Counted from the first letter of the stretch, positions 1 to 50,884 are shown. The stretch: DNA of 50,884 nucleotides from Acidipila sp. (GCA_010365215.1 JAAFGT010000020.1:1-50884); one strand, 5' to 3'. The notes: generated by a model not told the origin, from the letters alone. Program-made: numbers and translations.

Positions 1-1247
1 GTCTTGGGCTCGATGGCGAAGGTGATGGAGGGCTCGGGGATTCGAGCCGGCGGATAAAAAATGGGCGCGGCTTTTTCGCCCAGAGTTTCGCCGGTGATGG
101 TTTCTTTGAGTTTGGCCACCGCGCCGATGTCGCCGGCGTGGAGCTCTTGAACTCCGGTGGCCGTCTTGCCCTGCATGATTTGCAGATGCTGAAGGCGCTC
201 GGGCACGTTGCGGTTGAAATTTACCAGCGTGGCGTCATTTTTCAACACCCCGGACATTACTTTGAAATAGGTGATGCGCCCGGCGAAAATATCCGCCAGC
301 GTTTTGAACACAAAAATCGAGACGGGCTGCGCGTCCTTGAGCTGCCGTTCGATGGCGTCGCCTTTGCGGTTGGGTTCTTTGTACCCGGTAGTCTTTTCCT
401 TATAAAGGGCCGAGGGCATCATGTCGGCGAGGAAGTCGAGGATGGCGTCGCAGCCGATGCAGTGCAGCGCCGAGCTGACCATCACCGGGAACACTTTTTC
501 TTTGTCGAAAGCTTCGCGCAGCCCTTTGGCCAGATCGTCGAGAGGCAGGGTACCTTCGGCGAAAAATTCTTCCATCAGCGCGTCGTCGCCCTCGGCGATC
601 ATCTCTACCAGTTTTTCGTGCGCGTCCTTGGCGGTCTCGGCCATCTCGGCGGGAATCTCTCCCACTTTGGCTTTGCCGTCCCCATCCGGCGTGTAGAGGT
701 AGGACTTCATACTGATGAGGTCGACGATGCCGCGAAAACTTTTCTCCCGCCCGATGGGAAGATGGATGGGAACCACTTTGCGGCCGAAGGCATTTTCGAT
801 GGAGGCCAGCGCGCGGTCGAAGTCAGCCAGCTCGCGATCCATCCAGTTGACGACGAAGGCGCGGGGGATGTCGTACTCGACGGTGTAGTCCCAAACTTTT
901 TCGGTGACCACTTGCACGCCCGCGACGGCCTCCACCAGAATCAGCGCGCAGTCGGCGGCGATCATGGACGCCTTGGTTTCATTGACGAAGGTGCTATAGC
1001 CGGGCGTATCGAGCAGATTGATCTTGGTGCCTTTCCATTCGGCGTAGGCCAGCGAGGTCTGGATGGAGATTTTGCGCGCAATCTCTTCCTCGTCCCAATC
1101 GGTGGTGGTGGAGCCGTCGGAGACTCGGCCCAGGCGGTTGGTCATGCCGGCGGTATACAGCAGAGCTGAGGTGAGTTGAGTTTTTCCGGAATCTCCGTGG
1201 CCGAGAATGGCAACATTGCGGATGCTTTCGCCGCTGTAGGCTTTCAT
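1..1247 (-). CDS. EF-G-like translational GTPase, 3'-truncated by window edge
   Basis: Translation from the ATG at 1247 runs open to the left edge, giving about 415 residues of an EF-G-family protein (usually about 690). The P-loop GHGDSGKT lies near residue 15. A switch-I-like segment TDWDEEEIARKISIQTS and the G3 motif DTPGY follow. EF-G itself has DTPGH, so the Tyr points to the EF-G paralogue group (FusA2/EF-G-2 type) rather than the main elongation factor. The G4 motif reads NWMD instead of the usual NKMD. After the G domain comes the EF-G domain II region (PVSIFVFKTL...). Domains III-V are outside the window. Its role could be an accessory translocase or a ribosome-associated GTPase. Family assignment is firm; paralogue class is inferred. 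Confidence 0.85.
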   Translation of the reverse strand, partial: MKAYSGESIRNVAILGHGDSGKTQLTSALLYTAGMTNRLGRVSDGSTTTDWDEEEIARKISIQTSLAYAEWKGTKINLLDTPGYSTFVNETKASMIAADCALILVEAVAGVQVVTEKVWDYTVEYDIPRAFVVNWMDRELADFDRALASIENAFGRKVVPIHLPIGREKSFRGIVDLISMKSYLYTPDGDGKAKVGEIPAEMAETAKDAHEKLVEMIAEGDDALMEEFFAEGTLPLDDLAKGLREAFDKEKVFPVMVSSALHCIGCDAILDFLADMMPSALYKEKTTGYKEPNRKGDAIERQLKDAQPVSIFVFKTLADIFAGRITYFKVMSGVLKNDATLVNFNRNVPERLQHLQIMQGKTATGVQELHAGDIGAVAKLKETITGETLGEKAAPIFYPPARIPEPSITFAIEPK

Positions 1248-1460
1248 CGTGTACCCCGGCAGTCGCTGTATGTTCCTGCCCTGGCGGCAGGCTCGGGCGG
1301 TAGGACTGGCTCAGCCCCAAATGCGGGATGCTAGCACAGCGCGAACGGAGGCTTCAACTGAGAGGAGCATTTACCCGAGCAGCGGCGAGAAACTCGGCGG
1401 CACCAAGACGTCGTGGTTGATGCGGGGTACGCGCGGCGGCGCCGATCACGCCGGTGCCGA

Positions 1461-2036
1461 TCACGCCGGCGATTTGACGAAGCGCAACGCTACGGAATTC
1501 ATGCAGTAGCGCTGGCCGGTGGGACGCGGTCCATCGTCGAAGACGTGGCCCAAGTGAGCATCGCACTTCTTGCAGCTCACTTCATCGCGGGACATGCCCA
1601 GGGTCATGTCGGTGGAGATGGAAATGTTTTGTTTGGAAATCGGCGCCCAGAAGCTGGGCCACCCCGTGCCGGAATTGAATTTTGTCGTGGAGCTATACAG
1701 CGCGGTGTCGCAGCAGATGCAGCGGTAGATGCCTTTTTCGTAAAAGTGATCGTAGGGCCCGCTAAAGGCACGCTCGGTGCCGTGCAGCCGGGTGACTTCG
1801 TAAGCATCGGCGGTAAGCTTTTGCTTCCACTCGGCGTCGGACAGGACGATGGTCTGCGTCGTGACCAGTCCTTTAGAGACGCCGGCGTCGGTAAACTCCT
1901 CGATCTTGATGCTCTTCGGCTTGGCGTCGCGGCCGGAGTTTGCGCGCGGCGGGGCGAAAGAAGCGCGGCCTATTTTCCAGGCGAACAGCCCGGCACCGGC
2001 AACCGACGCGCTGAAAAGGAATGCTCTACGATTCAT
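1461..2036 (-). CDS. msrB: Peptide-methionine (R)-S-oxide reductase, exported
   Basis: 191 residues. The C-terminal ~130 residues carry the MsrB signature: the zinc pairs CICC and CKKC, the GTGWPSFW segment, HLGHVFDDGP, and the catalytic cysteine in RYCMNS. MsrB reduces methionine-R-sulfoxide in proteins. The N-terminus MNRRAFLFSASVAGAGLFAW resembles a Tat signal (twin Arg plus a hydrophobic stretch), so the enzyme probably works in the periplasm on oxidised envelope proteins. The gene stands alone on the minus strand, about 190 bp downstream of the asparaginase gene. Its stop codon sits inside a small 15-bp tandem duplication (1441-1470). Confidence 0.93.
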   Translation of the reverse strand: MNRRAFLFSASVAGAGLFAWKIGRASFAPPRANSGRDAKPKSIKIEEFTDAGVSKGLVTTQTIVLSDAEWKQKLTADAYEVTRLHGTERAFSGPYDHFYEKGIYRCICCDTALYSSTTKFNSGTGWPSFWAPISKQNISISTDMTLGMSRDEVSCKKCDAHLGHVFDDGPRPTGQRYCMNSVALRFVKSPA

Positions 2037-2224
2037 GGCCAGTCCTTGATCGCTCCGGGTAGAAGACCGGCGGAGCGCTGAATTTCATTTTCACATACTG
2101 CGACTCTAGACCGTGCACCTTTACATAGTTTGATGCGCCGCGCGGTAAGAACGATCTCATCTGCCATACGGCTTTTTAACGCTCGTTGGATGTCGCAGGC
2201 CCGACAATTCAGCCAGCGAGGTGC

Positions 2225-3169
2225 TCACACGCTGGTGATGAAGGAGCCGTCCGGGGCTACGTAGCCGTAGGCCATGCGTGGCGTGCTGTGCGCGAAGCCG
2301 ACGCGCCCGGCGCGATCAAGCAGGATCAGGCCGCCGGTTCCCTGCGTGCGAACCGCAAGAATTTCGATACTTTTCTGTGCCGCGCGGAAGGCAGCCCCCT
2401 CGGGCTCTCCCGTGGATTCGTAGCCGGCGCGCAGCAGGTCCGCGGCCGTTTTTGCGAGCACCACTTTCATAATCGCTTCACCCCAGCCGGTGCACGAAAT
2501 GCCGCCGGCCTGTTCGTCGGCATAGCAGCCGCAGCCGATGAGCGGAGAATCACCTACGCGGCCGGGCCGTTTGCAGCAAGTTCCGCCGGTGGAAGTCCCG
2601 GCGACGATGCGCCCTTGCGAGTCCATGGCCACGGCTCCCACAGTTCCGGTGGCGACCGAGCTTGGCGAGCCAGGCGTGCCGGGCGAGAAGTGAAACTCGT
2701 CGCGGTGGCCGTGCACGCTGCATTGCTGCCAGGCCCGGCGTTCGCGCGCAGTGATTAATTCCTCGGGATCGCAGAGCGCCATGCCCTGCTCGACGGCAAA
2801 TTTTTCCGCGCCCGCGCCGACGAGCATGAGGTGTTCGCTCGATTGCAGAATTTTCCGCGCCAGGCGGATGGGATTGCGGATGCGCTCGACCACTGCCACC
2901 GCTCCGGCTTTGAGAGTTTGCCCCTCCATAAGGATGGCATCGAGAGCGACGCGCCCCGCGGCGTTGAGATGCGAGCCAATCCCTGCGTCGAACTCCGGAT
3001 GCTCTTCCAGCGAAACGATAGCCGCTTCCACGGCATCGAGGGAGCTGCCGCCACGTTCGAGAATGGGCCAAGCGACGGCCAACGCCGCCTGGCAGCCAGC
3101 GCGGCAAGCGGCGACGGCCGCGTCGGGAATGGACCAGGCGCCGCCGTGAACGATGATCGATGGTTTCAC
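2225..3169 (-). CDS. iaaA: Isoaspartyl peptidase / plant-type L-asparaginase (Ntn hydrolase)
   Basis: 314 residues, the normal length of the Ntn-hydrolase asparaginase family. It starts with the family-typical IIVHGGAWSIP. The autocleavage site is the Thr of GTVGAVAMD, which becomes the N-terminal nucleophile of the beta subunit. Downstream are the substrate-binding GTSTGG and the conserved GDSPLIGCGCYAD segment. The enzyme removes isoaspartyl dipeptides and hydrolyses asparagine; no signal peptide is evident, so it is probably cytoplasmic. It lies about 95 bp downstream of the CDP-alcohol transferase and may share transcription with it. Confidence 0.93.
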   Translation of the reverse strand: MKPSIIVHGGAWSIPDAAVAACRAGCQAALAVAWPILERGGSSLDAVEAAIVSLEEHPEFDAGIGSHLNAAGRVALDAILMEGQTLKAGAVAVVERIRNPIRLARKILQSSEHLMLVGAGAEKFAVEQGMALCDPEELITARERRAWQQCSVHGHRDEFHFSPGTPGSPSSVATGTVGAVAMDSQGRIVAGTSTGGTCCKRPGRVGDSPLIGCGCYADEQAGGISCTGWGEAIMKVVLAKTAADLLRAGYESTGEPEGAAFRAAQKSIEILAVRTQGTGGLILLDRAGRVGFAHSTPRMAYGYVAPDGSFITSV

Positions 3170-3265
3170 AGGACCTCCTGTCGACGAAAGCGACGGCCAG
3201 GAAACGAACCGCGAGCAGAAGGGATGGCGGAGAAATAAGATGGGCGAGACGAAAGCGCGTGAGGG

Positions 3266-3922
3266 TTAATCGGCGTGCTGTGCCGCGGAGCGCGCGGCGA
3301 TCTCCGGGCGCTTGGGCACAACCTCCACCAAATTGCCGGCTTGAATTTCCTTCCAGGTATGCACGATGCGTTGAATCACGGAAATATTCGGTCCAATGGC
3401 CAGCAGCCAAAGCGCGGGCCCCACACGATTGCCCAGCGCGCCGAGGATGAGCAACACAATACGCTCCGGGCGCTCCCAAAACCCGGCTTTGCAACTGGGG
3501 ATGAGCGACTCGGCGCGAGCTCGCGCGTAGCTGACCATCACCGACCCGGACATAGCCACGCCTACCAGCACCGCGTAAAAGAAGCGGTTGACGCGCGCGT
3601 AGTAGACCAGCAGGCCGAGGAAGAGCACCAGGTCGGAGTAGCGGTCGATCACAGAATCAAAAAAACCGCCGAACGTGGTCACGCGACCCTGCGCCCGGGC
3701 GACGCGACCGTCGGTCATATCAAAGATTCCGGCGAGGATCATGACCGCGCCCGCGGTTTGAAAGCGCCCCGCGGCGAATAACACGGCGGCCCAGAGATTT
3801 ACGACCAGGCCAATAAAGGTGAGGACGTTGGGATGGATGCCGGTGGCGGCGAGGCCGCCGACGATCTGGTACAGCAGCCAGTGACCTGCTCTACCGATAC
3901 CGCCGGTGATAGTGGTAGCCAT
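3266..3922 (-). CDS. CDP-alcohol phosphatidyltransferase family membrane protein
   Basis: 218 residues, with several hydrophobic membrane segments. The diagnostic motif DG-x2-AR-x8-G-x3-D-x3-D is present in full, beginning at DGRVARAQ around residue 71. It holds the aspartates that coordinate the divalent metal and the CDP group. The enzyme transfers a phosphatidyl (or similar) group from a CDP-lipid to an alcohol acceptor. Whether it makes phosphatidylglycerol phosphate, an inositol lipid or something else cannot be told from the motif. It starts 44 bp after greA ends, so the two are probably co-transcribed. Confidence 0.88.
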   Translation of the reverse strand: MATTITGGIGRAGHWLLYQIVGGLAATGIHPNVLTFIGLVVNLWAAVLFAAGRFQTAGAVMILAGIFDMTDGRVARAQGRVTTFGGFFDSVIDRYSDLVLFLGLLVYYARVNRFFYAVLVGVAMSGSVMVSYARARAESLIPSCKAGFWERPERIVLLILGALGNRVGPALWLLAIGPNISVIQRIVHTWKEIQAGNLVEVVPKRPEIAARSAAQHAD

Positions 3923-3966
3923 GATGGCAAGACTTCATGACGATGCGCGCTCGCCGCGGAGCGCGC

Positions 3967-4446
3967 TCAGACTTCGTCGTGGATGGTGCGCAGCTTGATG
4001 ATCTCGAGTTCTTTTTTCCCCGCTGGGGTTTGCACGTCGACAGTATCGCCCACCGTGCGGCCGAGCAGCGCGCGGCCAATGGGCGACGTGGTGGAGATCA
4101 AGCCTTTTGCAGCGTCGGATTCTTCCGTAGTCACGAGCTTGTATTCGATCTTCACCGAACGTGCCGTGTCGAGGACCGTCAGGCGCGACCCGTAGGCTGC
4201 CCTGTCGCGGGGCAGGTTGTCCAGATTCATCATGGAAACGTCGGACAGGCGCTTTTGCAACTGCCCCAGGCGGGCGGAGAGATAGCTTTGCCGTTCTTTG
4301 GCGTACTTGTACTCGGCGTTCTCTTTGAGATCGCCATGCGCCCGCGCCTTCATCAACTCTTTGGGCAGCTCGAGATTGAGCTCGTGCTCGAGTTGCAGCA
4401 GTTCTTCTTCGAGCTTGCGCTTCAGCCGTTGTTCGATTTCGCCCAT
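3967..4446 (-). CDS. greA: Transcription elongation factor GreA
   Basis: 159 residues. The N-terminal coiled-coil half carries the GreA signature GDLKENAEYKYAKE, whose acidic tip (D and E) enters the RNA polymerase secondary channel to trigger transcript cleavage. The C-terminal FKBP-like half contains the conserved SPIGRALLGRTVGDTV. Length and domain order are typical of GreA rather than GreB. It is the first gene of a likely minus-strand operon with the CDP-alcohol phosphatidyltransferase. Confidence 0.93.
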   Translation of the reverse strand: MGEIEQRLKRKLEEELLQLEHELNLELPKELMKARAHGDLKENAEYKYAKERQSYLSARLGQLQKRLSDVSMMNLDNLPRDRAAYGSRLTVLDTARSVKIEYKLVTTEESDAAKGLISTTSPIGRALLGRTVGDTVDVQTPAGKKELEIIKLRTIHDEV

Positions 4447-4684
4447 TGTGAGAAAACCTGCAGGAATTTATCCGCTAATTTTGTAGGAATATCCGCCGGA
4501 GGGCGCAACCAAGAGTGAACCCTATTCCGCCATTAACAGGGAAAAAAGCGGGGAAATATCACGCACTTCGTGAAGCTTCCCACGACGCAAACATACCACC
4601 GACGCCGAGTATTGGCAAACAGAGGGGCTTGGAGCGCATGGCGGAGAAGACGCTAATCGCGCCATTCCAACGGCCAAGTTCTTG
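4447..4684. other. Intergenic region between the RND operon end and greA
   Basis: 238 bp between the mdtC-like stop and the greA start. It should contain the greA promoter and the 3' end of the efflux operon. No convincing -35/-10 pair, terminator or small gene was seen by eye. Confidence 0.4.
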
Positions 4685-7600
4685 CTAACGGTTGAGAGCG
4701 ACAGCGGGGCTGCTGGTCCGTTTTGCCCAAAGACTGCGCAGCCAAGACTGCAACCGATCCAGGTAGATATAAACCACGGGCGTGGTAAAGAGAGTAAGGA
4801 GCTGGCTGAGAATTAAGCCGCCAACGATCGTAATTCCCAGCGGGCGACGGAGCTCTGATCCAACGCCAGTTCCAAGGACAAGCGGTAGAGCCCCTAAAAG
4901 GGCCGCCATGGTGGTCATCATAATCGGACGAAAACGGAGGAGGCATGCCTTGTAGATGGCTTCCACCGGAGAGGTGCCTTCTTCGCGTTCCGTCTGCATC
5001 GCAAAATCGATCATGAGAATGGCATTCTTTTTGACAATCCCAATGAGAAGAATGATTCCGATGAGCGCAATAAGGTTCAGATCGGATTTAGCGATGCGAA
5101 TGGCGAGCAGCGCACCGATGGCTGCGGATGGGATCGTGGAAAGAATCGTAATGGGATGGATATAGCTCTCATAAAGGATGCCAAGAACGATATAAACGGC
5201 GGCGAGGGCAGTGAGAATCAGTATGGGCATGGTGGAAGAAGAATCGCGAAACGCCTGGGCGGTTCCTGCCGAAGTGGTGTGCACCGTGGAGGGAATATTT
5301 AATTCACGCTGGGCTGCTTGAATATGCTCGAGAGCAGGTCCGAGAGAGGCTCCCGGTACAAGATTGAAAGAAAGCGTGATGGCCGGAAAAATGCTTTGAT
5401 GATTAACAGAAAGCGCGGTAACGGACGGTTGGTAGCGGGCGAACGCGCTGAGCTGAACAAGCTTTCCCGTCTTGGATGGAACATAAATAGTCTGCAATGC
5501 TTCCGGCCCTTGCTGGGCTGCGGGCGCGATTTCGAGGATGACGTGGTATTGGTTTAAGCCTTTATAAATATTGGAGACCTGGCGCTGGCCAAACGCGTCG
5601 CTCAAGGTATTGTCGATATCCAGAATGGAAACCCCCAGGCGAGCGGCGGTGTCGCGGTCGATGACCAGCTCGCTTTCCAGACCGTGCTGCTGCTGGTCTG
5701 AGTTTACGTCGCGGAGCTCGGGGACTTGGCTCATACGCTTCATGAGAATTGGAGCCCAATGCGTAAGGTCGGCCAAATTGTCCGCCTGCAAGGTATATTG
5801 ATACTGCGCTCCGCCAAACCTGCCGCCAATCGTGAGGTCCTGAACCGATTGGAGAAACAATGAGGCGCCGGGGACTTTCGCGCTGTTGCGGCGAATGCGC
5901 GCAATCACCTCATCGGCGCTAAGCTTGCGCTCTCGCAAGGGCTTGAGTTGAGCGAACATACGCGCGGTGCTGCCGCCGTTACCACCGCCGGCGAATGCGG
6001 TTACCGTGTCGATGGCCGGATCCTGCAACACAATCTCCGTGAACTGCCTCATTTTTCCGGACATGGCGGCGAACGACAGGTCCTGATCACCCTGAATCAA
6101 TCCGGAGATGCGGCCGGTGTCTTGTTGCGGAAAAAATCCTTTGGGTGTGATCCAGAAGAGATAGACGTTCAGGCAGACCGTACCGATGGTCAGCAGCAAA
6201 ATCAGGAACTGATGGCGCAGAACGGAGCGCAGCGAGACATCATAAACGTTAAGAAGTCCATTGAAAGCGCGCTCGGAATATTGATACACGCGGCCATGTC
6301 CCTTGGAGTCGGGGCGCAGAAAGCGAGCGCACATCATCGGCGTGGTGGTGAGGGAAATCAGGAGGGAAACGCCGATGGCCGCGCTAAGCACAACTGCAAA
6401 TTCACGAAAGAGACGGCCCACAATGCCGCCCATCAGCAGAATAGGAATGAAAACAGCGATCAGGGAGACGCTCATGGAGAGCACGGTGAAAACAATTTCG
6501 TTGGAACCTTTCATGGTGGCTTCGTAAGGACTCAAGCCCAACTCCATGTGGCGGGTAATATTTTCAATGACCACGATGGCATCGTCTACAACGAAGCCGG
6601 TGCAAATGGTCAGGGCCATCAGCGACAGATTGTCCAGACTGTAGTGGCAAAGATACATCACGCCGAATGTGCCGACGAGGGAGAGGGGAACGGCCACGCT
6701 GGGAATAATGGTGGCCCGTACGTTCCGCAGGAACGCAAAAACCACGAGAATCACCAGAACAATCGAGATCATCAGAGAAATTTCCACATCGTGAACGGAA
6801 GCTCGAATGGTGATGGTGCGGTCGATGATGACGCCGAGGTGCAGCGAAGGAGAAATGGAGGCGCGCAGCAGCGGAAGGACGGAGGTGATGCGGTCTACAG
6901 TGTCGATCATATTGGCGCCAGGCTGGCGAAAGATGGCAATAATTACGGATGTCTTGCCGCCTGATAGACCCAGATTTCTCGTGTCCGCGACGGAATCGAT
7001 AACCTCGGCAACGTCCCGTAAGCGCAACGAGGCGTCTTGTTTGCCGGCAATAATTAGGGGCTGATATTCGTAGGCCTTAAACAATTGATCGCTGTCGGAA
7101 ATGGACCAGGAGCGCGTGCCGTCGGAGAGTGATCCTTTTGCCAGGTTTGAGTTCGCGGTGCCTAATGTTTTTCGAATGGTTTCGAGGCTTATTCCGTAGC
7201 TATTGAGCTGCGTGGGATTCACTTCCACGCGGACGGCGGGACTGGAGCTGCCCCAGACGAAGACCTGCCCTACGCCGTCGATCTGCGCCAACTTTTGCGC
7301 GAGAATGGAGTCTGCCGCGTCATAAATCTGCGCCTGCGGAACAATCTCCGAGGTCAATGCCAAAAGCAGAATTGGAGCGTCGGCCGGATTGACTTTGCGA
7401 TAGGTAGGCTGAATCGGAAGGTCGGCGGGCAACTGGCCGCGAGCGGCATTAATCGCAGCCTGGACGTCGCGCGCCGCAGCATTAATGTCGCGGTTGAGAT
7501 CAAATTGCAGAATGATGCTCGTGGAGCCAAGGCCGCTGGAGGAGGTCATCTGGGTGACGCCGGCGATGCGGCCGAACTGGCGCTCGAGGGGTGTGGCCAC

Positions 7601-7798
7601 GGCAGAGGCCATGGTTTCGGGGCTGGCGCCGGGCAACCCAGCGCCAACAGCAATCGTCGGGAAATCGACTCGCGGGAGCGGGGCCACGGGCAAGAAACGG
7701 AAGGCCACGGCTCCGGAAAGAAAAATAGCGATGGTCATAAGCGAAGTGGCAACCGGGCGACGAATAAACGGCGCGGAGAAATTGGAGGAGAAGTTCAA
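4685..7798 (-). CDS. mdtC: RND multidrug efflux permease, second subunit (MdtC-like)
   Basis: 1,037 residues, the normal size of an AcrB-family RND permease with twelve TM helices and two large periplasmic loops. It shows the family N-terminus (FIRRPVATSLMTIAIF), the proton-relay TM4 region with [14 protein letters not shown], and the C-terminal [14 protein letters not shown]. It sits directly behind a paralogous permease, the MdtB/MdtC arrangement in which the two permeases form a heterotrimer. The start appears to be TTG at 7798, three bases after the previous stop, with GGGAG about eight bases upstream. Substrate range cannot be read from sequence. Confidence 0.92.
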   Translation of the reverse strand: MNFSSNFSAPFIRRPVATSLMTIAIFLSGAVAFRFLPVAPLPRVDFPTIAVGAGLPGASPETMASAVATPLERQFGRIAGVTQMTSSSGLGSTSIILQFDLNRDINAAARDVQAAINAARGQLPADLPIQPTYRKVNPADAPILLLALTSEIVPQAQIYDAADSILAQKLAQIDGVGQVFVWGSSSPAVRVEVNPTQLNSYGISLETIRKTLGTANSNLAKGSLSDGTRSWSISDSDQLFKAYEYQPLIIAGKQDASLRLRDVAEVIDSVADTRNLGLSGGKTSVIIAIFRQPGANMIDTVDRITSVLPLLRASISPSLHLGVIIDRTITIRASVHDVEISLMISIVLVILVVFAFLRNVRATIIPSVAVPLSLVGTFGVMYLCHYSLDNLSLMALTICTGFVVDDAIVVIENITRHMELGLSPYEATMKGSNEIVFTVLSMSVSLIAVFIPILLMGGIVGRLFREFAVVLSAAIGVSLLISLTTTPMMCARFLRPDSKGHGRVYQYSERAFNGLLNVYDVSLRSVLRHQFLILLLTIGTVCLNVYLFWITPKGFFPQQDTGRISGLIQGDQDLSFAAMSGKMRQFTEIVLQDPAIDTVTAFAGGGNGGSTARMFAQLKPLRERKLSADEVIARIRRNSAKVPGASLFLQSVQDLTIGGRFGGAQYQYTLQADNLADLTHWAPILMKRMSQVPELRDVNSDQQQHGLESELVIDRDTAARLGVSILDIDNTLSDAFGQRQVSNIYKGLNQYHVILEIAPAAQQGPEALQTIYVPSKTGKLVQLSAFARYQPSVTALSVNHQSIFPAITLSFNLVPGASLGPALEHIQAAQRELNIPSTVHTTSAGTAQAFRDSSSTMPILILTALAAVYIVLGILYESYIHPITILSTIPSAAIGALLAIRIAKSDLNLIALIGIILLIGIVKKNAILMIDFAMQTEREEGTSPVEAIYKACLLRFRPIMMTTMAALLGALPLVLGTGVGSELRRPLGITIVGGLILSQLLTLFTTPVVYIYLDRLQSWLRSLWAKRTSSPAVALNR

Positions 7799-7801
7799 TT
7801 G

Positions 7802-10800
7802 CTAATCTCCCGCCGGCTCGGCAGTCATCTGTTTCGGGGAGTTGCCGGCTTGCCAGGGAAAGCGCCGGGCGAGCCAGTCAAACGCGAGATAGACCACTGG
7901 CGTAGTGTAAAGGGTCAGCAACTGGCTCAGGATCAATCCGCCCACGATGGTGATGCCCAAAGGACGGCGGAGCTCCGAACCGACACCGCTGCCTAACGCC
8001 AGGGGCAGTCCACCGAGTAGCGCGGCCATCGTGGTCATCATGATCGGCCGGAAGCGCAGCAGGCAAGCTTCGTAGATGGCGTCGACGGGCGCTTTACCTT
8101 CCTTGCGCTCAGCCTCCAGCGCAAAATCGATCATCATGATGGCGTTTTTCTTGACGATGCCAATCAGCAGAATGATGCCGATGAGGGCGATCACGCTGAA
8201 CTCGGTATGAAAGAGCAGAAGAGCAAGAATTGCGCCTACGCCGGCGGAAGGAAGCGTGGAAAGAATGGTAATCGGATGGATATAACTTTCGTAAAGGATA
8301 CCCAGGACGAGGTACACGACGATGAGCGCGGCAAGAATAAGAATGGGTTCATTGGAAAGCGATTTGAGGAAAGCGGCAGCGGTGCCTTGAAAGGCAGCTT
8401 GAATACTCGCGGGCATGGCCAGCTGGGCGCGTGCGCCGTCGATGGCATTGGTCGCTTCCCCCAGAGAAACATCAGGAGCCAAATTGAAGGACAGGGTCAC
8501 CACGGGGAACTGGCCCTGATGGCTGATGACCAGAGGGGTGCTGCCCGCTTCGAAGCGAGTGAATGCGCTGAGCGGAATTTGCTGTCCTTTGGAAGAGTGG
8601 ACGTAAATATTTTTGAGAGAATCGGGATCCTGCTGAAATTGCGGGCCGGCTTCCATCACCACGTGATACTGATTCAACTGGGTGAAGATAGTGGACACCT
8701 GGCGCTGGCCGAAGGCGTCGTAGAGAGTGTTGTCTATATCCGCAGGAAGAACTCCCAGGCGTGAAGCGGTATCGCGATCAATGGTGAGAGTCGCCAAAAG
8801 ACCTTGGTTCAACTGATCCGTAGCGACATCGCGCAATTCCGGCAGGGCTTTGAGCTTATCGACAAAGAGCGGAACCCAGTAGCTGAGCTCCTTGGGATCG
8901 ACATCTTCCATGGTGTACTGGAATTGGGTGCGGCTGACGCGGTCTTCCACGGTGAGATCCTGCACCGGCTGCATAAACAGAGTAACGCCGTTGATCTTGG
9001 CCAGCTCGGGCTGCAGACGGCGGATGATTTCGGATGAAGTTATTTTTCTTACGGAGAGAGGCTTCAAGTTAACTTGAATGCGGCCGCTATTGAGAGTGAT
9101 GTTGGTTCCGTCGATGCCGATGAAGGAAGAAAGAGTCTCCACCGCAGGATCCTTGAGAATTACATCCGCCAGCTGCTGCTGGTAGCCCGCCATGGCAGCG
9201 AACGAAGTGTCCTGCGGAGCTTCGGAAACCCCCAGGATGACGCCGGTATCCTGCACCGGGAAAAACCCCTTGGGGACATACATGTAGAGAAGAATCGTGG
9301 CAACGAGCGTAGCCACGGTGACCAGCAAGGTGGTGCCCTGATACCGCAAAACGATTTGCAGTGTTCGTCCGTAAAATGCGATCACCTTGTTGAAGATATT
9401 CTCGGAACTGCGATAGAAGCGGCTCTGGTCTTCTTCTTTCTGGTGACGGAGAAGCTTGGCTGCCATCATCGGCGTAAGCGTCAGCGAGACAAAGGCGGAG
9501 ACCAGAATAGTGACCGCCAAAGTGATGGCAAACTCCCGGAAAAGGCGGCCGACGATATCACCCATGAAGAGCAGCGGGATGAGCACGGCGATCAAAGAAA
9601 CGGTAAGCGACACAATCGTGAAACCGATTTGTTCGGAACCCTTCAGCGCGGCTTCCAGGGGTGATTCTCCAAGCTCAATATACCGGCTGATATTTTCGAC
9701 CATGACGATGGCATCATCGACTACGAAACCAGTGGAAATGGTCAGAGCCATAAGAGAGAGGTTATTTAAACTGTAGCCCAGCAGATACATCACACCGAAG
9801 GTGCCCACGATCGAGAGCGGTACAGCAATACTGGGAATGATGGTGGCGCGGATGCTGCGTAAAAAAAGAAAAATCACCATGATGACCAGCGCGATAGTGA
9901 GGATTAGAGAAAACTGCACATCCGCAACCGATGCGCGGATGGTGGTGGTGCGGTCGGTGAGGACGTTCACCTGGATAGATGCGGGCAGGGCTGCTTTCAG
10001 CTGCGGCAGCAGTTTATTGACGCGATCCACTACGTCAATGATGTTCGCTCCTGGTTGCCGCTGAATATTCAAAATAACAGCGGGATTGCGATTGGCCCAG
10101 GCTGCCAGTTTTGTGTTTTCCGCGCCGTCGATAATCGTGGCCACGTCGGTCAGGCGAATCGGCGCTCCATTGCGGTAGGCAATAATCAGCGTGCGATAGG
10201 CCTCGCTGGATATAAGCTGATCGTTGGCGGCGATGGTATAAGCCTGGTGGGGTCCGTCAAAGGTTCCCTTGGCCTGATCCACATTTGCCTGGGTGAGGGC
10301 AGTCCTCAGGTCTTCCAGGCTAAGTCCGTACGATGCCAGGGCGGTTGGGTTTGCCTGCACACGCACGGCCGGGCGTTGACCGCCACTGATGCTGACCAAC
10401 CCAACTCCGGAAAGTTGGGAAATTTTCTGCGCCAGAGTGGTATCAGAAAGGTCTTCGACCTTCGATAACGCCAAGGTCGGTGAAGTAAGCGCAATGGTGA
10501 GGATCGGCGCATCGGCAGGATTCACTTTGCTATAAATGGGAGGATTTGGCAGATCGCGTGGCAGAAGATTCGAAGCGGAATTGATCGAGGCCTGCACTTC
10601 CTGTTCGGCGATATCTATATTTAAATCTAGATTGAATTGTAAAGTGATGAGCGAACTTCCAAATGAGCTGGTGGAGGTCATTTGAAGGAGGCCAGGAATT
10701 TGGCCAAAGCTCCGCTCGAGAGGCGCGGTGACGGAAGATGCCATTACATCGGGGCTGCCACCGGGATAGAAAGTCTGAATCTGGATGGTGGGATAATCGA

Positions 10801-10918
10801 CTTGCGGAAGAGCGGAAACCGGCAACTGGCGATACGCGACGTACCCAGCGAGCAAAACTCCAACCATCAACAGTGAGGTAGCGACGGGCCGCAGGATAAA
10901 CGGCCGCGATGGATTCAT
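7802..10918 (-). CDS. mdtB: RND multidrug efflux permease, first subunit (MdtB-like)
   Basis: 1,038 residues, an AcrB/MdtB-type RND transporter with the N-terminal [19 protein letters not shown] helix, the central [14 protein letters not shown] helix (the two Asp of proton translocation) and [17 protein letters not shown] near the C-terminus. The ATG at 10918 overlaps the stop of the membrane-fusion protein (ATGA), so translation is coupled. Similarity to the next gene suggests an old tandem duplication, as in mdtBC and muxBC. It pumps drugs or metabolites from the inner leaflet or periplasm outward, driven by protons. Confidence 0.93.
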
Positions 10919-12237
10919 CGCGGTGACTTTCCTGTAGCCGCGGCACCAGAAACGCCCCGTCGTCCGCCGGCTTGCACTGCGGGATTGGAAGGTGGCGCGG
11001 CCGGCGAGCTCGGCGCAGGGGTGGGTTTAATTTTGCTGCCATCCTGCAATTTGTCCTGGCCGTCGATAACCACCACTTCGCCCGGCTCAACACCCGAACT
11101 TATGCCCGTGGAATTGCCCACCGTTTCTGCCACAGTAACGTGCCGGCTTTTAACGATACCGTCATTCCCAGCTACGAAAACGTAGGTTCCGTCCGGGCCG
11201 CGCTGGATGGCCGGGGTAGGGACAATGGCAAGGTTTTTTTTCGTGTCGACGAGAAGATGTACATTCACGAACTGGTTGGGAAATAGAACGTTGTTTTCAT
11301 TGGTAAATATTGATTTCAGCTTGTATGTACCGGTCGTAGGATCGATCTCGTTATCTATGGTAACCAGCTTTCCCGCAGCAATCTTAGTGGTGTTATCCCG
11401 GTCGAAGGCATCCACCACAAGCTCCGGGCCGGATCGCAGCTTGCCATAAACTTGGGGCAGTTGATCCTGGGGAAGGCTGAAGATTACAGAAATCGGCTGA
11501 AGTTGCGTGATCACCAAAAGACCGTTAGGGTCCGCAGCATGGATCATGTTTCCGGAATCTACGAGGCGCAAGCCAACGCGTCCACTGATCGGCGCGGTGA
11601 TGCGGCTATAGGTGAGCTGAAGCTTGGCGCTGTCGATGGCTCCCTCATCGTTGCGCAGAGTGCCCTCCACCTGGCCGACTTGAGATGCCTGAGTGTCCAG
11701 CTGCTGCTTGGCAATAACCCCCGCGGCGAAAAGCGCCTTATAACGTTCCAGGTTGACTTCCGCATCTTTACGTTGCGCTTGATCCTTGGCGAGCACGCCT
11801 TGGGCTTGCTCCAATTGCACTTGATAGGGGCGAGGATCGATTTCCGCAAGCAGTTGGCCCTTTTGAACGAACTGCCCTTCCTTAAAATCCACCTTGATGA
11901 GCTGGCCGTCGACTCGGCTGCGCACCGTAACCGTGTTAAACGCCGTGACCGTGCCAAGCCCGTTGAAATAAACCGGAAGATCTCCGCGTTGGGCAGTAGC
12001 AACTATAACGGGAATCGACGAAGCACCTTTTCCCGAGGCAGGATCCGATCCCTTATCGGCTGAAACGGCGCGTTGCGCGTGAGAATTATTCCGGTTGCTA
12101 CGCAAGTAAAGCAGTCCACCAATAATTATCGCCGCCACAATCCATGGCCATACCAGTCTTTTGCGACCGGGAATTTGGGTTCTTGGCGAAACACCCTCAA
12201 CTCTTGGTTCGAGTTGCGGCGCGGTAAGCTGGTCCAT
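10915..12237 (-). CDS. mdtA: RND efflux periplasmic adaptor (MdtA-like membrane fusion protein)
   Basis: 440 residues from the preferred ATG at 12237, which is preceded by AGGAG at a good distance. A longer reading frame to 12279 lacks this signal. An N-terminal TM segment ([15 protein letters not shown]) anchors it in the inner membrane. Then come the barrel-sandwich/lipoyl halves ([20 protein letters not shown] and the [10 protein letters not shown] region), an alpha-helical hairpin, and the beta-barrel region. The C-terminus is Pro/Ala-rich and disordered. It joins the two RND permeases to an outer-membrane channel, which is not encoded here; a TolC-like protein elsewhere must serve. A TATACT sequence (12271-12276) could be the -10 of its promoter, but no good -35 sits at normal spacing. 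Confidence 0.92.
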
Positions 12238-12626
12238 CACTTCGCTCCTGCTCCTTCTTACCGAAAATCCAGTATACACTTAGATGTTTTTCACAAACGA
12301 GGGGATGCAGCAACTTCGTGCCTGTGTTTCAGGAAGCAGCATCAGCGCGACCGCCATTGATTCCCCTAAAACGTTGCGTTCAACTCCAAATGCGCATGTC
12401 AAAGTGTGCTGCGCAAACTTTTACGGCTTAGCGCGCGCGAGTGCGTGCAAGTTGCTGCCAGAGGAGTTGGGCGAAATGTCGCCTGGCGAGAGCGAAAGTG
12501 AATGCTTGGCGGAAACCCGGGGAATTGGTTAGAATCCGCGCCAGAGCTTCACTTGAGGATTAGCTTCTCTTTGCGGCTCTAGCGCTTGGCTCCTTCAGGC
12601 ACCTCCATCGCAAGCGCCGGGAAAAA
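12238..12626. other. Divergent intergenic region between the efflux and hydrogenase operons
   Basis: 389 bp with no supported gene. It must hold the promoters of mdtABC (leftward) and of the first hydrogenase small subunit (rightward). The best rightward candidate is annotated separately. The 82-codon open frame at 12284-12532 has no recognisable product or ribosome-binding site. Confidence 0.6.
12506..12535 (+). promoter_or_regulatory. Candidate sigma70-type promoter for the hhyS1-kinase-regulator genes
   Basis: TTGGCG (12506-12511) and TAGAAT (12530-12535) are separated by 18 bp. This fits a housekeeping promoter reasonably (4/6 and 5/6 matches) and would leave a leader of about 85 nt before the ATG at 12627. 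Chosen by eye; no transcript evidence. Confidence 0.4.
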
Positions 12627-13661
12627 ATGACAGTTGTTGCCCCCAGCACCGGCGGCGCTCATTGGGATTCGGCCCCGATCCAGGAGATTGACGTCCTCTG
12701 GCTGACGGCGGGGCTCAGCTGCGATGGAGATACAATCGCGGTCACAGCCGCGACGCAACCTAGCCTCGAGGATCTTATTTTCGGGGCGTTTCCGTGGATT
12801 CCCAAAATCAATTTCCATAATCCCTTCCTCTCCTACGAAAACGGAGAAGATTTCGTGCGGTATTTTCGAGACGCAGCCGAAGGGCGGCTCTCGCCTTTTA
12901 TTCTCGTGATGGAAGGCTCGATTCCAAACGAAAAAAACAAAGCAGAGGGCTACTGGGCCACGTTTGGCACAGACCAAGAGACCGGACAGCCGATAACCAC
13001 GTGCCACTGGATCGACCAGTTGGCCCCGAAGGCCTGGGCGGTCGTCGCTGCAGGAACCTGCGCCACTTATGGGGGCATCCACGCGATGGAAGGAAATCCG
13101 ACGGGTTGTATGGGTTTGGCGGATTACTTGGGCTGGAATTGGAAGTCGCGCGCGGGAATTCCCATCGTCTGCGTTCCCGGATGTCCCGTGCAGCCGGATA
13201 ATTTTATGGAAGTGCTCTTGTATCTGCTGACCATGGCCGCGGGTCGCGCTCCCATGATCCCGCTGGACGATGCCTTGCGGCCCACCTGGCTTTTTGGAGC
13301 TACGGTCCACGAGGGATGCGACCGCGGCGGATATTACGAGCAGGCGCAGTTCGCGGAAGAATATGGATCGTCGACCTGTATCGTGAAACTTGGATGCTGG
13401 GGCCCGGTGGTGCAGTGCAATGTCGGGAAACGCGGATGGATGGGAGGAATCGGCGGATGCCCAAACGTCGGCGGCATTTGCATCGGATGCACCATGCCGG
13501 GCTTCCCGGACAAGTTCATGCCCTTCATGAATCAGCCGCCGGGCTCCCTGCTTTCTTCGAGCGCGGTGATGACCTACGGTCGCGCGATTCATGCCCTGCG
13601 CCGGTTCACGCAGGCCTCGCTCAATAAGGAACCTCCCTGGAGGAGACGAACGAAATCCTGA
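12627..13661 (+). CDS. hhyS: Group 1h [NiFe]-hydrogenase small subunit, first copy
   Basis: 344 residues. It carries the electron-transfer iron-sulfur clusters of a high-affinity (group 1h, actinobacterial-type) uptake hydrogenase. The proximal site reads LSCDGD at 31-35: the usual CxxC second cysteine is Asp35, the 3Cys/1Asp proximal cluster known for this group. Other ligand motifs are GTCATYGG, VPGCPVQPDN, HEGCDRGGYYE (His/Cys of the distal cluster), CIVKLGCWGP, QCNV, GGCPN and GICIGCTMPG. There is no Tat signal, as usual for group 1h. It closely resembles the second copy at 15953, but no large subunit follows it; a PAS kinase does, beginning two bases after the stop. All visible cluster ligands are intact, so it should be a working protein. 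Confidence 0.95.
   Translation: MTVVAPSTGGAHWDSAPIQEIDVLWLTAGLSCDGDTIAVTAATQPSLEDLIFGAFPWIPKINFHNPFLSYENGEDFVRYFRDAAEGRLSPFILVMEGSIPNEKNKAEGYWATFGTDQETGQPITTCHWIDQLAPKAWAVVAAGTCATYGGIHAMEGNPTGCMGLADYLGWNWKSRAGIPIVCVPGCPVQPDNFMEVLLYLLTMAAGRAPMIPLDDALRPTWLFGATVHEGCDRGGYYEQAQFAEEYGSSTCIVKLGCWGPVVQCNVGKRGWMGGIGGCPNVGGICIGCTMPGFPDKFMPFMNQPPGSLLSSSAVMTYGRAIHALRRFTQASLNKEPPWRRRTKS
13449..13529 (+). repeat. 81-bp direct repeat within hhyS copy 1 (pairs with 16775-16855)
   Basis: This 81-bp stretch, coding for the Cys-rich C-terminal cluster-binding segment, matches 16775-16855 at 75 of 81 positions when compared base by base. The differences are scattered single substitutions. It is part of the longer hhyS paralogy. 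Confidence 0.85.
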
Positions 13662-13663
13662 AT

Positions 13664-14968
13664 GTGTTGCACCGGGCAGCGCCAAAGGGAAGCTTTCCGG
13701 TATTTCAGGGCGATGCTCGAGTAAGACAAGAGGTGGAAGTGGTGCCTGAATTTTTCACGCAAACGAATGGGAGAGGCGACGGCGAGCAAACGCTGGCCCC
13801 GGATAGCTCCTTCAGCAATCTCGAGGAAGCCGAGAAAGCTCTCCAGGAACTTGCCCAGGTTTTTCCACAACCACATTCCTTTATCTCCGGAATAGGACTC
13901 GATTTCGCAACCAACGAAGTGTCGAAAGCAGCTGTGCCTCCGGAAGCGCCTCTGCTGAACATGGAAGCGAAGTACCGAGCGCTGGTGGAGCAAATCCCCG
14001 CCGTAGTCTTCATGGCCTACCTGGACCAGGGGATCGGCGAAGCCTACGTGAGTCCGCAGATTGAAACGGCGCTAGGTTTTTCTCAAAGCGAATGGCTGGA
14101 GGATCCGGTGCGGTGGTACCAGCAGATTCATCCCGATGACAAGATGCGATGGAGCGTGGAAGCCGCGGAGATGTTTCTTTCCGGCAAGCCGCTGCGATCC
14201 TCGTACCGGGTCATGGCCCGCGATGGGAGAGTGCTCTGGTTTCAATGCGAAGCGAAGATGATTCGCCGGGCGGATGGAAGTCCCTGGTTCATCCATGGCG
14301 TGGGATTCGACGTTACCGAACGCAAGGCTCTGGAGGAAGCGATTCTGGAAATCAGCGCGCGAGAACAACGGCGCATCGCGCAGGATCTGCATGACGGACT
14401 CGGACAACACCTGACGGGCATCGCCTTCATGAGCAAAGTTCTGGAAGAGAAGCTTTCCGACAAGTCATTGCCGGAGGCTGAAGAAGCAGCCAAAATCGTG
14501 AAAATGGTGAATCAGGCAATCGAAAACACCCGTCAATTGGCGCGCGGCCTGCATCCGGTGGCAGCCGAGCCTCTGGGACTGTTCTCTGCGCTGAAAAAGT
14601 GGGCCAGCGAAGTGGAAGGACTTTTTCACATCGGCTGCAGTTTCCAGTGTGAGAACCCGTTTCCTATTCACGACGTGAATCTGGCCACGCATCTCTACCG
14701 CATCGCTCAGGAAGCGGTGAACAATGCGATTCGCCACGGGAAATCCAGAAATATCGTCATTGGCCTCTCGGGGAAAAACGGCGCCGGCCTGCTGGCCATC
14801 CAAGATGACGGAGATGGAATTCTCAAAAAGCAGGCGAGCCAGCCGGGAGTGGGTCTCAGCATCATGAACTACCGAGCCGACATGGTGGGCGGTTCGCTGA
14901 AGGTTCAGGCCAACGAAGGCCGGGGTATAACGGTGTCTTGCATGTTTCCCATTCGAAGCCCTGAATAG
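13664..14968 (+). CDS. Cytoplasmic PAS-domain sensor histidine kinase (NarL/HisKA_3 type)
   Basis: Up to 434 residues from a GTG at 13664. A second GTG at 13742, preceded by AGAGGTGG, is an equally good start. No transmembrane segment or signal peptide is visible, so the kinase is soluble. Residues ~1-99 are low-complexity. Residues ~100-222 form a PAS fold (LVEQIPAVVFMAYLD...GVGFDVTERK). The HisKA_3 dimerisation box RRIAQDLHDGLGQHL has the phospho-acceptor His243. The HATPase domain has the N-box AQEAVNNAIRHG and glycine motif DDGDGI. It follows hhyS1 by two bases and precedes its probable response-regulator partner by 21 bp. The context suggests it senses hydrogenase-derived or redox signals, as PAS kinase HoxJ does for a regulatory hydrogenase; that role is inference. 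Confidence 0.92.
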   Translation: MLHRAAPKGSFPVFQGDARVRQEVEVVPEFFTQTNGRGDGEQTLAPDSSFSNLEEAEKALQELAQVFPQPHSFISGIGLDFATNEVSKAAVPPEAPLLNMEAKYRALVEQIPAVVFMAYLDQGIGEAYVSPQIETALGFSQSEWLEDPVRWYQQIHPDDKMRWSVEAAEMFLSGKPLRSSYRVMARDGRVLWFQCEAKMIRRADGSPWFIHGVGFDVTERKALEEAILEISAREQRRIAQDLHDGLGQHLTGIAFMSKVLEEKLSDKSLPEAEEAAKIVKMVNQAIENTRQLARGLHPVAAEPLGLFSALKKWASEVEGLFHIGCSFQCENPFPIHDVNLATHLYRIAQEAVNNAIRHGKSRNIVIGLSGKNGAGLLAIQDDGDGILKKQASQPGVGLSIMNYRADMVGGSLKVQANEGRGITVSCMFPIRSPE

Positions 14969-14989
14969 GATGAACAGGAGCGGCATGTC

Positions 14990-15679
14990 ATGGCGACCAA
15001 ACCGCAAATCTCTCTCCAGGCCAAGAAATATAGGGTGCTTTTGGTGGACGACCATCCCATCGTGCGGCAGGGGCTGGCGCTGCTGATTGATCGGGAGCTC
15101 GATTTGAGCGTGTGCGGCGAAGCCGAAGGCGCTCATTCGGCTTTCCACGCCATCGCAACGCTGCGGCCGGACATCGTCATCCTGGATATTTCTCTGAGCG
15201 GCCCCGACGGGCTGGACGTGCTCAAAGAAATCCGCATGAAGACCACGCACCTGCCCATTTTAATTCTCTCCATGCATGACGAATCCATCTACGCGGAGCG
15301 CGCCATGCGCGCAGGCGCCAACGGTTACATCATGAAGCAGGAGGCAACGGAGAAAGTGCTCGTGGCCATTCGAAGAATTCTGCAGGGCGATGTTTATCTC
15401 AGTGATCGGCTGACGAACACGATGCTCCAGCAGTATGTGCGGGGAGCGGCGCCGACGAAAAGCTCTCCGCTCTTGAATCTCACCGACCGGGAGCTGGAGG
15501 TCTTCCGTCTAATTGGAGAAGGTCATGGAACCCGGCAGATTGCCGACGAGCTGCACCTCAGCGTAAAGACCATCGAATCTTACCAGGCCCACATCAAAGA
15601 GAAACTGGCGCTGCGGAATGCCCGGGAGCTGGTGCAGCATGCCATTGAGTGGACTGTGAATCTGAGCGGCGGTTATTAG
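14990..15679 (+). CDS. NarL/FixJ-family response regulator
   Basis: 229 residues. The receiver domain (about 15-130) has the acidic pair at LLVDDHP, phospho-acceptor Asp66 in DIVILDISLSGPDG, and the conserved Lys in GYIMKQ. The C-terminal LuxR-type helix-turn-helix begins at LTDRELEVFRLIGEG and contains LHLSVKTIESYQAHIKEKL. It follows the PAS kinase by 21 bp and is surely its partner. It lies just upstream of the dyad-rich leader of the second hydrogenase small subunit, so the nearest likely target is that promoter. Confidence 0.94.
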   Translation: MATKPQISLQAKKYRVLLVDDHPIVRQGLALLIDRELDLSVCGEAEGAHSAFHAIATLRPDIVILDISLSGPDGLDVLKEIRMKTTHLPILILSMHDESIYAERAMRAGANGYIMKQEATEKVLVAIRRILQGDVYLSDRLTNTMLQQYVRGAAPTKSSPLLNLTDRELEVFRLIGEGHGTRQIADELHLSVKTIESYQAHIKEKLALRNARELVQHAIEWTVNLSGGY

Positions 15680-15799
15680 CGCTCCTTACGCACAGCCATA
15701 CACATCAGGAAATCCCCGATACTCCCATCCGACCATCCCCTATGACAAATTCCGCGTGTACCCGATTGTAGAACTCCCGCTGTGGTTGTAATTCTCCTA

Positions 15800-15814
15800 A
15801 TCGAAATTTTCGAT
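15800..15814. promoter_or_regulatory. Inverted repeat ATCGAAA-T-TTTCGAT, candidate operator
   Basis: Perfect 7-bp arms around a single central T. It overlaps the -10-like GATAAT at 15812-15817 and lies about 140 bp before the hhyS2 start. NarL-family regulators bind short AT-rich dyads, so the adjacent response regulator is a plausible ligand (inference). Confidence 0.45.
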
Positions 15815-15843
15815 AATTGATTTGTCCCGAATGGGGTCACCGG

Positions 15844-15858
15844 CTTCCCCTGGGGAAG
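15844..15858. promoter_or_regulatory. Inverted repeat CTTCCCC-T-GGGGAAG
   Basis: Perfect 7-bp GC-rich arms around one central T, 30 bp downstream of the first dyad. Could be a protein-binding site; the one-base centre makes an RNA hairpin less likely. Confidence 0.4.
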
Positions 15859-15901
15859 TTCTGGTCTTGCTGGCGAACGGAGGCTTTCGGGACTCTTCAT
15901 G

Positions 15902-15919
15902 AGCAGAGTAGTCTCTGCT
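15902..15919 (+). promoter_or_regulatory. Leader hairpin AGCAGAG-TAGT-CTCTGCT
   Basis: Perfect 7-bp stem with a 4-nt loop, 33 bp before the hhyS2 ATG and not followed by a T-run, so it is not an intrinsic terminator. It may protect or gate the 5' end of the hhyS2-hhyL transcript, or serve as another operator. Confidence 0.4.
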
Positions 15920-15952
15920 GGGATTTGCAGGAGCCCGAAAGGAGGGACAGTA

Positions 15953-17017
15953 ATGACACCTGAATCAGTTCCTTACGGCCGAAAAACACAACGACCCTCA
16001 CCCGTCTCCGATATACACATTCTATGGATTACCGCCGGGCTAGGCTGCGACGGAGACTCCGTCTCCATAACCGCAGCAACGCAGCCCAGCATCGAGGATG
16101 TCTTGCTGGGAGCTATCCCAGGATTGCCTCGAGTCCATCTACACAATCCCGTGCTGGCCTATGAAAATGGAGATGAATTTCTAAAGTATTGGTACCAGGC
16201 CGAGCAAGGGAAGCTGGACCCCTTCGTTCTGGTGGTAGAAGGCTCGATTCCCAACGAGAAAATTAAAAAGGAAGGCTACTGGGCAGCCCTTGGAACCGAT
16301 TCGAAGACGGGTCAACCCATTCCCACCAACGATTGGATCGATCGCCTGGCGCCTAAGGCGCTGGCGGTAGTGGCGTGCGGCACCTGCGCGACCTATGGCG
16401 GAATCCATGCCATGCAGGGCAATCCCACTGGGGCCATGGGCCTCGCCGACTATCTGGGCTGGGATTGGAAGTCCAAAGCCGGCTTGCCGATCGTGAATGT
16501 TCCTGGCTGCCCCGTTCAGCCGGACAACTTCATGGAGACGCTGCTTTATCTTCTTTACCAGGTCTCGGGAATGGCGCCGATGATTCCTCTCGACGAGCAG
16601 CTGAGGCCCACTTGGCTCTTCGGAATGACCGTCCATGATGGCTGCGACCGCGCCGGGTATTACGAGCAAGGCGATTTTGCGGAAGTTTACGGGTCGCCAA
16701 AGTGCATCGTGAAACTGGGATGCTGGGGCCCGGTAGTCAATTGCAATGTGCCCAAGCGCGGCTGGATGGCGGGCATCGGCGGGTGCCCAAACGTCGGAGG
16801 CATCTGCATCGGTTGCACCATGCCGGGTTTCCCGGACAAGTTCATGCCGTTCATGGACGAGCCACCGGGCGCGAAAGTCTCCGCCGCCAGCATCACCATC
16901 TACGGCAAAACGGTTCGAGCGCTCCGCGCATTCACCGGCGCCACACTCAACAAGGAACCGAAGTGGCGGCATCCTCGCGCGGAATTGACCACTGGTTATA
17001 GATCCGGGGCGTACTAA
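15953..17017 (+). CDS. hhyS: Group 1h [NiFe]-hydrogenase small subunit, second copy
   Basis: 354 residues from the ATG at 15953, chosen because GGAGGG lies six bases upstream; an upstream in-frame start at 15899 has no such signal. It has the same cluster ligands as copy 1: LGCDGD (Cys plus Asp proximal variant), GTCATYGG, VPGCPVQPDN, HDGCDRAGYYE, CIVKLGCWGP, NCNV, GGCPN, GICIGCTMPG. No Tat signal. It lies 19 bp before the large subunit gene and is therefore the main catalytic partner of HhyL. Compared with copy 1 it has a longer, different N-terminus (PYGRKTQRPSPVSD) and C-terminus (ELTTGYRSGAY), while the core is nearly superimposable. Confidence 0.96.
   Translation: MTPESVPYGRKTQRPSPVSDIHILWITAGLGCDGDSVSITAATQPSIEDVLLGAIPGLPRVHLHNPVLAYENGDEFLKYWYQAEQGKLDPFVLVVEGSIPNEKIKKEGYWAALGTDSKTGQPIPTNDWIDRLAPKALAVVACGTCATYGGIHAMQGNPTGAMGLADYLGWDWKSKAGLPIVNVPGCPVQPDNFMETLLYLLYQVSGMAPMIPLDEQLRPTWLFGMTVHDGCDRAGYYEQGDFAEVYGSPKCIVKLGCWGPVVNCNVPKRGWMAGIGGCPNVGGICIGCTMPGFPDKFMPFMDEPPGAKVSAASITIYGKTVRALRAFTGATLNKEPKWRHPRAELTTGYRSGAY
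16775..16855 (+). repeat. 81-bp direct repeat within hhyS copy 2 (pairs with 13449-13529)
   Basis: Matches 75 of 81 bases of the copy-1 segment. Homologous recombination across the two hhyS genes would delete the kinase and regulator and leave one small subunit. Confidence 0.85.
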
Positions 17018-17036
17018 GAGATAAAGGAGCGAAATT

Positions 17037-18833
17037 ATGGGCACAATGACCTCTGCGGCAAAAGGAACGCCAACCGGTTCCAGAAAACTGGTGGAGATGA
17101 ACTGGGATCCCATCACCCGAATCGTTGGCAGCCTGGGAATTTTCACGAAGATCGATTTCGAGAACCGGCAGGTCGCCGAGTGTCACAGCACATCGTCGAT
17201 CTTTCGGGGCTACAGCATTTTCATGAAAGGGAAGGACCCGCGCGATGCGCACTTTATTACCAGCCGTATCTGCGGGATCTGCGGCGACAATCACGCGACC
17301 TGCGCCACCTATGCGCAGAACATGGCCTTCGGGGTGCGCCCGCCGGCTCTCGCGGAGTGGATCGTAAATCTCGGCGAAGCGGCCGAGTACATGTTTGACC
17401 ACAACATCTTTCAAGACAACCTGGTGGGCGTGGATTTCTGCGAACAGATGGTCAAGGAGACGAATCCTTCCGTACTTGCCAAGGCCGAAAAGAAAGAGGC
17501 GCCGCACGCCAGTCTTCACGGCTTCCGCACTATTGCGGACATCATGCGCGCGCTCAATCCGTTTACCGGGTCGTTTTACCGCGAAGCTTTGCAGATGAGC
17601 CGCATGACCCGTGAGATGTTCTGCCTGATGGAAGGGCGCCACGTACATCCGTCTACTCTTTACCCCGGGGGCGTGGGAACCGTTCCGACCATCCAGCTCT
17701 TCACCGACTATCTCGTGCGGTTGATGAAGTACGTGGAGTTCATGAAGAAAGTGGTTCCACTGCACGACGACCTGTTTGATTTCTTCTACGAAGCGTTGCC
17801 GGGGTATGAAGAGGTAGGCCGGCGGCGCGTGCTTCTGGGATGCTGGGGATCGTTCAACAACCCGGCAGTCTGCGATTATTCCTATAAGAACATGAAGGAC
17901 TGGGGCCGCGCGATGTACGTGACGCCCGGCGTGGTGGTGGATGACAAGTTGGTGACCACGGACCTGGTGGACATCAACCTGAATATTCGCATCCTGCTCG
18001 GCAGCTCCTACTACGACGGCTGGGAGAATAACGAGAAGTTTGTGAAGAACGATCCCCTGGGCAATCCTGTCGATCAGAATCATCCCTGGAATCAGACCAC
18101 CAATCCGCGCCCTCAAAAGCGTGACTTCGCCGGCAAATATACCTGGGTTATGTCGCCCCGCTGGCTCGACAAACGGACCGGTGACCATCTGGCGCTCGAC
18201 ACGGGCGGCGGACCGATCGCCAGGCTCTGGGCCACGGCGCTGGCCGGCATTGTGGACATCGGCTACATCAAGTCGACGGGACGCAGCGTCAAGATGTATT
18301 TGCCCAAGACCATGTCATTGCCCGAGGTCGAATTCGAATGGAAGATTCCGAAGTGGAGCAACGCCATCGAACGCGATCGCGCGCGGACTTACTTCCAGGT
18401 TTATGCCGCGGCCGCTGCTCTTTACTTTGTCGAGCAGGCGCTTTCAGAGCTGCACGCCGGAAGAACCAGGACTTGGAACGAGTTCAAGGTTCCTCAGGAC
18501 GCCATCGGCTGCGGCTTCCATGAGGCGGTGCGCGGCGTGCTGTCCCATCACGTAGTCATTCGCGACGGCAAGATCGCCAACTACCATCCCTACCCGCCCA
18601 CGCCGTGGAACGCCAATCCTCGGGACATCTACGGAACCCCGGGGCCATACGAGGACGCCGTTCAGAATACGCCGATCTTTGAAGAAAATGGCCCGGACAA
18701 GTTCAAGGGCATAGACATCATGCGTGCGGTGCGCAGCTTCGACCCCTGCCTGCCGTGTGGCGTGCACATGTACCTGGGCAATGGCAAGGTGCTCGAAACG
18801 CATCACTCGCCGATGTTTGGCCTGCAGTACTGA
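17037..18833 (+). CDS. hhyL: Group 1h [NiFe]-hydrogenase large subunit
   Basis: 598 residues; ATG with AAGGAG upstream. The L1 motif RICGICGDNH (77-86) and the L2 motif DPCLPCGVH (569-577) supply the four cysteines that bind the Ni-Fe site. The 21 residues after His577 are the C-terminal extension removed by the maturation protease after nickel insertion. The protein oxidises H2; group 1h enzymes do so down to atmospheric concentrations in air and feed the respiratory chain (known for the family). It is the only large subunit in the window, although two small subunits are present, so it may pair with either. Confidence 0.97.
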   Translation: MGTMTSAAKGTPTGSRKLVEMNWDPITRIVGSLGIFTKIDFENRQVAECHSTSSIFRGYSIFMKGKDPRDAHFITSRICGICGDNHATCATYAQNMAFGVRPPALAEWIVNLGEAAEYMFDHNIFQDNLVGVDFCEQMVKETNPSVLAKAEKKEAPHASLHGFRTIADIMRALNPFTGSFYREALQMSRMTREMFCLMEGRHVHPSTLYPGGVGTVPTIQLFTDYLVRLMKYVEFMKKVVPLHDDLFDFFYEALPGYEEVGRRRVLLGCWGSFNNPAVCDYSYKNMKDWGRAMYVTPGVVVDDKLVTTDLVDINLNIRILLGSSYYDGWENNEKFVKNDPLGNPVDQNHPWNQTTNPRPQKRDFAGKYTWVMSPRWLDKRTGDHLALDTGGGPIARLWATALAGIVDIGYIKSTGRSVKMYLPKTMSLPEVEFEWKIPKWSNAIERDRARTYFQVYAAAAALYFVEQALSELHAGRTRTWNEFKVPQDAIGCGFHEAVRGVLSHHVVIRDGKIANYHPYPPTPWNANPRDIYGTPGPYEDAVQNTPIFEENGPDKFKGIDIMRAVRSFDPCLPCGVHMYLGNGKVLETHHSPMFGLQY

Positions 18834-18946
18834 CGTTTCTGAACGTTGAGACGAAGCGGGTGGTACGCGAGGGGTAAGTTTCTGCGAGGTTGAAACAGTT
18901 TGCCCCAGACGAAGCCGCCCGCTTCAATTTGGCTCTGAAGGAAACT

Positions 18947-19540
18947 ATGGCGCAGGAAGCAGAATTTCAAAAGCGCATACAGCGCATCGGCGAAATGGTC
19001 GAGCAGCTGGAGGCTAACGCTGATCCGAACGCCCGCACCATGGCCAAGGAGCTTCTGGAATCGCTGATGGCCCTGCACCGCGCGGCTTTGGAAAGAATCC
19101 TCGAGCTTGCTTACGACGCCGGTGAAGTTGGCCAGACCATCGTCCGCAAATGCGGAAGCGACGACCTGGTCAGCAGCGTGCTCCTGTTGTACGGCCTGCA
19201 TCCTGAGGATTTGGGCTCTCGTGTGAACCACGCGCTGGAAAAATCGCGGGCCTACCTTGAATCCCATGCGGCAAACGCCGAGCTGGTCTCCGTGCGTGAC
19301 GACGGGGTGGTGACCGTGCGGCTTCACGTCAAGTCCAGCGGCTGCGGTTCTTCCGCCGGCTTGGTGAGATCAACTCTCGAAGCAGCCATACAAGATGCCG
19401 CGCCCGACGCTCAATCCATCGTCGTGGAAGAGACAGGCGCCGCGCTCACGCGTTCTGGATTTGTGCCGCTGGCGCAACTCCAGAGCGGCGCGGCGATGGC
19501 GGCCTTGTCCGCGGGACACGCGCAACGGAGCGGTGACTGA
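18947..19540 (+). CDS. NifU-like C-terminal-domain protein of the hydrogenase operon
   Basis: 197 residues from the ATG at 18947 (AAGGAA five bases upstream); a longer TTG frame begins at 18890. The first ~110 residues are helical, with a coiled-coil-like MVEQLEANADPNARTMAKEL. The C-terminal part resembles the NifU scaffold domain (VTVRLHVKSSGCGSSAGLVR, then STLEAAIQDAAPDA). NifU normally has CxxC here; this protein has C-G-S-S, losing the second cysteine. It could help load or carry iron-sulfur clusters for HhyS, or have become a chaperone. Similar NifU-like genes are known beside group 1h hydrogenases. Confidence 0.75.
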   Translation: MAQEAEFQKRIQRIGEMVEQLEANADPNARTMAKELLESLMALHRAALERILELAYDAGEVGQTIVRKCGSDDLVSSVLLLYGLHPEDLGSRVNHALEKSRAYLESHAANAELVSVRDDGVVTVRLHVKSSGCGSSAGLVRSTLEAAIQDAAPDAQSIVVEETGAALTRSGFVPLAQLQSGAAMAALSAGHAQRSGD

Positions 19541-19542
19541 CT

Positions 19543-20202
19543 ATGTCCCCCGCGCTTCCGCCCGAGCAGGGTAGCGCTTTCGCGACATTGCGCCAGTTTG
19601 CCCGCAAGCGTACGCCGGTGGAGCGCTGCGAAATGTGCAGCCACGAACTTGCCGCCGAGCATGAGCACCTGGTCGAGCCGGCTAATCGCAAGTTGCTCTG
19701 TGCGTGCGGCGCCTGCGCCATTCTGTTCGAGGGGAAGACCGGCGCGAGGTACAAGCGCGTTCCGCGCCGCGTGCTTTTTTTGCGGGACTTTCAGCTTACC
19801 GACGGCCAATGGGACGGATTGGCGGTTCCGATTGAGATGGCTTTCTTCTTTAAGAGTACGCCGCATGGAAAAGTGATTGCTCTCTACCCAAGTCCTGCGG
19901 GACCTACGGAATCGCTGCTTTCATTCGACACCTGGGCTGACATCGTCGAGGGCAATCCCATCTTGAATGAGATGGACGCCGACGTGACCGCCTTGCTGGT
20001 TAACCGCGTCGGACATGCCCGGGGCTCGTCCCCCGCCGAGTATTACCTGGTGCCCATCGACGAATGCTACAAGCTGGTGGGCCTGATCCGCACTCACTGG
20101 CGCGGCCTTTCCGGAGGCACGGAAGTGTGGCGGGAGCTGGGTGAATTTTTTGGCGGGCTCAAGCAAAGAGCAGGTTGCGGTCAAGAGAGTGTCCATGCCT
20201 GA
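19543..20202 (+). CDS. DUF5947-like hydrogenase-associated protein
   Basis: 219 residues, soluble. The N-terminal 60 residues contain the cysteine pattern CEMC...CACGAC, a likely zinc or iron-sulfur site. The remainder (FLRDFQLTDGQWDGLAVPIEMAFFF..., then YLVPIDECYKLVGLIRTHWRG) matches what I recall as DUF5947, a family that co-occurs with group 1h hydrogenases. Two bases separate it from the NifU-like gene and it overlaps the next gene by 8 bp, so expression is tightly coupled. Function unknown; a role in small-subunit cluster assembly is a reasonable guess. Confidence 0.7.
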   Translation: MSPALPPEQGSAFATLRQFARKRTPVERCEMCSHELAAEHEHLVEPANRKLLCACGACAILFEGKTGARYKRVPRRVLFLRDFQLTDGQWDGLAVPIEMAFFFKSTPHGKVIALYPSPAGPTESLLSFDTWADIVEGNPILNEMDADVTALLVNRVGHARGSSPAEYYLVPIDECYKLVGLIRTHWRGLSGGTEVWRELGEFFGGLKQRAGCGQESVHA

Positions 20203-20845
20203 GCTGCGGCTCACCGTCGAGGGCGCCGAAGTGGTCCAGTTCGCGGCCACGCCGTTGTTGTCGTTCAAGGTTCGAATCGTCAATAGCCCCAGCGAACAGG
20301 TTGTTCACACCGTTGCGCTGCGGGCGCAAATCCAGATCGAAGCGACACGCCGGAAATACGATGCCGGCGAACAAGCGCAGCTTTTGGATCTTTTTGGCGA
20401 GCCCAATCGCTGGGGCCAGACGTTGCGAAGCATGTTGTGGACACACGCCAGTGTCGTGGTGCCGCGTTTTACGGGAAGCATTGTGGCGGATATTCCGGTG
20501 CCATGCACGTTTGATTTCAACGTGGCTGCCACTAAATACTTTCATGCCCTGACCAGCGGAGATCTGCCGCTGTGCTTCCAGTTTAGCGGGACGGTCTTTT
20601 ATCAGGGAGAAAACGAAGAGCTGCAAGTAGCCCCCATTTCCTGGGACCAGGAGGCCAAGTACCGTCTGCCGGTAAAGGTTTGGAAAGATCTGATGGACGA
20701 ATACTACCCGAACTCCGCCTGGCTGGCGCTGCGGCGGGACACTTTTGAAAAGCTCTATCAATATAAAGTGCGCGAGGGAATTCCTACCTGGGAAGAAACC
20801 CTGGAACGGGCGCTGAACGCGCTGCCGGAAACGGTGCGCTCATGA
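20195..20845 (+). CDS. DUF6084-like hydrogenase-associated protein
   Basis: 216 residues from the ATG at 20195, which overlaps the previous stop. The sequence begins MPELRLTVEGAEVVQFAA and is rich in beta-strand; it has no signal peptide, membrane segment or conserved cysteines. A notable stretch is FSGTVFYQGENEELQVAPIS, and the protein resembles what I recall as DUF6084, another companion of group 1h hydrogenases. Its stop overlaps the next start as ATGA. Function unknown. Confidence 0.68.
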   Translation: MPELRLTVEGAEVVQFAATPLLSFKVRIVNSPSEQVVHTVALRAQIQIEATRRKYDAGEQAQLLDLFGEPNRWGQTLRSMLWTHASVVVPRFTGSIVADIPVPCTFDFNVAATKYFHALTSGDLPLCFQFSGTVFYQGENEELQVAPISWDQEAKYRLPVKVWKDLMDEYYPNSAWLALRRDTFEKLYQYKVREGIPTWEETLERALNALPETVRS

Positions 20846-21906
20846 ATGCCGCGGTGGTAGACGGAATCGTGAAGGCCGTGCTCTACGAAGGGTACATGCT
20901 TTACCCCTACCGGCCTTCCGCCGTGAAGAACCGCCAGAGATTCAACTTCGGCGTCGTCTACCCGCGTGCCTATAGCGTGGCGCAAGGTGGCACCGATGCG
21001 TGCACGATGCAGACGGAGTGCCTGGTTCTTGGGACTGAGCATACGCAATGCATAGTACGGGTGAGATTCTTGCGCATGGTGGCGCGCTCGGTTGAAAAAT
21101 TGCTGCCCTCTGCGAATGACCTCTCCTCGGTGAAAAAAGAAAACTTTGAAAAGACCGAGCGCTTTGAGATCAACGGTAGGATTTACCAGGCGTGGCAAGA
21201 GGCTGTGGAAGAAGTGATCGAGGTGACCGAATTCAATCTTTCCGCGCTCGCCCGCCAGCCTATGCAATGGCCATTCCGCCTATCCGCCAGGCAGGAGAGC
21301 GAAACGATCCGGGATGAGCATGGCGCGATAGTGGGCATGGTCCGGCGCGACACTGAAAGCATTTCCGGAACGATTGAACTCGCAGCCGCAATTGCAAAGC
21401 AAGGCCTCTTCAAGATTACCGCGCGTATTTCGAACGATTCGCGGTTGGGAGATTCGCGTCCAGTCAGCCGCGAGCAGGCGCTGGCCCGCGCTCTGGTTTC
21501 GGCCCACACGATACTGGAAGTGCGCCACGGCGAATTCGTCTCACTGGTCGATCCTCCGGAAGCGCATCGCGATTCTGCCGCCACCTGCCAGAACGTGGGC
21601 ACGTGGCCCGTCCTGGTGGGCAATGAGAACGAACGGGACACCATGCTGTCGTCGCCGATCATTCTCTACGACTATCCGCAGATTGCCGCGGAAAGTCCGG
21701 GTGATCTGTTCGACGGTGCGGAGATCGACGAAATTCTCTCGCTGCGCATCCTGACCATGACCGACGAAGAGAAACGCGAAATGCGCCAGTCCGATGAGCG
21801 CGCACGGCAGATTCTGGAGCGCACCGAAGCTCTGCCCGATGAGCAATGGATGAAGCTTCACGGAGCCTTGCGCGGGCTGCGTGCCGTGAAAGGAGAGCTG
21901 CCATGA
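20842..21906 (+). CDS. Conserved hydrogenase-cluster protein of unknown function
   Basis: 354 residues, soluble. It starts immediately (ATGA overlap) after the DUF6084-like gene. Visible features are the N-terminal GIVKAVLYEGYMLYPYRPSA, the central HTILEVRHGEFVSLVDPP, CQNVGTWPVLVGNENERD and SPIILYDYPQIAAESPGDLFDGAEIDE. It ends in a charged helical tail (TMTDEEKREMRQSDERARQI). No known catalytic motif is recognised. I believe a protein with this opening is a standard member of group 1h clusters, which would make it an assembly factor, but I cannot verify this. Confidence 0.7.
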   Translation: MNAAVVDGIVKAVLYEGYMLYPYRPSAVKNRQRFNFGVVYPRAYSVAQGGTDACTMQTECLVLGTEHTQCIVRVRFLRMVARSVEKLLPSANDLSSVKKENFEKTERFEINGRIYQAWQEAVEEVIEVTEFNLSALARQPMQWPFRLSARQESETIRDEHGAIVGMVRRDTESISGTIELAAAIAKQGLFKITARISNDSRLGDSRPVSREQALARALVSAHTILEVRHGEFVSLVDPPEAHRDSAATCQNVGTWPVLVGNENERDTMLSSPIILYDYPQIAAESPGDLFDGAEIDEILSLRILTMTDEEKREMRQSDERARQILERTEALPDEQWMKLHGALRGLRAVKGELP

Positions 21907-22733
21907 ACGAATGGGAATGGCAGCTCCTGGAAGACAAGACTCCGGTGGAATCGCTCGAGATTATGGGGGTGCAGGTAAGGCGCGGCAACCGTGTAAAGCT
22001 GCGCCCGCGCGCCGGCGGCGATATCTTCGATCTCGCGCTCAACGGGAAACTCGCAGCCATCGAATCCATCGAGCAGGACTACGAAGGTAAATTTCATGTG
22101 TGCGTGGTTCTTGACGACGATCCGGGCAGGGACATCGGCCTGATGCGCCAGCCCGGCCACCGTTTTTTCTTCGCACCGGGCGAACTGGAACTCGTCGCCC
22201 ACGGCGAGGCGGTGCATCCGGCGGAAACCAAAAGAATACTCATCGCCGGAATCGGAAACATTTTTTTGGCGGACGACGGCTTTGGGGTGGAAGTAGCCAA
22301 TCGGCTCGCCGGCCGATCGTTTCCTTCGGGCGTACGAGTGGCGGACTTTGGCATTCGCGGCTTTGACCTCGCCTACGCCTTAATGGAGGGCTACGAGACC
22401 ACAATTCTCGTCGATGCTTATCCCGGGAAAAGCGATCCGGGGACTCTCTTCATTGTCGAGCCGGACTTGAACGAATTGAATTCTGCCGGAGCGCAGCCAG
22501 GTTTGATTGAGCCGCACGGTATGAATCCCCTCAACGTGCTGCGTATGGCCACCAGCATGGGCGGACAGTTGAAGCGGGTACTGCTGGTGGGCTGCGTGCC
22601 CGCCACTCTTGGACCGGAAGAAGGACAGATGGGGTTGAGTGAGCCGGTGACGGCGGCCGTTGATGAAGCAGTCAAGCTCGTCGAATCGCTGGTTACGCGA
22701 ATTCTTGCGGGAGAATGGCCTGCAAAAAAATGA
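21903..22733 (+). CDS. Hydrogenase maturation protease fused to an N-terminal accessory domain
   Basis: 276 residues from the ATG at 21903 (ATGA overlap with the previous stop). Residues ~110-270 are an HyaD/HybD-type protease: AGIGNIFLADDGFG (metal ligand Asp/Glu position), LVDAYPG (second Asp) and EPHGMNPLNVLRM (His ligand), with LVGCVPATLGPEEG. This enzyme removes the 21-residue tail of HhyL once nickel is in place. The first ~110 residues (MNEWEWQLLEDKTPVESL...) form an extra domain not found in HybD, containing a small KLRPRAGGDIFDLAL beta unit. The fusion ties an unknown accessory function to cleavage. Confidence 0.85.
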   Translation: MNEWEWQLLEDKTPVESLEIMGVQVRRGNRVKLRPRAGGDIFDLALNGKLAAIESIEQDYEGKFHVCVVLDDDPGRDIGLMRQPGHRFFFAPGELELVAHGEAVHPAETKRILIAGIGNIFLADDGFGVEVANRLAGRSFPSGVRVADFGIRGFDLAYALMEGYETTILVDAYPGKSDPGTLFIVEPDLNELNSAGAQPGLIEPHGMNPLNVLRMATSMGGQLKRVLLVGCVPATLGPEEGQMGLSEPVTAAVDEAVKLVESLVTRILAGEWPAKK

Positions 22734-22767
22734 ACGAACCGGATCGCAATTCTCAAAGGAGACCTGC

Positions 22768-22977
22768 ATGGAGACTGACCTCACCAATCGGACGGACCAA
22801 GGAACCGACAAAGAAACTCTCTACATGCTTGGGGGCGTAGCGCTGGTAATCATGGGCGCTGGACTTGTGCTTTCCAGTCCGACGGTGCGCCGCTATCTGG
22901 GGCAGGTAGGGTTCGGCAATTTTTCCTCTGCGGTACTGCCGGATATCGAGCGATATTTTCGTCTACGCGCCATGTAG
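22768..22977 (+). CDS. Small single-TM protein (DUF6893-like) of the hydrogenase operon
   Basis: 69 residues; ATG preceded by AAAGGAG. A polar N-terminus is followed by one hydrophobic helix (LGGVALVIMGAGLVLSS, about residues 21-40) and a tail ending LPDIERYFRLRAM. The ending resembles the small DUF6893 proteins I recall from actinobacterial hydrogenase clusters. Since HhySL has no signal peptide or membrane anchor of its own, this is a candidate docking subunit at the inner face of the membrane (inference). Too short to be noticed by many gene callers. Confidence 0.7.
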   Translation: METDLTNRTDQGTDKETLYMLGGVALVIMGAGLVLSSPTVRRYLGQVGFGNFSSAVLPDIERYFRLRAM

Positions 22978-23004
22978 CTTCGGGCGGAAACGCCGAGGGG
23001 AGCT

Positions 23005-23559
23005 GTGCCTGTCAAATATCGGATGGATTCGGCTGGGAGCCGGTTCACAGTACAAGCCTTCGCTACCGGTCTGCTCTCCACCTTTGGCCACAACCCCACG
23101 ATCGGCATGCGCGACTATCAGGGGGAATTACAGTTTGAGCCCGACACTTATGAAGGGGCGCTCGTTCGGGTAACGGTGCGGACCGGCACGATGGAAGTTC
23201 TGGACGAAATGAAGAGCGATGACCGCAAGAAACTCGAGCAGATGATGTATGACGAAGTTCTGGAAGTAGCTCGCTTCCCGGATGCGGTCTATGAGAGCAA
23301 CTCGATTACCGTGCAGAAGCTCGACACGAATCTCCTGCAAGCCCACGTAACCGGTCAACTCACCTTTCACGGCATGACCCAGTCTGAATCGTTCGACGCC
23401 CGCGTCACAGACATGGGCGGAATGTTGCGCATCTCCGGTGAATTTTCACTGCGCCAATCGGACTATGGGATCAAGCCGGTTTCGTTTGCCGCGGGAGCGT
23501 TGCGGTTGAAGGACGAACTCAAATTCAAATATGAGTTGATAGCTCGAAAGCAGGAATGA
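23005..23559 (+). CDS. YceI-like isoprenoid-binding protein without signal peptide
   Basis: 184 residues from a GTG start with GAGGGGAG just upstream. The pattern matches the YceI lipocalin-like fold: YRMDSAGSRFTVQAFATG, FGHNPTIGMRDYQGEL, then LEQMMYDEVLEVARFPDAVY, and GQLTFHGMTQSESF. YceI proteins bind polyisoprenoids in a hydrophobic tunnel and are normally periplasmic. This one has no leader and begins directly with the fold, so it should be cytoplasmic. Placement between the small membrane protein and hypC makes a role in quinone delivery to HhySL conceivable. Confidence 0.85.
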   Translation: MPVKYRMDSAGSRFTVQAFATGLLSTFGHNPTIGMRDYQGELQFEPDTYEGALVRVTVRTGTMEVLDEMKSDDRKKLEQMMYDEVLEVARFPDAVYESNSITVQKLDTNLLQAHVTGQLTFHGMTQSESFDARVTDMGGMLRISGEFSLRQSDYGIKPVSFAAGALRLKDELKFKYELIARKQE

Positions 23560-23612
23560 CCTCGATGCGCAGCAGATCGATGCGAAACGGCCTGGTCTAA
23601 GGGAGCGCTACC

Positions 23613-23933
23613 GTGTGCCTAGCAATACCGGGGAAAATCGTCGAATTGGATTCGCAGAACGCTCTTCACGCGGTGGTTGACGTGGTTGGTGTGCGCCGCA
23701 AAGTGGATCTAGGGCTCTTGCAAGACGAGCCGCCCGTTCCCGGGGACTGGGTGCTCATCCACGTCGGTTTTGCCATGAGCAAAATCAGCGAAGCCGATGC
23801 CGTTGATCAAATGCGGACGCTCACCATGCTGGGCGAGGCCGACGCCGCCATGGAAGAGGTGCGCGGCTACGGTTTGGAAAATGACGGGCAGGACTCTTGG
23901 GGTCAGGGACCACAGTCAGGAAACCGGTCATGA
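23613..23933 (+). CDS. hypC: Hydrogenase maturation chaperone HypC
   Basis: 106 residues from a GTG codon, giving the obligatory MCLAIPGKIVE N-terminus, whose Cys2 binds the Fe(CN)2CO unit and HypD/large subunit. It is longer than usual (about 75-95 residues) because of an acidic tail after LTMLGEADAAMEEV. It shuttles the assembled iron centre from HypD to HhyL. Its stop overlaps the hypD start (ATGA). Confidence 0.95.
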   Translation: MCLAIPGKIVELDSQNALHAVVDVVGVRRKVDLGLLQDEPPVPGDWVLIHVGFAMSKISEADAVDQMRTLTMLGEADAAMEEVRGYGLENDGQDSWGQGPQSGNRS

Positions 23934-25057
23934 AATTTGTAGATGAATTTCGCGCCCCTGAGCTGATTGCGAAAGCCGGCGAAGAGATTCGCAGGCTTGC
24001 GGATCCAGCCCGACACTACAGGATCATGGAGGTGTGCGGCGGTCACACCCACGCCATTTACCGGTTTGGTTTAAAGGATCTGCTTCCTGCCAACGTGGAA
24101 TTGATACACGGCCCGGGCTGCCCGGTTTGCGTTCTGCCCATGGGCAGAATTGATGACGGCCTCTCTCTGGCCGCGAATCCGGATTTTATTTTTGCGGCGT
24201 TTGGCGACATGATGCGCGTTCCAGGAACGCACGGCAGCCCGCTGGAATACAAAGCGCGCGGCATGGACGTTCGCATCGTCTATTCACCGGCTGATGCGCT
24301 CAAACTGGCGCGGACCAATCCTACGAAGCATGTCATGTTCTTCGCTATAGGATTTGAAACCACTGCGCCTTCCACAGCACTGACGCTGAAGCGCGCGAAA
24401 GCCGAAGGTCTGCCTAACTTTTCCGTGTTTTGCAATCACGTCACGATTATTCCCGCCATCCGCGCGATCCTGGATTCGCCTGATATGCGTTTGGACGGAT
24501 TTGTCGGCCCGGGACACGTGTCCACGGTCATCGGCTGCCGCCCTTACGACTGGATTGCCATGGATGAAGGCAAGCCGGTGGTCGTATCGGGGTTTGAACC
24601 TCTGGACATTCTGCAGTCCATCGTGATGCTTCTGCGGCAGCTTCGGAAAGGCGAGGCGAGAGTTGAGAATCAGTATAAGCGCGTTGTTCCATGGGAAGGG
24701 AACCGTGCGGCGCTTCGCGCCATGGCGGAAGTGTTCGAGCTCCGCCCCTATTTCGAATGGCGTGGCCTGGGATTTATCTCGCAATCCGCGCTCAAAATCC
24801 GGGCCAGCTACGCGGAGTGGGATGCTGAGCAGCGCTTTTCCGTGCCAGGTGTGCGCGTTACCGACCCCAAAGCCGCGCAATGCGGCGAGGTGTTAAAAGG
24901 CGTGCTCAAACCTGCGCAGTGCAAGCTTTTCGGCCGCGAGTGCACTCCCGAACAACCCGTCGGAGCGCTGATGGTTTCCTCAGAAGGTTCTTGCGCGGCC
25001 TATTACAACTACGAGCATCGGAAACCCGTTACCATCGCGAACGCCCCATCGAACTGA
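23930..25057 (+). CDS. hypD: Hydrogenase maturation factor HypD
   Basis: 375 residues from the ATG at 23930, which overlaps the hypC stop. Diagnostic motifs are CGGHTHAIYRFGL, GPGCPVCVLPMGRIDDG and IGFETTAPSTALT, plus the C-terminal cysteines of the [4Fe-4S] site (CGEVLKG...CKLFGREC). HypD is the scaffold on which the Fe(CN)2CO group is assembled together with HypC and HypE. Confidence 0.96.
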   Translation: MKFVDEFRAPELIAKAGEEIRRLADPARHYRIMEVCGGHTHAIYRFGLKDLLPANVELIHGPGCPVCVLPMGRIDDGLSLAANPDFIFAAFGDMMRVPGTHGSPLEYKARGMDVRIVYSPADALKLARTNPTKHVMFFAIGFETTAPSTALTLKRAKAEGLPNFSVFCNHVTIIPAIRAILDSPDMRLDGFVGPGHVSTVIGCRPYDWIAMDEGKPVVVSGFEPLDILQSIVMLLRQLRKGEARVENQYKRVVPWEGNRAALRAMAEVFELRPYFEWRGLGFISQSALKIRASYAEWDAEQRFSVPGVRVTDPKAAQCGEVLKGVLKPAQCKLFGRECTPEQPVGALMVSSEGSCAAYYNYEHRKPVTIANAPSN

Positions 25058-25071
25058 GCGAGTCACAATCC

Positions 25072-26112
25072 ATGGCCGGCCCTAACTTCAAAATCAGCTT
25101 CCGCGAACCGCAAATCGAAATGGCGCACGGCGCCGGCGGCAAAGCCAGCCGCAGACTCGTCGAAGGTCTGTTTGCGCCTCTGTTTTTTGGGTCTTCCGCA
25201 GGTCCCTTGGGTGACGCCGCACATATACAAATCAACGGAACACGCATCGCCATGACCACCGACAGTTTTGTGGTGCAACCTCTGCGCTTTCCGGGAGGTT
25301 CCATCGGCGAGCTGGCCATCAACGGCACGGTGAATGATCTTGCCGTGTCCGGTGCCAAGGCCGAGGCGATCGTGGTCACTTACGTTCTCGAAGCCGGATT
25401 ACCGACGGAAGTGCTGGAGGCGGAAGTTCGCGCGATGGCTCTCGCCGCCGAGGAAGCCGGAGTCAGGATCGCCGGAGGCGACACAAAAGTGGTGGAGCAC
25501 GGCAAGGCTGACCGCATGTACATCACCACCACCGGAATCGGACGGCTGCTACCGGGAGTCGAAATTTCTCCCCAGTCCGTTCGGCCGGGCGACAAAGTTC
25601 TGCTCTCCGGCCCCATCGGAGATCACGGCATTACCATCTTACTGGCGCGGGGCGATCTGGACATGGAAGCCGAGCTGCTCTCGGACACGCGATCCGTGCT
25701 TCCACTGGTTCAAGCGCTGGTGAGCGCAGCCGGCGCAGGAGTTCGCTGGATGCGCGATCCCACGCGTGGAGGTGTTGCCACTTCCCTCAACGAACTGGCC
25801 CGGGACTGCGGCCACGGGATTGTCCTCTTCGAAGAAGAAATACCTGTCCGCGACACGGTGCGCGGCGCCTGCGAGCTCCTGGGACTCGATCCCCTGCACA
25901 TCGCCAATGAAGGACAGTTCCTCGCTATCGTTTCTTCCGAGCATGCGGAAACCGCGCTGCGGGCTTTGCGCGCGACGCCGGGCGGTGAGGAAGCAAAGAT
26001 GATCGGCGAAATCCGCGAACAGCCGGAATGCGCGGTTTTAGTAACCACTCTTTATGGAGGCAGCCGCCTGGTGGATATGCTGGTGGGCGACCCTCTGCCA
26101 AGGATCTGTTAG
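25072..26112 (+). CDS. hypE: Hydrogenase maturation factor HypE (cyanide synthesis)
   Basis: 346 residues from the ATG at 25072; longer frames overlapping hypD lack a proper start. It begins with the family IEMAHGAGGKASRRLVEGLF, continues with the AIR-synthase-like GDTKVVEHGKAD and MRDPTRGGVATSLNELA, and ends PRIC. The C-terminal Cys is carbamoylated by HypF and dehydrated to thiocyanate. 14 bp after hypD. Confidence 0.96.
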   Translation: MAGPNFKISFREPQIEMAHGAGGKASRRLVEGLFAPLFFGSSAGPLGDAAHIQINGTRIAMTTDSFVVQPLRFPGGSIGELAINGTVNDLAVSGAKAEAIVVTYVLEAGLPTEVLEAEVRAMALAAEEAGVRIAGGDTKVVEHGKADRMYITTTGIGRLLPGVEISPQSVRPGDKVLLSGPIGDHGITILLARGDLDMEAELLSDTRSVLPLVQALVSAAGAGVRWMRDPTRGGVATSLNELARDCGHGIVLFEEEIPVRDTVRGACELLGLDPLHIANEGQFLAIVSSEHAETALRALRATPGGEEAKMIGEIREQPECAVLVTTLYGGSRLVDMLVGDPLPRIC

Positions 26113-26120
26113 GAATCCTC

Positions 26121-27299
26121 ATGGCCACAGCCGTGGAACTGAGCACACAAATCGAACAGCGGCTGCTTGCGCGCAATCAGGTGTTCGAATCGTTTTTTGC
26201 GGTGGAGGCTCCGCGATTGGCGGAGGCCTCCCGCGAAATGTCTGAGAGGTTTCTACGCGGCGGCCGGTTGCTGGCGTTTGGGCGCGGCCCCTGCGCCACT
26301 GACGCACAACACGTCTCCGTGGAATTCGTGCATCCCGTAATCGTGGGAAAACGCGCGCTCCCCGCGCTTGATCTCTCTTGCGCCTTCGAGCCCTGGCTCC
26401 ATACGCTCGTGCAAGCCAACGACATGGTCATGGGTTTCGGTCCGCCCGAGGGCGACCCCGAAGTGTGGGCTGCGCTGGACGCGGCAAATCAACGCCAGGC
26501 GATGACGTTCGCTTTGCCCGGTCTGGAAGGCTCCTATTTCTGCAATGCCCCGGCCCTCGATTCTTTCCTCCACCAGGAGCTGATCGAAATTCTCTATCAC
26601 ACGCTGTGGGAGACGGTGCACGTCTTTTTCGAGCATCGCGAATTGGGCCATGACGTGGGCGAAGCTGGATTTTTATATCCATTTCTCGGCAAAAAGAAGC
26701 AGCAAACGTTTGATGTAGTTGCCGAAGTCGCTGCTTCCATTCGTATGAAAGTACATGACGATGCGCTGCTGCGCGCGCAGGTAGCGGCAGAACAGGCCGA
26801 ACAGATCGGCAGCGCCGCCATAGCGATTCGCCAGCGAATCGAACGAGGCGGGAAGCTGATCATTTTTGGCAACGGTGGATCGGCTACCGACGCAAATGAC
26901 TGGGCCATGGATTGCTTTATGCCGCCCGCGGGATACCAACCTATTCCAGCGGTGTCCCTCTCCATGGAGCCGGCCAACATTTCCGCGATCGCCAATGACG
27001 TCGGCACCGAGCTGATTTTTCAGCGGCAGTTGATCGCGCAAGCCCGGCCCGAGGATGTGGCCGTCGCGATTTCCACCAGCGGCGGCTCGAAAAATATCGT
27101 GATGGCGCTGGAGGAAGCGAGGAAGAGAAACCTGCTGACGGTGGCATTGCTCGGTTACGACGGAGGCGAAGTCGTACGGCGGCGCCTGGCGGATTTTCCT
27201 CTAATCGTGCCGTGCGACTACATCCCGCGAATTCAGGAAGTGCAAGCGTCGATCTATCACCTTATTCGCGAGGCCTTGGAGGGGTTGGGAAATGCCTAG
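26121..27299 (+). CDS. Tandem double-SIS-domain protein (GmhA/DiaA-like)
   Basis: 392 residues from the ATG at 26121, 8 bp after hypE. It contains two sugar-isomerase (SIS) folds in tandem. The first has RLLAFGRGPCATDAQHVSVE (about residues 48-70). The second has KLIIFGNGGSATDANDWAMD and AISTSGGSKNIVMALEEA (about 250-330). The second copy looks closer to GmhA/DiaA phosphoheptose-isomerase-like proteins; the first is diverged. SIS domains bind phosphosugars. Why one should sit inside a hyp operon is unknown. I recall similar genes near other group 1h loci, but this cannot be checked here. Confidence 0.82.
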   Translation: MATAVELSTQIEQRLLARNQVFESFFAVEAPRLAEASREMSERFLRGGRLLAFGRGPCATDAQHVSVEFVHPVIVGKRALPALDLSCAFEPWLHTLVQANDMVMGFGPPEGDPEVWAALDAANQRQAMTFALPGLEGSYFCNAPALDSFLHQELIEILYHTLWETVHVFFEHRELGHDVGEAGFLYPFLGKKKQQTFDVVAEVAASIRMKVHDDALLRAQVAAEQAEQIGSAAIAIRQRIERGGKLIIFGNGGSATDANDWAMDCFMPPAGYQPIPAVSLSMEPANISAIANDVGTELIFQRQLIAQARPEDVAVAISTSGGSKNIVMALEEARKRNLLTVALLGYDGGEVVRRRLADFPLIVPCDYIPRIQEVQASIYHLIREALEGLGNA

Positions 27300-27528
27300 C
27301 CTGGAGCTTTACGGAAGCGCCGGATGTCCGTACACGCGAGAGATGCGCGAATGGCTCGAGTGGAAAGGGAGCAGCTTCCAGGAATACGACGTCGACGCCG
27401 ACACGGACGCTCGCGAGCGCATGCGACTGCTGGCGCAAGTCCCATATACCGTTCCGTTGCTGGTGCAGGACGGTAAAGTCATTCAAGTAGGGTGGCAGGG
27501 CAGGGGTTGCGTGGTGAACGCAAAATAG
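27292..27528 (+). CDS. Glutaredoxin-like protein (UXX-star type)
   Basis: 78 residues, overlapping the SIS gene by 8 bp. The thioredoxin-fold redox motif is GCPYT at residues 11-15, with TVPLLVQDGKVIQVGWQGRGC near the end, the pattern of the UXX-star glutaredoxin subfamily, where some members carry selenocysteine; here it is cysteine. It could reduce disulfides or hand iron-sulfur clusters to maturation partners. Confidence 0.85.
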   Translation: MPSLELYGSAGCPYTREMREWLEWKGSSFQEYDVDADTDARERMRLLAQVPYTVPLLVQDGKVIQVGWQGRGCVVNAK

Positions 27529-27533
27529 TTTCC

Positions 27534-29843
27534 ATGACCAAGGCTTATTCCATCAGGGTGCGCGGTGTGGTGCAGGGTGTCGGCTTCCGCCCGTTCGTCT
27601 ACCGGCTGGCGTGTGCGAATGGTTTGAACGGCTGGGTTTTGAACGCGGAAGAAGGAGTGGAGATTCATCTGGAAGGGGCCGAGGGCTCGTTCCGTTCATT
27701 TGTCGAAGAGATGAAATCTCAAGCACCGCAGGCCGCCGCCATCGACGACGTGCGCGTCGAACCTGCGGAAGCAGCCGGATTTTCGGAGTTCAAGATCCGG
27801 GAAAGCGCTTCCAAGCGGCAGCCCACCGTTCAAATTTCGCCCGACTTGCCGGTTTGTGAGAACTGCGTGCAAGAACTTCTCTGCCCGGAGGATCGTCGTT
27901 ATCACTACCCGTATATCAATTGCACAAACTGCGGTCCTCGTTACAGCGTGGTTCGAAGCCTTCCTTACGACCGTCCGAATACAACCATGGCCGGTTGGGC
28001 ATTAGATGACCACTGCGATGCTGAGTACCGCGAACCTGCAAATCGGCGTTTTCACGCGCAGCCCGTGGCGTGTCCCGCGTGTGGGCCACACTATTTCTTT
28101 CAAACGGGTGATGAAGTAGTGCACGGCGATGAGGAGGCAATTCGAGAGGCAGTGCATTATCTTGATTCCGGCAAGATTGTGGCGGTGAAAGGACTTGGCG
28201 GCTACCATCTGGTCTGCGACGCAAAGAATGAGCAAGCTGTTTGCGCGATGCGAACCAGAAAATTTCGCAAGGAAAAGCCGTTTGCCCTGATGGCCAAAAA
28301 TGTTGGGGTGGCGCGCAGGCTGGTCGACCTAAGTCCCCAGGCGGAAGCATTGATGAACTCGGTCGCCCGGCCGGTGGTTCTTGCGCGTGCGAAGATCGAG
28401 TTGCCTGGAGTCGCGCCCGAAAATGACGAGCTGGGAGTGATGTTACCTTCCACGCCGTTGCATTTCCTATTGTTTGCCGCCGGCGCGCCCGAAATCCTGG
28501 TCATGACCAGCGCAAATCGTTCCAGCGAGCCGATCGCTTACCGGGACGACGAGGCGACGCGGAGGCTTTCCGGTATCGCAGACGCATTCCTGATCGGCGA
28601 GCGACCCATCGCCCGCCGAGTCGATGATTCGGTCGTCCGCGTAGGCGCTTTTGGTCCGGCGATTCTTCGCCGAGCCCGCGGATACGCCCCCGGCGCGGTT
28701 GCGGTAATTCCAACTGGTCGTCCCATCCTGGCTGTGGGTGCGGACCTCAAGAACTCGATCACTCTCGTCGTGGATGGCCAAGCCTTGGTCAGCCAGCACA
28801 TCGGAGACCTGGATCATTATGAATCTTTTTGCGCCTTTCGGGAAACCATCCAAGATCTGCTTTCGATGTATAAAATTGATGCGAATCAATTGTTGCTGGT
28901 GCACGACGCGCACCCTCAATATGTTTCGACGATGCATGCTCTGGAGCTTCCTGCATCGGAAAAGTGCGCCGTGCAACATCATCGCGCTCATATCGCTTCC
29001 GTACTCGCCGAGCGCGGTGCGTGGGACAAGCGCGTCATTGGAGTCAGTTTCGACGGCACGGGTTATGGGGACGACGGTTTAATTTGGGGCGGCGAGATTT
29101 TTGCCGGCAGCGTGCGTTCAGGCTTCGAGCGCATTGCGCATGTGCGCGAGGCCGTTCTACCCGGCGGCGATGCAGCCGCTTCCTATCCAATCCAGGCGGC
29201 GGCGGGTTTCCTGGCGCAGCTCGATGGTGCGCCCGACTTTATGGCTCCCCTATTTTCGTTTCCTTCACGCTATCTGGAGGCTTTGCAACTTATACGCGCG
29301 AAAGTTCGCTGTTTCGGCACGACCTCTATGGGACGTCTCTTCGACACGGCGGCAGCACTACTGGGTTTTACGCGCGAAGTGACTTTTGAAGGCCAGGCAG
29401 CGATGTGGCTCGAACGCCTTGCCAGCCAGGCGTCCAACACCGATGCATATCCATTCCCGTTGGTGAGCTTCGAGTTGGATTTTCGTCCGCTGCTAGCTGG
29501 TATGATCCGCGACAGGGTCCGCGCCCGCGCTGCAAATGAGGTTGCACGCGCGTTCCAGCGCGGAATTGCCGTGGGTCTCCGCGACGCCGTCGCAATTTTA
29601 AGCCGCTCGCAAGAAGCCGATACGGTGGTGTTGTCCGGCGGCGTTTTTCAGAACCAACTGCTTTTGCATGACCTCAAAAGTCTCTGTGAACTTGACGGTT
29701 TGCAGGTTTGGACAAATCACGTCGTTCCGTCTAACGATGGCGGCATCAGCCTCGGGCAGGCGGCGCTGGCCGCCTTGGCAAACTCCGAATCAGCCGCTAG
29801 AGTTGAAGAAATTGATGCTGCGTGGATGACCCAAGTGACGTGA
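27534..29843 (+). CDS. hypF: Carbamoyltransferase HypF
   Basis: 769 residues from the ATG at 27534. Domains in order: acylphosphatase (VRGVVQGVGFRPFVYRLA, 1-90); two C4 zinc fingers (CENC...CTNC and CDAE...CPAC, ~105-190); YrdC-like nucleotide-binding domain (~200-390); and a Kae1/TobZ-like carbamoyltransferase domain with the metal-binding HHRAH at ~485. HypF makes carbamoyl-AMP from carbamoyl phosphate and loads the HypE C-terminal cysteine. Full length, no defects seen. A 71-bp gap follows. Confidence 0.96.
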   Translation: MTKAYSIRVRGVVQGVGFRPFVYRLACANGLNGWVLNAEEGVEIHLEGAEGSFRSFVEEMKSQAPQAAAIDDVRVEPAEAAGFSEFKIRESASKRQPTVQISPDLPVCENCVQELLCPEDRRYHYPYINCTNCGPRYSVVRSLPYDRPNTTMAGWALDDHCDAEYREPANRRFHAQPVACPACGPHYFFQTGDEVVHGDEEAIREAVHYLDSGKIVAVKGLGGYHLVCDAKNEQAVCAMRTRKFRKEKPFALMAKNVGVARRLVDLSPQAEALMNSVARPVVLARAKIELPGVAPENDELGVMLPSTPLHFLLFAAGAPEILVMTSANRSSEPIAYRDDEATRRLSGIADAFLIGERPIARRVDDSVVRVGAFGPAILRRARGYAPGAVAVIPTGRPILAVGADLKNSITLVVDGQALVSQHIGDLDHYESFCAFRETIQDLLSMYKIDANQLLLVHDAHPQYVSTMHALELPASEKCAVQHHRAHIASVLAERGAWDKRVIGVSFDGTGYGDDGLIWGGEIFAGSVRSGFERIAHVREAVLPGGDAAASYPIQAAAGFLAQLDGAPDFMAPLFSFPSRYLEALQLIRAKVRCFGTTSMGRLFDTAAALLGFTREVTFEGQAAMWLERLASQASNTDAYPFPLVSFELDFRPLLAGMIRDRVRARAANEVARAFQRGIAVGLRDAVAILSRSQEADTVVLSGGVFQNQLLLHDLKSLCELDGLQVWTNHVVPSNDGGISLGQAALAALANSESAARVEEIDAAWMTQVT

Positions 29844-29914
29844 CAGGGTTTTGGAACTAAGCCGTAGAGCTGGCGCTGTTACGTTGAGTAAGGATTAGGG
29901 GCGAGGCGCGCGAA

Positions 29915-30262
29915 ATGCATGAACTCTCCATCGCGATGAGCATCGTGGAAATGGCTCAAGAGGAAGCGGAGCGCCGCGGCGGTGTGCAGGTGCAGATTGT
30001 GCACCTGCGGCTCGGGCGATTGTCCGGAGTCGTCAAGGAAGCCCTGCTTTCTTCTTACGAGATGGCTTGCGCATCGACGCTTCTGGAAGGTTCGCAACTG
30101 ATGATTGAAGAAGTTCCCGTCGAAGTCTTTTGTCCAAGATGCGAAGCCCCGCGGCTGGTTCGCTCGATCCAGTGGTTTCGCTGCCCGGAATGTGACACTC
30201 CAACTTCAACGGTCATTCGCGGGAAAGAGTTGGAAGTCGTCGCGCTGGAGATCAAGGAATGA
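29915..30262 (+). CDS. hypA: Nickel metallochaperone HypA
   Basis: 115 residues. The N-terminal Met-His-Glu (MHELSIAMSIVEMA) is the nickel site; the zinc finger CPRC...CPEC is at ~72-93. HypA receives nickel and delivers it with HypB to the large subunit. Its stop overlaps the hypB start by the ATGA sequence. Confidence 0.96.
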   Translation: MHELSIAMSIVEMAQEEAERRGGVQVQIVHLRLGRLSGVVKEALLSSYEMACASTLLEGSQLMIEEVPVEVFCPRCEAPRLVRSIQWFRCPECDTPTSTVIRGKELEVVALEIKE

Positions 30263-30942
30263 ACGCCGAACCTCGTCTTGTGGAAGTCCGGAAGAACGTC
30301 CTGAAGCAAAACGACGTAACGGCCCGCGCGCTGCGCGGGCGTTTCCGCGATGCGGGTGTGCTGGCCGTCAGTTTGGTTTCCAGCCCGGGTTCGGGCAAGA
30401 CGGCTTTTCTGGAGAAAACGCTTACGCTTCTTTACTCGCGCTACCGGGTCGCGGCGTTGGTGGGTGACCTGGCCACAGAAAATGATGCGGCGCGTCTCGC
30501 TCGCAGCCAGGTTCCGGTGAAGCAGATCGTCACCGGGACGGTCTGTCATCTCGATGCGGCCATGGTGCAGCACGCTCTGGAGGGCTGGGATTTAAACACT
30601 CTCGATATTTTGTTCATTGAAAATGTCGGAAACCTGGTGTGCCCTTCGTCTTATGATCTCGGCGAAGACTTGCGTCTCGTGCTGCTCTCGGTAACGGAGG
30701 GTGAAGACAAACCTCTCAAATATCCGACAATTTTCAACAGCGCCGACGTTGCCGTAATAACGAAAATAGATCTCGCTGCCGCCGTGGAATTTGACGAGGC
30801 CGCCGCGAAACGCAATATTCAGGCGGTGCGGCCGGGCATGGAAGTTTTTAAAACATCAGCCAAGACCGGGGAAGGAATGGCCGAGTATCTGGAGTTCATC
30901 GAACGCAGGCGCGTACATTCGCGCGCCGCTGCCGCGGTTTAA
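30259..30942 (+). CDS. hypB: Nickel-insertion GTPase HypB
   Basis: 227 residues, SIMIBI-class G protein. P-loop VSSPGSGKTAFLEK, switch region VGDLATENDAARL, the metal-linked CHLDAAMV (Cys-His of the interface nickel site) and ENVGNLVCPSSYDLGE. G4 appears as ITKID. There is no His-rich N-terminal nickel-storage stretch; the His-rich segment of this locus lies in the transporter instead. Confidence 0.95.
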   Translation: MNAEPRLVEVRKNVLKQNDVTARALRGRFRDAGVLAVSLVSSPGSGKTAFLEKTLTLLYSRYRVAALVGDLATENDAARLARSQVPVKQIVTGTVCHLDAAMVQHALEGWDLNTLDILFIENVGNLVCPSSYDLGEDLRLVLLSVTEGEDKPLKYPTIFNSADVAVITKIDLAAAVEFDEAAAKRNIQAVRPGMEVFKTSAKTGEGMAEYLEFIERRRVHSRAAAAV

Positions 30943-30946
30943 AGAA

Positions 30947-31765
30947 ATGATCACCCTGTTTTCCATCATCGCGCTTGGGTTTTTTCTCGGCATGCGGCAC
31001 GCCACCGATCCCGACCACGTCATCGCGGTGACCACGATCGTGAGCCGGCAGCGAAGCGTCCGCCATGCCGCTTTGATCGGGGCCTTGTGGGGCCTGGGCC
31101 ATACCATTACGATTCTCGTCGTCGGATCAGCCATCATCCTGTTCGGACTGGTGATCCCGCCCAGACTTGGCCTCACCATGGAGTTGTCGGTTGGCCTGAT
31201 GTTGATTCTTCTGGGAATTGCGAATCTGTCAGGACTGATACGCTGGATCACGGAAACAGTCACGCCCATGCATTCGGGTCACTCCGTTCGATGGGGACAG
31301 CACTCGCATCCTCACGGGCACGGCGATTTCGTTCACAGTCATCCGCACGGCCACAGCCCGGAGAATCACGGCCATCTTGAAAGTGCGACACCGGTAGGCT
31401 GGATGGATCGTACGTTTGGCCGGCTGGGTCTCTATCAGATCGTTCGGCCATTAGCAGTCGGCATCGTTCACGGCCTGGCGGGATCGGCAGCCGTCGCCTT
31501 GTTGGTGCTGACCACCATCCGCGTTCCCTTGGCGGCTGTCCTCTATCTTTTGGTATTCGGCATTGGCACGATCGCGGGCATGATGCTGATCACCGCGGCG
31601 ATTGCCATCCCGTTTACGTTGTCGGAAAACCGCTTTTCCCGCCTCAACCGCGGGCTAGGACTGGCCTCAGGTCTGGCAAGCCTGGCCTTCGGCCTTTTCA
31701 TTGTCTATGAAATGGGATTCGTCAACCGGCTCTTTACCGATAATCCCACCTGGATGCCACACTGA
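30947..31765 (+). CDS. High-affinity nickel/cobalt transporter with His-rich loop
   Basis: 272 residues, starting four bases after hypB. The first helix carries GMRHATDPDHVIAVTTI, the H-x4-DH signature of NiCoT/NicO-type transporters. A central cytoplasmic or periplasmic loop (about 105-145) contains many histidines (QHSHPHGHGDFVHSHPHGHS). About six to seven TM helices. As last gene of the hydrogenase operon it most likely imports nickel for HhyL. Uptake rather than efflux is inferred from context only. Confidence 0.85.
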   Translation: MITLFSIIALGFFLGMRHATDPDHVIAVTTIVSRQRSVRHAALIGALWGLGHTITILVVGSAIILFGLVIPPRLGLTMELSVGLMLILLGIANLSGLIRWITETVTPMHSGHSVRWGQHSHPHGHGDFVHSHPHGHSPENHGHLESATPVGWMDRTFGRLGLYQIVRPLAVGIVHGLAGSAAVALLVLTTIRVPLAAVLYLLVFGIGTIAGMMLITAAIAIPFTLSENRFSRLNRGLGLASGLASLAFGLFIVYEMGFVNRLFTDNPTWMPH

Positions 31766-31989
31766 TCTTTCTCGCGGCCAGGCCCTTGAGACGCCCTGGA
31801 GGAAGAAAAAATTTTGAGCGAATATCGGTTTCGAAGTCGATCCCTGCCAGCGATATGATTTACGAGGGCAGCACGGATGGCGACCAATTTGAGACGTCGG
31901 CCGTAGCGGATTAGCAGGTGAACTGGTGGGTCACTGATACGGTCGACGCACAGACCGCGGCCCCGATGGAGCAAAAGGAACACACGAAC

Positions 31990-32466
31990 ATGAAGCCAAA
32001 GAACACGATCTGCCTCTGGTTCGACAAGGACGCGCATGAGGCGGCGCGTTTTTACGCCGTCACCTTTCCGGAAAGTAAAGTAACCGCTGTTCATGAGGCT
32101 CCTGGTGACTATCCGGGCGGCAAGAAGGGCGATGTGCTGACGGTGGAATTCAACGTCCTGGGCATTCCCTGTCTCGGTATCAACGGCGGCCCGATGTTCC
32201 GGCACACCGAAGCCTTTTCCTTCCAGATTGCGACGGAGAACCAGGAAGAGACGGACTGCTACTGGAACGCGATCGTCGGCAATGGAGGCACGGAAAGCGC
32301 GTGCGGTTGGTGCAAGGACCGCTGGGGCCTCTCCTGGCAGATCACCCCGCGCGCGCTAACCGATGCGCTTGCGGCCGGTGGCGGTGAGGCAAAGCGTGCG
32401 TTCAAGGCGATGATGACGATGAAAAAGATCGACATCGCCTCCATCGAGGCAGCGCGGCGAGGCTGA
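31990..32466 (+). CDS. PhnB-like VOC-fold protein
   Basis: 158 residues from the ATG at 31990, with AAAGGAA upstream; an earlier in-frame ATG at 31966 is possible. It matches the 3-demethylubiquinone methyltransferase-like/PhnB group of the VOC superfamily: ICLWFDKDAHEAARFY, GIPCLGINGGP, then HTEAFSFQIAT and DRWGLSWQITP. These are small bicyclic-fold proteins usually of unknown substrate. Not obviously part of the hydrogenase operon (220-bp gap). Confidence 0.85.
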   Translation: MKPKNTICLWFDKDAHEAARFYAVTFPESKVTAVHEAPGDYPGGKKGDVLTVEFNVLGIPCLGINGGPMFRHTEAFSFQIATENQEETDCYWNAIVGNGGTESACGWCKDRWGLSWQITPRALTDALAAGGGEAKRAFKAMMTMKKIDIASIEAARRG

Positions 32467-32500
32467 CCCAATCGGAGTGCGTTAATGTGCGGCTGGAATG

Positions 32501-33862
32501 CTATCTGAAGGAGAGGGCTCCTTGTCTGACCTCGTCGATTGCTTCCGTGGACATATCGCGCATTCCAAACGCGACACCGACTTTTTTCAGGAAGGCGGTG
32601 GGCGGCTCGCCACCGGCGAAGATCCAGACATAATCGTTGGGAATCTCCCTCAGTTCACCGCCCGCTTCGAGGACCGCGGTATTTGACTTGAACTCCACGG
32701 GGGTGGAGTTGAAGATCACCTGGACTTTTTTGGTGCGCATGCAATTTGCTATACCCTGAGAATTCCGTTCTTTCAGGCGGCTGAAAGCCTCTTTGCGATA
32801 GGAGAGCGTGACCTGGTTGCCCACCTGGTGGGCGAGGCCCATGGCCGCCTCGACCGCGCTGTCGCCACCCCCGACTACAAGAATTTTTTTGTTCACATAG
32901 TGGTCGGCCTCGATCAGGCGGTACATGACTTTTGGCAGTTGCTCCCCCTTGACACCGAGTTTGCGCGGGCTGCCACTCTTGCCAATCGCCAGCAAAACGG
33001 CGCGCGCAAGATATTGACTCTGGGAGGTCGCCACGGTGAATATGCCATCTTCCCCCTTCCGGATGTCCTGCACCTTTTCGCCCTTGCGAAAATTGAAATC
33101 CACTCGTTGCAGGACTCCATTCCAGAAGGACAGGAGTTCTTCCTTGGAGATTTCCAGCTTCTTAAACTTTCCATACATCGGGAATTCCACCGGGCTAGTG
33201 AGCACTAATTTCTGACGCGGATACTTCGCTACGGTGCCCCCGAGCTCGCCTTCGTCTACAGTAATGTAATTGAGCTTTTTCTCGATGGCCCGCAGCGAGG
33301 CACTGATTCCCGCGGGACCAGCTCCGACGATCACTACGTCGAAAACACCCGGTGCCGGCCGGGCACCTCGGTGGGCATGAAGTCTACCCGCCACGGTATC
33401 GATGCAGTCGCGCCCCTGATTGATGGCATTCTTGATTAACGCCAGCCCGCCGAGTTCCCCGGCGACAAACAGGTTTTGGATGCTGGTCTCATACTCCGCC
33501 GTCAGGCCGGGCATGTCGGCGCTCATACTGGGGCTGGCCATCACCATGGTGATGGCGCCCACGGGACAGGCATCGGCGCAGAGGCTGTGGCCAATGCACT
33601 TGTATCCGTTGACGATGGCTGCCTTGCCGCCCACCATTGCCAGGACGTCACCCTCTGGACAGACCGTGGTACAAGCCGCGCAGCCGATGCAATAGTTGAC
33701 GTCAATTTGCGGATGCTGGGATTGCGGGCCGTCAGAGCGCAATTTCCCTTTTTCCGCAGCCGCGCTTGCCCGGACTTCCTGCTCCTTCAAATGTTGGAGG
33801 TGGCTGCGGACGAAGAAGAGCGTAATCACCACAGCGACGATGCCGGCAATAAATGTTCCCAT
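32501..33862 (-). CDS. Membrane-anchored FAD/NAD(P)-binding oxidoreductase with ferredoxin domain
   Basis: 453 residues. An N-terminal TM helix (GTFIAGIVAVVITLFFV) anchors it. A two-cluster ferredoxin domain follows: CIGCAACTTVCP near residue 58 and CIGHSLCADACP near 88; the second motif has His in place of one Cys. The rest is a thioredoxin-reductase-like flavoprotein: FAD motif VIVGAGPAGISASL, NAD(P) motif VVGGGDSAVEAAMGLA, and the C-terminal WIFAGGEPPT. No CxxC disulfide of true thioredoxin reductase is visible. It should shuttle electrons between NAD(P)H, FAD and Fe-S clusters at the inner membrane, and is the last gene of the cytochrome operon. Confidence 0.88.
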   Translation of the reverse strand: MGTFIAGIVAVVITLFFVRSHLQHLKEQEVRASAAAEKGKLRSDGPQSQHPQIDVNYCIGCAACTTVCPEGDVLAMVGGKAAIVNGYKCIGHSLCADACPVGAITMVMASPSMSADMPGLTAEYETSIQNLFVAGELGGLALIKNAINQGRDCIDTVAGRLHAHRGARPAPGVFDVVIVGAGPAGISASLRAIEKKLNYITVDEGELGGTVAKYPRQKLVLTSPVEFPMYGKFKKLEISKEELLSFWNGVLQRVDFNFRKGEKVQDIRKGEDGIFTVATSQSQYLARAVLLAIGKSGSPRKLGVKGEQLPKVMYRLIEADHYVNKKILVVGGGDSAVEAAMGLAHQVGNQVTLSYRKEAFSRLKERNSQGIANCMRTKKVQVIFNSTPVEFKSNTAVLEAGGELREIPNDYVWIFAGGEPPTAFLKKVGVAFGMRDMSTEAIDEVRQGALSFR

Positions 33863-33885
33863 GATCGGCCCTTTTTCCCGGCTCT

Positions 33886-34377
33886 CTAAAGCGGTGCGCT
33901 GGCCGGTTTCGCAGTTGGGGGATGGCCGGGCGGCAGAGGGGCTGTGCCAGGCGCGGGTGCCTGGTTCTTGAACCTGTCCATGGACGGGAACTCGGGCGAT
34001 ACGTCTGAGGCCGGCGCTGCGCCCGGCGGGGGAGGTAGGGCCGATGCCTTATCCATCGGGGGATGCGAAATATCACCGCCCGCTGGCCGGCTGTGTCCTA
34101 CCACCCAGGCACCTTGAACGCGCTGGAGGGTATAACTGACCTGCATGCCGCCACCGCCCTGCTTGACCCGGAATTCCACAAGAGCATCCGCGTCATCGCC
34201 CTTGATGGTCACCTGCTGAACGTTCATCTCCATGGCGGCCATGTTCAGGCCTCCGCGGTCGCTGAGATGTTTTTCGATCGCTCCGCGAATAGCTTCCTTG
34301 TCGCTGGCGGCTTTATGGCAGCCGCCTGAAACGCTCAGACTGATGACCAGCGCAACCATGCAAACGACTTTTCTCAC
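33886..34377 (-). CDS. Small lipoprotein with proline-rich tail
   Basis: 163 residues from a GTG with a strong GGAGGA site. The signal peptide ends in a lipobox-like SVSGGC (Cys20), so it is probably a lipoprotein. A compact ~85-residue domain (DKEAIRGAIEKHLSD...VQQVTIKGDDADALVEFRV...GAWVVG) resembles DUF4878-type NTF2-like folds. The last 55 residues are Pro/Ala-rich and likely extended. It lies between the b-type cytochrome and the flavoprotein; its role in the system is unknown. Confidence 0.78.
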   Translation of the reverse strand: MRKVVCMVALVISLSVSGGCHKAASDKEAIRGAIEKHLSDRGGLNMAAMEMNVQQVTIKGDDADALVEFRVKQGGGGMQVSYTLQRVQGAWVVGHSRPAGGDISHPPMDKASALPPPPGAAPASDVSPEFPSMDRFKNQAPAPGTAPLPPGHPPTAKPASAPL

Positions 34378-34414
34378 GAGAAGGTTCCTCCTCCGTTACC
34401 CCTGCAGCCCAAAC

Positions 34415-35344
34415 TTAGAAATATCCCAGCAGCAGCGCCACCAGGATATGAATCCCCGCCAGGATGGCGAAAGAATAGCTGAACGGGCGATGGATGATGT
34501 GCCAGAGCCGGAACAGCTCTTGTGTCTTGGAAAGCAATAAAATCTTCTTCGAGAGGGAAGCCTGCTTGCGCACGGAGGAGATGACGTCTTCCAGATCCTG
34601 GCTGCCCAGCGAGTCGCGGTGCGATGCCACGGCCTTTCGCCGCAGACGGCGGATCTGGAAGGGAAAATTGAGGTCGAAGCGCACCGCCATCCAAAGCACC
34701 GAGAGCGCGGACATCGATTGCAGCGCAGCGGGGCCCGGCAAGCGAAACAGCGGCGCAAGATCAGCAGGCGACAGAATTTTCTGTGAATCCATCTGGCGCG
34801 CCATCGTTTCGCTCTGGCCGCGAAGCTCGTGCAGAGATATTTCCGCGGCTCCCAGGCTGTGGGGTATCAGCGAGTAGATGTATCGGCCCACGAAGCCGCT
34901 GAGCACTACCGCCATCATGATCCAGTAGGCGATTCCAGCGATTCCCCGGAACTTGAACGCCGCGTGAAACGTGATCACCACCGGAGCAAAAATTCCAAGC
35001 AGGACGTGGAAATTCAGCCAGCGTCGCGTGTTGCCCTTACGCGAAAGCCATCCCCATCGCTTGCGAATGGCGTAGAGGTAAATAAGCAGAAAAAGTACGA
35101 CACCGAAAATACCCAGGCGCAGCCCGATCGTGCCGCTGGGTTTCAGCAGGGCGTGTTTCGGGGAAAGGGCGCGTTGCGCGTGGTCCAGCGGGTAGTAGTC
35201 CAGGCCGTAAACAGCAAGCGCCAGGGTGCCGGCGATGGAAGCGTACATTCCCAGCCAGAGCACGAATCGATGGCGCTTCTCGACCGAGGTCGCCCGCACC
35301 TCAGGGCGCGATTCCGGGACACGATTTGCGACCAGCACGCTCAT
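34415..35344 (-). CDS. Five-TM b-type cytochrome-like membrane protein
   Basis: 309 residues from the ATG at 35344, overlapping the previous stop (ATGA). About five hydrophobic helices. Histidines fit haem b ligation: helix 3 has NFHVLLGIFAPVVITFHAAF (two His one helix-span apart) and the final helix has WHIIHRP and GIHILVALL. This resembles cytochrome b561/ferric-reductase-like folds. A charged loop (~165-265) separates the last helix. In this operon it is the natural link between the membrane or the flavoprotein and the periplasmic multihaem cytochromes (inference). Confidence 0.78.
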   Translation of the reverse strand: MSVLVANRVPESRPEVRATSVEKRHRFVLWLGMYASIAGTLALAVYGLDYYPLDHAQRALSPKHALLKPSGTIGLRLGIFGVVLFLLIYLYAIRKRWGWLSRKGNTRRWLNFHVLLGIFAPVVITFHAAFKFRGIAGIAYWIMMAVVLSGFVGRYIYSLIPHSLGAAEISLHELRGQSETMARQMDSQKILSPADLAPLFRLPGPAALQSMSALSVLWMAVRFDLNFPFQIRRLRRKAVASHRDSLGSQDLEDVISSVRKQASLSKKILLLSKTQELFRLWHIIHRPFSYSFAILAGIHILVALLLGYF

Positions 35345-36180
35345 GGCTTCTTGGCCACCTCTTCGTGAGCGTCGGTGGAGAAGCGTTTGTAATCCGTGAA
35401 GCGATGAAGATTGCGCCAGTGCTGCCGCGTGGTTTCCGCCTCGATCTCTGCCGTTGTGGGCAGCCAGTACTCTTCCTTGGAGGTGGAGAATCTTATGGGC
35501 GCGTAGCGCACGTCGCAATGCAGCGTGCGCAGCCCCACGTCCTCCAGGGACGATTCCAGGCCGGATTCAATCCGCGAGATGGTGGCGGAGTCGGGATCGA
35601 TCCAGGCGGTTCCTTCCAGGTCCAGCGGATATTCCCGGCCGCGCAACTGCAACGCCGAAGGCGATCGCGTTCCCTTCACATGCCGGAAGTGTATCCGCTT
35701 CAGCGACGTTCCGTTGACCACCTCATCGGGCAAGGACTCGAACTCGAAGCTATTCTGGTAGTAGGGGTGAAAAACCAGCAGCATGGTCGCGAAGCCGTTG
35801 GTTACCAGCAGGGGAACGTTCTCGCCTTTTGCGGACTCCCGTTTGGCCTGGCGCGATTCCGTGACGCCGATTCCGTCGCTGTGCAACTCCAGCATGACCA
35901 GGTAATCGAACAGCGCCTCACGCTGGTAGGTTACCTTGCCGCTCTTTCCAAGTTTTAACTGGATGACGGTCTCGTTGCAGGACACGTCCGCGAATTGCTG
36001 CCAGAATCGCTCGACAGACTTCTCGCTGCGATGCAGAAGTTGTTCAAGGGGCGCGACGGAATCGGCGGGTGACGGGCGGGCTCCGGCTGAAAGAAGCACC
36101 GCGCAAATAAATGCCCAGCGCGCCCACCGCGCCAACGGATCAGCCGATTTGGAACTCTGCCGGGTCATGCTTATTGCCAT
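35341..36180 (-). CDS. Exported protein of unknown function in the cytochrome operon
   Basis: 279 residues from the ATG at 36180, two bases after the barrel gene; a longer frame upstream would overlap the barrel gene heavily. The N-terminus has a TM or signal segment (WARWAFICAVLLSAGARPSPAD). The mature part is beta-rich with SCNETVIQLKL, LLVFHPYYQNSFEFESL and GTAWIDPDSATISRIESGLE; the last is reminiscent of LolA/RseB-like lipid-binding folds. One Cys pair (C in SCNETV and LHCDV). Possibly a periplasmic partner of the barrel. Confidence 0.72.
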   Translation of the reverse strand: MAISMTRQSSKSADPLARWARWAFICAVLLSAGARPSPADSVAPLEQLLHRSEKSVERFWQQFADVSCNETVIQLKLGKSGKVTYQREALFDYLVMLELHSDGIGVTESRQAKRESAKGENVPLLVTNGFATMLLVFHPYYQNSFEFESLPDEVVNGTSLKRIHFRHVKGTRSPSALQLRGREYPLDLEGTAWIDPDSATISRIESGLESSLEDVGLRTLHCDVRYAPIRFSTSKEEYWLPTTAEIEAETTRQHWRNLHRFTDYKRFSTDAHEEVAKKP

Positions 36181-36182
36181 CG

Positions 36183-37904
36183 CTAAAACCTGTAACCCAT
36201 GCTGAGAAAGATCTGGTTGTAGACCTGAACGCCGCCGCCATAATACGTAAATCCGGCGCCCACGTAATAGTGGATCCCAATCTGCCAGTCCAGATTGGAG
36301 TTGATCCAACGCGCGCGGTTTTGCCGCGTGAGAGAAGATAGAAAGTCTTGCTGCCCGCCTTGAATTTCCCAGCGCATGTTTTCGCCGAACTGCCGGCTCA
36401 AGGAAAGCGCCTGGTAGGTTCCGCGGCCGAAGGAGCTGTCGAATTTCGAGTAGCGCAAATCGGCGCGGATCCCGGTGCGCCAGATCCGGCCCATGGTCAC
36501 GCCGTACAACTGGTTCCAGGAAGGACGCACATCGCCGCTCCGCGAGCTGCGGCCCAGGCTGGAGTAAAGGCTTAACTGATAGGGCAGCTCGACGCGCACC
36601 GAGCCGCTGAATCCTTCAAACAGGAATTTTTCCACCAGGCCGGTTCCGATCAGTCGCGGATCAAACGTAGGGGTATTCCGAAAATAATTGTGACTGACGT
36701 CAAAAGAGAACCGGGAATTCGGCTGAATGCGCACGGTCAGAAAGCTCTGGGTGATCGCGGCGCTGCGCTTGCTGGCGGTATTGCCACCAGCAGTTCCTCC
36801 GCCGGCTGCAGAGCCCGGCGCGGCAACGTCAGGTGGCACCATGTCGGCCTGCATCGAATGGTAAATAGAAAAATACCGCTTGTAGAAAACGCCGGTTTCG
36901 GCAAAGGCGAACTCACGCTCGCGCTTCCAATGAAGGCGCGTCACTGCCAACCCCACGGTGCTGCTGAAGCGTGTGGCGTCGAAGCTGCCGGACTCGTAAT
37001 TGAGGAACGAGCCGGCGATCTGGCGGCCGGGGCTGTAATTCCATGCCGACGGGTCCGGTGTTGATCCGCCAAAGATTCCTGCCGTAGTGGTCTTGCTCAA
37101 CCGACGTGCGAAGTAGCCGCCGTCGATAGTGCTCAGAGTCGGCGCCCAGGGCAAAAAGAGGCGCCCGATTCCCATCACCCATTTCGATTGCGGGTTGGAG
37201 TAGATGAATCCAATCTGGTAGGTGCGATTGATCAGGTCGGTCAGCGTCTGCTGCTGCGGTCCGCGGCCCTGCGAGCTGAAGCGGCCGCGGTAATAACCGC
37301 TAAGGTTCCAATAGGTGCCGCCGATGCGCGTCACATCGGCGCGTACGACAAAGCCCACCTGGTACGAGGCGGGAATCGAAGCGTTCATGCCGCGAATGGT
37401 GGTGTAGTCCATGCCGATGCGCCCACGGGCACGATTGATTTCCGGCGAGGGCGCGCGCGGGACGTATTCACGCTGCTTTTCATCGAGAGGGTCACCCTCG
37501 GTAAAGGTCACTACCTGCGGATATCGCCGCATCCCCGCGGTTTCCTGTTGCGCCTGCAGCGTCTGCACGTCTTGCGCTGACAAATAGGCGATATCACCGA
37601 CCTGAATCTGGTCGCTGAGCGAGGTCACGCTTCGAATCTCACAAACTGCGGATGCTGTTCCTACGGCGGTCACTTGTACTTCACCGAGCGTGTGAAAACC
37701 GTCCGGCTCGCCGTGCTGGGGGCGCTTTACCGTGAGCGTCATGCCTTTGTTCAATCCGGCGTTCTGTCCACCGTCGAGATAGACCACGCCTTCGGTTCCA
37801 TACTTGATGCGGAACTCTTTTCGTACGTCGACCTGCTGAGCGCCGGGCACGGGCGCCGGGAGCAGCGCCCAGAAGATCAGCAAGAAATGAACTCGCCATC
37901 GCAT
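36183..37904 (-). CDS. Outer-membrane beta-barrel protein of the multihaem cytochrome operon
   Basis: 573 residues. Signal peptide MRWRVHFLLIFWALLPAPVPGA. Residues ~25-115 form a small beta domain (KYGTEGVVYLDGGQNAGLNKGMTLTV-like pattern) resembling the C-terminal domain of FlgT, a periplasmic fold. From ~165 the sequence alternates polar and aromatic residues in strand-loop fashion and ends SMGYRF, the C-terminal aromatic typical of outer-membrane barrels. It follows the 31-haem cytochrome by three bases. Barrels next to multihaem cytochromes form porin-cytochrome conduits in metal-reducing bacteria; this one is not recognisably MtrB but could play the same part. Confidence 0.8.
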   Translation of the reverse strand: MRWRVHFLLIFWALLPAPVPGAQQVDVRKEFRIKYGTEGVVYLDGGQNAGLNKGMTLTVKRPQHGEPDGFHTLGEVQVTAVGTASAVCEIRSVTSLSDQIQVGDIAYLSAQDVQTLQAQQETAGMRRYPQVVTFTEGDPLDEKQREYVPRAPSPEINRARGRIGMDYTTIRGMNASIPASYQVGFVVRADVTRIGGTYWNLSGYYRGRFSSQGRGPQQQTLTDLINRTYQIGFIYSNPQSKWVMGIGRLFLPWAPTLSTIDGGYFARRLSKTTTAGIFGGSTPDPSAWNYSPGRQIAGSFLNYESGSFDATRFSSTVGLAVTRLHWKREREFAFAETGVFYKRYFSIYHSMQADMVPPDVAAPGSAAGGGTAGGNTASKRSAAITQSFLTVRIQPNSRFSFDVSHNYFRNTPTFDPRLIGTGLVEKFLFEGFSGSVRVELPYQLSLYSSLGRSSRSGDVRPSWNQLYGVTMGRIWRTGIRADLRYSKFDSSFGRGTYQALSLSRQFGENMRWEIQGGQQDFLSSLTRQNRARWINSNLDWQIGIHYYVGAGFTYYGGGVQVYNQIFLSMGYRF

Positions 37905-37907
37905 GGG

Positions 37908-40346
37908 TTAGTTTTGTGTTCCTCGCGGGTGGCAGGCATAACAATTCACGCTGTTGTAGACGTACCCGCTCACGCCCTGATGGTGATTGTCCGTGTCGGT
38001 TTTGTTGTGGGTGTGGCAGTTGGTGCAGGCGAACACTTTGTAGTTGCTGGGATTGGTGTGGCAATCGCTGCACACGGAGATTCCGCGATGCGGGATCGGG
38101 AACCATGTGTGATTGAAGTTCGCGCCCAGCCAGTTCGTGGTGGTGTGGCAGGTTTGACAGGTGGTCGGAAAGCCTGCCGCAGCGTGGTTTGGATTCGTGG
38201 TTCCCTGGTACTCCGGCGTGTGGCAGGAATAGCAGTCCGTGGGAGTACCGACAAATCTGCCGCCCACGTGGCACTGCGCACAGGTCACCGACGGATCGGC
38301 GTGCTTGCCGGTCAAGGGAAACGGGGTCTTGTTATGGTCAAAAGCCGCGTTGAGCCAGGTGACCGTGGTATGGCAAGACAGGCAATCCTGGGGATAGCCG
38401 AGGGACAGGTGATTCGGCACACCCGGGATGGTCGCGGTCTTGTTGTAATCCTTGGCATGGCAGCCATAGCAGTTTGTCGGCAACGTTCCAGCGTAATTGT
38501 CTATGTGGCAGGTAGCGCAGGGCACGCTGGTAGCGTGGAAGCCGGTCAGCGGGAACGAAGTCTTGTTGTGGTCGAAACTCGCGTTCAGCCAGTTGGTGGT
38601 GGAATGGCATTGCGTGCAATCTTGCGGGAAACGTGCGGTGACGTGATTGGGCACGCCCGGAATATTCGCGGTGTTGTTGTAGTCCTTGGTATGGCAGCCG
38701 TAACAGTTGGTGGGCAGCGTACCTTTGTAATTGTCGATGTGGCAAGTGGCGCAGGGCACGCTGGTGGCGTGGAACCCGGTGAGCGGAAAGGTTGTGGTGT
38801 TGTGATTGAATGTCGCGCCCAGCCAGTTCGTGGTGGTGTGGCAACCCGCGCAGTCCTGCGGGAAATTCGCCGTAACGTGATTGGGCGCGCCCGGGATATT
38901 CGCGGTGTTGTTGAAGTCCTTGGCGTGGCAACCGTAGCAGCTCGTGGGCAATGTTCCCGTGTAGTTGTCGACGTGGCAGGTAGCGCAGGCTACGCTGGTG
39001 GCGTGGAAGCCGGTCAACGGGAACGTTGTTTTGTTGTGGTCAAAAGTCGCGTTCAGCCAGGTGGCGGTGGTATGGCATTGCAGGCAATCCTGCGGATAAT
39101 TCTGGGTGATGTGGTTCGGCGCGCCCGGGATATTCGCGGTGTTGTTGTAGTCCTTGGTATGGCAGCCGTAGCAGTTGGTGGGCAGCGTACCTTTGTAATT
39201 GTCGATGTGGCAAGTGGCGCAGGGCACGCTGCTGGCGTGGAATCCTGTGAGTGGAAACGTTGTTTTGTTGTGATCAAAGGTGGCGTTCAGCCAGTTGGTC
39301 GTGCTGTGGCATAACGTGCAGTCTTGCGGCATGTTCGCGGTGATGTGGTTCGGCGCACCCGGAATTGTCGCGGTGTTGTTGTAGTCCTTGACATGGCAAC
39401 CGTAGCAGTTGGTGGGCAAGGTTCCGGCGTAATTATCGGTGTGGCAAGTGGCGCAGGGCGTAGTCGCGTGTTTGCCGGTAAGAGGGAAGTTCGCGACTTG
39501 GTTGTGATCGAACTTGGCGCTCTGCCAGTTCAAGAGAGAATGGCAATCGGCGCAATTTTGTGAGAACCCGGCTTTCACGTGATTCGGGTTAGTGGCTCCC
39601 TGATAGTCTTTTGCGTGGCATCCATAGCAATTTGCCGGCGTCCCGGCAAAGCGCCCGCCCACGTGGCAGGCCAGGCAATCCAGCTTGGCGTGGCTACCGG
39701 CCAGGGCGAATCCAGTGAGGGAATGATCGAACTTGGCACCCAGCCAGGAATCCGCGCTGTGGCAGGTCTCGCAGGTGGTTGCGAAGCCCAGCTTCCGGTG
39801 ATCCAGGGACTGCGTGCTGGTATTCTGAAAATCCGTCAGGTGGCAGGAGATGCAGTCCGTGCGGAGTCCCGTGAACTGACCCACTGCCGCGCCGGTATGG
39901 CAGGCCGCGCACTCGACCGATGCATGCGCCCCGACCAGCGGAAAGCGGTTGTCGTGATCTTTAATCGCGCTCACTGAGACATTCCAGCCCTTCACGGTAT
40001 GGCACTGCTCGCAGCGGGCGCCGAACTGGCCGCGGTGCAGGTCCGCATGGCAGTCCGCGCACTTCGTGCCTACGTTGCTGAACACCAAATTAATGTGACA
40101 GCCGCGGCAGTCCACCTTTTCGTGCAGGCCGCGCAAGGGATAGGAAGTCCTGTTGTGGCTGAATTCAGGCTGGCTGCGAATCGGTTTCCAACTGGTGAGG
40201 GTATGGCAACTGTCGCAGGTCTCGGAAAGTTGCCCGTGTGGATTGCGTGTGGTGGTTTTTCGAGCGGACTGGCCCGCACAGGGCGCCGAGGCGCCTGCCA
40301 GTAGACAAATAAAAACCAGGACCTTGGCAACCAACCGTGGTGACAA
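37908..40346 (-). CDS. Giant multihaem c-type cytochrome with 31 CxxCH motifs
   Basis: 812 residues from a TTG at 40346; signal peptide region VLVFICLLAGASAPCAG. By eye I count 31 CxxCH haem-binding motifs, one per 26 residues, from CDSCH near residue 44 to CYACH near the C-terminus. The middle (about 303-690) consists of five tandem copies of a 78-residue, three-haem unit: DNYxGTLPTNCYGCH, then PQDCxxCH, then FPLTGFHxxSVxCATCH. Extra His residues (FDHNK, GFHA, PNH) fit the second axial haem ligand. It is a periplasmic or surface electron-wire candidate; whether it polymerises is unknown. Confidence 0.92.
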   Translation of the reverse strand: MSPRLVAKVLVFICLLAGASAPCAGQSARKTTTRNPHGQLSETCDSCHTLTSWKPIRSQPEFSHNRTSYPLRGLHEKVDCRGCHINLVFSNVGTKCADCHADLHRGQFGARCEQCHTVKGWNVSVSAIKDHDNRFPLVGAHASVECAACHTGAAVGQFTGLRTDCISCHLTDFQNTSTQSLDHRKLGFATTCETCHSADSWLGAKFDHSLTGFALAGSHAKLDCLACHVGGRFAGTPANCYGCHAKDYQGATNPNHVKAGFSQNCADCHSLLNWQSAKFDHNQVANFPLTGKHATTPCATCHTDNYAGTLPTNCYGCHVKDYNNTATIPGAPNHITANMPQDCTLCHSTTNWLNATFDHNKTTFPLTGFHASSVPCATCHIDNYKGTLPTNCYGCHTKDYNNTANIPGAPNHITQNYPQDCLQCHTTATWLNATFDHNKTTFPLTGFHATSVACATCHVDNYTGTLPTSCYGCHAKDFNNTANIPGAPNHVTANFPQDCAGCHTTTNWLGATFNHNTTTFPLTGFHATSVPCATCHIDNYKGTLPTNCYGCHTKDYNNTANIPGVPNHVTARFPQDCTQCHSTTNWLNASFDHNKTSFPLTGFHATSVPCATCHIDNYAGTLPTNCYGCHAKDYNKTATIPGVPNHLSLGYPQDCLSCHTTVTWLNAAFDHNKTPFPLTGKHADPSVTCAQCHVGGRFVGTPTDCYSCHTPEYQGTTNPNHAAAGFPTTCQTCHTTTNWLGANFNHTWFPIPHRGISVCSDCHTNPSNYKVFACTNCHTHNKTDTDNHHQGVSGYVYNSVNCYACHPRGTQN
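38268..39437 (-). repeat. Five 234-bp tandem repeats coding three-haem units
   Basis: On the minus strand the copies begin at about 39437, 39203, 38969, 38735 and 38501; the last copy has one extra codon. Copies 2 and 4 are almost the same at the DNA level around the GTLPTNCYGCH segment, while copies 1, 3 and 5 differ in the residue after DNY (A/K/T). This suggests expansion by duplication of a two-unit block or gene conversion. Confidence 0.85.
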
Positions 40347-40765
40347 ATGCCCCGCCGCAAGACCTTAAACTTACTCTCCGGCTGGGCGCGGGATTAACTC
40401 AAGCCTATTCCAACCACCCCTGAGCGGCTACTGGCCTGAAGGCCAAATCCTGCCGGGTAGGTACCTGCCCGCTCGCACTGTCCCTACCCACCAGACACAA
40501 GAATCTTAATGTTGCTACTGCACTTTACCGTCCATACATTGCAAAAAATAATTGCGTGTTAACAGTCGAGATTAAACGCATCAGTTATGGCCGATTCGCG
40601 GTACGCCACATTCGCACTTTCGGCAACAGGCTGCTCCAGCGACCGCGTCCAGACGGTAGTTTTTTCTCTGTATCTGTACTTCTTACAATGGGTAATCCCG
40701 GTGCGAGATTCAGTTTGATTTGGAGGACATGTTCCGCAATGAAACTGCAGCGAAGATCTTGATTT
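40347..40765. other. Spacer between the two multihaem cytochrome genes
   Basis: 419 bp with no supported gene. It probably holds the promoter of the 31-haem operon and the 3' end of the 23-haem gene. It contains two dyads on either side of a short gap: TGGCC-TGAA-GGCCA (40432-40445) and the near-palindrome GGGTAGGTACCTGCCC (40455-40470). Confidence 0.5.
40432..40470. promoter_or_regulatory. Pair of dyad elements upstream of the 31-haem cytochrome
   Basis: TGGCC-TGAA-GGCCA is a perfect 5-bp hairpin. GGGTAGGTACCTGCCC is a 16-bp palindrome with one mismatch. They lie 10 bp apart and about 86-125 bp before the TTG start at 40346, suitable for an operator or for an RNA hairpin ending upstream transcription; neither has a T-run. 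Confidence 0.35.
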
Positions 40766-42751
40766 TTAGAGTGCCGAAGCGTGGCAGGCGGAGCACTCGC
40801 GGGGCGTCGGTTTATAGAACAGGATTTGCGTTCCTTCGATGTTGCGCAACAGCTTATGGCACTGCGCGCAAGGAACCTGCTGGTGAGCTCCACGCAGCGA
40901 GAACGTCGCGTCTTTCTCGTGGTCAAAGAGCGAAGGGCGCCATTTCAGGTTGTTGTGACACTTCGCGCAGTCGGAAATTCCTTTGCCCTTTGAGAACTGC
41001 CCGCCGTGGGCATCTTCATGGCAGGCTTTGCACTCGTGCGGCGCCGCCTTGAAATTTGCTTCGCGCAGGGTGGTCCCCAGATTGGCGGGGAAATGGCATC
41101 CCGAGCAGGCCACAGCACGGTGCGCTCCGAGAAGTTGGAAGGAAGTTGTCGAGTGATCGAAACCATTGAGCTCTTTCCATGTGCTCACTGTATGACAGGA
41201 CTCGCAACCCAGCGTGGAGCCGTCCGCCCGGCGCTTGGCCATGCGCTCGGCGAATTGCCCTCTGTGCGGGTCGGCGTGACATGCTGTACAAGTACGGTCG
41301 TCGAAGCGGTACTTCACCGAGCCTGGCGGAAAGATCGCGGAATCTGGTTTGTGGCATTCCATGCAGGGCGTCGCTGCGTGTGCCCCGCGCAGAGGGAAGC
41401 GCGTCTTCTCATGATCGACCAACGTAATTCGCACGGAATGAAAAGTTTGCACCGTGTGGCAGTCTTCGCAGCGATTTTTGTGGGGAGGTCCAGCGAATTG
41501 TCCCTGGTGCGCGTCCACGTGGCATGAGGCGCAACTGGTTTGCGCAATCTTGAAGACCGTATCCACTCCCTTCGGCAGATGGCATTTCGCGCAAGCCACA
41601 GCAGCGTGTTTGCCCGTAAGCGCATACTTCGTGGTCGCATGCATCGCCACGGTGAATAGCGACGGCTTCCATCCGTTTACATCATGGCACTCCGCGCACT
41701 CGCCGCGCTTTGGCCGCTGGCTGAACTGTCCGCGGTGCGGGTCGGGCGTATGGCAGTCGGTGCATTTCGAATGTGCCACAGGCTTCTTGAAGTCGCCCTG
41801 GAAGTGGCACTTTTCGCACGCAACCTCTCCGTGTTTTCCAAGCAGTGGGAAGGTTGTCTTTGTGTGATCAAACTTTCCTGCCATGCGCACCTGTTTCCAG
41901 GCAACGGTGTTATGGCAGCTTTGGCAGGTTGCAGAGAACGCGCCCTTATGGGGATCGGTATGGCAGGAGGTGCAATTGGAGAAGGGAAGTCCCCGGTATT
42001 TTACATACGGCCTGGGTCCCTCCACGCGGACATGGCACTTCTGGCAAGCCACGCGCTCGTGCGCGCCAGTGAGCGCGTATTTCGCTTTGGCGTGATTGAA
42101 CTTCGGCACGCTCTTCCAGTCCGTGAAGGTGTGACAGGAGCTGCAGTCTTTGCTCAACTGGCTGAAGTGCTCGTCGACGTGGCAGCTCAGACAATCCCGT
42201 GCAAGTCCCAGGAACGTCCGGTTCAAATCTTTAACGATGATGTTGTGCCGCTCCGGTGCGGGGATATGCTCCGCCGTGTGGCACTGTTTGCAGCTGAGGC
42301 GCGCATGGCCCCCTTCCAGCGGGTATCCCGTTTTGTTGTGGTCGAAGGCTTGAAAGCTGGGCTCCCAGTGGATCAGGCTGAAATCCAAGCCATTGTGCTC
42401 CGAATGGCAGGAGACACACGCCTTACCGGTGGAATTTTTTACCACCACTTGCGCGTGGAAACCCCGGTTTGTGGCGATGTGCTCGCGAATGTCGGTATGA
42501 CATTCAAGGCACTTCAATTTCGGCGCGCCTACACCGAGTCCGTGGCATTCCGTGCACTGCGTTGGTCCGCCCAGGGAAGCGTGTGCCTTCGATAATGGCC
42601 CAGGCGAAATTTGTGCGGGGCTGGGAATCGAGTAAGACAGATGCAAGACAACGACTACCCATAGCGCGGTTCGAAAGCGAACACTCCAGCGCCCACGCCG
42701 GTGCGCCTCAACGCGCTGGCCATAAGCCCATTGCTCGGGTCGCTGTCGCAT
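40766..42751 (-). CDS. Multihaem c-type cytochrome with 23 CxxCH motifs
   Basis: 661 residues from the ATG at 42751 (a TTG at 42769 would add six). Signal segment ALWVVVVLHLSYSIPSPAQ. By eye I count 23 CxxCH motifs, from CTECH to CSACH next to the C-terminus. It shares with the larger cytochrome the recurring F-DH-x2-T-x-F-x-L-x-G-x-H followed by CxxCH, so the two are related, but its repeats are diverged and irregular (DPHRGQF / DAHQGQF / DPHKGAF between haems). Probably periplasmic. First gene of the electron-transfer cluster, separated from the next by 419 bp. Confidence 0.92.
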   Translation of the reverse strand: MRQRPEQWAYGQRVEAHRRGRWSVRFRTALWVVVVLHLSYSIPSPAQISPGPLSKAHASLGGPTQCTECHGLGVGAPKLKCLECHTDIREHIATNRGFHAQVVVKNSTGKACVSCHSEHNGLDFSLIHWEPSFQAFDHNKTGYPLEGGHARLSCKQCHTAEHIPAPERHNIIVKDLNRTFLGLARDCLSCHVDEHFSQLSKDCSSCHTFTDWKSVPKFNHAKAKYALTGAHERVACQKCHVRVEGPRPYVKYRGLPFSNCTSCHTDPHKGAFSATCQSCHNTVAWKQVRMAGKFDHTKTTFPLLGKHGEVACEKCHFQGDFKKPVAHSKCTDCHTPDPHRGQFSQRPKRGECAECHDVNGWKPSLFTVAMHATTKYALTGKHAAVACAKCHLPKGVDTVFKIAQTSCASCHVDAHQGQFAGPPHKNRCEDCHTVQTFHSVRITLVDHEKTRFPLRGAHAATPCMECHKPDSAIFPPGSVKYRFDDRTCTACHADPHRGQFAERMAKRRADGSTLGCESCHTVSTWKELNGFDHSTTSFQLLGAHRAVACSGCHFPANLGTTLREANFKAAPHECKACHEDAHGGQFSKGKGISDCAKCHNNLKWRPSLFDHEKDATFSLRGAHQQVPCAQCHKLLRNIEGTQILFYKPTPRECSACHASAL

Positions 42752-43113
42752 GAAGTTCCAGGGAGACAAAGTTGAAAGTGCCGGACTTCGCTGGCACTCA
42801 GCGGGCGGGGAGGTTCAGAGTAGCATACCGAAACCAAAATCTAGCCCTCTCGAAATTAACGCTGCCGCGAAAAACAAACCAACGTCTACGGCCGCTTCAC
42901 CGTTCCTCAACTGTTCATAGTAAATGGGATCAACGATCTGCATTTCGTTTTGCACCAAGCAGCGCGTCTCGCGTAATTCAAATGTCCGGTAATCGGGGTG
43001 GTGTCAACAGGTCGACGCAACATTAGCGGCCTGGCCGTCAATCATCTTCCATTTGACTTTGGCCCGGCAAAGTACCAATCTGACAGCAATATTTTCCTTC
43101 CTGCGGAGGGAAC
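42752..43113. other. Divergent intergenic region
   Basis: About 360 bp between the 23-haem cytochrome (leftward) and an exported protein (rightward). It should contain both promoters. TTGACT at 43053-43058 is a -35-like match but has no good -10 at 16-18 bp. No gene, RNA or terminator seen. Confidence 0.45.
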
Positions 43114-43905
43114 ATGAAACGCAAAATGCTGGGGATCTGCGGCGTCGTTATTATTGCAACTGTTGTCTATGCCGGAGATGTCTGGAGAGATAAGCCCTAC
43201 AAAGCATGGACACAGAAAGACGTGCAGAAGATTCTATCCGACTCGCCGTGGGTCAAGACGGCGCATGTTTCCGCCAGTTGGCGGACAGGTGATCGCTCGC
43301 ACGTGCCTTACGACACCGCGGGAACTGCCAACCAGGCAGGAGGAGCCGATGTGGGCACCTATTCGACTGGGCCAGGTGGGCCCACAAGTGCGAACTCCGG
43401 ATCAATGGCTCAAAACGCCGCTATTCTGGCCTCCGCGAAGAACGAAGCCAATTTTGTCGTGAGCTGGTTTTCGGCTCATACCGTTCAACAGGCCCTGGCC
43501 CGCGGGCAAGTGTTGAGCGGCGCGATGACCGAGACGGATGCCGACAAGGCCCTGGTAGCGGAGTTCGAGGAGTATGCCATCACCGTGTCCGGCCGGGACA
43601 TGATGCCATTCTTCAAGGCAACAGAAAACGACCTGGTCGGAAACAGTTCTCTGCTGCTAAAGGAGGATAAGAAGAAGATCCCAGCCACCCGGGTTACATT
43701 TCAACGGCCCGTTATCGCCACACCAAACATTTTACCGCCGATCACTGCCGTGATTTTCTATTTTCCCAAAAAAAATCCTTCGGGCGATCCGGTAATCTCT
43801 CCAGCGGAGAAAAGCGCCGAGTTTCTGTGTTCCTACCAAGGCGTGAACATTAAAGCTTCCTTTGACTTGCAAAAGATGGTTGCAGCCCAGGGAGCCGATT
43901 GGTAG
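43114..43905 (+). CDS. Exported protein of unknown function
   Basis: 263 residues; ATG with GGAGGGAAC upstream. Signal peptide MKRKMLGICGVVIIATVVYAG. The mature start DKPYKAWTQKDVQKILSDSPW recalls a family of secreted acidobacterial proteins distantly like the GWxTD proteins. A Gly/Ser-rich linker (~70-100) is followed by a mixed domain ending SFDLQKMVAAQGADW. No catalytic motif recognised. Confidence 0.72.
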   Translation: MKRKMLGICGVVIIATVVYAGDVWRDKPYKAWTQKDVQKILSDSPWVKTAHVSASWRTGDRSHVPYDTAGTANQAGGADVGTYSTGPGGPTSANSGSMAQNAAILASAKNEANFVVSWFSAHTVQQALARGQVLSGAMTETDADKALVAEFEEYAITVSGRDMMPFFKATENDLVGNSSLLLKEDKKKIPATRVTFQRPVIATPNILPPITAVIFYFPKKNPSGDPVISPAEKSAEFLCSYQGVNIKASFDLQKMVAAQGADW

Positions 43906-44016
43906 CGTGGCGGATGGTAGCTCGAGAATGAAGCTGGGCGGCTGACGCGCGCTCAACGAGAGTCGGCTCTGCGTATCATATCCACACGAAGTGGTCCATG
44001 GCAGCGCGAGACGCGC

Positions 44017-44997
44017 TTGCTACTCGCTCTGCTGGCCTTCACGCTGGCACTCGCTAGCGGCCGCGCGCAGGATGTGGGAGGGGTGGGCTCGGGAACTACC
44101 AGCGGCTCCATCATCGTTTATGTTCGCGAAGCCTCAGGCTCGCCTTTGACATCTCCTGCCGAAGCTCGACTGTACCGCTCGGACGGCACGCCGCGTGGCC
44201 GGGCGATGACCTCCGGCGCGGGGCAAACTACGTTTCGCAACCTCCCGCTCGGTGATTATTACGTCGAGGTGGAAGCCGCCGGTTATAAGACCGGGCGTGG
44301 CGAGGCGAGTCTGCCCATCCCCGTCACCACGGACGTGCAGATCTACTTGCAGGCAGAATCGGAGTTCATCGCCGAGCCTGTTGTGAGCGGGCCCGGCTCC
44401 ATTCTGGCCCCCAAGGCCAAGAAGGAATTAAACGCCGGGCTACAGGCGCTGCGCGAAGGAAAACTGGCGGATGCGGAAAAAAATCTCAGCGCAGCGAATG
44501 CTTTGGCGCCAGGAAATTCCGACATTCTTTATCTGCTGGGGATATTGTACGTTCGACTCAAAGACCTTCCACGCGCACAAAGCGTGCTCGAAAAAGCCAC
44601 GCAGATTGACCCGCACCACGCCCGCGCATTAGCGGCGTTGGGCACGACTCTTGCGAACCAGAGCAAGTTCGCGGAGGCCATTCCACCCCTGGAGCAATCC
44701 CTGCAACTGAACGCACATTCCTGGGAAACGCGGTGGACACTGGCGAAGGCTTATTACTACAAACAGCGCTACGAGCCGGCACTTAAGGAATCGCAGGCGG
44801 CATTGCAGGAATCAAACGGCAAAGCACCCGAAATTGAATTGCTGGTGGCACAGGCGCTGACCGCTACAGCTCGCTTCGAAGAGTCGGCACAGGTGCTGCG
44901 CAAATTCCTGCTGAATCACCCGGATGATCCCCAGACGCCACTAGCCCGCAAGTGGTTAGAGCGCTTAAAGAATGCTGGAAAGATTTCCGGCCAGTAG
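44017..44997 (+). CDS. Secreted TPR-repeat protein with N-terminal carboxypeptidase-regulatory-like domain
   Basis: Up to 326 residues; the start is uncertain (TTG at 44017; no in-frame ATG or clear ribosome site upstream). A leader LLALLAFTLALASGRAQ is followed by a beta-sandwich like the CarboxypepD_reg fold (GSIIVYVREASGSPL...GDYYVEVEAAGYKTG). Four to five TPR-type helix pairs follow from ~140 (LNAGLQALREGKLADAEKNL, ILYVRLKDLPRAQSVLEKAT). Likely a periplasmic or surface scaffold. Ends convergent with the TonB receptor. Confidence 0.8.
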   Translation: MLLALLAFTLALASGRAQDVGGVGSGTTSGSIIVYVREASGSPLTSPAEARLYRSDGTPRGRAMTSGAGQTTFRNLPLGDYYVEVEAAGYKTGRGEASLPIPVTTDVQIYLQAESEFIAEPVVSGPGSILAPKAKKELNAGLQALREGKLADAEKNLSAANALAPGNSDILYLLGILYVRLKDLPRAQSVLEKATQIDPHHARALAALGTTLANQSKFAEAIPPLEQSLQLNAHSWETRWTLAKAYYYKQRYEPALKESQAALQESNGKAPEIELLVAQALTATARFEESAQVLRKFLLNHPDDPQTPLARKWLERLKNAGKISGQ

Positions 44998-45068
44998 ACT
45001 CCGACTCATTCCCAATCGATTTGAGTCGCGGCGATGATTCCCTAAAATCTTCGCTCCCATCTCCGGCA

Positions 45069-45084
45069 ATTTGCTTAAGCAAAT
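45069..45084. other. Perfect 16-bp palindrome between convergent genes
   Basis: ATTTGCTTAAGCAAAT lies between the TPR gene and the terminator of the TonB receptor. It is not followed by a T-run on the plus strand. It may act as a weak bidirectional stop or protein site. Confidence 0.35.
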
Positions 45085-45115
45085 ACAAACGGGGGCCGGC
45101 GTGATGCCAGCCCCC
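45081..45115 (-). terminator. Intrinsic terminator of the TonB-dependent receptor gene
   Basis: Read on the minus strand, GGGGGCTGGC-ATCAC-GCCGGCCCCC forms a 10-bp stem with one G-U pair, followed by GTTTGTATTT. It sits 27 bp after the receptor stop codon at 45142. On the plus strand no T-run follows. Confidence 0.75.
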
Positions 45116-45141
45116 GGGGATCGGAGCTACGACCCAATCGC

Positions 45142-48100
45142 TCAGAAATCCAGCCGCAACCCGAACTGGATAAAGCGTGGCTGGTTGTACTGCGTATTCA
45201 ATACGCCAAACCCGCTGCGGCTGGCTACGTTCAAGTGCGCGTCGGTCGCGTCGCTGTTTTGCAGCAACGGGTGATTAAAGACATTGGTGATCTGCATGTC
45301 GAAACGCGTGCTCACGCGCTCCGTGATCTTGGTGGTCTTGGAGAGGCCGAAGTCAACTCCCCAGCGTCCCAGGCTGCGCACCGCCCCGCGACCCGTGCGG
45401 CCATCGAGAAGCACATCCGGGGTGCGGAAATTCAGGCGCGCCGCGGTGGGATCAGCGAACCCGTTAACCACGCCCGCGCCAAGTTGATGGGGACTCAACG
45501 AATAAGACGTTTTCGTGATGGGGATGTACGCGCTGCAATTACCGAACACCCCGCCCTGTCCATACTCCTCGCAACTATTGCCGTAATACACGTCGAGCGG
45601 CAGTCCGCTACCGTAGTTCCACACGCCGGCCATATTCCATCCGCCGATGACCCGGTCGAACCAGTTTCCCGAGGAGAATCGCGAGCCGCGGCCGAAGGGC
45701 AAGTCATACGTGACCAGGGCGGTGATGGCATGGCGCCGGTCAAATGAGGCCGAACCGTAGTCCCGATTGAGGTTGAAGGCATCCGAAGTCTCGTTCAGGC
45801 TCTCTTGGTTCTGGCCGATCTGGTCGAAAGCGTGGGAGAAGGTGTAGTTGAAGTTAAGCGTCAGGCCGTTGCTGGTCTGCTTGCGCAAGCTAAAGAATCC
45901 AGCATTGTAGTTCGAACGGCCATTGCTCCCGATAAAGTAAGAGTCGTACACCTGATTGGTGTCCGCTCCGCCACCCTGGATGCTGCCCGGGGTGGCAAGC
46001 GAGGCAGGATAGAATCCGTTCTGATCGTCCCAAACGTCGTAGAGATTCGCGAAGCGGAACGCCGAAGTGCCTTCTTGCGCTATCGATGCCTGCGTGCACG
46101 AGGCGAAGCCGGTGCAATAAGCCGAGCCACCAAGCATGGTTTCGAACCAGGCTTGGTTCGGAATTGCCCCTGGCGCCGCTCCCCCGCGCAGCGCATTGGC
46201 GATCGCGCTGAACGCCTGCGCGAAGCTCTGGCCTCCGGCCGTCATCATGTAGGGCACTTGGCTAAGCCCGTAGCCCTGATACAGGCGACGGGAGAAGTTG
46301 CCGACATAGCCCACTTCCATGACCATCTTGCCGGGCAATTCGCGCTGAAGCGTAATGTTGAAAGTATCCGCGTAGCCCACTTTGCGTTTCGGATCGATTC
46401 GGAAGTCCAGCGTTTCGAAGGGACTGTTGGTGCCCGGGATGAGCGGCGAGGTGATTGCTGCCAGCCCGGGGAGCGGTATTCCCGCTCCATCCGTTCCGAT
46501 CCGGAAACTGTTCGCCGGAGTAGCCCCGGGTGTGCAATTAACCACTCCTGCTACCGGCATGCGCGGGCCCTTGCACCGGACGTTGTTGCCGAAGCCGATG
46601 CCCAGGGCAGGAATCATCACGATACCGACGCCGTTGATGCGGTCATACACGCGGGCATATCCCCCGCGGATCACGGATTTCCGGTTGCCCAAAATACTGG
46701 ACAGAAACCCGTCGGTGTAGGAAGGATTCCACGCCACTGAAATTCGCGGCGCGAAATTCTTGTAGTCGGGGTCATAGGGATATTTCCGGCCTGTCGATTT
46801 AATAGGCACAAAGTCGAGTTGCGGGTTGTAGATCATGCCCGCTAAGGCAGCAGCCTTCCTTTTCGCGATGTAGGCGTCGCCGGTAATCAGCGCGCCGGTG
46901 GCGTGATCGACCATCATGGTTGCATTGCCGCTCTGCTCGTAGGGAGGCATTTGCACGCCCCACGTTAGACCGAGGTTGATCGTCAACGAAGGTCGAATGC
47001 GCCAGCTATCTGTAAAGTACAGCTGGTAGCTGTTCACCACGGTATGTTGAAGCAACGGATCGCCCGCCTTGTTCGGCGAAAGATTGGGCGCGCGGGTCAG
47101 CAGTTGCTGGCCTCGATCCACCAAGCCCAGCACGGAAGAGTAAAAATTGTTCCAGTTCTGGACGTCGGAGGCCAGCAAACAGTTCGTCTGGATGGCCGGT
47201 GGGTTGCACGTTGGTGGAGCGTTTCCGGCGGGGATGGAGATGCCGCTGCCGGAGGCCAAGCGCCCAACCGTATAAACGATCGAGGTCAATCCGCCGATCA
47301 CCTTGTCGTCGCGCCGGTGGAAGAAGCGTTGCGTCTCCGCGCGACCACCAAACTGAACATTGTGATTGCCGTGGATCCAGCTCAAGTTTTCAAAGAAGTT
47401 GAAATCCTTGCCGTTCCAGACCCGGCTGCGGGCGTTCTGGGTATCCACGTTGATCGGCTGCATCCCCACAAAGATCCCCTCACCTCCTATGCTTAGCGCA
47501 GAATTCGTGGTGGCAACCTGTGGAAACGGCGCACTCGTGCCCCACTGCCACCAATGCCGCAGGTAATCGAAATGGAAGTCGCTGGTCAGATGAGGAGTAA
47601 TCTGTCCGGTCAATCCTATCACCAGATAACGAGGCGCCAGGGGCCGGACCGCGGTCGAACGCGGCACGCCTTTCGTGTCGCCGGAAATAAGTCCGCCGAT
47701 ATCCACCTGCACGGGCGATTGGAATACAGTTTTTCCGTATCGGTAGCTCGACATCAACTGCCACTTCGAGTTGAAGTTGTGGTCGATCTTAATGACCCCG
47801 AAGTCCTCCGTCAGAGGTGTTTTCGCCGCAGCGCTAAACCCTAGGTTATTCAAGCCGTCAGCGCCCGAGCCGTTCGGATCATTGCCCCCAGGTTCAAACG
47901 CCCATACCGCAGCGATCGTCGGATTTAGACCGAGGCCCCTCGGATCAAACCCGCTCGGTGCCACCGTCGCACCGGTCAGTGGATCCACGGTCGGAACCGG
48001 ATTGAGGTTGTATGCCACCGTGGCCCCACTCGAATCCACAAAATGCAAGATGCCGGCCTTCATGGCGGCTGACGGCACCGGCCGGGCGATATCTGTCGAG

Positions 48101-49086
48101 CTGACAAATCGTCGTCCCTCGTAGTGTGCGAAGAAAAAGGTCTTGTCTTTCCAGATAGGACCACCGATGCGGCCGCCGAACCGGTTGTCGCGCAATGCCG
48201 GGTCTTTCTGGCCGTGGCTATTGCGTGTCCAGCTGTTGGCATTCAAAGCGTTATTTTGAAGGTACTCGTAAAGCGCGCCATGAAAGATATTGGTTCCGCT
48301 GCGCGTGACCATTTGAACTTCACCGCCCGCCGAGCGGCCGAAACCGGCGTCTGGGTTGTTGCTGACTACGCGAAATTCCTCCAGGCTCTCCACCGGTGTG
48401 GGAACTACCGCGCGCGGAGTTGCCGTAAAATTCGTGCCCGCATATTGCCCGCTGCCCGCTGTGCTGTCCGTGGCGTCGCCGCCATCGAGGAGGAAAGTGT
48501 TCTGGTCGCTGCGGGCTCCGGCCACCTGACCGCCGGTATTGTCGCCTTCGCCGGAGGCATTGGGAGAACCAGGGGCGTTGAACCCGGGACTCGCCAGCGG
48601 CTGGAGCAGCAACAACGCTGTGGCGTCGCGGCCCAGGCTGGGGATGTTTTCCATCATCTTGCGATTGATCACATTTCCAATCGAAGCGTCATTGGTTTGC
48701 AGTTCCACCTGCGCACCTGCCTGCACCTCGACCACTTCGGAGACAGTGCCTATCTCCAGCGTGGTGTCGACGGTGAGCGGCTTGCCAACCTGCGCGGCAA
48801 CCGGCCCGATGGATGTTGTGCGAAAACCGGCTTTCTTGATTACCACCTTGTAATCGCCTGGCGCCACGCTCGAGAAGATATACACGCCCGTATCATTTGT
48901 GGTTTGCGTCCGTGAATCGTTGGTCGCCACGTTCTGGAGTTCGACATCGGCGCCGGGAACCACCGCGCCTTTCTGATCCATGACCGTTCCGGTCACCGTG
49001 GTCGTTGCCGACCCTTGCGCGCGCGCGAATGCCGGATAAAACGCCGTCGCCAGAAGCACTGCCAGCAGCAATCTAGATATTCGCAT
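45142..49086 (-). CDS. Oar-like TonB-dependent receptor with carboxypeptidase-regulatory-like N-terminus
   Basis: 1,314 residues from the ATG at 49086, which has AGGTGG upstream; a longer frame reaches 49197 without a signal. Signal peptide ISRLLLAVLLATAFYPAFARAQ. Residues ~25-115 are a CarboxypepD_reg-like fold (VTGTVMDQKGAVVPGADVEL, PGDYKVVIKKAGF). A plug domain follows (VINRKMMENIPSLGRDATAL), then a very long 22-strand-type barrel ending FIQFGLRLDF. Such receptors are hugely expanded in Acidobacteriota and take up large nutrients (often glycans or peptides) with TonB energy. No SusD partner is next to it; substrate unknown. Confidence 0.92.
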   Translation of the reverse strand: MRISRLLLAVLLATAFYPAFARAQGSATTTVTGTVMDQKGAVVPGADVELQNVATNDSRTQTTNDTGVYIFSSVAPGDYKVVIKKAGFRTTSIGPVAAQVGKPLTVDTTLEIGTVSEVVEVQAGAQVELQTNDASIGNVINRKMMENIPSLGRDATALLLLQPLASPGFNAPGSPNASGEGDNTGGQVAGARSDQNTFLLDGGDATDSTAGSGQYAGTNFTATPRAVVPTPVESLEEFRVVSNNPDAGFGRSAGGEVQMVTRSGTNIFHGALYEYLQNNALNANSWTRNSHGQKDPALRDNRFGGRIGGPIWKDKTFFFAHYEGRRFVSSTDIARPVPSAAMKAGILHFVDSSGATVAYNLNPVPTVDPLTGATVAPSGFDPRGLGLNPTIAAVWAFEPGGNDPNGSGADGLNNLGFSAAAKTPLTEDFGVIKIDHNFNSKWQLMSSYRYGKTVFQSPVQVDIGGLISGDTKGVPRSTAVRPLAPRYLVIGLTGQITPHLTSDFHFDYLRHWWQWGTSAPFPQVATTNSALSIGGEGIFVGMQPINVDTQNARSRVWNGKDFNFFENLSWIHGNHNVQFGGRAETQRFFHRRDDKVIGGLTSIVYTVGRLASGSGISIPAGNAPPTCNPPAIQTNCLLASDVQNWNNFYSSVLGLVDRGQQLLTRAPNLSPNKAGDPLLQHTVVNSYQLYFTDSWRIRPSLTINLGLTWGVQMPPYEQSGNATMMVDHATGALITGDAYIAKRKAAALAGMIYNPQLDFVPIKSTGRKYPYDPDYKNFAPRISVAWNPSYTDGFLSSILGNRKSVIRGGYARVYDRINGVGIVMIPALGIGFGNNVRCKGPRMPVAGVVNCTPGATPANSFRIGTDGAGIPLPGLAAITSPLIPGTNSPFETLDFRIDPKRKVGYADTFNITLQRELPGKMVMEVGYVGNFSRRLYQGYGLSQVPYMMTAGGQSFAQAFSAIANALRGGAAPGAIPNQAWFETMLGGSAYCTGFASCTQASIAQEGTSAFRFANLYDVWDDQNGFYPASLATPGSIQGGGADTNQVYDSYFIGSNGRSNYNAGFFSLRKQTSNGLTLNFNYTFSHAFDQIGQNQESLNETSDAFNLNRDYGSASFDRRHAITALVTYDLPFGRGSRFSSGNWFDRVIGGWNMAGVWNYGSGLPLDVYYGNSCEEYGQGGVFGNCSAYIPITKTSYSLSPHQLGAGVVNGFADPTAARLNFRTPDVLLDGRTGRGAVRSLGRWGVDFGLSKTTKITERVSTRFDMQITNVFNHPLLQNSDATDAHLNVASRSGFGVLNTQYNQPRFIQFGLRLDF

Positions 49087-49426
49087 TTCAATCCACCTCG
49101 CTTGTGAAGGTTCGGCATGGAGATAATCGAATACAGACTTGGGACGTGCGTCCGAACGGACGACCGAGTTAGACCCGTGTTGCACCACTCGCACCACCCT
49201 GTAACTTTGGGCGAAACCTATTCTGTTAATCTGTCGATGTCAAGCGAATTATTTGGTTGACGACGGCATGAGTTTTTGGCGGCGGAGGGCGGTGAACAAA
49301 CGGTCAGGTGGTTCCAGGCAACAAATGCGTGCGAATGGCAAATGCAGACTCGTATCTAGCGGTTTCGTCTGAAGTCAGCGGGTTTCGCAGCATGCCCATT
49401 TTGATAGCGCTTCACGGCCCCAGCCA
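49087..49426. other. Intergenic region upstream of the TonB receptor
   Basis: 340 bp between the receptor start and the amidohydrolase stop, both minus strand. It contains the receptor promoter (separate entry) and about 120 bp of leader. No small gene or terminator was recognised. Confidence 0.5.
49216..49244 (-). promoter_or_regulatory. Candidate promoter of the TonB-dependent receptor
   Basis: On the minus strand a consensus TTGACA (49244-49239) and TAGGTT (49221-49216) are 17 bp apart. The -10 is weak (3/6) but the -35 and spacing are ideal. Predicted leader about 120 nt. Confidence 0.5.
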
Positions 49427-50884
49427 TTAAGGGGCGTTTTCATTTATGGTGATCGGCGTAGCGGCGGCTTTGTAAACGATTTGGCCGTCGAATAAAGTCA
49501 TTTCGCACTTCAGGTCCTTGATGTCATCCGTCGGAACGGTATACACATCGCGGTCCCAGACGGCGATGTCGGCTCGCTTACCGGTCTCGATGGAACCAAT
49601 CTGGTCTTCCAGAAATAACTGGTGCGCGGCCCAATCGGTGTAGGAGCGAAGCGCCGTGTGCACGTCGATGGACTCGGTTGTCCCGAACGGATGGGCTCCA
49701 TAAACGCCCTTGAGCGTTTCGCGAGCTATGGAAGCCCAAAGACCATAGCGCGCCGGAAAAGGGGTGACGAAAAAATCGGATCCTCCGCCCCACCGGATGC
49801 CCTTGCTGAGATAGGTTTTGAAAGGATTCAGACGCGCCGCGCGCTCCGGGCCAAAAGTGCCGGCATACGTGTCTCCGATCCACCACATAAACGGCGCCTG
49901 CGGTTCTGGGTACCCCGCATCGTACTTCTTCTCGAGAGCAGCCATGGTTTCCAGCGCGTGCTCGGTCGGGATATTGGAATGAATTATGCTGTGGCGAAGC
50001 CCTTTGGTGGGAGTTTCGTTCAAAACTTCCGCGTAAGTATCCACCACCCAGTCGATCGCCCGGTCACCCACCGCGTGCGTGCCAATGTGAATGCCGGCGC
50101 TATGAAACAAGCGGACCATCTGGCGGTAGACCGCCGGGTCGAGCGCCGGATACCCGAAGTTGCCGGTGTCAATGCCCGTCGAGCTCTTTCTCCATTCCTT
50201 GTACACCCATGCAGTGCGCGCGCCGCCGCTTCCGTCCATGAAGAGCTTCACGCCGCCGGAGATGAGCTTGCCGTCACCGAGCGACTGAGGCGGCTTAGGA
50301 AGGTCGGACATACGCGCGATGATTCGCTTTGCAGATTCCGCGGTGTTGCCACCGTCCCACAGCACGAATACCCGCACCGCCAGCTTGTTTTCCTCGAGAA
50401 GTTCGCGGTAGGCGTCCCACGTATCCTGAAGGATATCGGGGTCTTTCACCGCCGTCATGCCTTCCTTATGGAAAGCGTCGATCATGTACAAAATTGCGCT
50501 GCGCTGCTGCTGGGGAGTTATTGGAGGAATAAGATTTTCTACCATGCCCAAAGCCGCTTCCTTGAGCACACCCGTGGGTATTCCCTGCACGTCCCGGTCG
50601 ATGGTGCCGGCGGGCGGATTCTTTGTGTCCGCAGTGATGTGCGCCAACTGCATGGCATAACTGTTCGCCACGCCGTAATGGCCGGTGGTGTGCCGTAGCC
50701 AAACCGGATTGGCGGGCGCCACCTTGTCGAGATCTGATGCATAGACGTAGCGCAGCTCCGCGAGCTTGCCTTCGTCCCAGCCGGATCCCACGACCCACTC
50801 GCCCGGCTTCACAGTGGCGACTCTCTCGCGAACTTTAGCCACCACGTCCTCGATTCGAGCCGCGTCGCTAAGGTTGACTTCGTA
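49427..50884 (-). CDS. YtcJ-like amidohydrolase, 5'-truncated by window edge
   Basis: About 485 residues of a protein usually 550-620 long; the frame is open through the right edge, so the start lies outside. Typical YtcJ/amidohydrolase_3 segments are present: GGVKLFMDGSGGARTAW, GIHIGTHAVGDRAIDWVVD (metal-binding His), HSIIHSNIPT and GGGSDFFVTPFPARYG (catalytic Asp). The N-terminal HxH pair would lie beyond the edge. These zinc enzymes hydrolyse amide or N-formyl bonds; homologues are often exported. Substrate not determined. Confidence 0.88.
   Translation of the reverse strand, partial: YEVNLSDAARIEDVVAKVRERVATVKPGEWVVGSGWDEGKLAELRYVYASDLDKVAPANPVWLRHTTGHYGVANSYAMQLAHITADTKNPPAGTIDRDVQGIPTGVLKEAALGMVENLIPPITPQQQRSAILYMIDAFHKEGMTAVKDPDILQDTWDAYRELLEENKLAVRVFVLWDGGNTAESAKRIIARMSDLPKPPQSLGDGKLISGGVKLFMDGSGGARTAWVYKEWRKSSTGIDTGNFGYPALDPAVYRQMVRLFHSAGIHIGTHAVGDRAIDWVVDTYAEVLNETPTKGLRHSIIHSNIPTEHALETMAALEKKYDAGYPEPQAPFMWWIGDTYAGTFGPERAARLNPFKTYLSKGIRWGGGSDFFVTPFPARYGLWASIARETLKGVYGAHPFGTTESIDVHTALRSYTDWAAHQLFLEDQIGSIETGKRADIAVWDRDVYTVPTDDIKDLKCEMTLFDGQIVYKAAATPITINENAP

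Follow-up and report, generated by a model that had tools for sequence, protein, structure and literature searches.

A run of seven genes in the genome of Acidipila sp. raises the question of whether this bacterium could carry electrons between cytoplasmic NAD(P)H and the outside of the cell, and in which direction they would flow. The window that we analysed is the whole of a 50,884-nt stretch (JAAFGT010000020.1), in which the seven ORFs lie at 32501-42751, all on the minus strand. Read from 42751 down to 32501, they encode the multihaem cytochromes MHC1 and MHC2, a barrel, an exported protein, a five-TM protein, a lipoprotein and a flavoprotein, and they are tightly spaced except for a 419-bp gap from MHC1 to MHC2. 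A sequence-only reading had claimed seven minus-strand genes for two cytochromes with 31 and 23 haems, an outer-membrane barrel, an exported protein, a b-type cytochrome, a lipoprotein and a TM-anchored FAD/Fe-S oxidoreductase. We found each ORF where it had been placed and with properties that bear out its description, including a single N-terminal TM segment, ferredoxin motifs and FAD/NAD(P) domains in the oxidoreductase, and a barrel model whose top structural matches are outer-membrane barrels. The features are as follows:

40766..42751, minus strand: MHC1, exported c-type cytochrome with a signal peptide and 23 CXXCH motifs
37908..40346, minus strand: MHC2, exported c-type cytochrome with 31 CXXCH motifs, Thr/Asn/Ala-rich and near neutral
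38340..39509, minus strand: five tandem 78-residue triheme units of MHC2, with 67-88% DNA identity among units
36183..37904, minus strand: outer-membrane beta-barrel protein, modelled with about 22 strands (residues 158-573), with a C-terminal Phe
37575..37817, minus strand: N-terminal domain of the barrel protein, weakly FlgT_C/TsaP-like (Pfam FlgT_C, E = 0.034; TsaP, E = 8.5e-4 with an alignment profile)
35341..36180, minus strand: exported protein with a LolA/LolB/RseB fold (structure model, pLDDT 82)
34415..35344, minus strand: five-TM b-type cytochrome (PCC3-type inner-membrane protein, FRD-like), 309 aa
34964..35020, minus strand: WX3HX13H of TM3 (W109, H113, H127), predicted haem b ligands, His invariant
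34886..34900, minus strand: SGXXG motif of TM4 (S149-G153)
34448..34504, minus strand: WX3HX13H of TM5 (W281, H285, H299), predicted haem b ligands, invariant
33886..34377, minus strand: small lipoprotein, signal with an SGGC box, Pro-rich tail
32501..33862, minus strand: TM-anchored ferredoxin-FAD-NAD(P) oxidoreductase with a YpdA/TrxR-like fold and no redox cysteines (Pfam, NCBIfam, PDB, motif alignment)
33563..33691, minus strand: two Fe-S motifs of the flavoprotein, the second without one Cys (CX5CX3CP)

One cytochrome of fixed and one of variable haem number

The CXXCH motifs of the two cytochromes stand far above chance: composition-matched shuffles gave means of 0.2 for MHC1 (23 observed) and 0.35 for MHC2 (31 observed). 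Pfam matches on the pair were to Cytochrome_C7 and Cytochrom_CIII, and the proteins have 27.3 (MHC1) and 25.1 (MHC2) amino acids per haem, inside the range of 22-39 that describes cytochromes of the porin-cytochrome conduit PCC3. MHC1 is strongly basic, with a net charge of +27, and its signal peptide comes with a conserved AQ-ISPGPLSKAH start; MHC2 is neutral and rich in small residues. Phages searched with MHC1 yielded no match, and nothing useful came from comparing MHC2 to PDB sequences.

Of 47 distinct loci that are complete, 43 encode an MHC1 with 23 haems, and the spacing of the haems in MHC1 is nearly fixed, whereas MHC2 ranges from 12 to 61 haems in the 47 loci and from 10 to 79 overall (the 79-haem protein, which is complete, comes from locus L146, outside the set of 47). 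The haem number of MHC2 equals 3k+1 in 39 of the 47; the binomial p of 3e-12 is descriptive only, since the loci are kin. The same rule reappears in more distant acidobacterial families, where MHC1 and MHC2 occur as 23+10, 23+16, 23+19, 23+22, 23+25, 23+28, 23+31 and 23+40, and one distant clade pairs 24 haems with 24 or 27. We attribute the step of three to the 78-residue triheme repeat. The locus has the two cytochromes typical of PCC3, one near-constant at 21-27 haems and the other variable and repeat-rich.

A fixed wire beside a variable one is what would be expected if the first had to bridge a constant distance and the second reached outward. From this contrast, and by analogy with PCC3, we propose that MHC1 would be a wire spanning the periplasm and MHC2 an extracellular wire. 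Neither of the window's exported cytochromes has a recognisable lipobox, which leaves the retention of MHC2 at the surface unexplained and would suit another arrangement, in which both proteins store electrons or buffer redox state within the periplasm and all electrons stay inside the cell, with the barrel serving as a porin of the ordinary kind or as a platform for assembly. High haem numbers would fit charge storage too. We nevertheless consider such a store improbable, because a second cytochrome that reaches 79 haems would be hard to accommodate in the periplasm, and because the barrel always adjoins the cytochromes and has been co-transferred with them to another phylum (see below).

The barrel and the LolA-like protein

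As in PCC3, a gene for an outer-membrane barrel lies within the cluster. Its AlphaFold2 model is of moderate confidence (pLDDT 70, pTM 0.63) and structurally resembles TonB-dependent receptors and OprD-type porins (Z about 15-17). We estimate the backbone radius at about 20 A for 22 strands, as against about 24 A for 26 strands, the number in MtrB; the modelled barrel is narrower than MtrB, and also narrower than the reported PCC3 porins. The exported LolA-like protein is probably a periplasmic assembly factor. Its gene is confined to Terriglobia-type loci and is absent from more distant acidobacterial families.

The b-type cytochrome and the likely source of electrons

The five-TM protein has the make-up of a PCC3 inner-membrane protein, with about 300 aa, five TM segments, SGXXG on TM4, and WX3HX13H on both TM3 and TM5. 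Its homologues carry WX3HX13H twice in 107 of 109 cases and SGXXG in all 109, and none of 5000 shuffled b-cytochrome sequences had two copies of WX3HX13H. The Pfam match to Ferric_reduct (E = 0.025) is below the cut-off, and a b-cytochrome profile found nothing useful among PDB sequences. The small lipoprotein encoded next to it has relatives in only about ten of 80 loci (the best 80 of 412 relatives).

In the flavoprotein, Pfam identified Pyr_redox and Fer4 domains, and the FAD motif (GxGPAG) and NAD(P) motif (GGGDSA) are kept; the second Fe-S motif possibly binds a [3Fe-4S] cluster. We rejected a thiol-disulfide reductase function because the redox cysteines are missing, with GxGPAG standing where YpdA has GPC; the score against the YpdA bacillithiol disulfide reductase family, 163 bits, falls short of the cut-off of 340. 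A YpdA-like flavoprotein is encoded at most 9 kb from the b-cytochrome in 96 loci (a few genomes being counted twice). In one clade, comprising 7 loci, an unrelated FNR-type FAD/NAD/[2Fe-2S] protein adjoins the b-cytochrome instead, and four of the five FNR-type proteins scanned have a ferric-reductase NAD domain. No locus carries both types together (96 loci versus 7), and about ten have no flavoprotein nearby, partly due to contig ends.

Given this non-homologous replacement of the flavoprotein, the electrons are likely to come from NAD(P)H and not from quinone. A quinone-linked route would have the b-cytochrome oxidise menaquinol, with the flavoprotein as an accessory and the whole as an energy-conserving respiratory chain; He et al. 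suggested that the PCC3 inner-membrane protein is quinone-active (PMC5566968), and the loci that lack a nearby flavoprotein could be read in the same way. We think this quite unlikely, given that more than 100 loci have one or other of the two unrelated NAD(P)H oxidoreductases, and never both, beside the b-cytochrome, and that the spacing of the haem ligands is that of the ferric-reductase/NOX class.

The flow of electrons outward from NAD(P)H is downhill and the reverse is uphill. An NAD(P)H partner thus argues for export, as entry from Fe(II) to NAD(P)+ would be steeply uphill. The opposite direction, in which the cell would draw electrons from partner cells or from Fe(II) or Mn(II) outside it, is the one proposed for PCC3 in iron oxidisers: PCC3 was found in Fe(II) oxidisers, its model there has electrons entering the cell, and multihaem chains are reversible in principle. 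Here, the presence of an NAD(P)H-type input in two unrelated forms would make such entry strongly uphill, and the cultured carriers that we found are Occallatibacter and Emticicia, neither of which is known as an Fe(II) oxidiser. Both PCC3 clusters of Sideroxydans ES-1 were down-regulated on Fe(II) (PMC8788666). We therefore regard an inward conduit as unlikely, and export when oxygen is limited as the most likely use of the locus.

Distribution and conservation of the gene set

Among the findings that would refute it, the sequence-only reading had named the lack of an outer-membrane barrel and of a conserved gene set. Neither applies: an outer-membrane type of barrel is modelled, and the set does recur across Acidobacteriota. 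The b-cytochrome was found in 53 of 297 genomes across the phylum, with about 33 strong matches; within the order to which Acidipila belongs, about 23 of 81 genomes have strong matches. A scan of public genomes gave 412 relatives, the best 80 of which are all from Acidobacteriota, the majority being MAGs recovered from soil, peat, permafrost or groundwater, with Occallatibacter savannae AB23 as an isolate among them. Nearly all of the roughly 80 Terriglobia loci (again the best 80 of 412) keep the order 23-haem cytochrome, variable cytochrome, barrel, LolA-like protein, b-cytochrome, flavoprotein. Gene order differs in more distant acidobacterial families, which retain the cytochromes, the b-cytochrome and usually a detectable barrel; these distant barrels were found by models built from Terriglobia only (E = 3e-6 to 6e-28).

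Beyond the phylum, plasmid pEMTOL02 of Emticicia oligotrophica DSM 17448 (Bacteroidota) encodes in a row the b-cytochrome (E = 8e-82), the flavoprotein (E = 2e-153), cytochromes with 23 and 40 haems, and the barrel (E = 2e-42). Its MHC1 has 37% identity over 96% of the length. This row of genes adjoins a CcsA/ResB cytochrome c assembly gene.

Clustering of flanking genes for further conserved neighbours produced, apart from mixed noise, just a TPR protein that occurs in 8 loci, and comparison with PHROGs gave no match. In the window, a group-1h-like [NiFe] hydrogenase and hyp genes lie directly upstream (12627-31765), so the seven genes might conceivably be their partner and send electrons from atmospheric H2 outward. 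No other locus examined has a hydrogenase gene, so this is not a conserved partner, and we give the idea almost no weight.

Proposed mechanism

Gene content and analogy make an envelope-spanning conduit the best reading of the locus, as the sequence-only reading had held in proposing one without known Mtr or Pio proteins; its further description of the conduit as undescribed has to be qualified, because the genes follow the PCC3 plan, a likeness that this reading had missed. On balance we favour, with some confidence, a PCC3-like porin-cytochrome conduit with NAD(P)H input. Supposing that the haem sites are occupied and that the subunits assemble and touch one another as such a chain needs, the membrane-anchored flavo-iron-sulfur protein would oxidise NAD(P)H in the cytoplasm and its Fe-S clusters would pass electrons to the five-helix b-type cytochrome, in which two b haems would carry them across the inner membrane in the manner of ferric reductases and NAD(P)H oxidases. 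The 23-haem MHC1 would bridge the periplasm, hence its constant length, and would deliver electrons, by way of the barrel with its roughly 22 strands, to MHC2 on the outside, a wire whose reach would be set in triheme steps. The net effect would be to pass excess reducing power to Fe(III), Mn(IV), humics or neighbours under oxygen shortage.

More speculatively, and with rather less confidence, these genes may encode a NOX-like, NAD(P)H-driven wire in which 23 haems are the measure of the periplasm and the outer wire changes by triheme duplication, one that is widespread in soil Acidobacteriota, moves as a cassette between phyla and is the source of unexplained Fe(III) reduction.

Significance

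Fe(III) reduction is documented in the Acidobacteriota isolate Acidicapsa (PMC8790237) and, as cited in PMC6018796, in Paludibaculum fermentans. Decahaem genes have previously been surveyed in Acidobacteriota, and in acidobacterial MAGs the substrates of most multihaem cytochromes were called unknown (PMC8100337). Our results suggest that a putative protein wire of more than 50 haems, leading from NAD(P)H across both membranes to the outside, is encoded by many Acidobacteriota of soil and by a single Bacteroidota plasmid. The variant offers a defined gene set, an NAD(P)H source that argues for export, and a measurable haem-number rule, and its two cultured carriers, O. savannae AB23 and E. oligotrophica DSM 17448, are open to genetic test. 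If the proposal is true, one of the most abundant phyla in soil has a redox outlet that goes uncounted in current marker-gene surveys (Mtr, Omc, Cyc2).

Comparison with known systems

Judged by its sequences, the set encodes a predicted conduit of PCC3-like kind, and the acidobacterial form is a variant of its own. PCC3 was proposed from genomes of Fe(II) oxidisers, with a link to quinone and without a flavoprotein, and was listed from Alpha-, Beta- and Gammaproteobacteria (He et al. 2017, PMC5566968); it is a little-studied system without tested function (PMC12442390). In Gallionellaceae its periplasmic cytochrome has 21, 24 or 27 haems and its extracellular one 10-35 (PMC10734462). We compared our locus with the proteobacterial PCC3 by description. 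Shared traits are the barrel, a cytochrome of near-constant haem number (periplasmic in PCC3, with 21, 24 or 27 haems) with a variable, repeat-containing one (extracellular in PCC3, with 10-85) and about 26 amino acids per haem. In both, the inner-membrane protein has some 300 residues, five TM segments, SGXXG and two WX3HX13H motifs. The variant differs in adding the NAD(P)H flavo-iron-sulfur protein, the LolA-like protein and sometimes a lipoprotein, in having exactly 23 haems in MHC1, and in the steps of three in MHC2. Up to 42 TM regions are predicted for PCC3 porins (an upper value for most of them), compared with about 22 strands modelled here. Among the papers searched, none mentions both PCC3 and Acidobacteria, and we found no description of the acidobacterial variant, with its fixed count of 23 haems, its NAD(P)H flavoprotein and its variation by triheme steps.

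The concept of an inner-membrane donor, a periplasmic multihaem cytochrome, an outer-membrane barrel and an outer multihaem cytochrome is common to MtrCAB, MtoAB and PioAB. Those systems have 10 and 10 haems rather than 23 and 31, and the input here is not CymA-like. We rejected membership of the Mtr/Pio group because neither the genome nor the barrel protein has a match to MtrB/PioB (PF11854) and neither cytochrome is a decahaem protein. The Geobacter systems OmbB-OmaB-OmcB and CbcL/ImcH have a porin-cytochrome architecture in common with our locus; by description, they are set apart by their 8 and 12 haems and their quinol-oxidising multihaem inner-membrane cytochromes.

Ferric reductase domain and NOX proteins resemble the b-cytochrome in the HX13H pairs for two haems b and in a predicted NAD(P)H flavoprotein input, but in most of our loci the flavoprotein is a separate YpdA/TrxR-type protein of another fold, and the acceptors would be multihaem cytochromes instead of O2 or chelated Fe. 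Finally, the triheme c7 'nanowire' cytochromes of Geobacter (TIGR04257) are also built from triheme repeat modules; the score against that model is 26 bits, compared with a cut-off of 40, and the triheme units here sit inside a 31-haem protein of the putative conduit.

Variation in the multihaem cytochromes and electron-input protein

The genes for the conduit's two multihaem cytochromes, MHC1 and MHC2, are separated by a gap that possibly contains a separate promoter or an attenuator:

40347-40765, non-coding gap of 419 bp between MHC1 and MHC2

Among the compared loci with b-cytochrome relatives, L043, L047, L048, L051 and L056 form a clade in which an FNR-type FAD/NAD/[2Fe-2S] reductase takes the place of the electron-input flavoprotein. 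MHC1 has 24 haems instead of 23 in L043, L048 and L056, where MHC1 and MHC2 are separate genes. L042, L046 and L047 each have one ORF with 44-53 CXXCH motifs, and these ORFs may be natural MHC1-MHC2 fusions. The MHC2 homologue of L146 has 79 CXXCH motifs, which is among the highest counts in a single protein.

Other redox clusters and barrels

The window also contains a Group-1h-like [NiFe] hydrogenase region (12627-22733), which includes:

12627-13661, hydrogenase small subunit, first copy
13664-14968, PAS histidine kinase
14990-15679, response regulator
15899-17017, hydrogenase small subunit, second copy
17037-18833, hydrogenase large subunit

The two small-subunit genes (71% mutual identity) flank the kinase and regulator, with the large subunit after the second copy; such a duplication around a two-component system is unusual.

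Another cluster resembling a conduit occurs at loci L063-L068 and L181 (Sphingobium plasmid pTomTYG65a). It comprises a b-cytochrome of the same type as the window's, a flavoprotein with cyclic-nucleotide-binding and Fe-S domains, decahaem proteins (one with an FHA domain, one with LVIVD repeats), an HbpS-domain protein and a barrel-like protein.

No MtrB/PioB-family barrel was found in the window's own genome; three related genomes (G297, G301 and G316) have barrels of this family above the cut-off.
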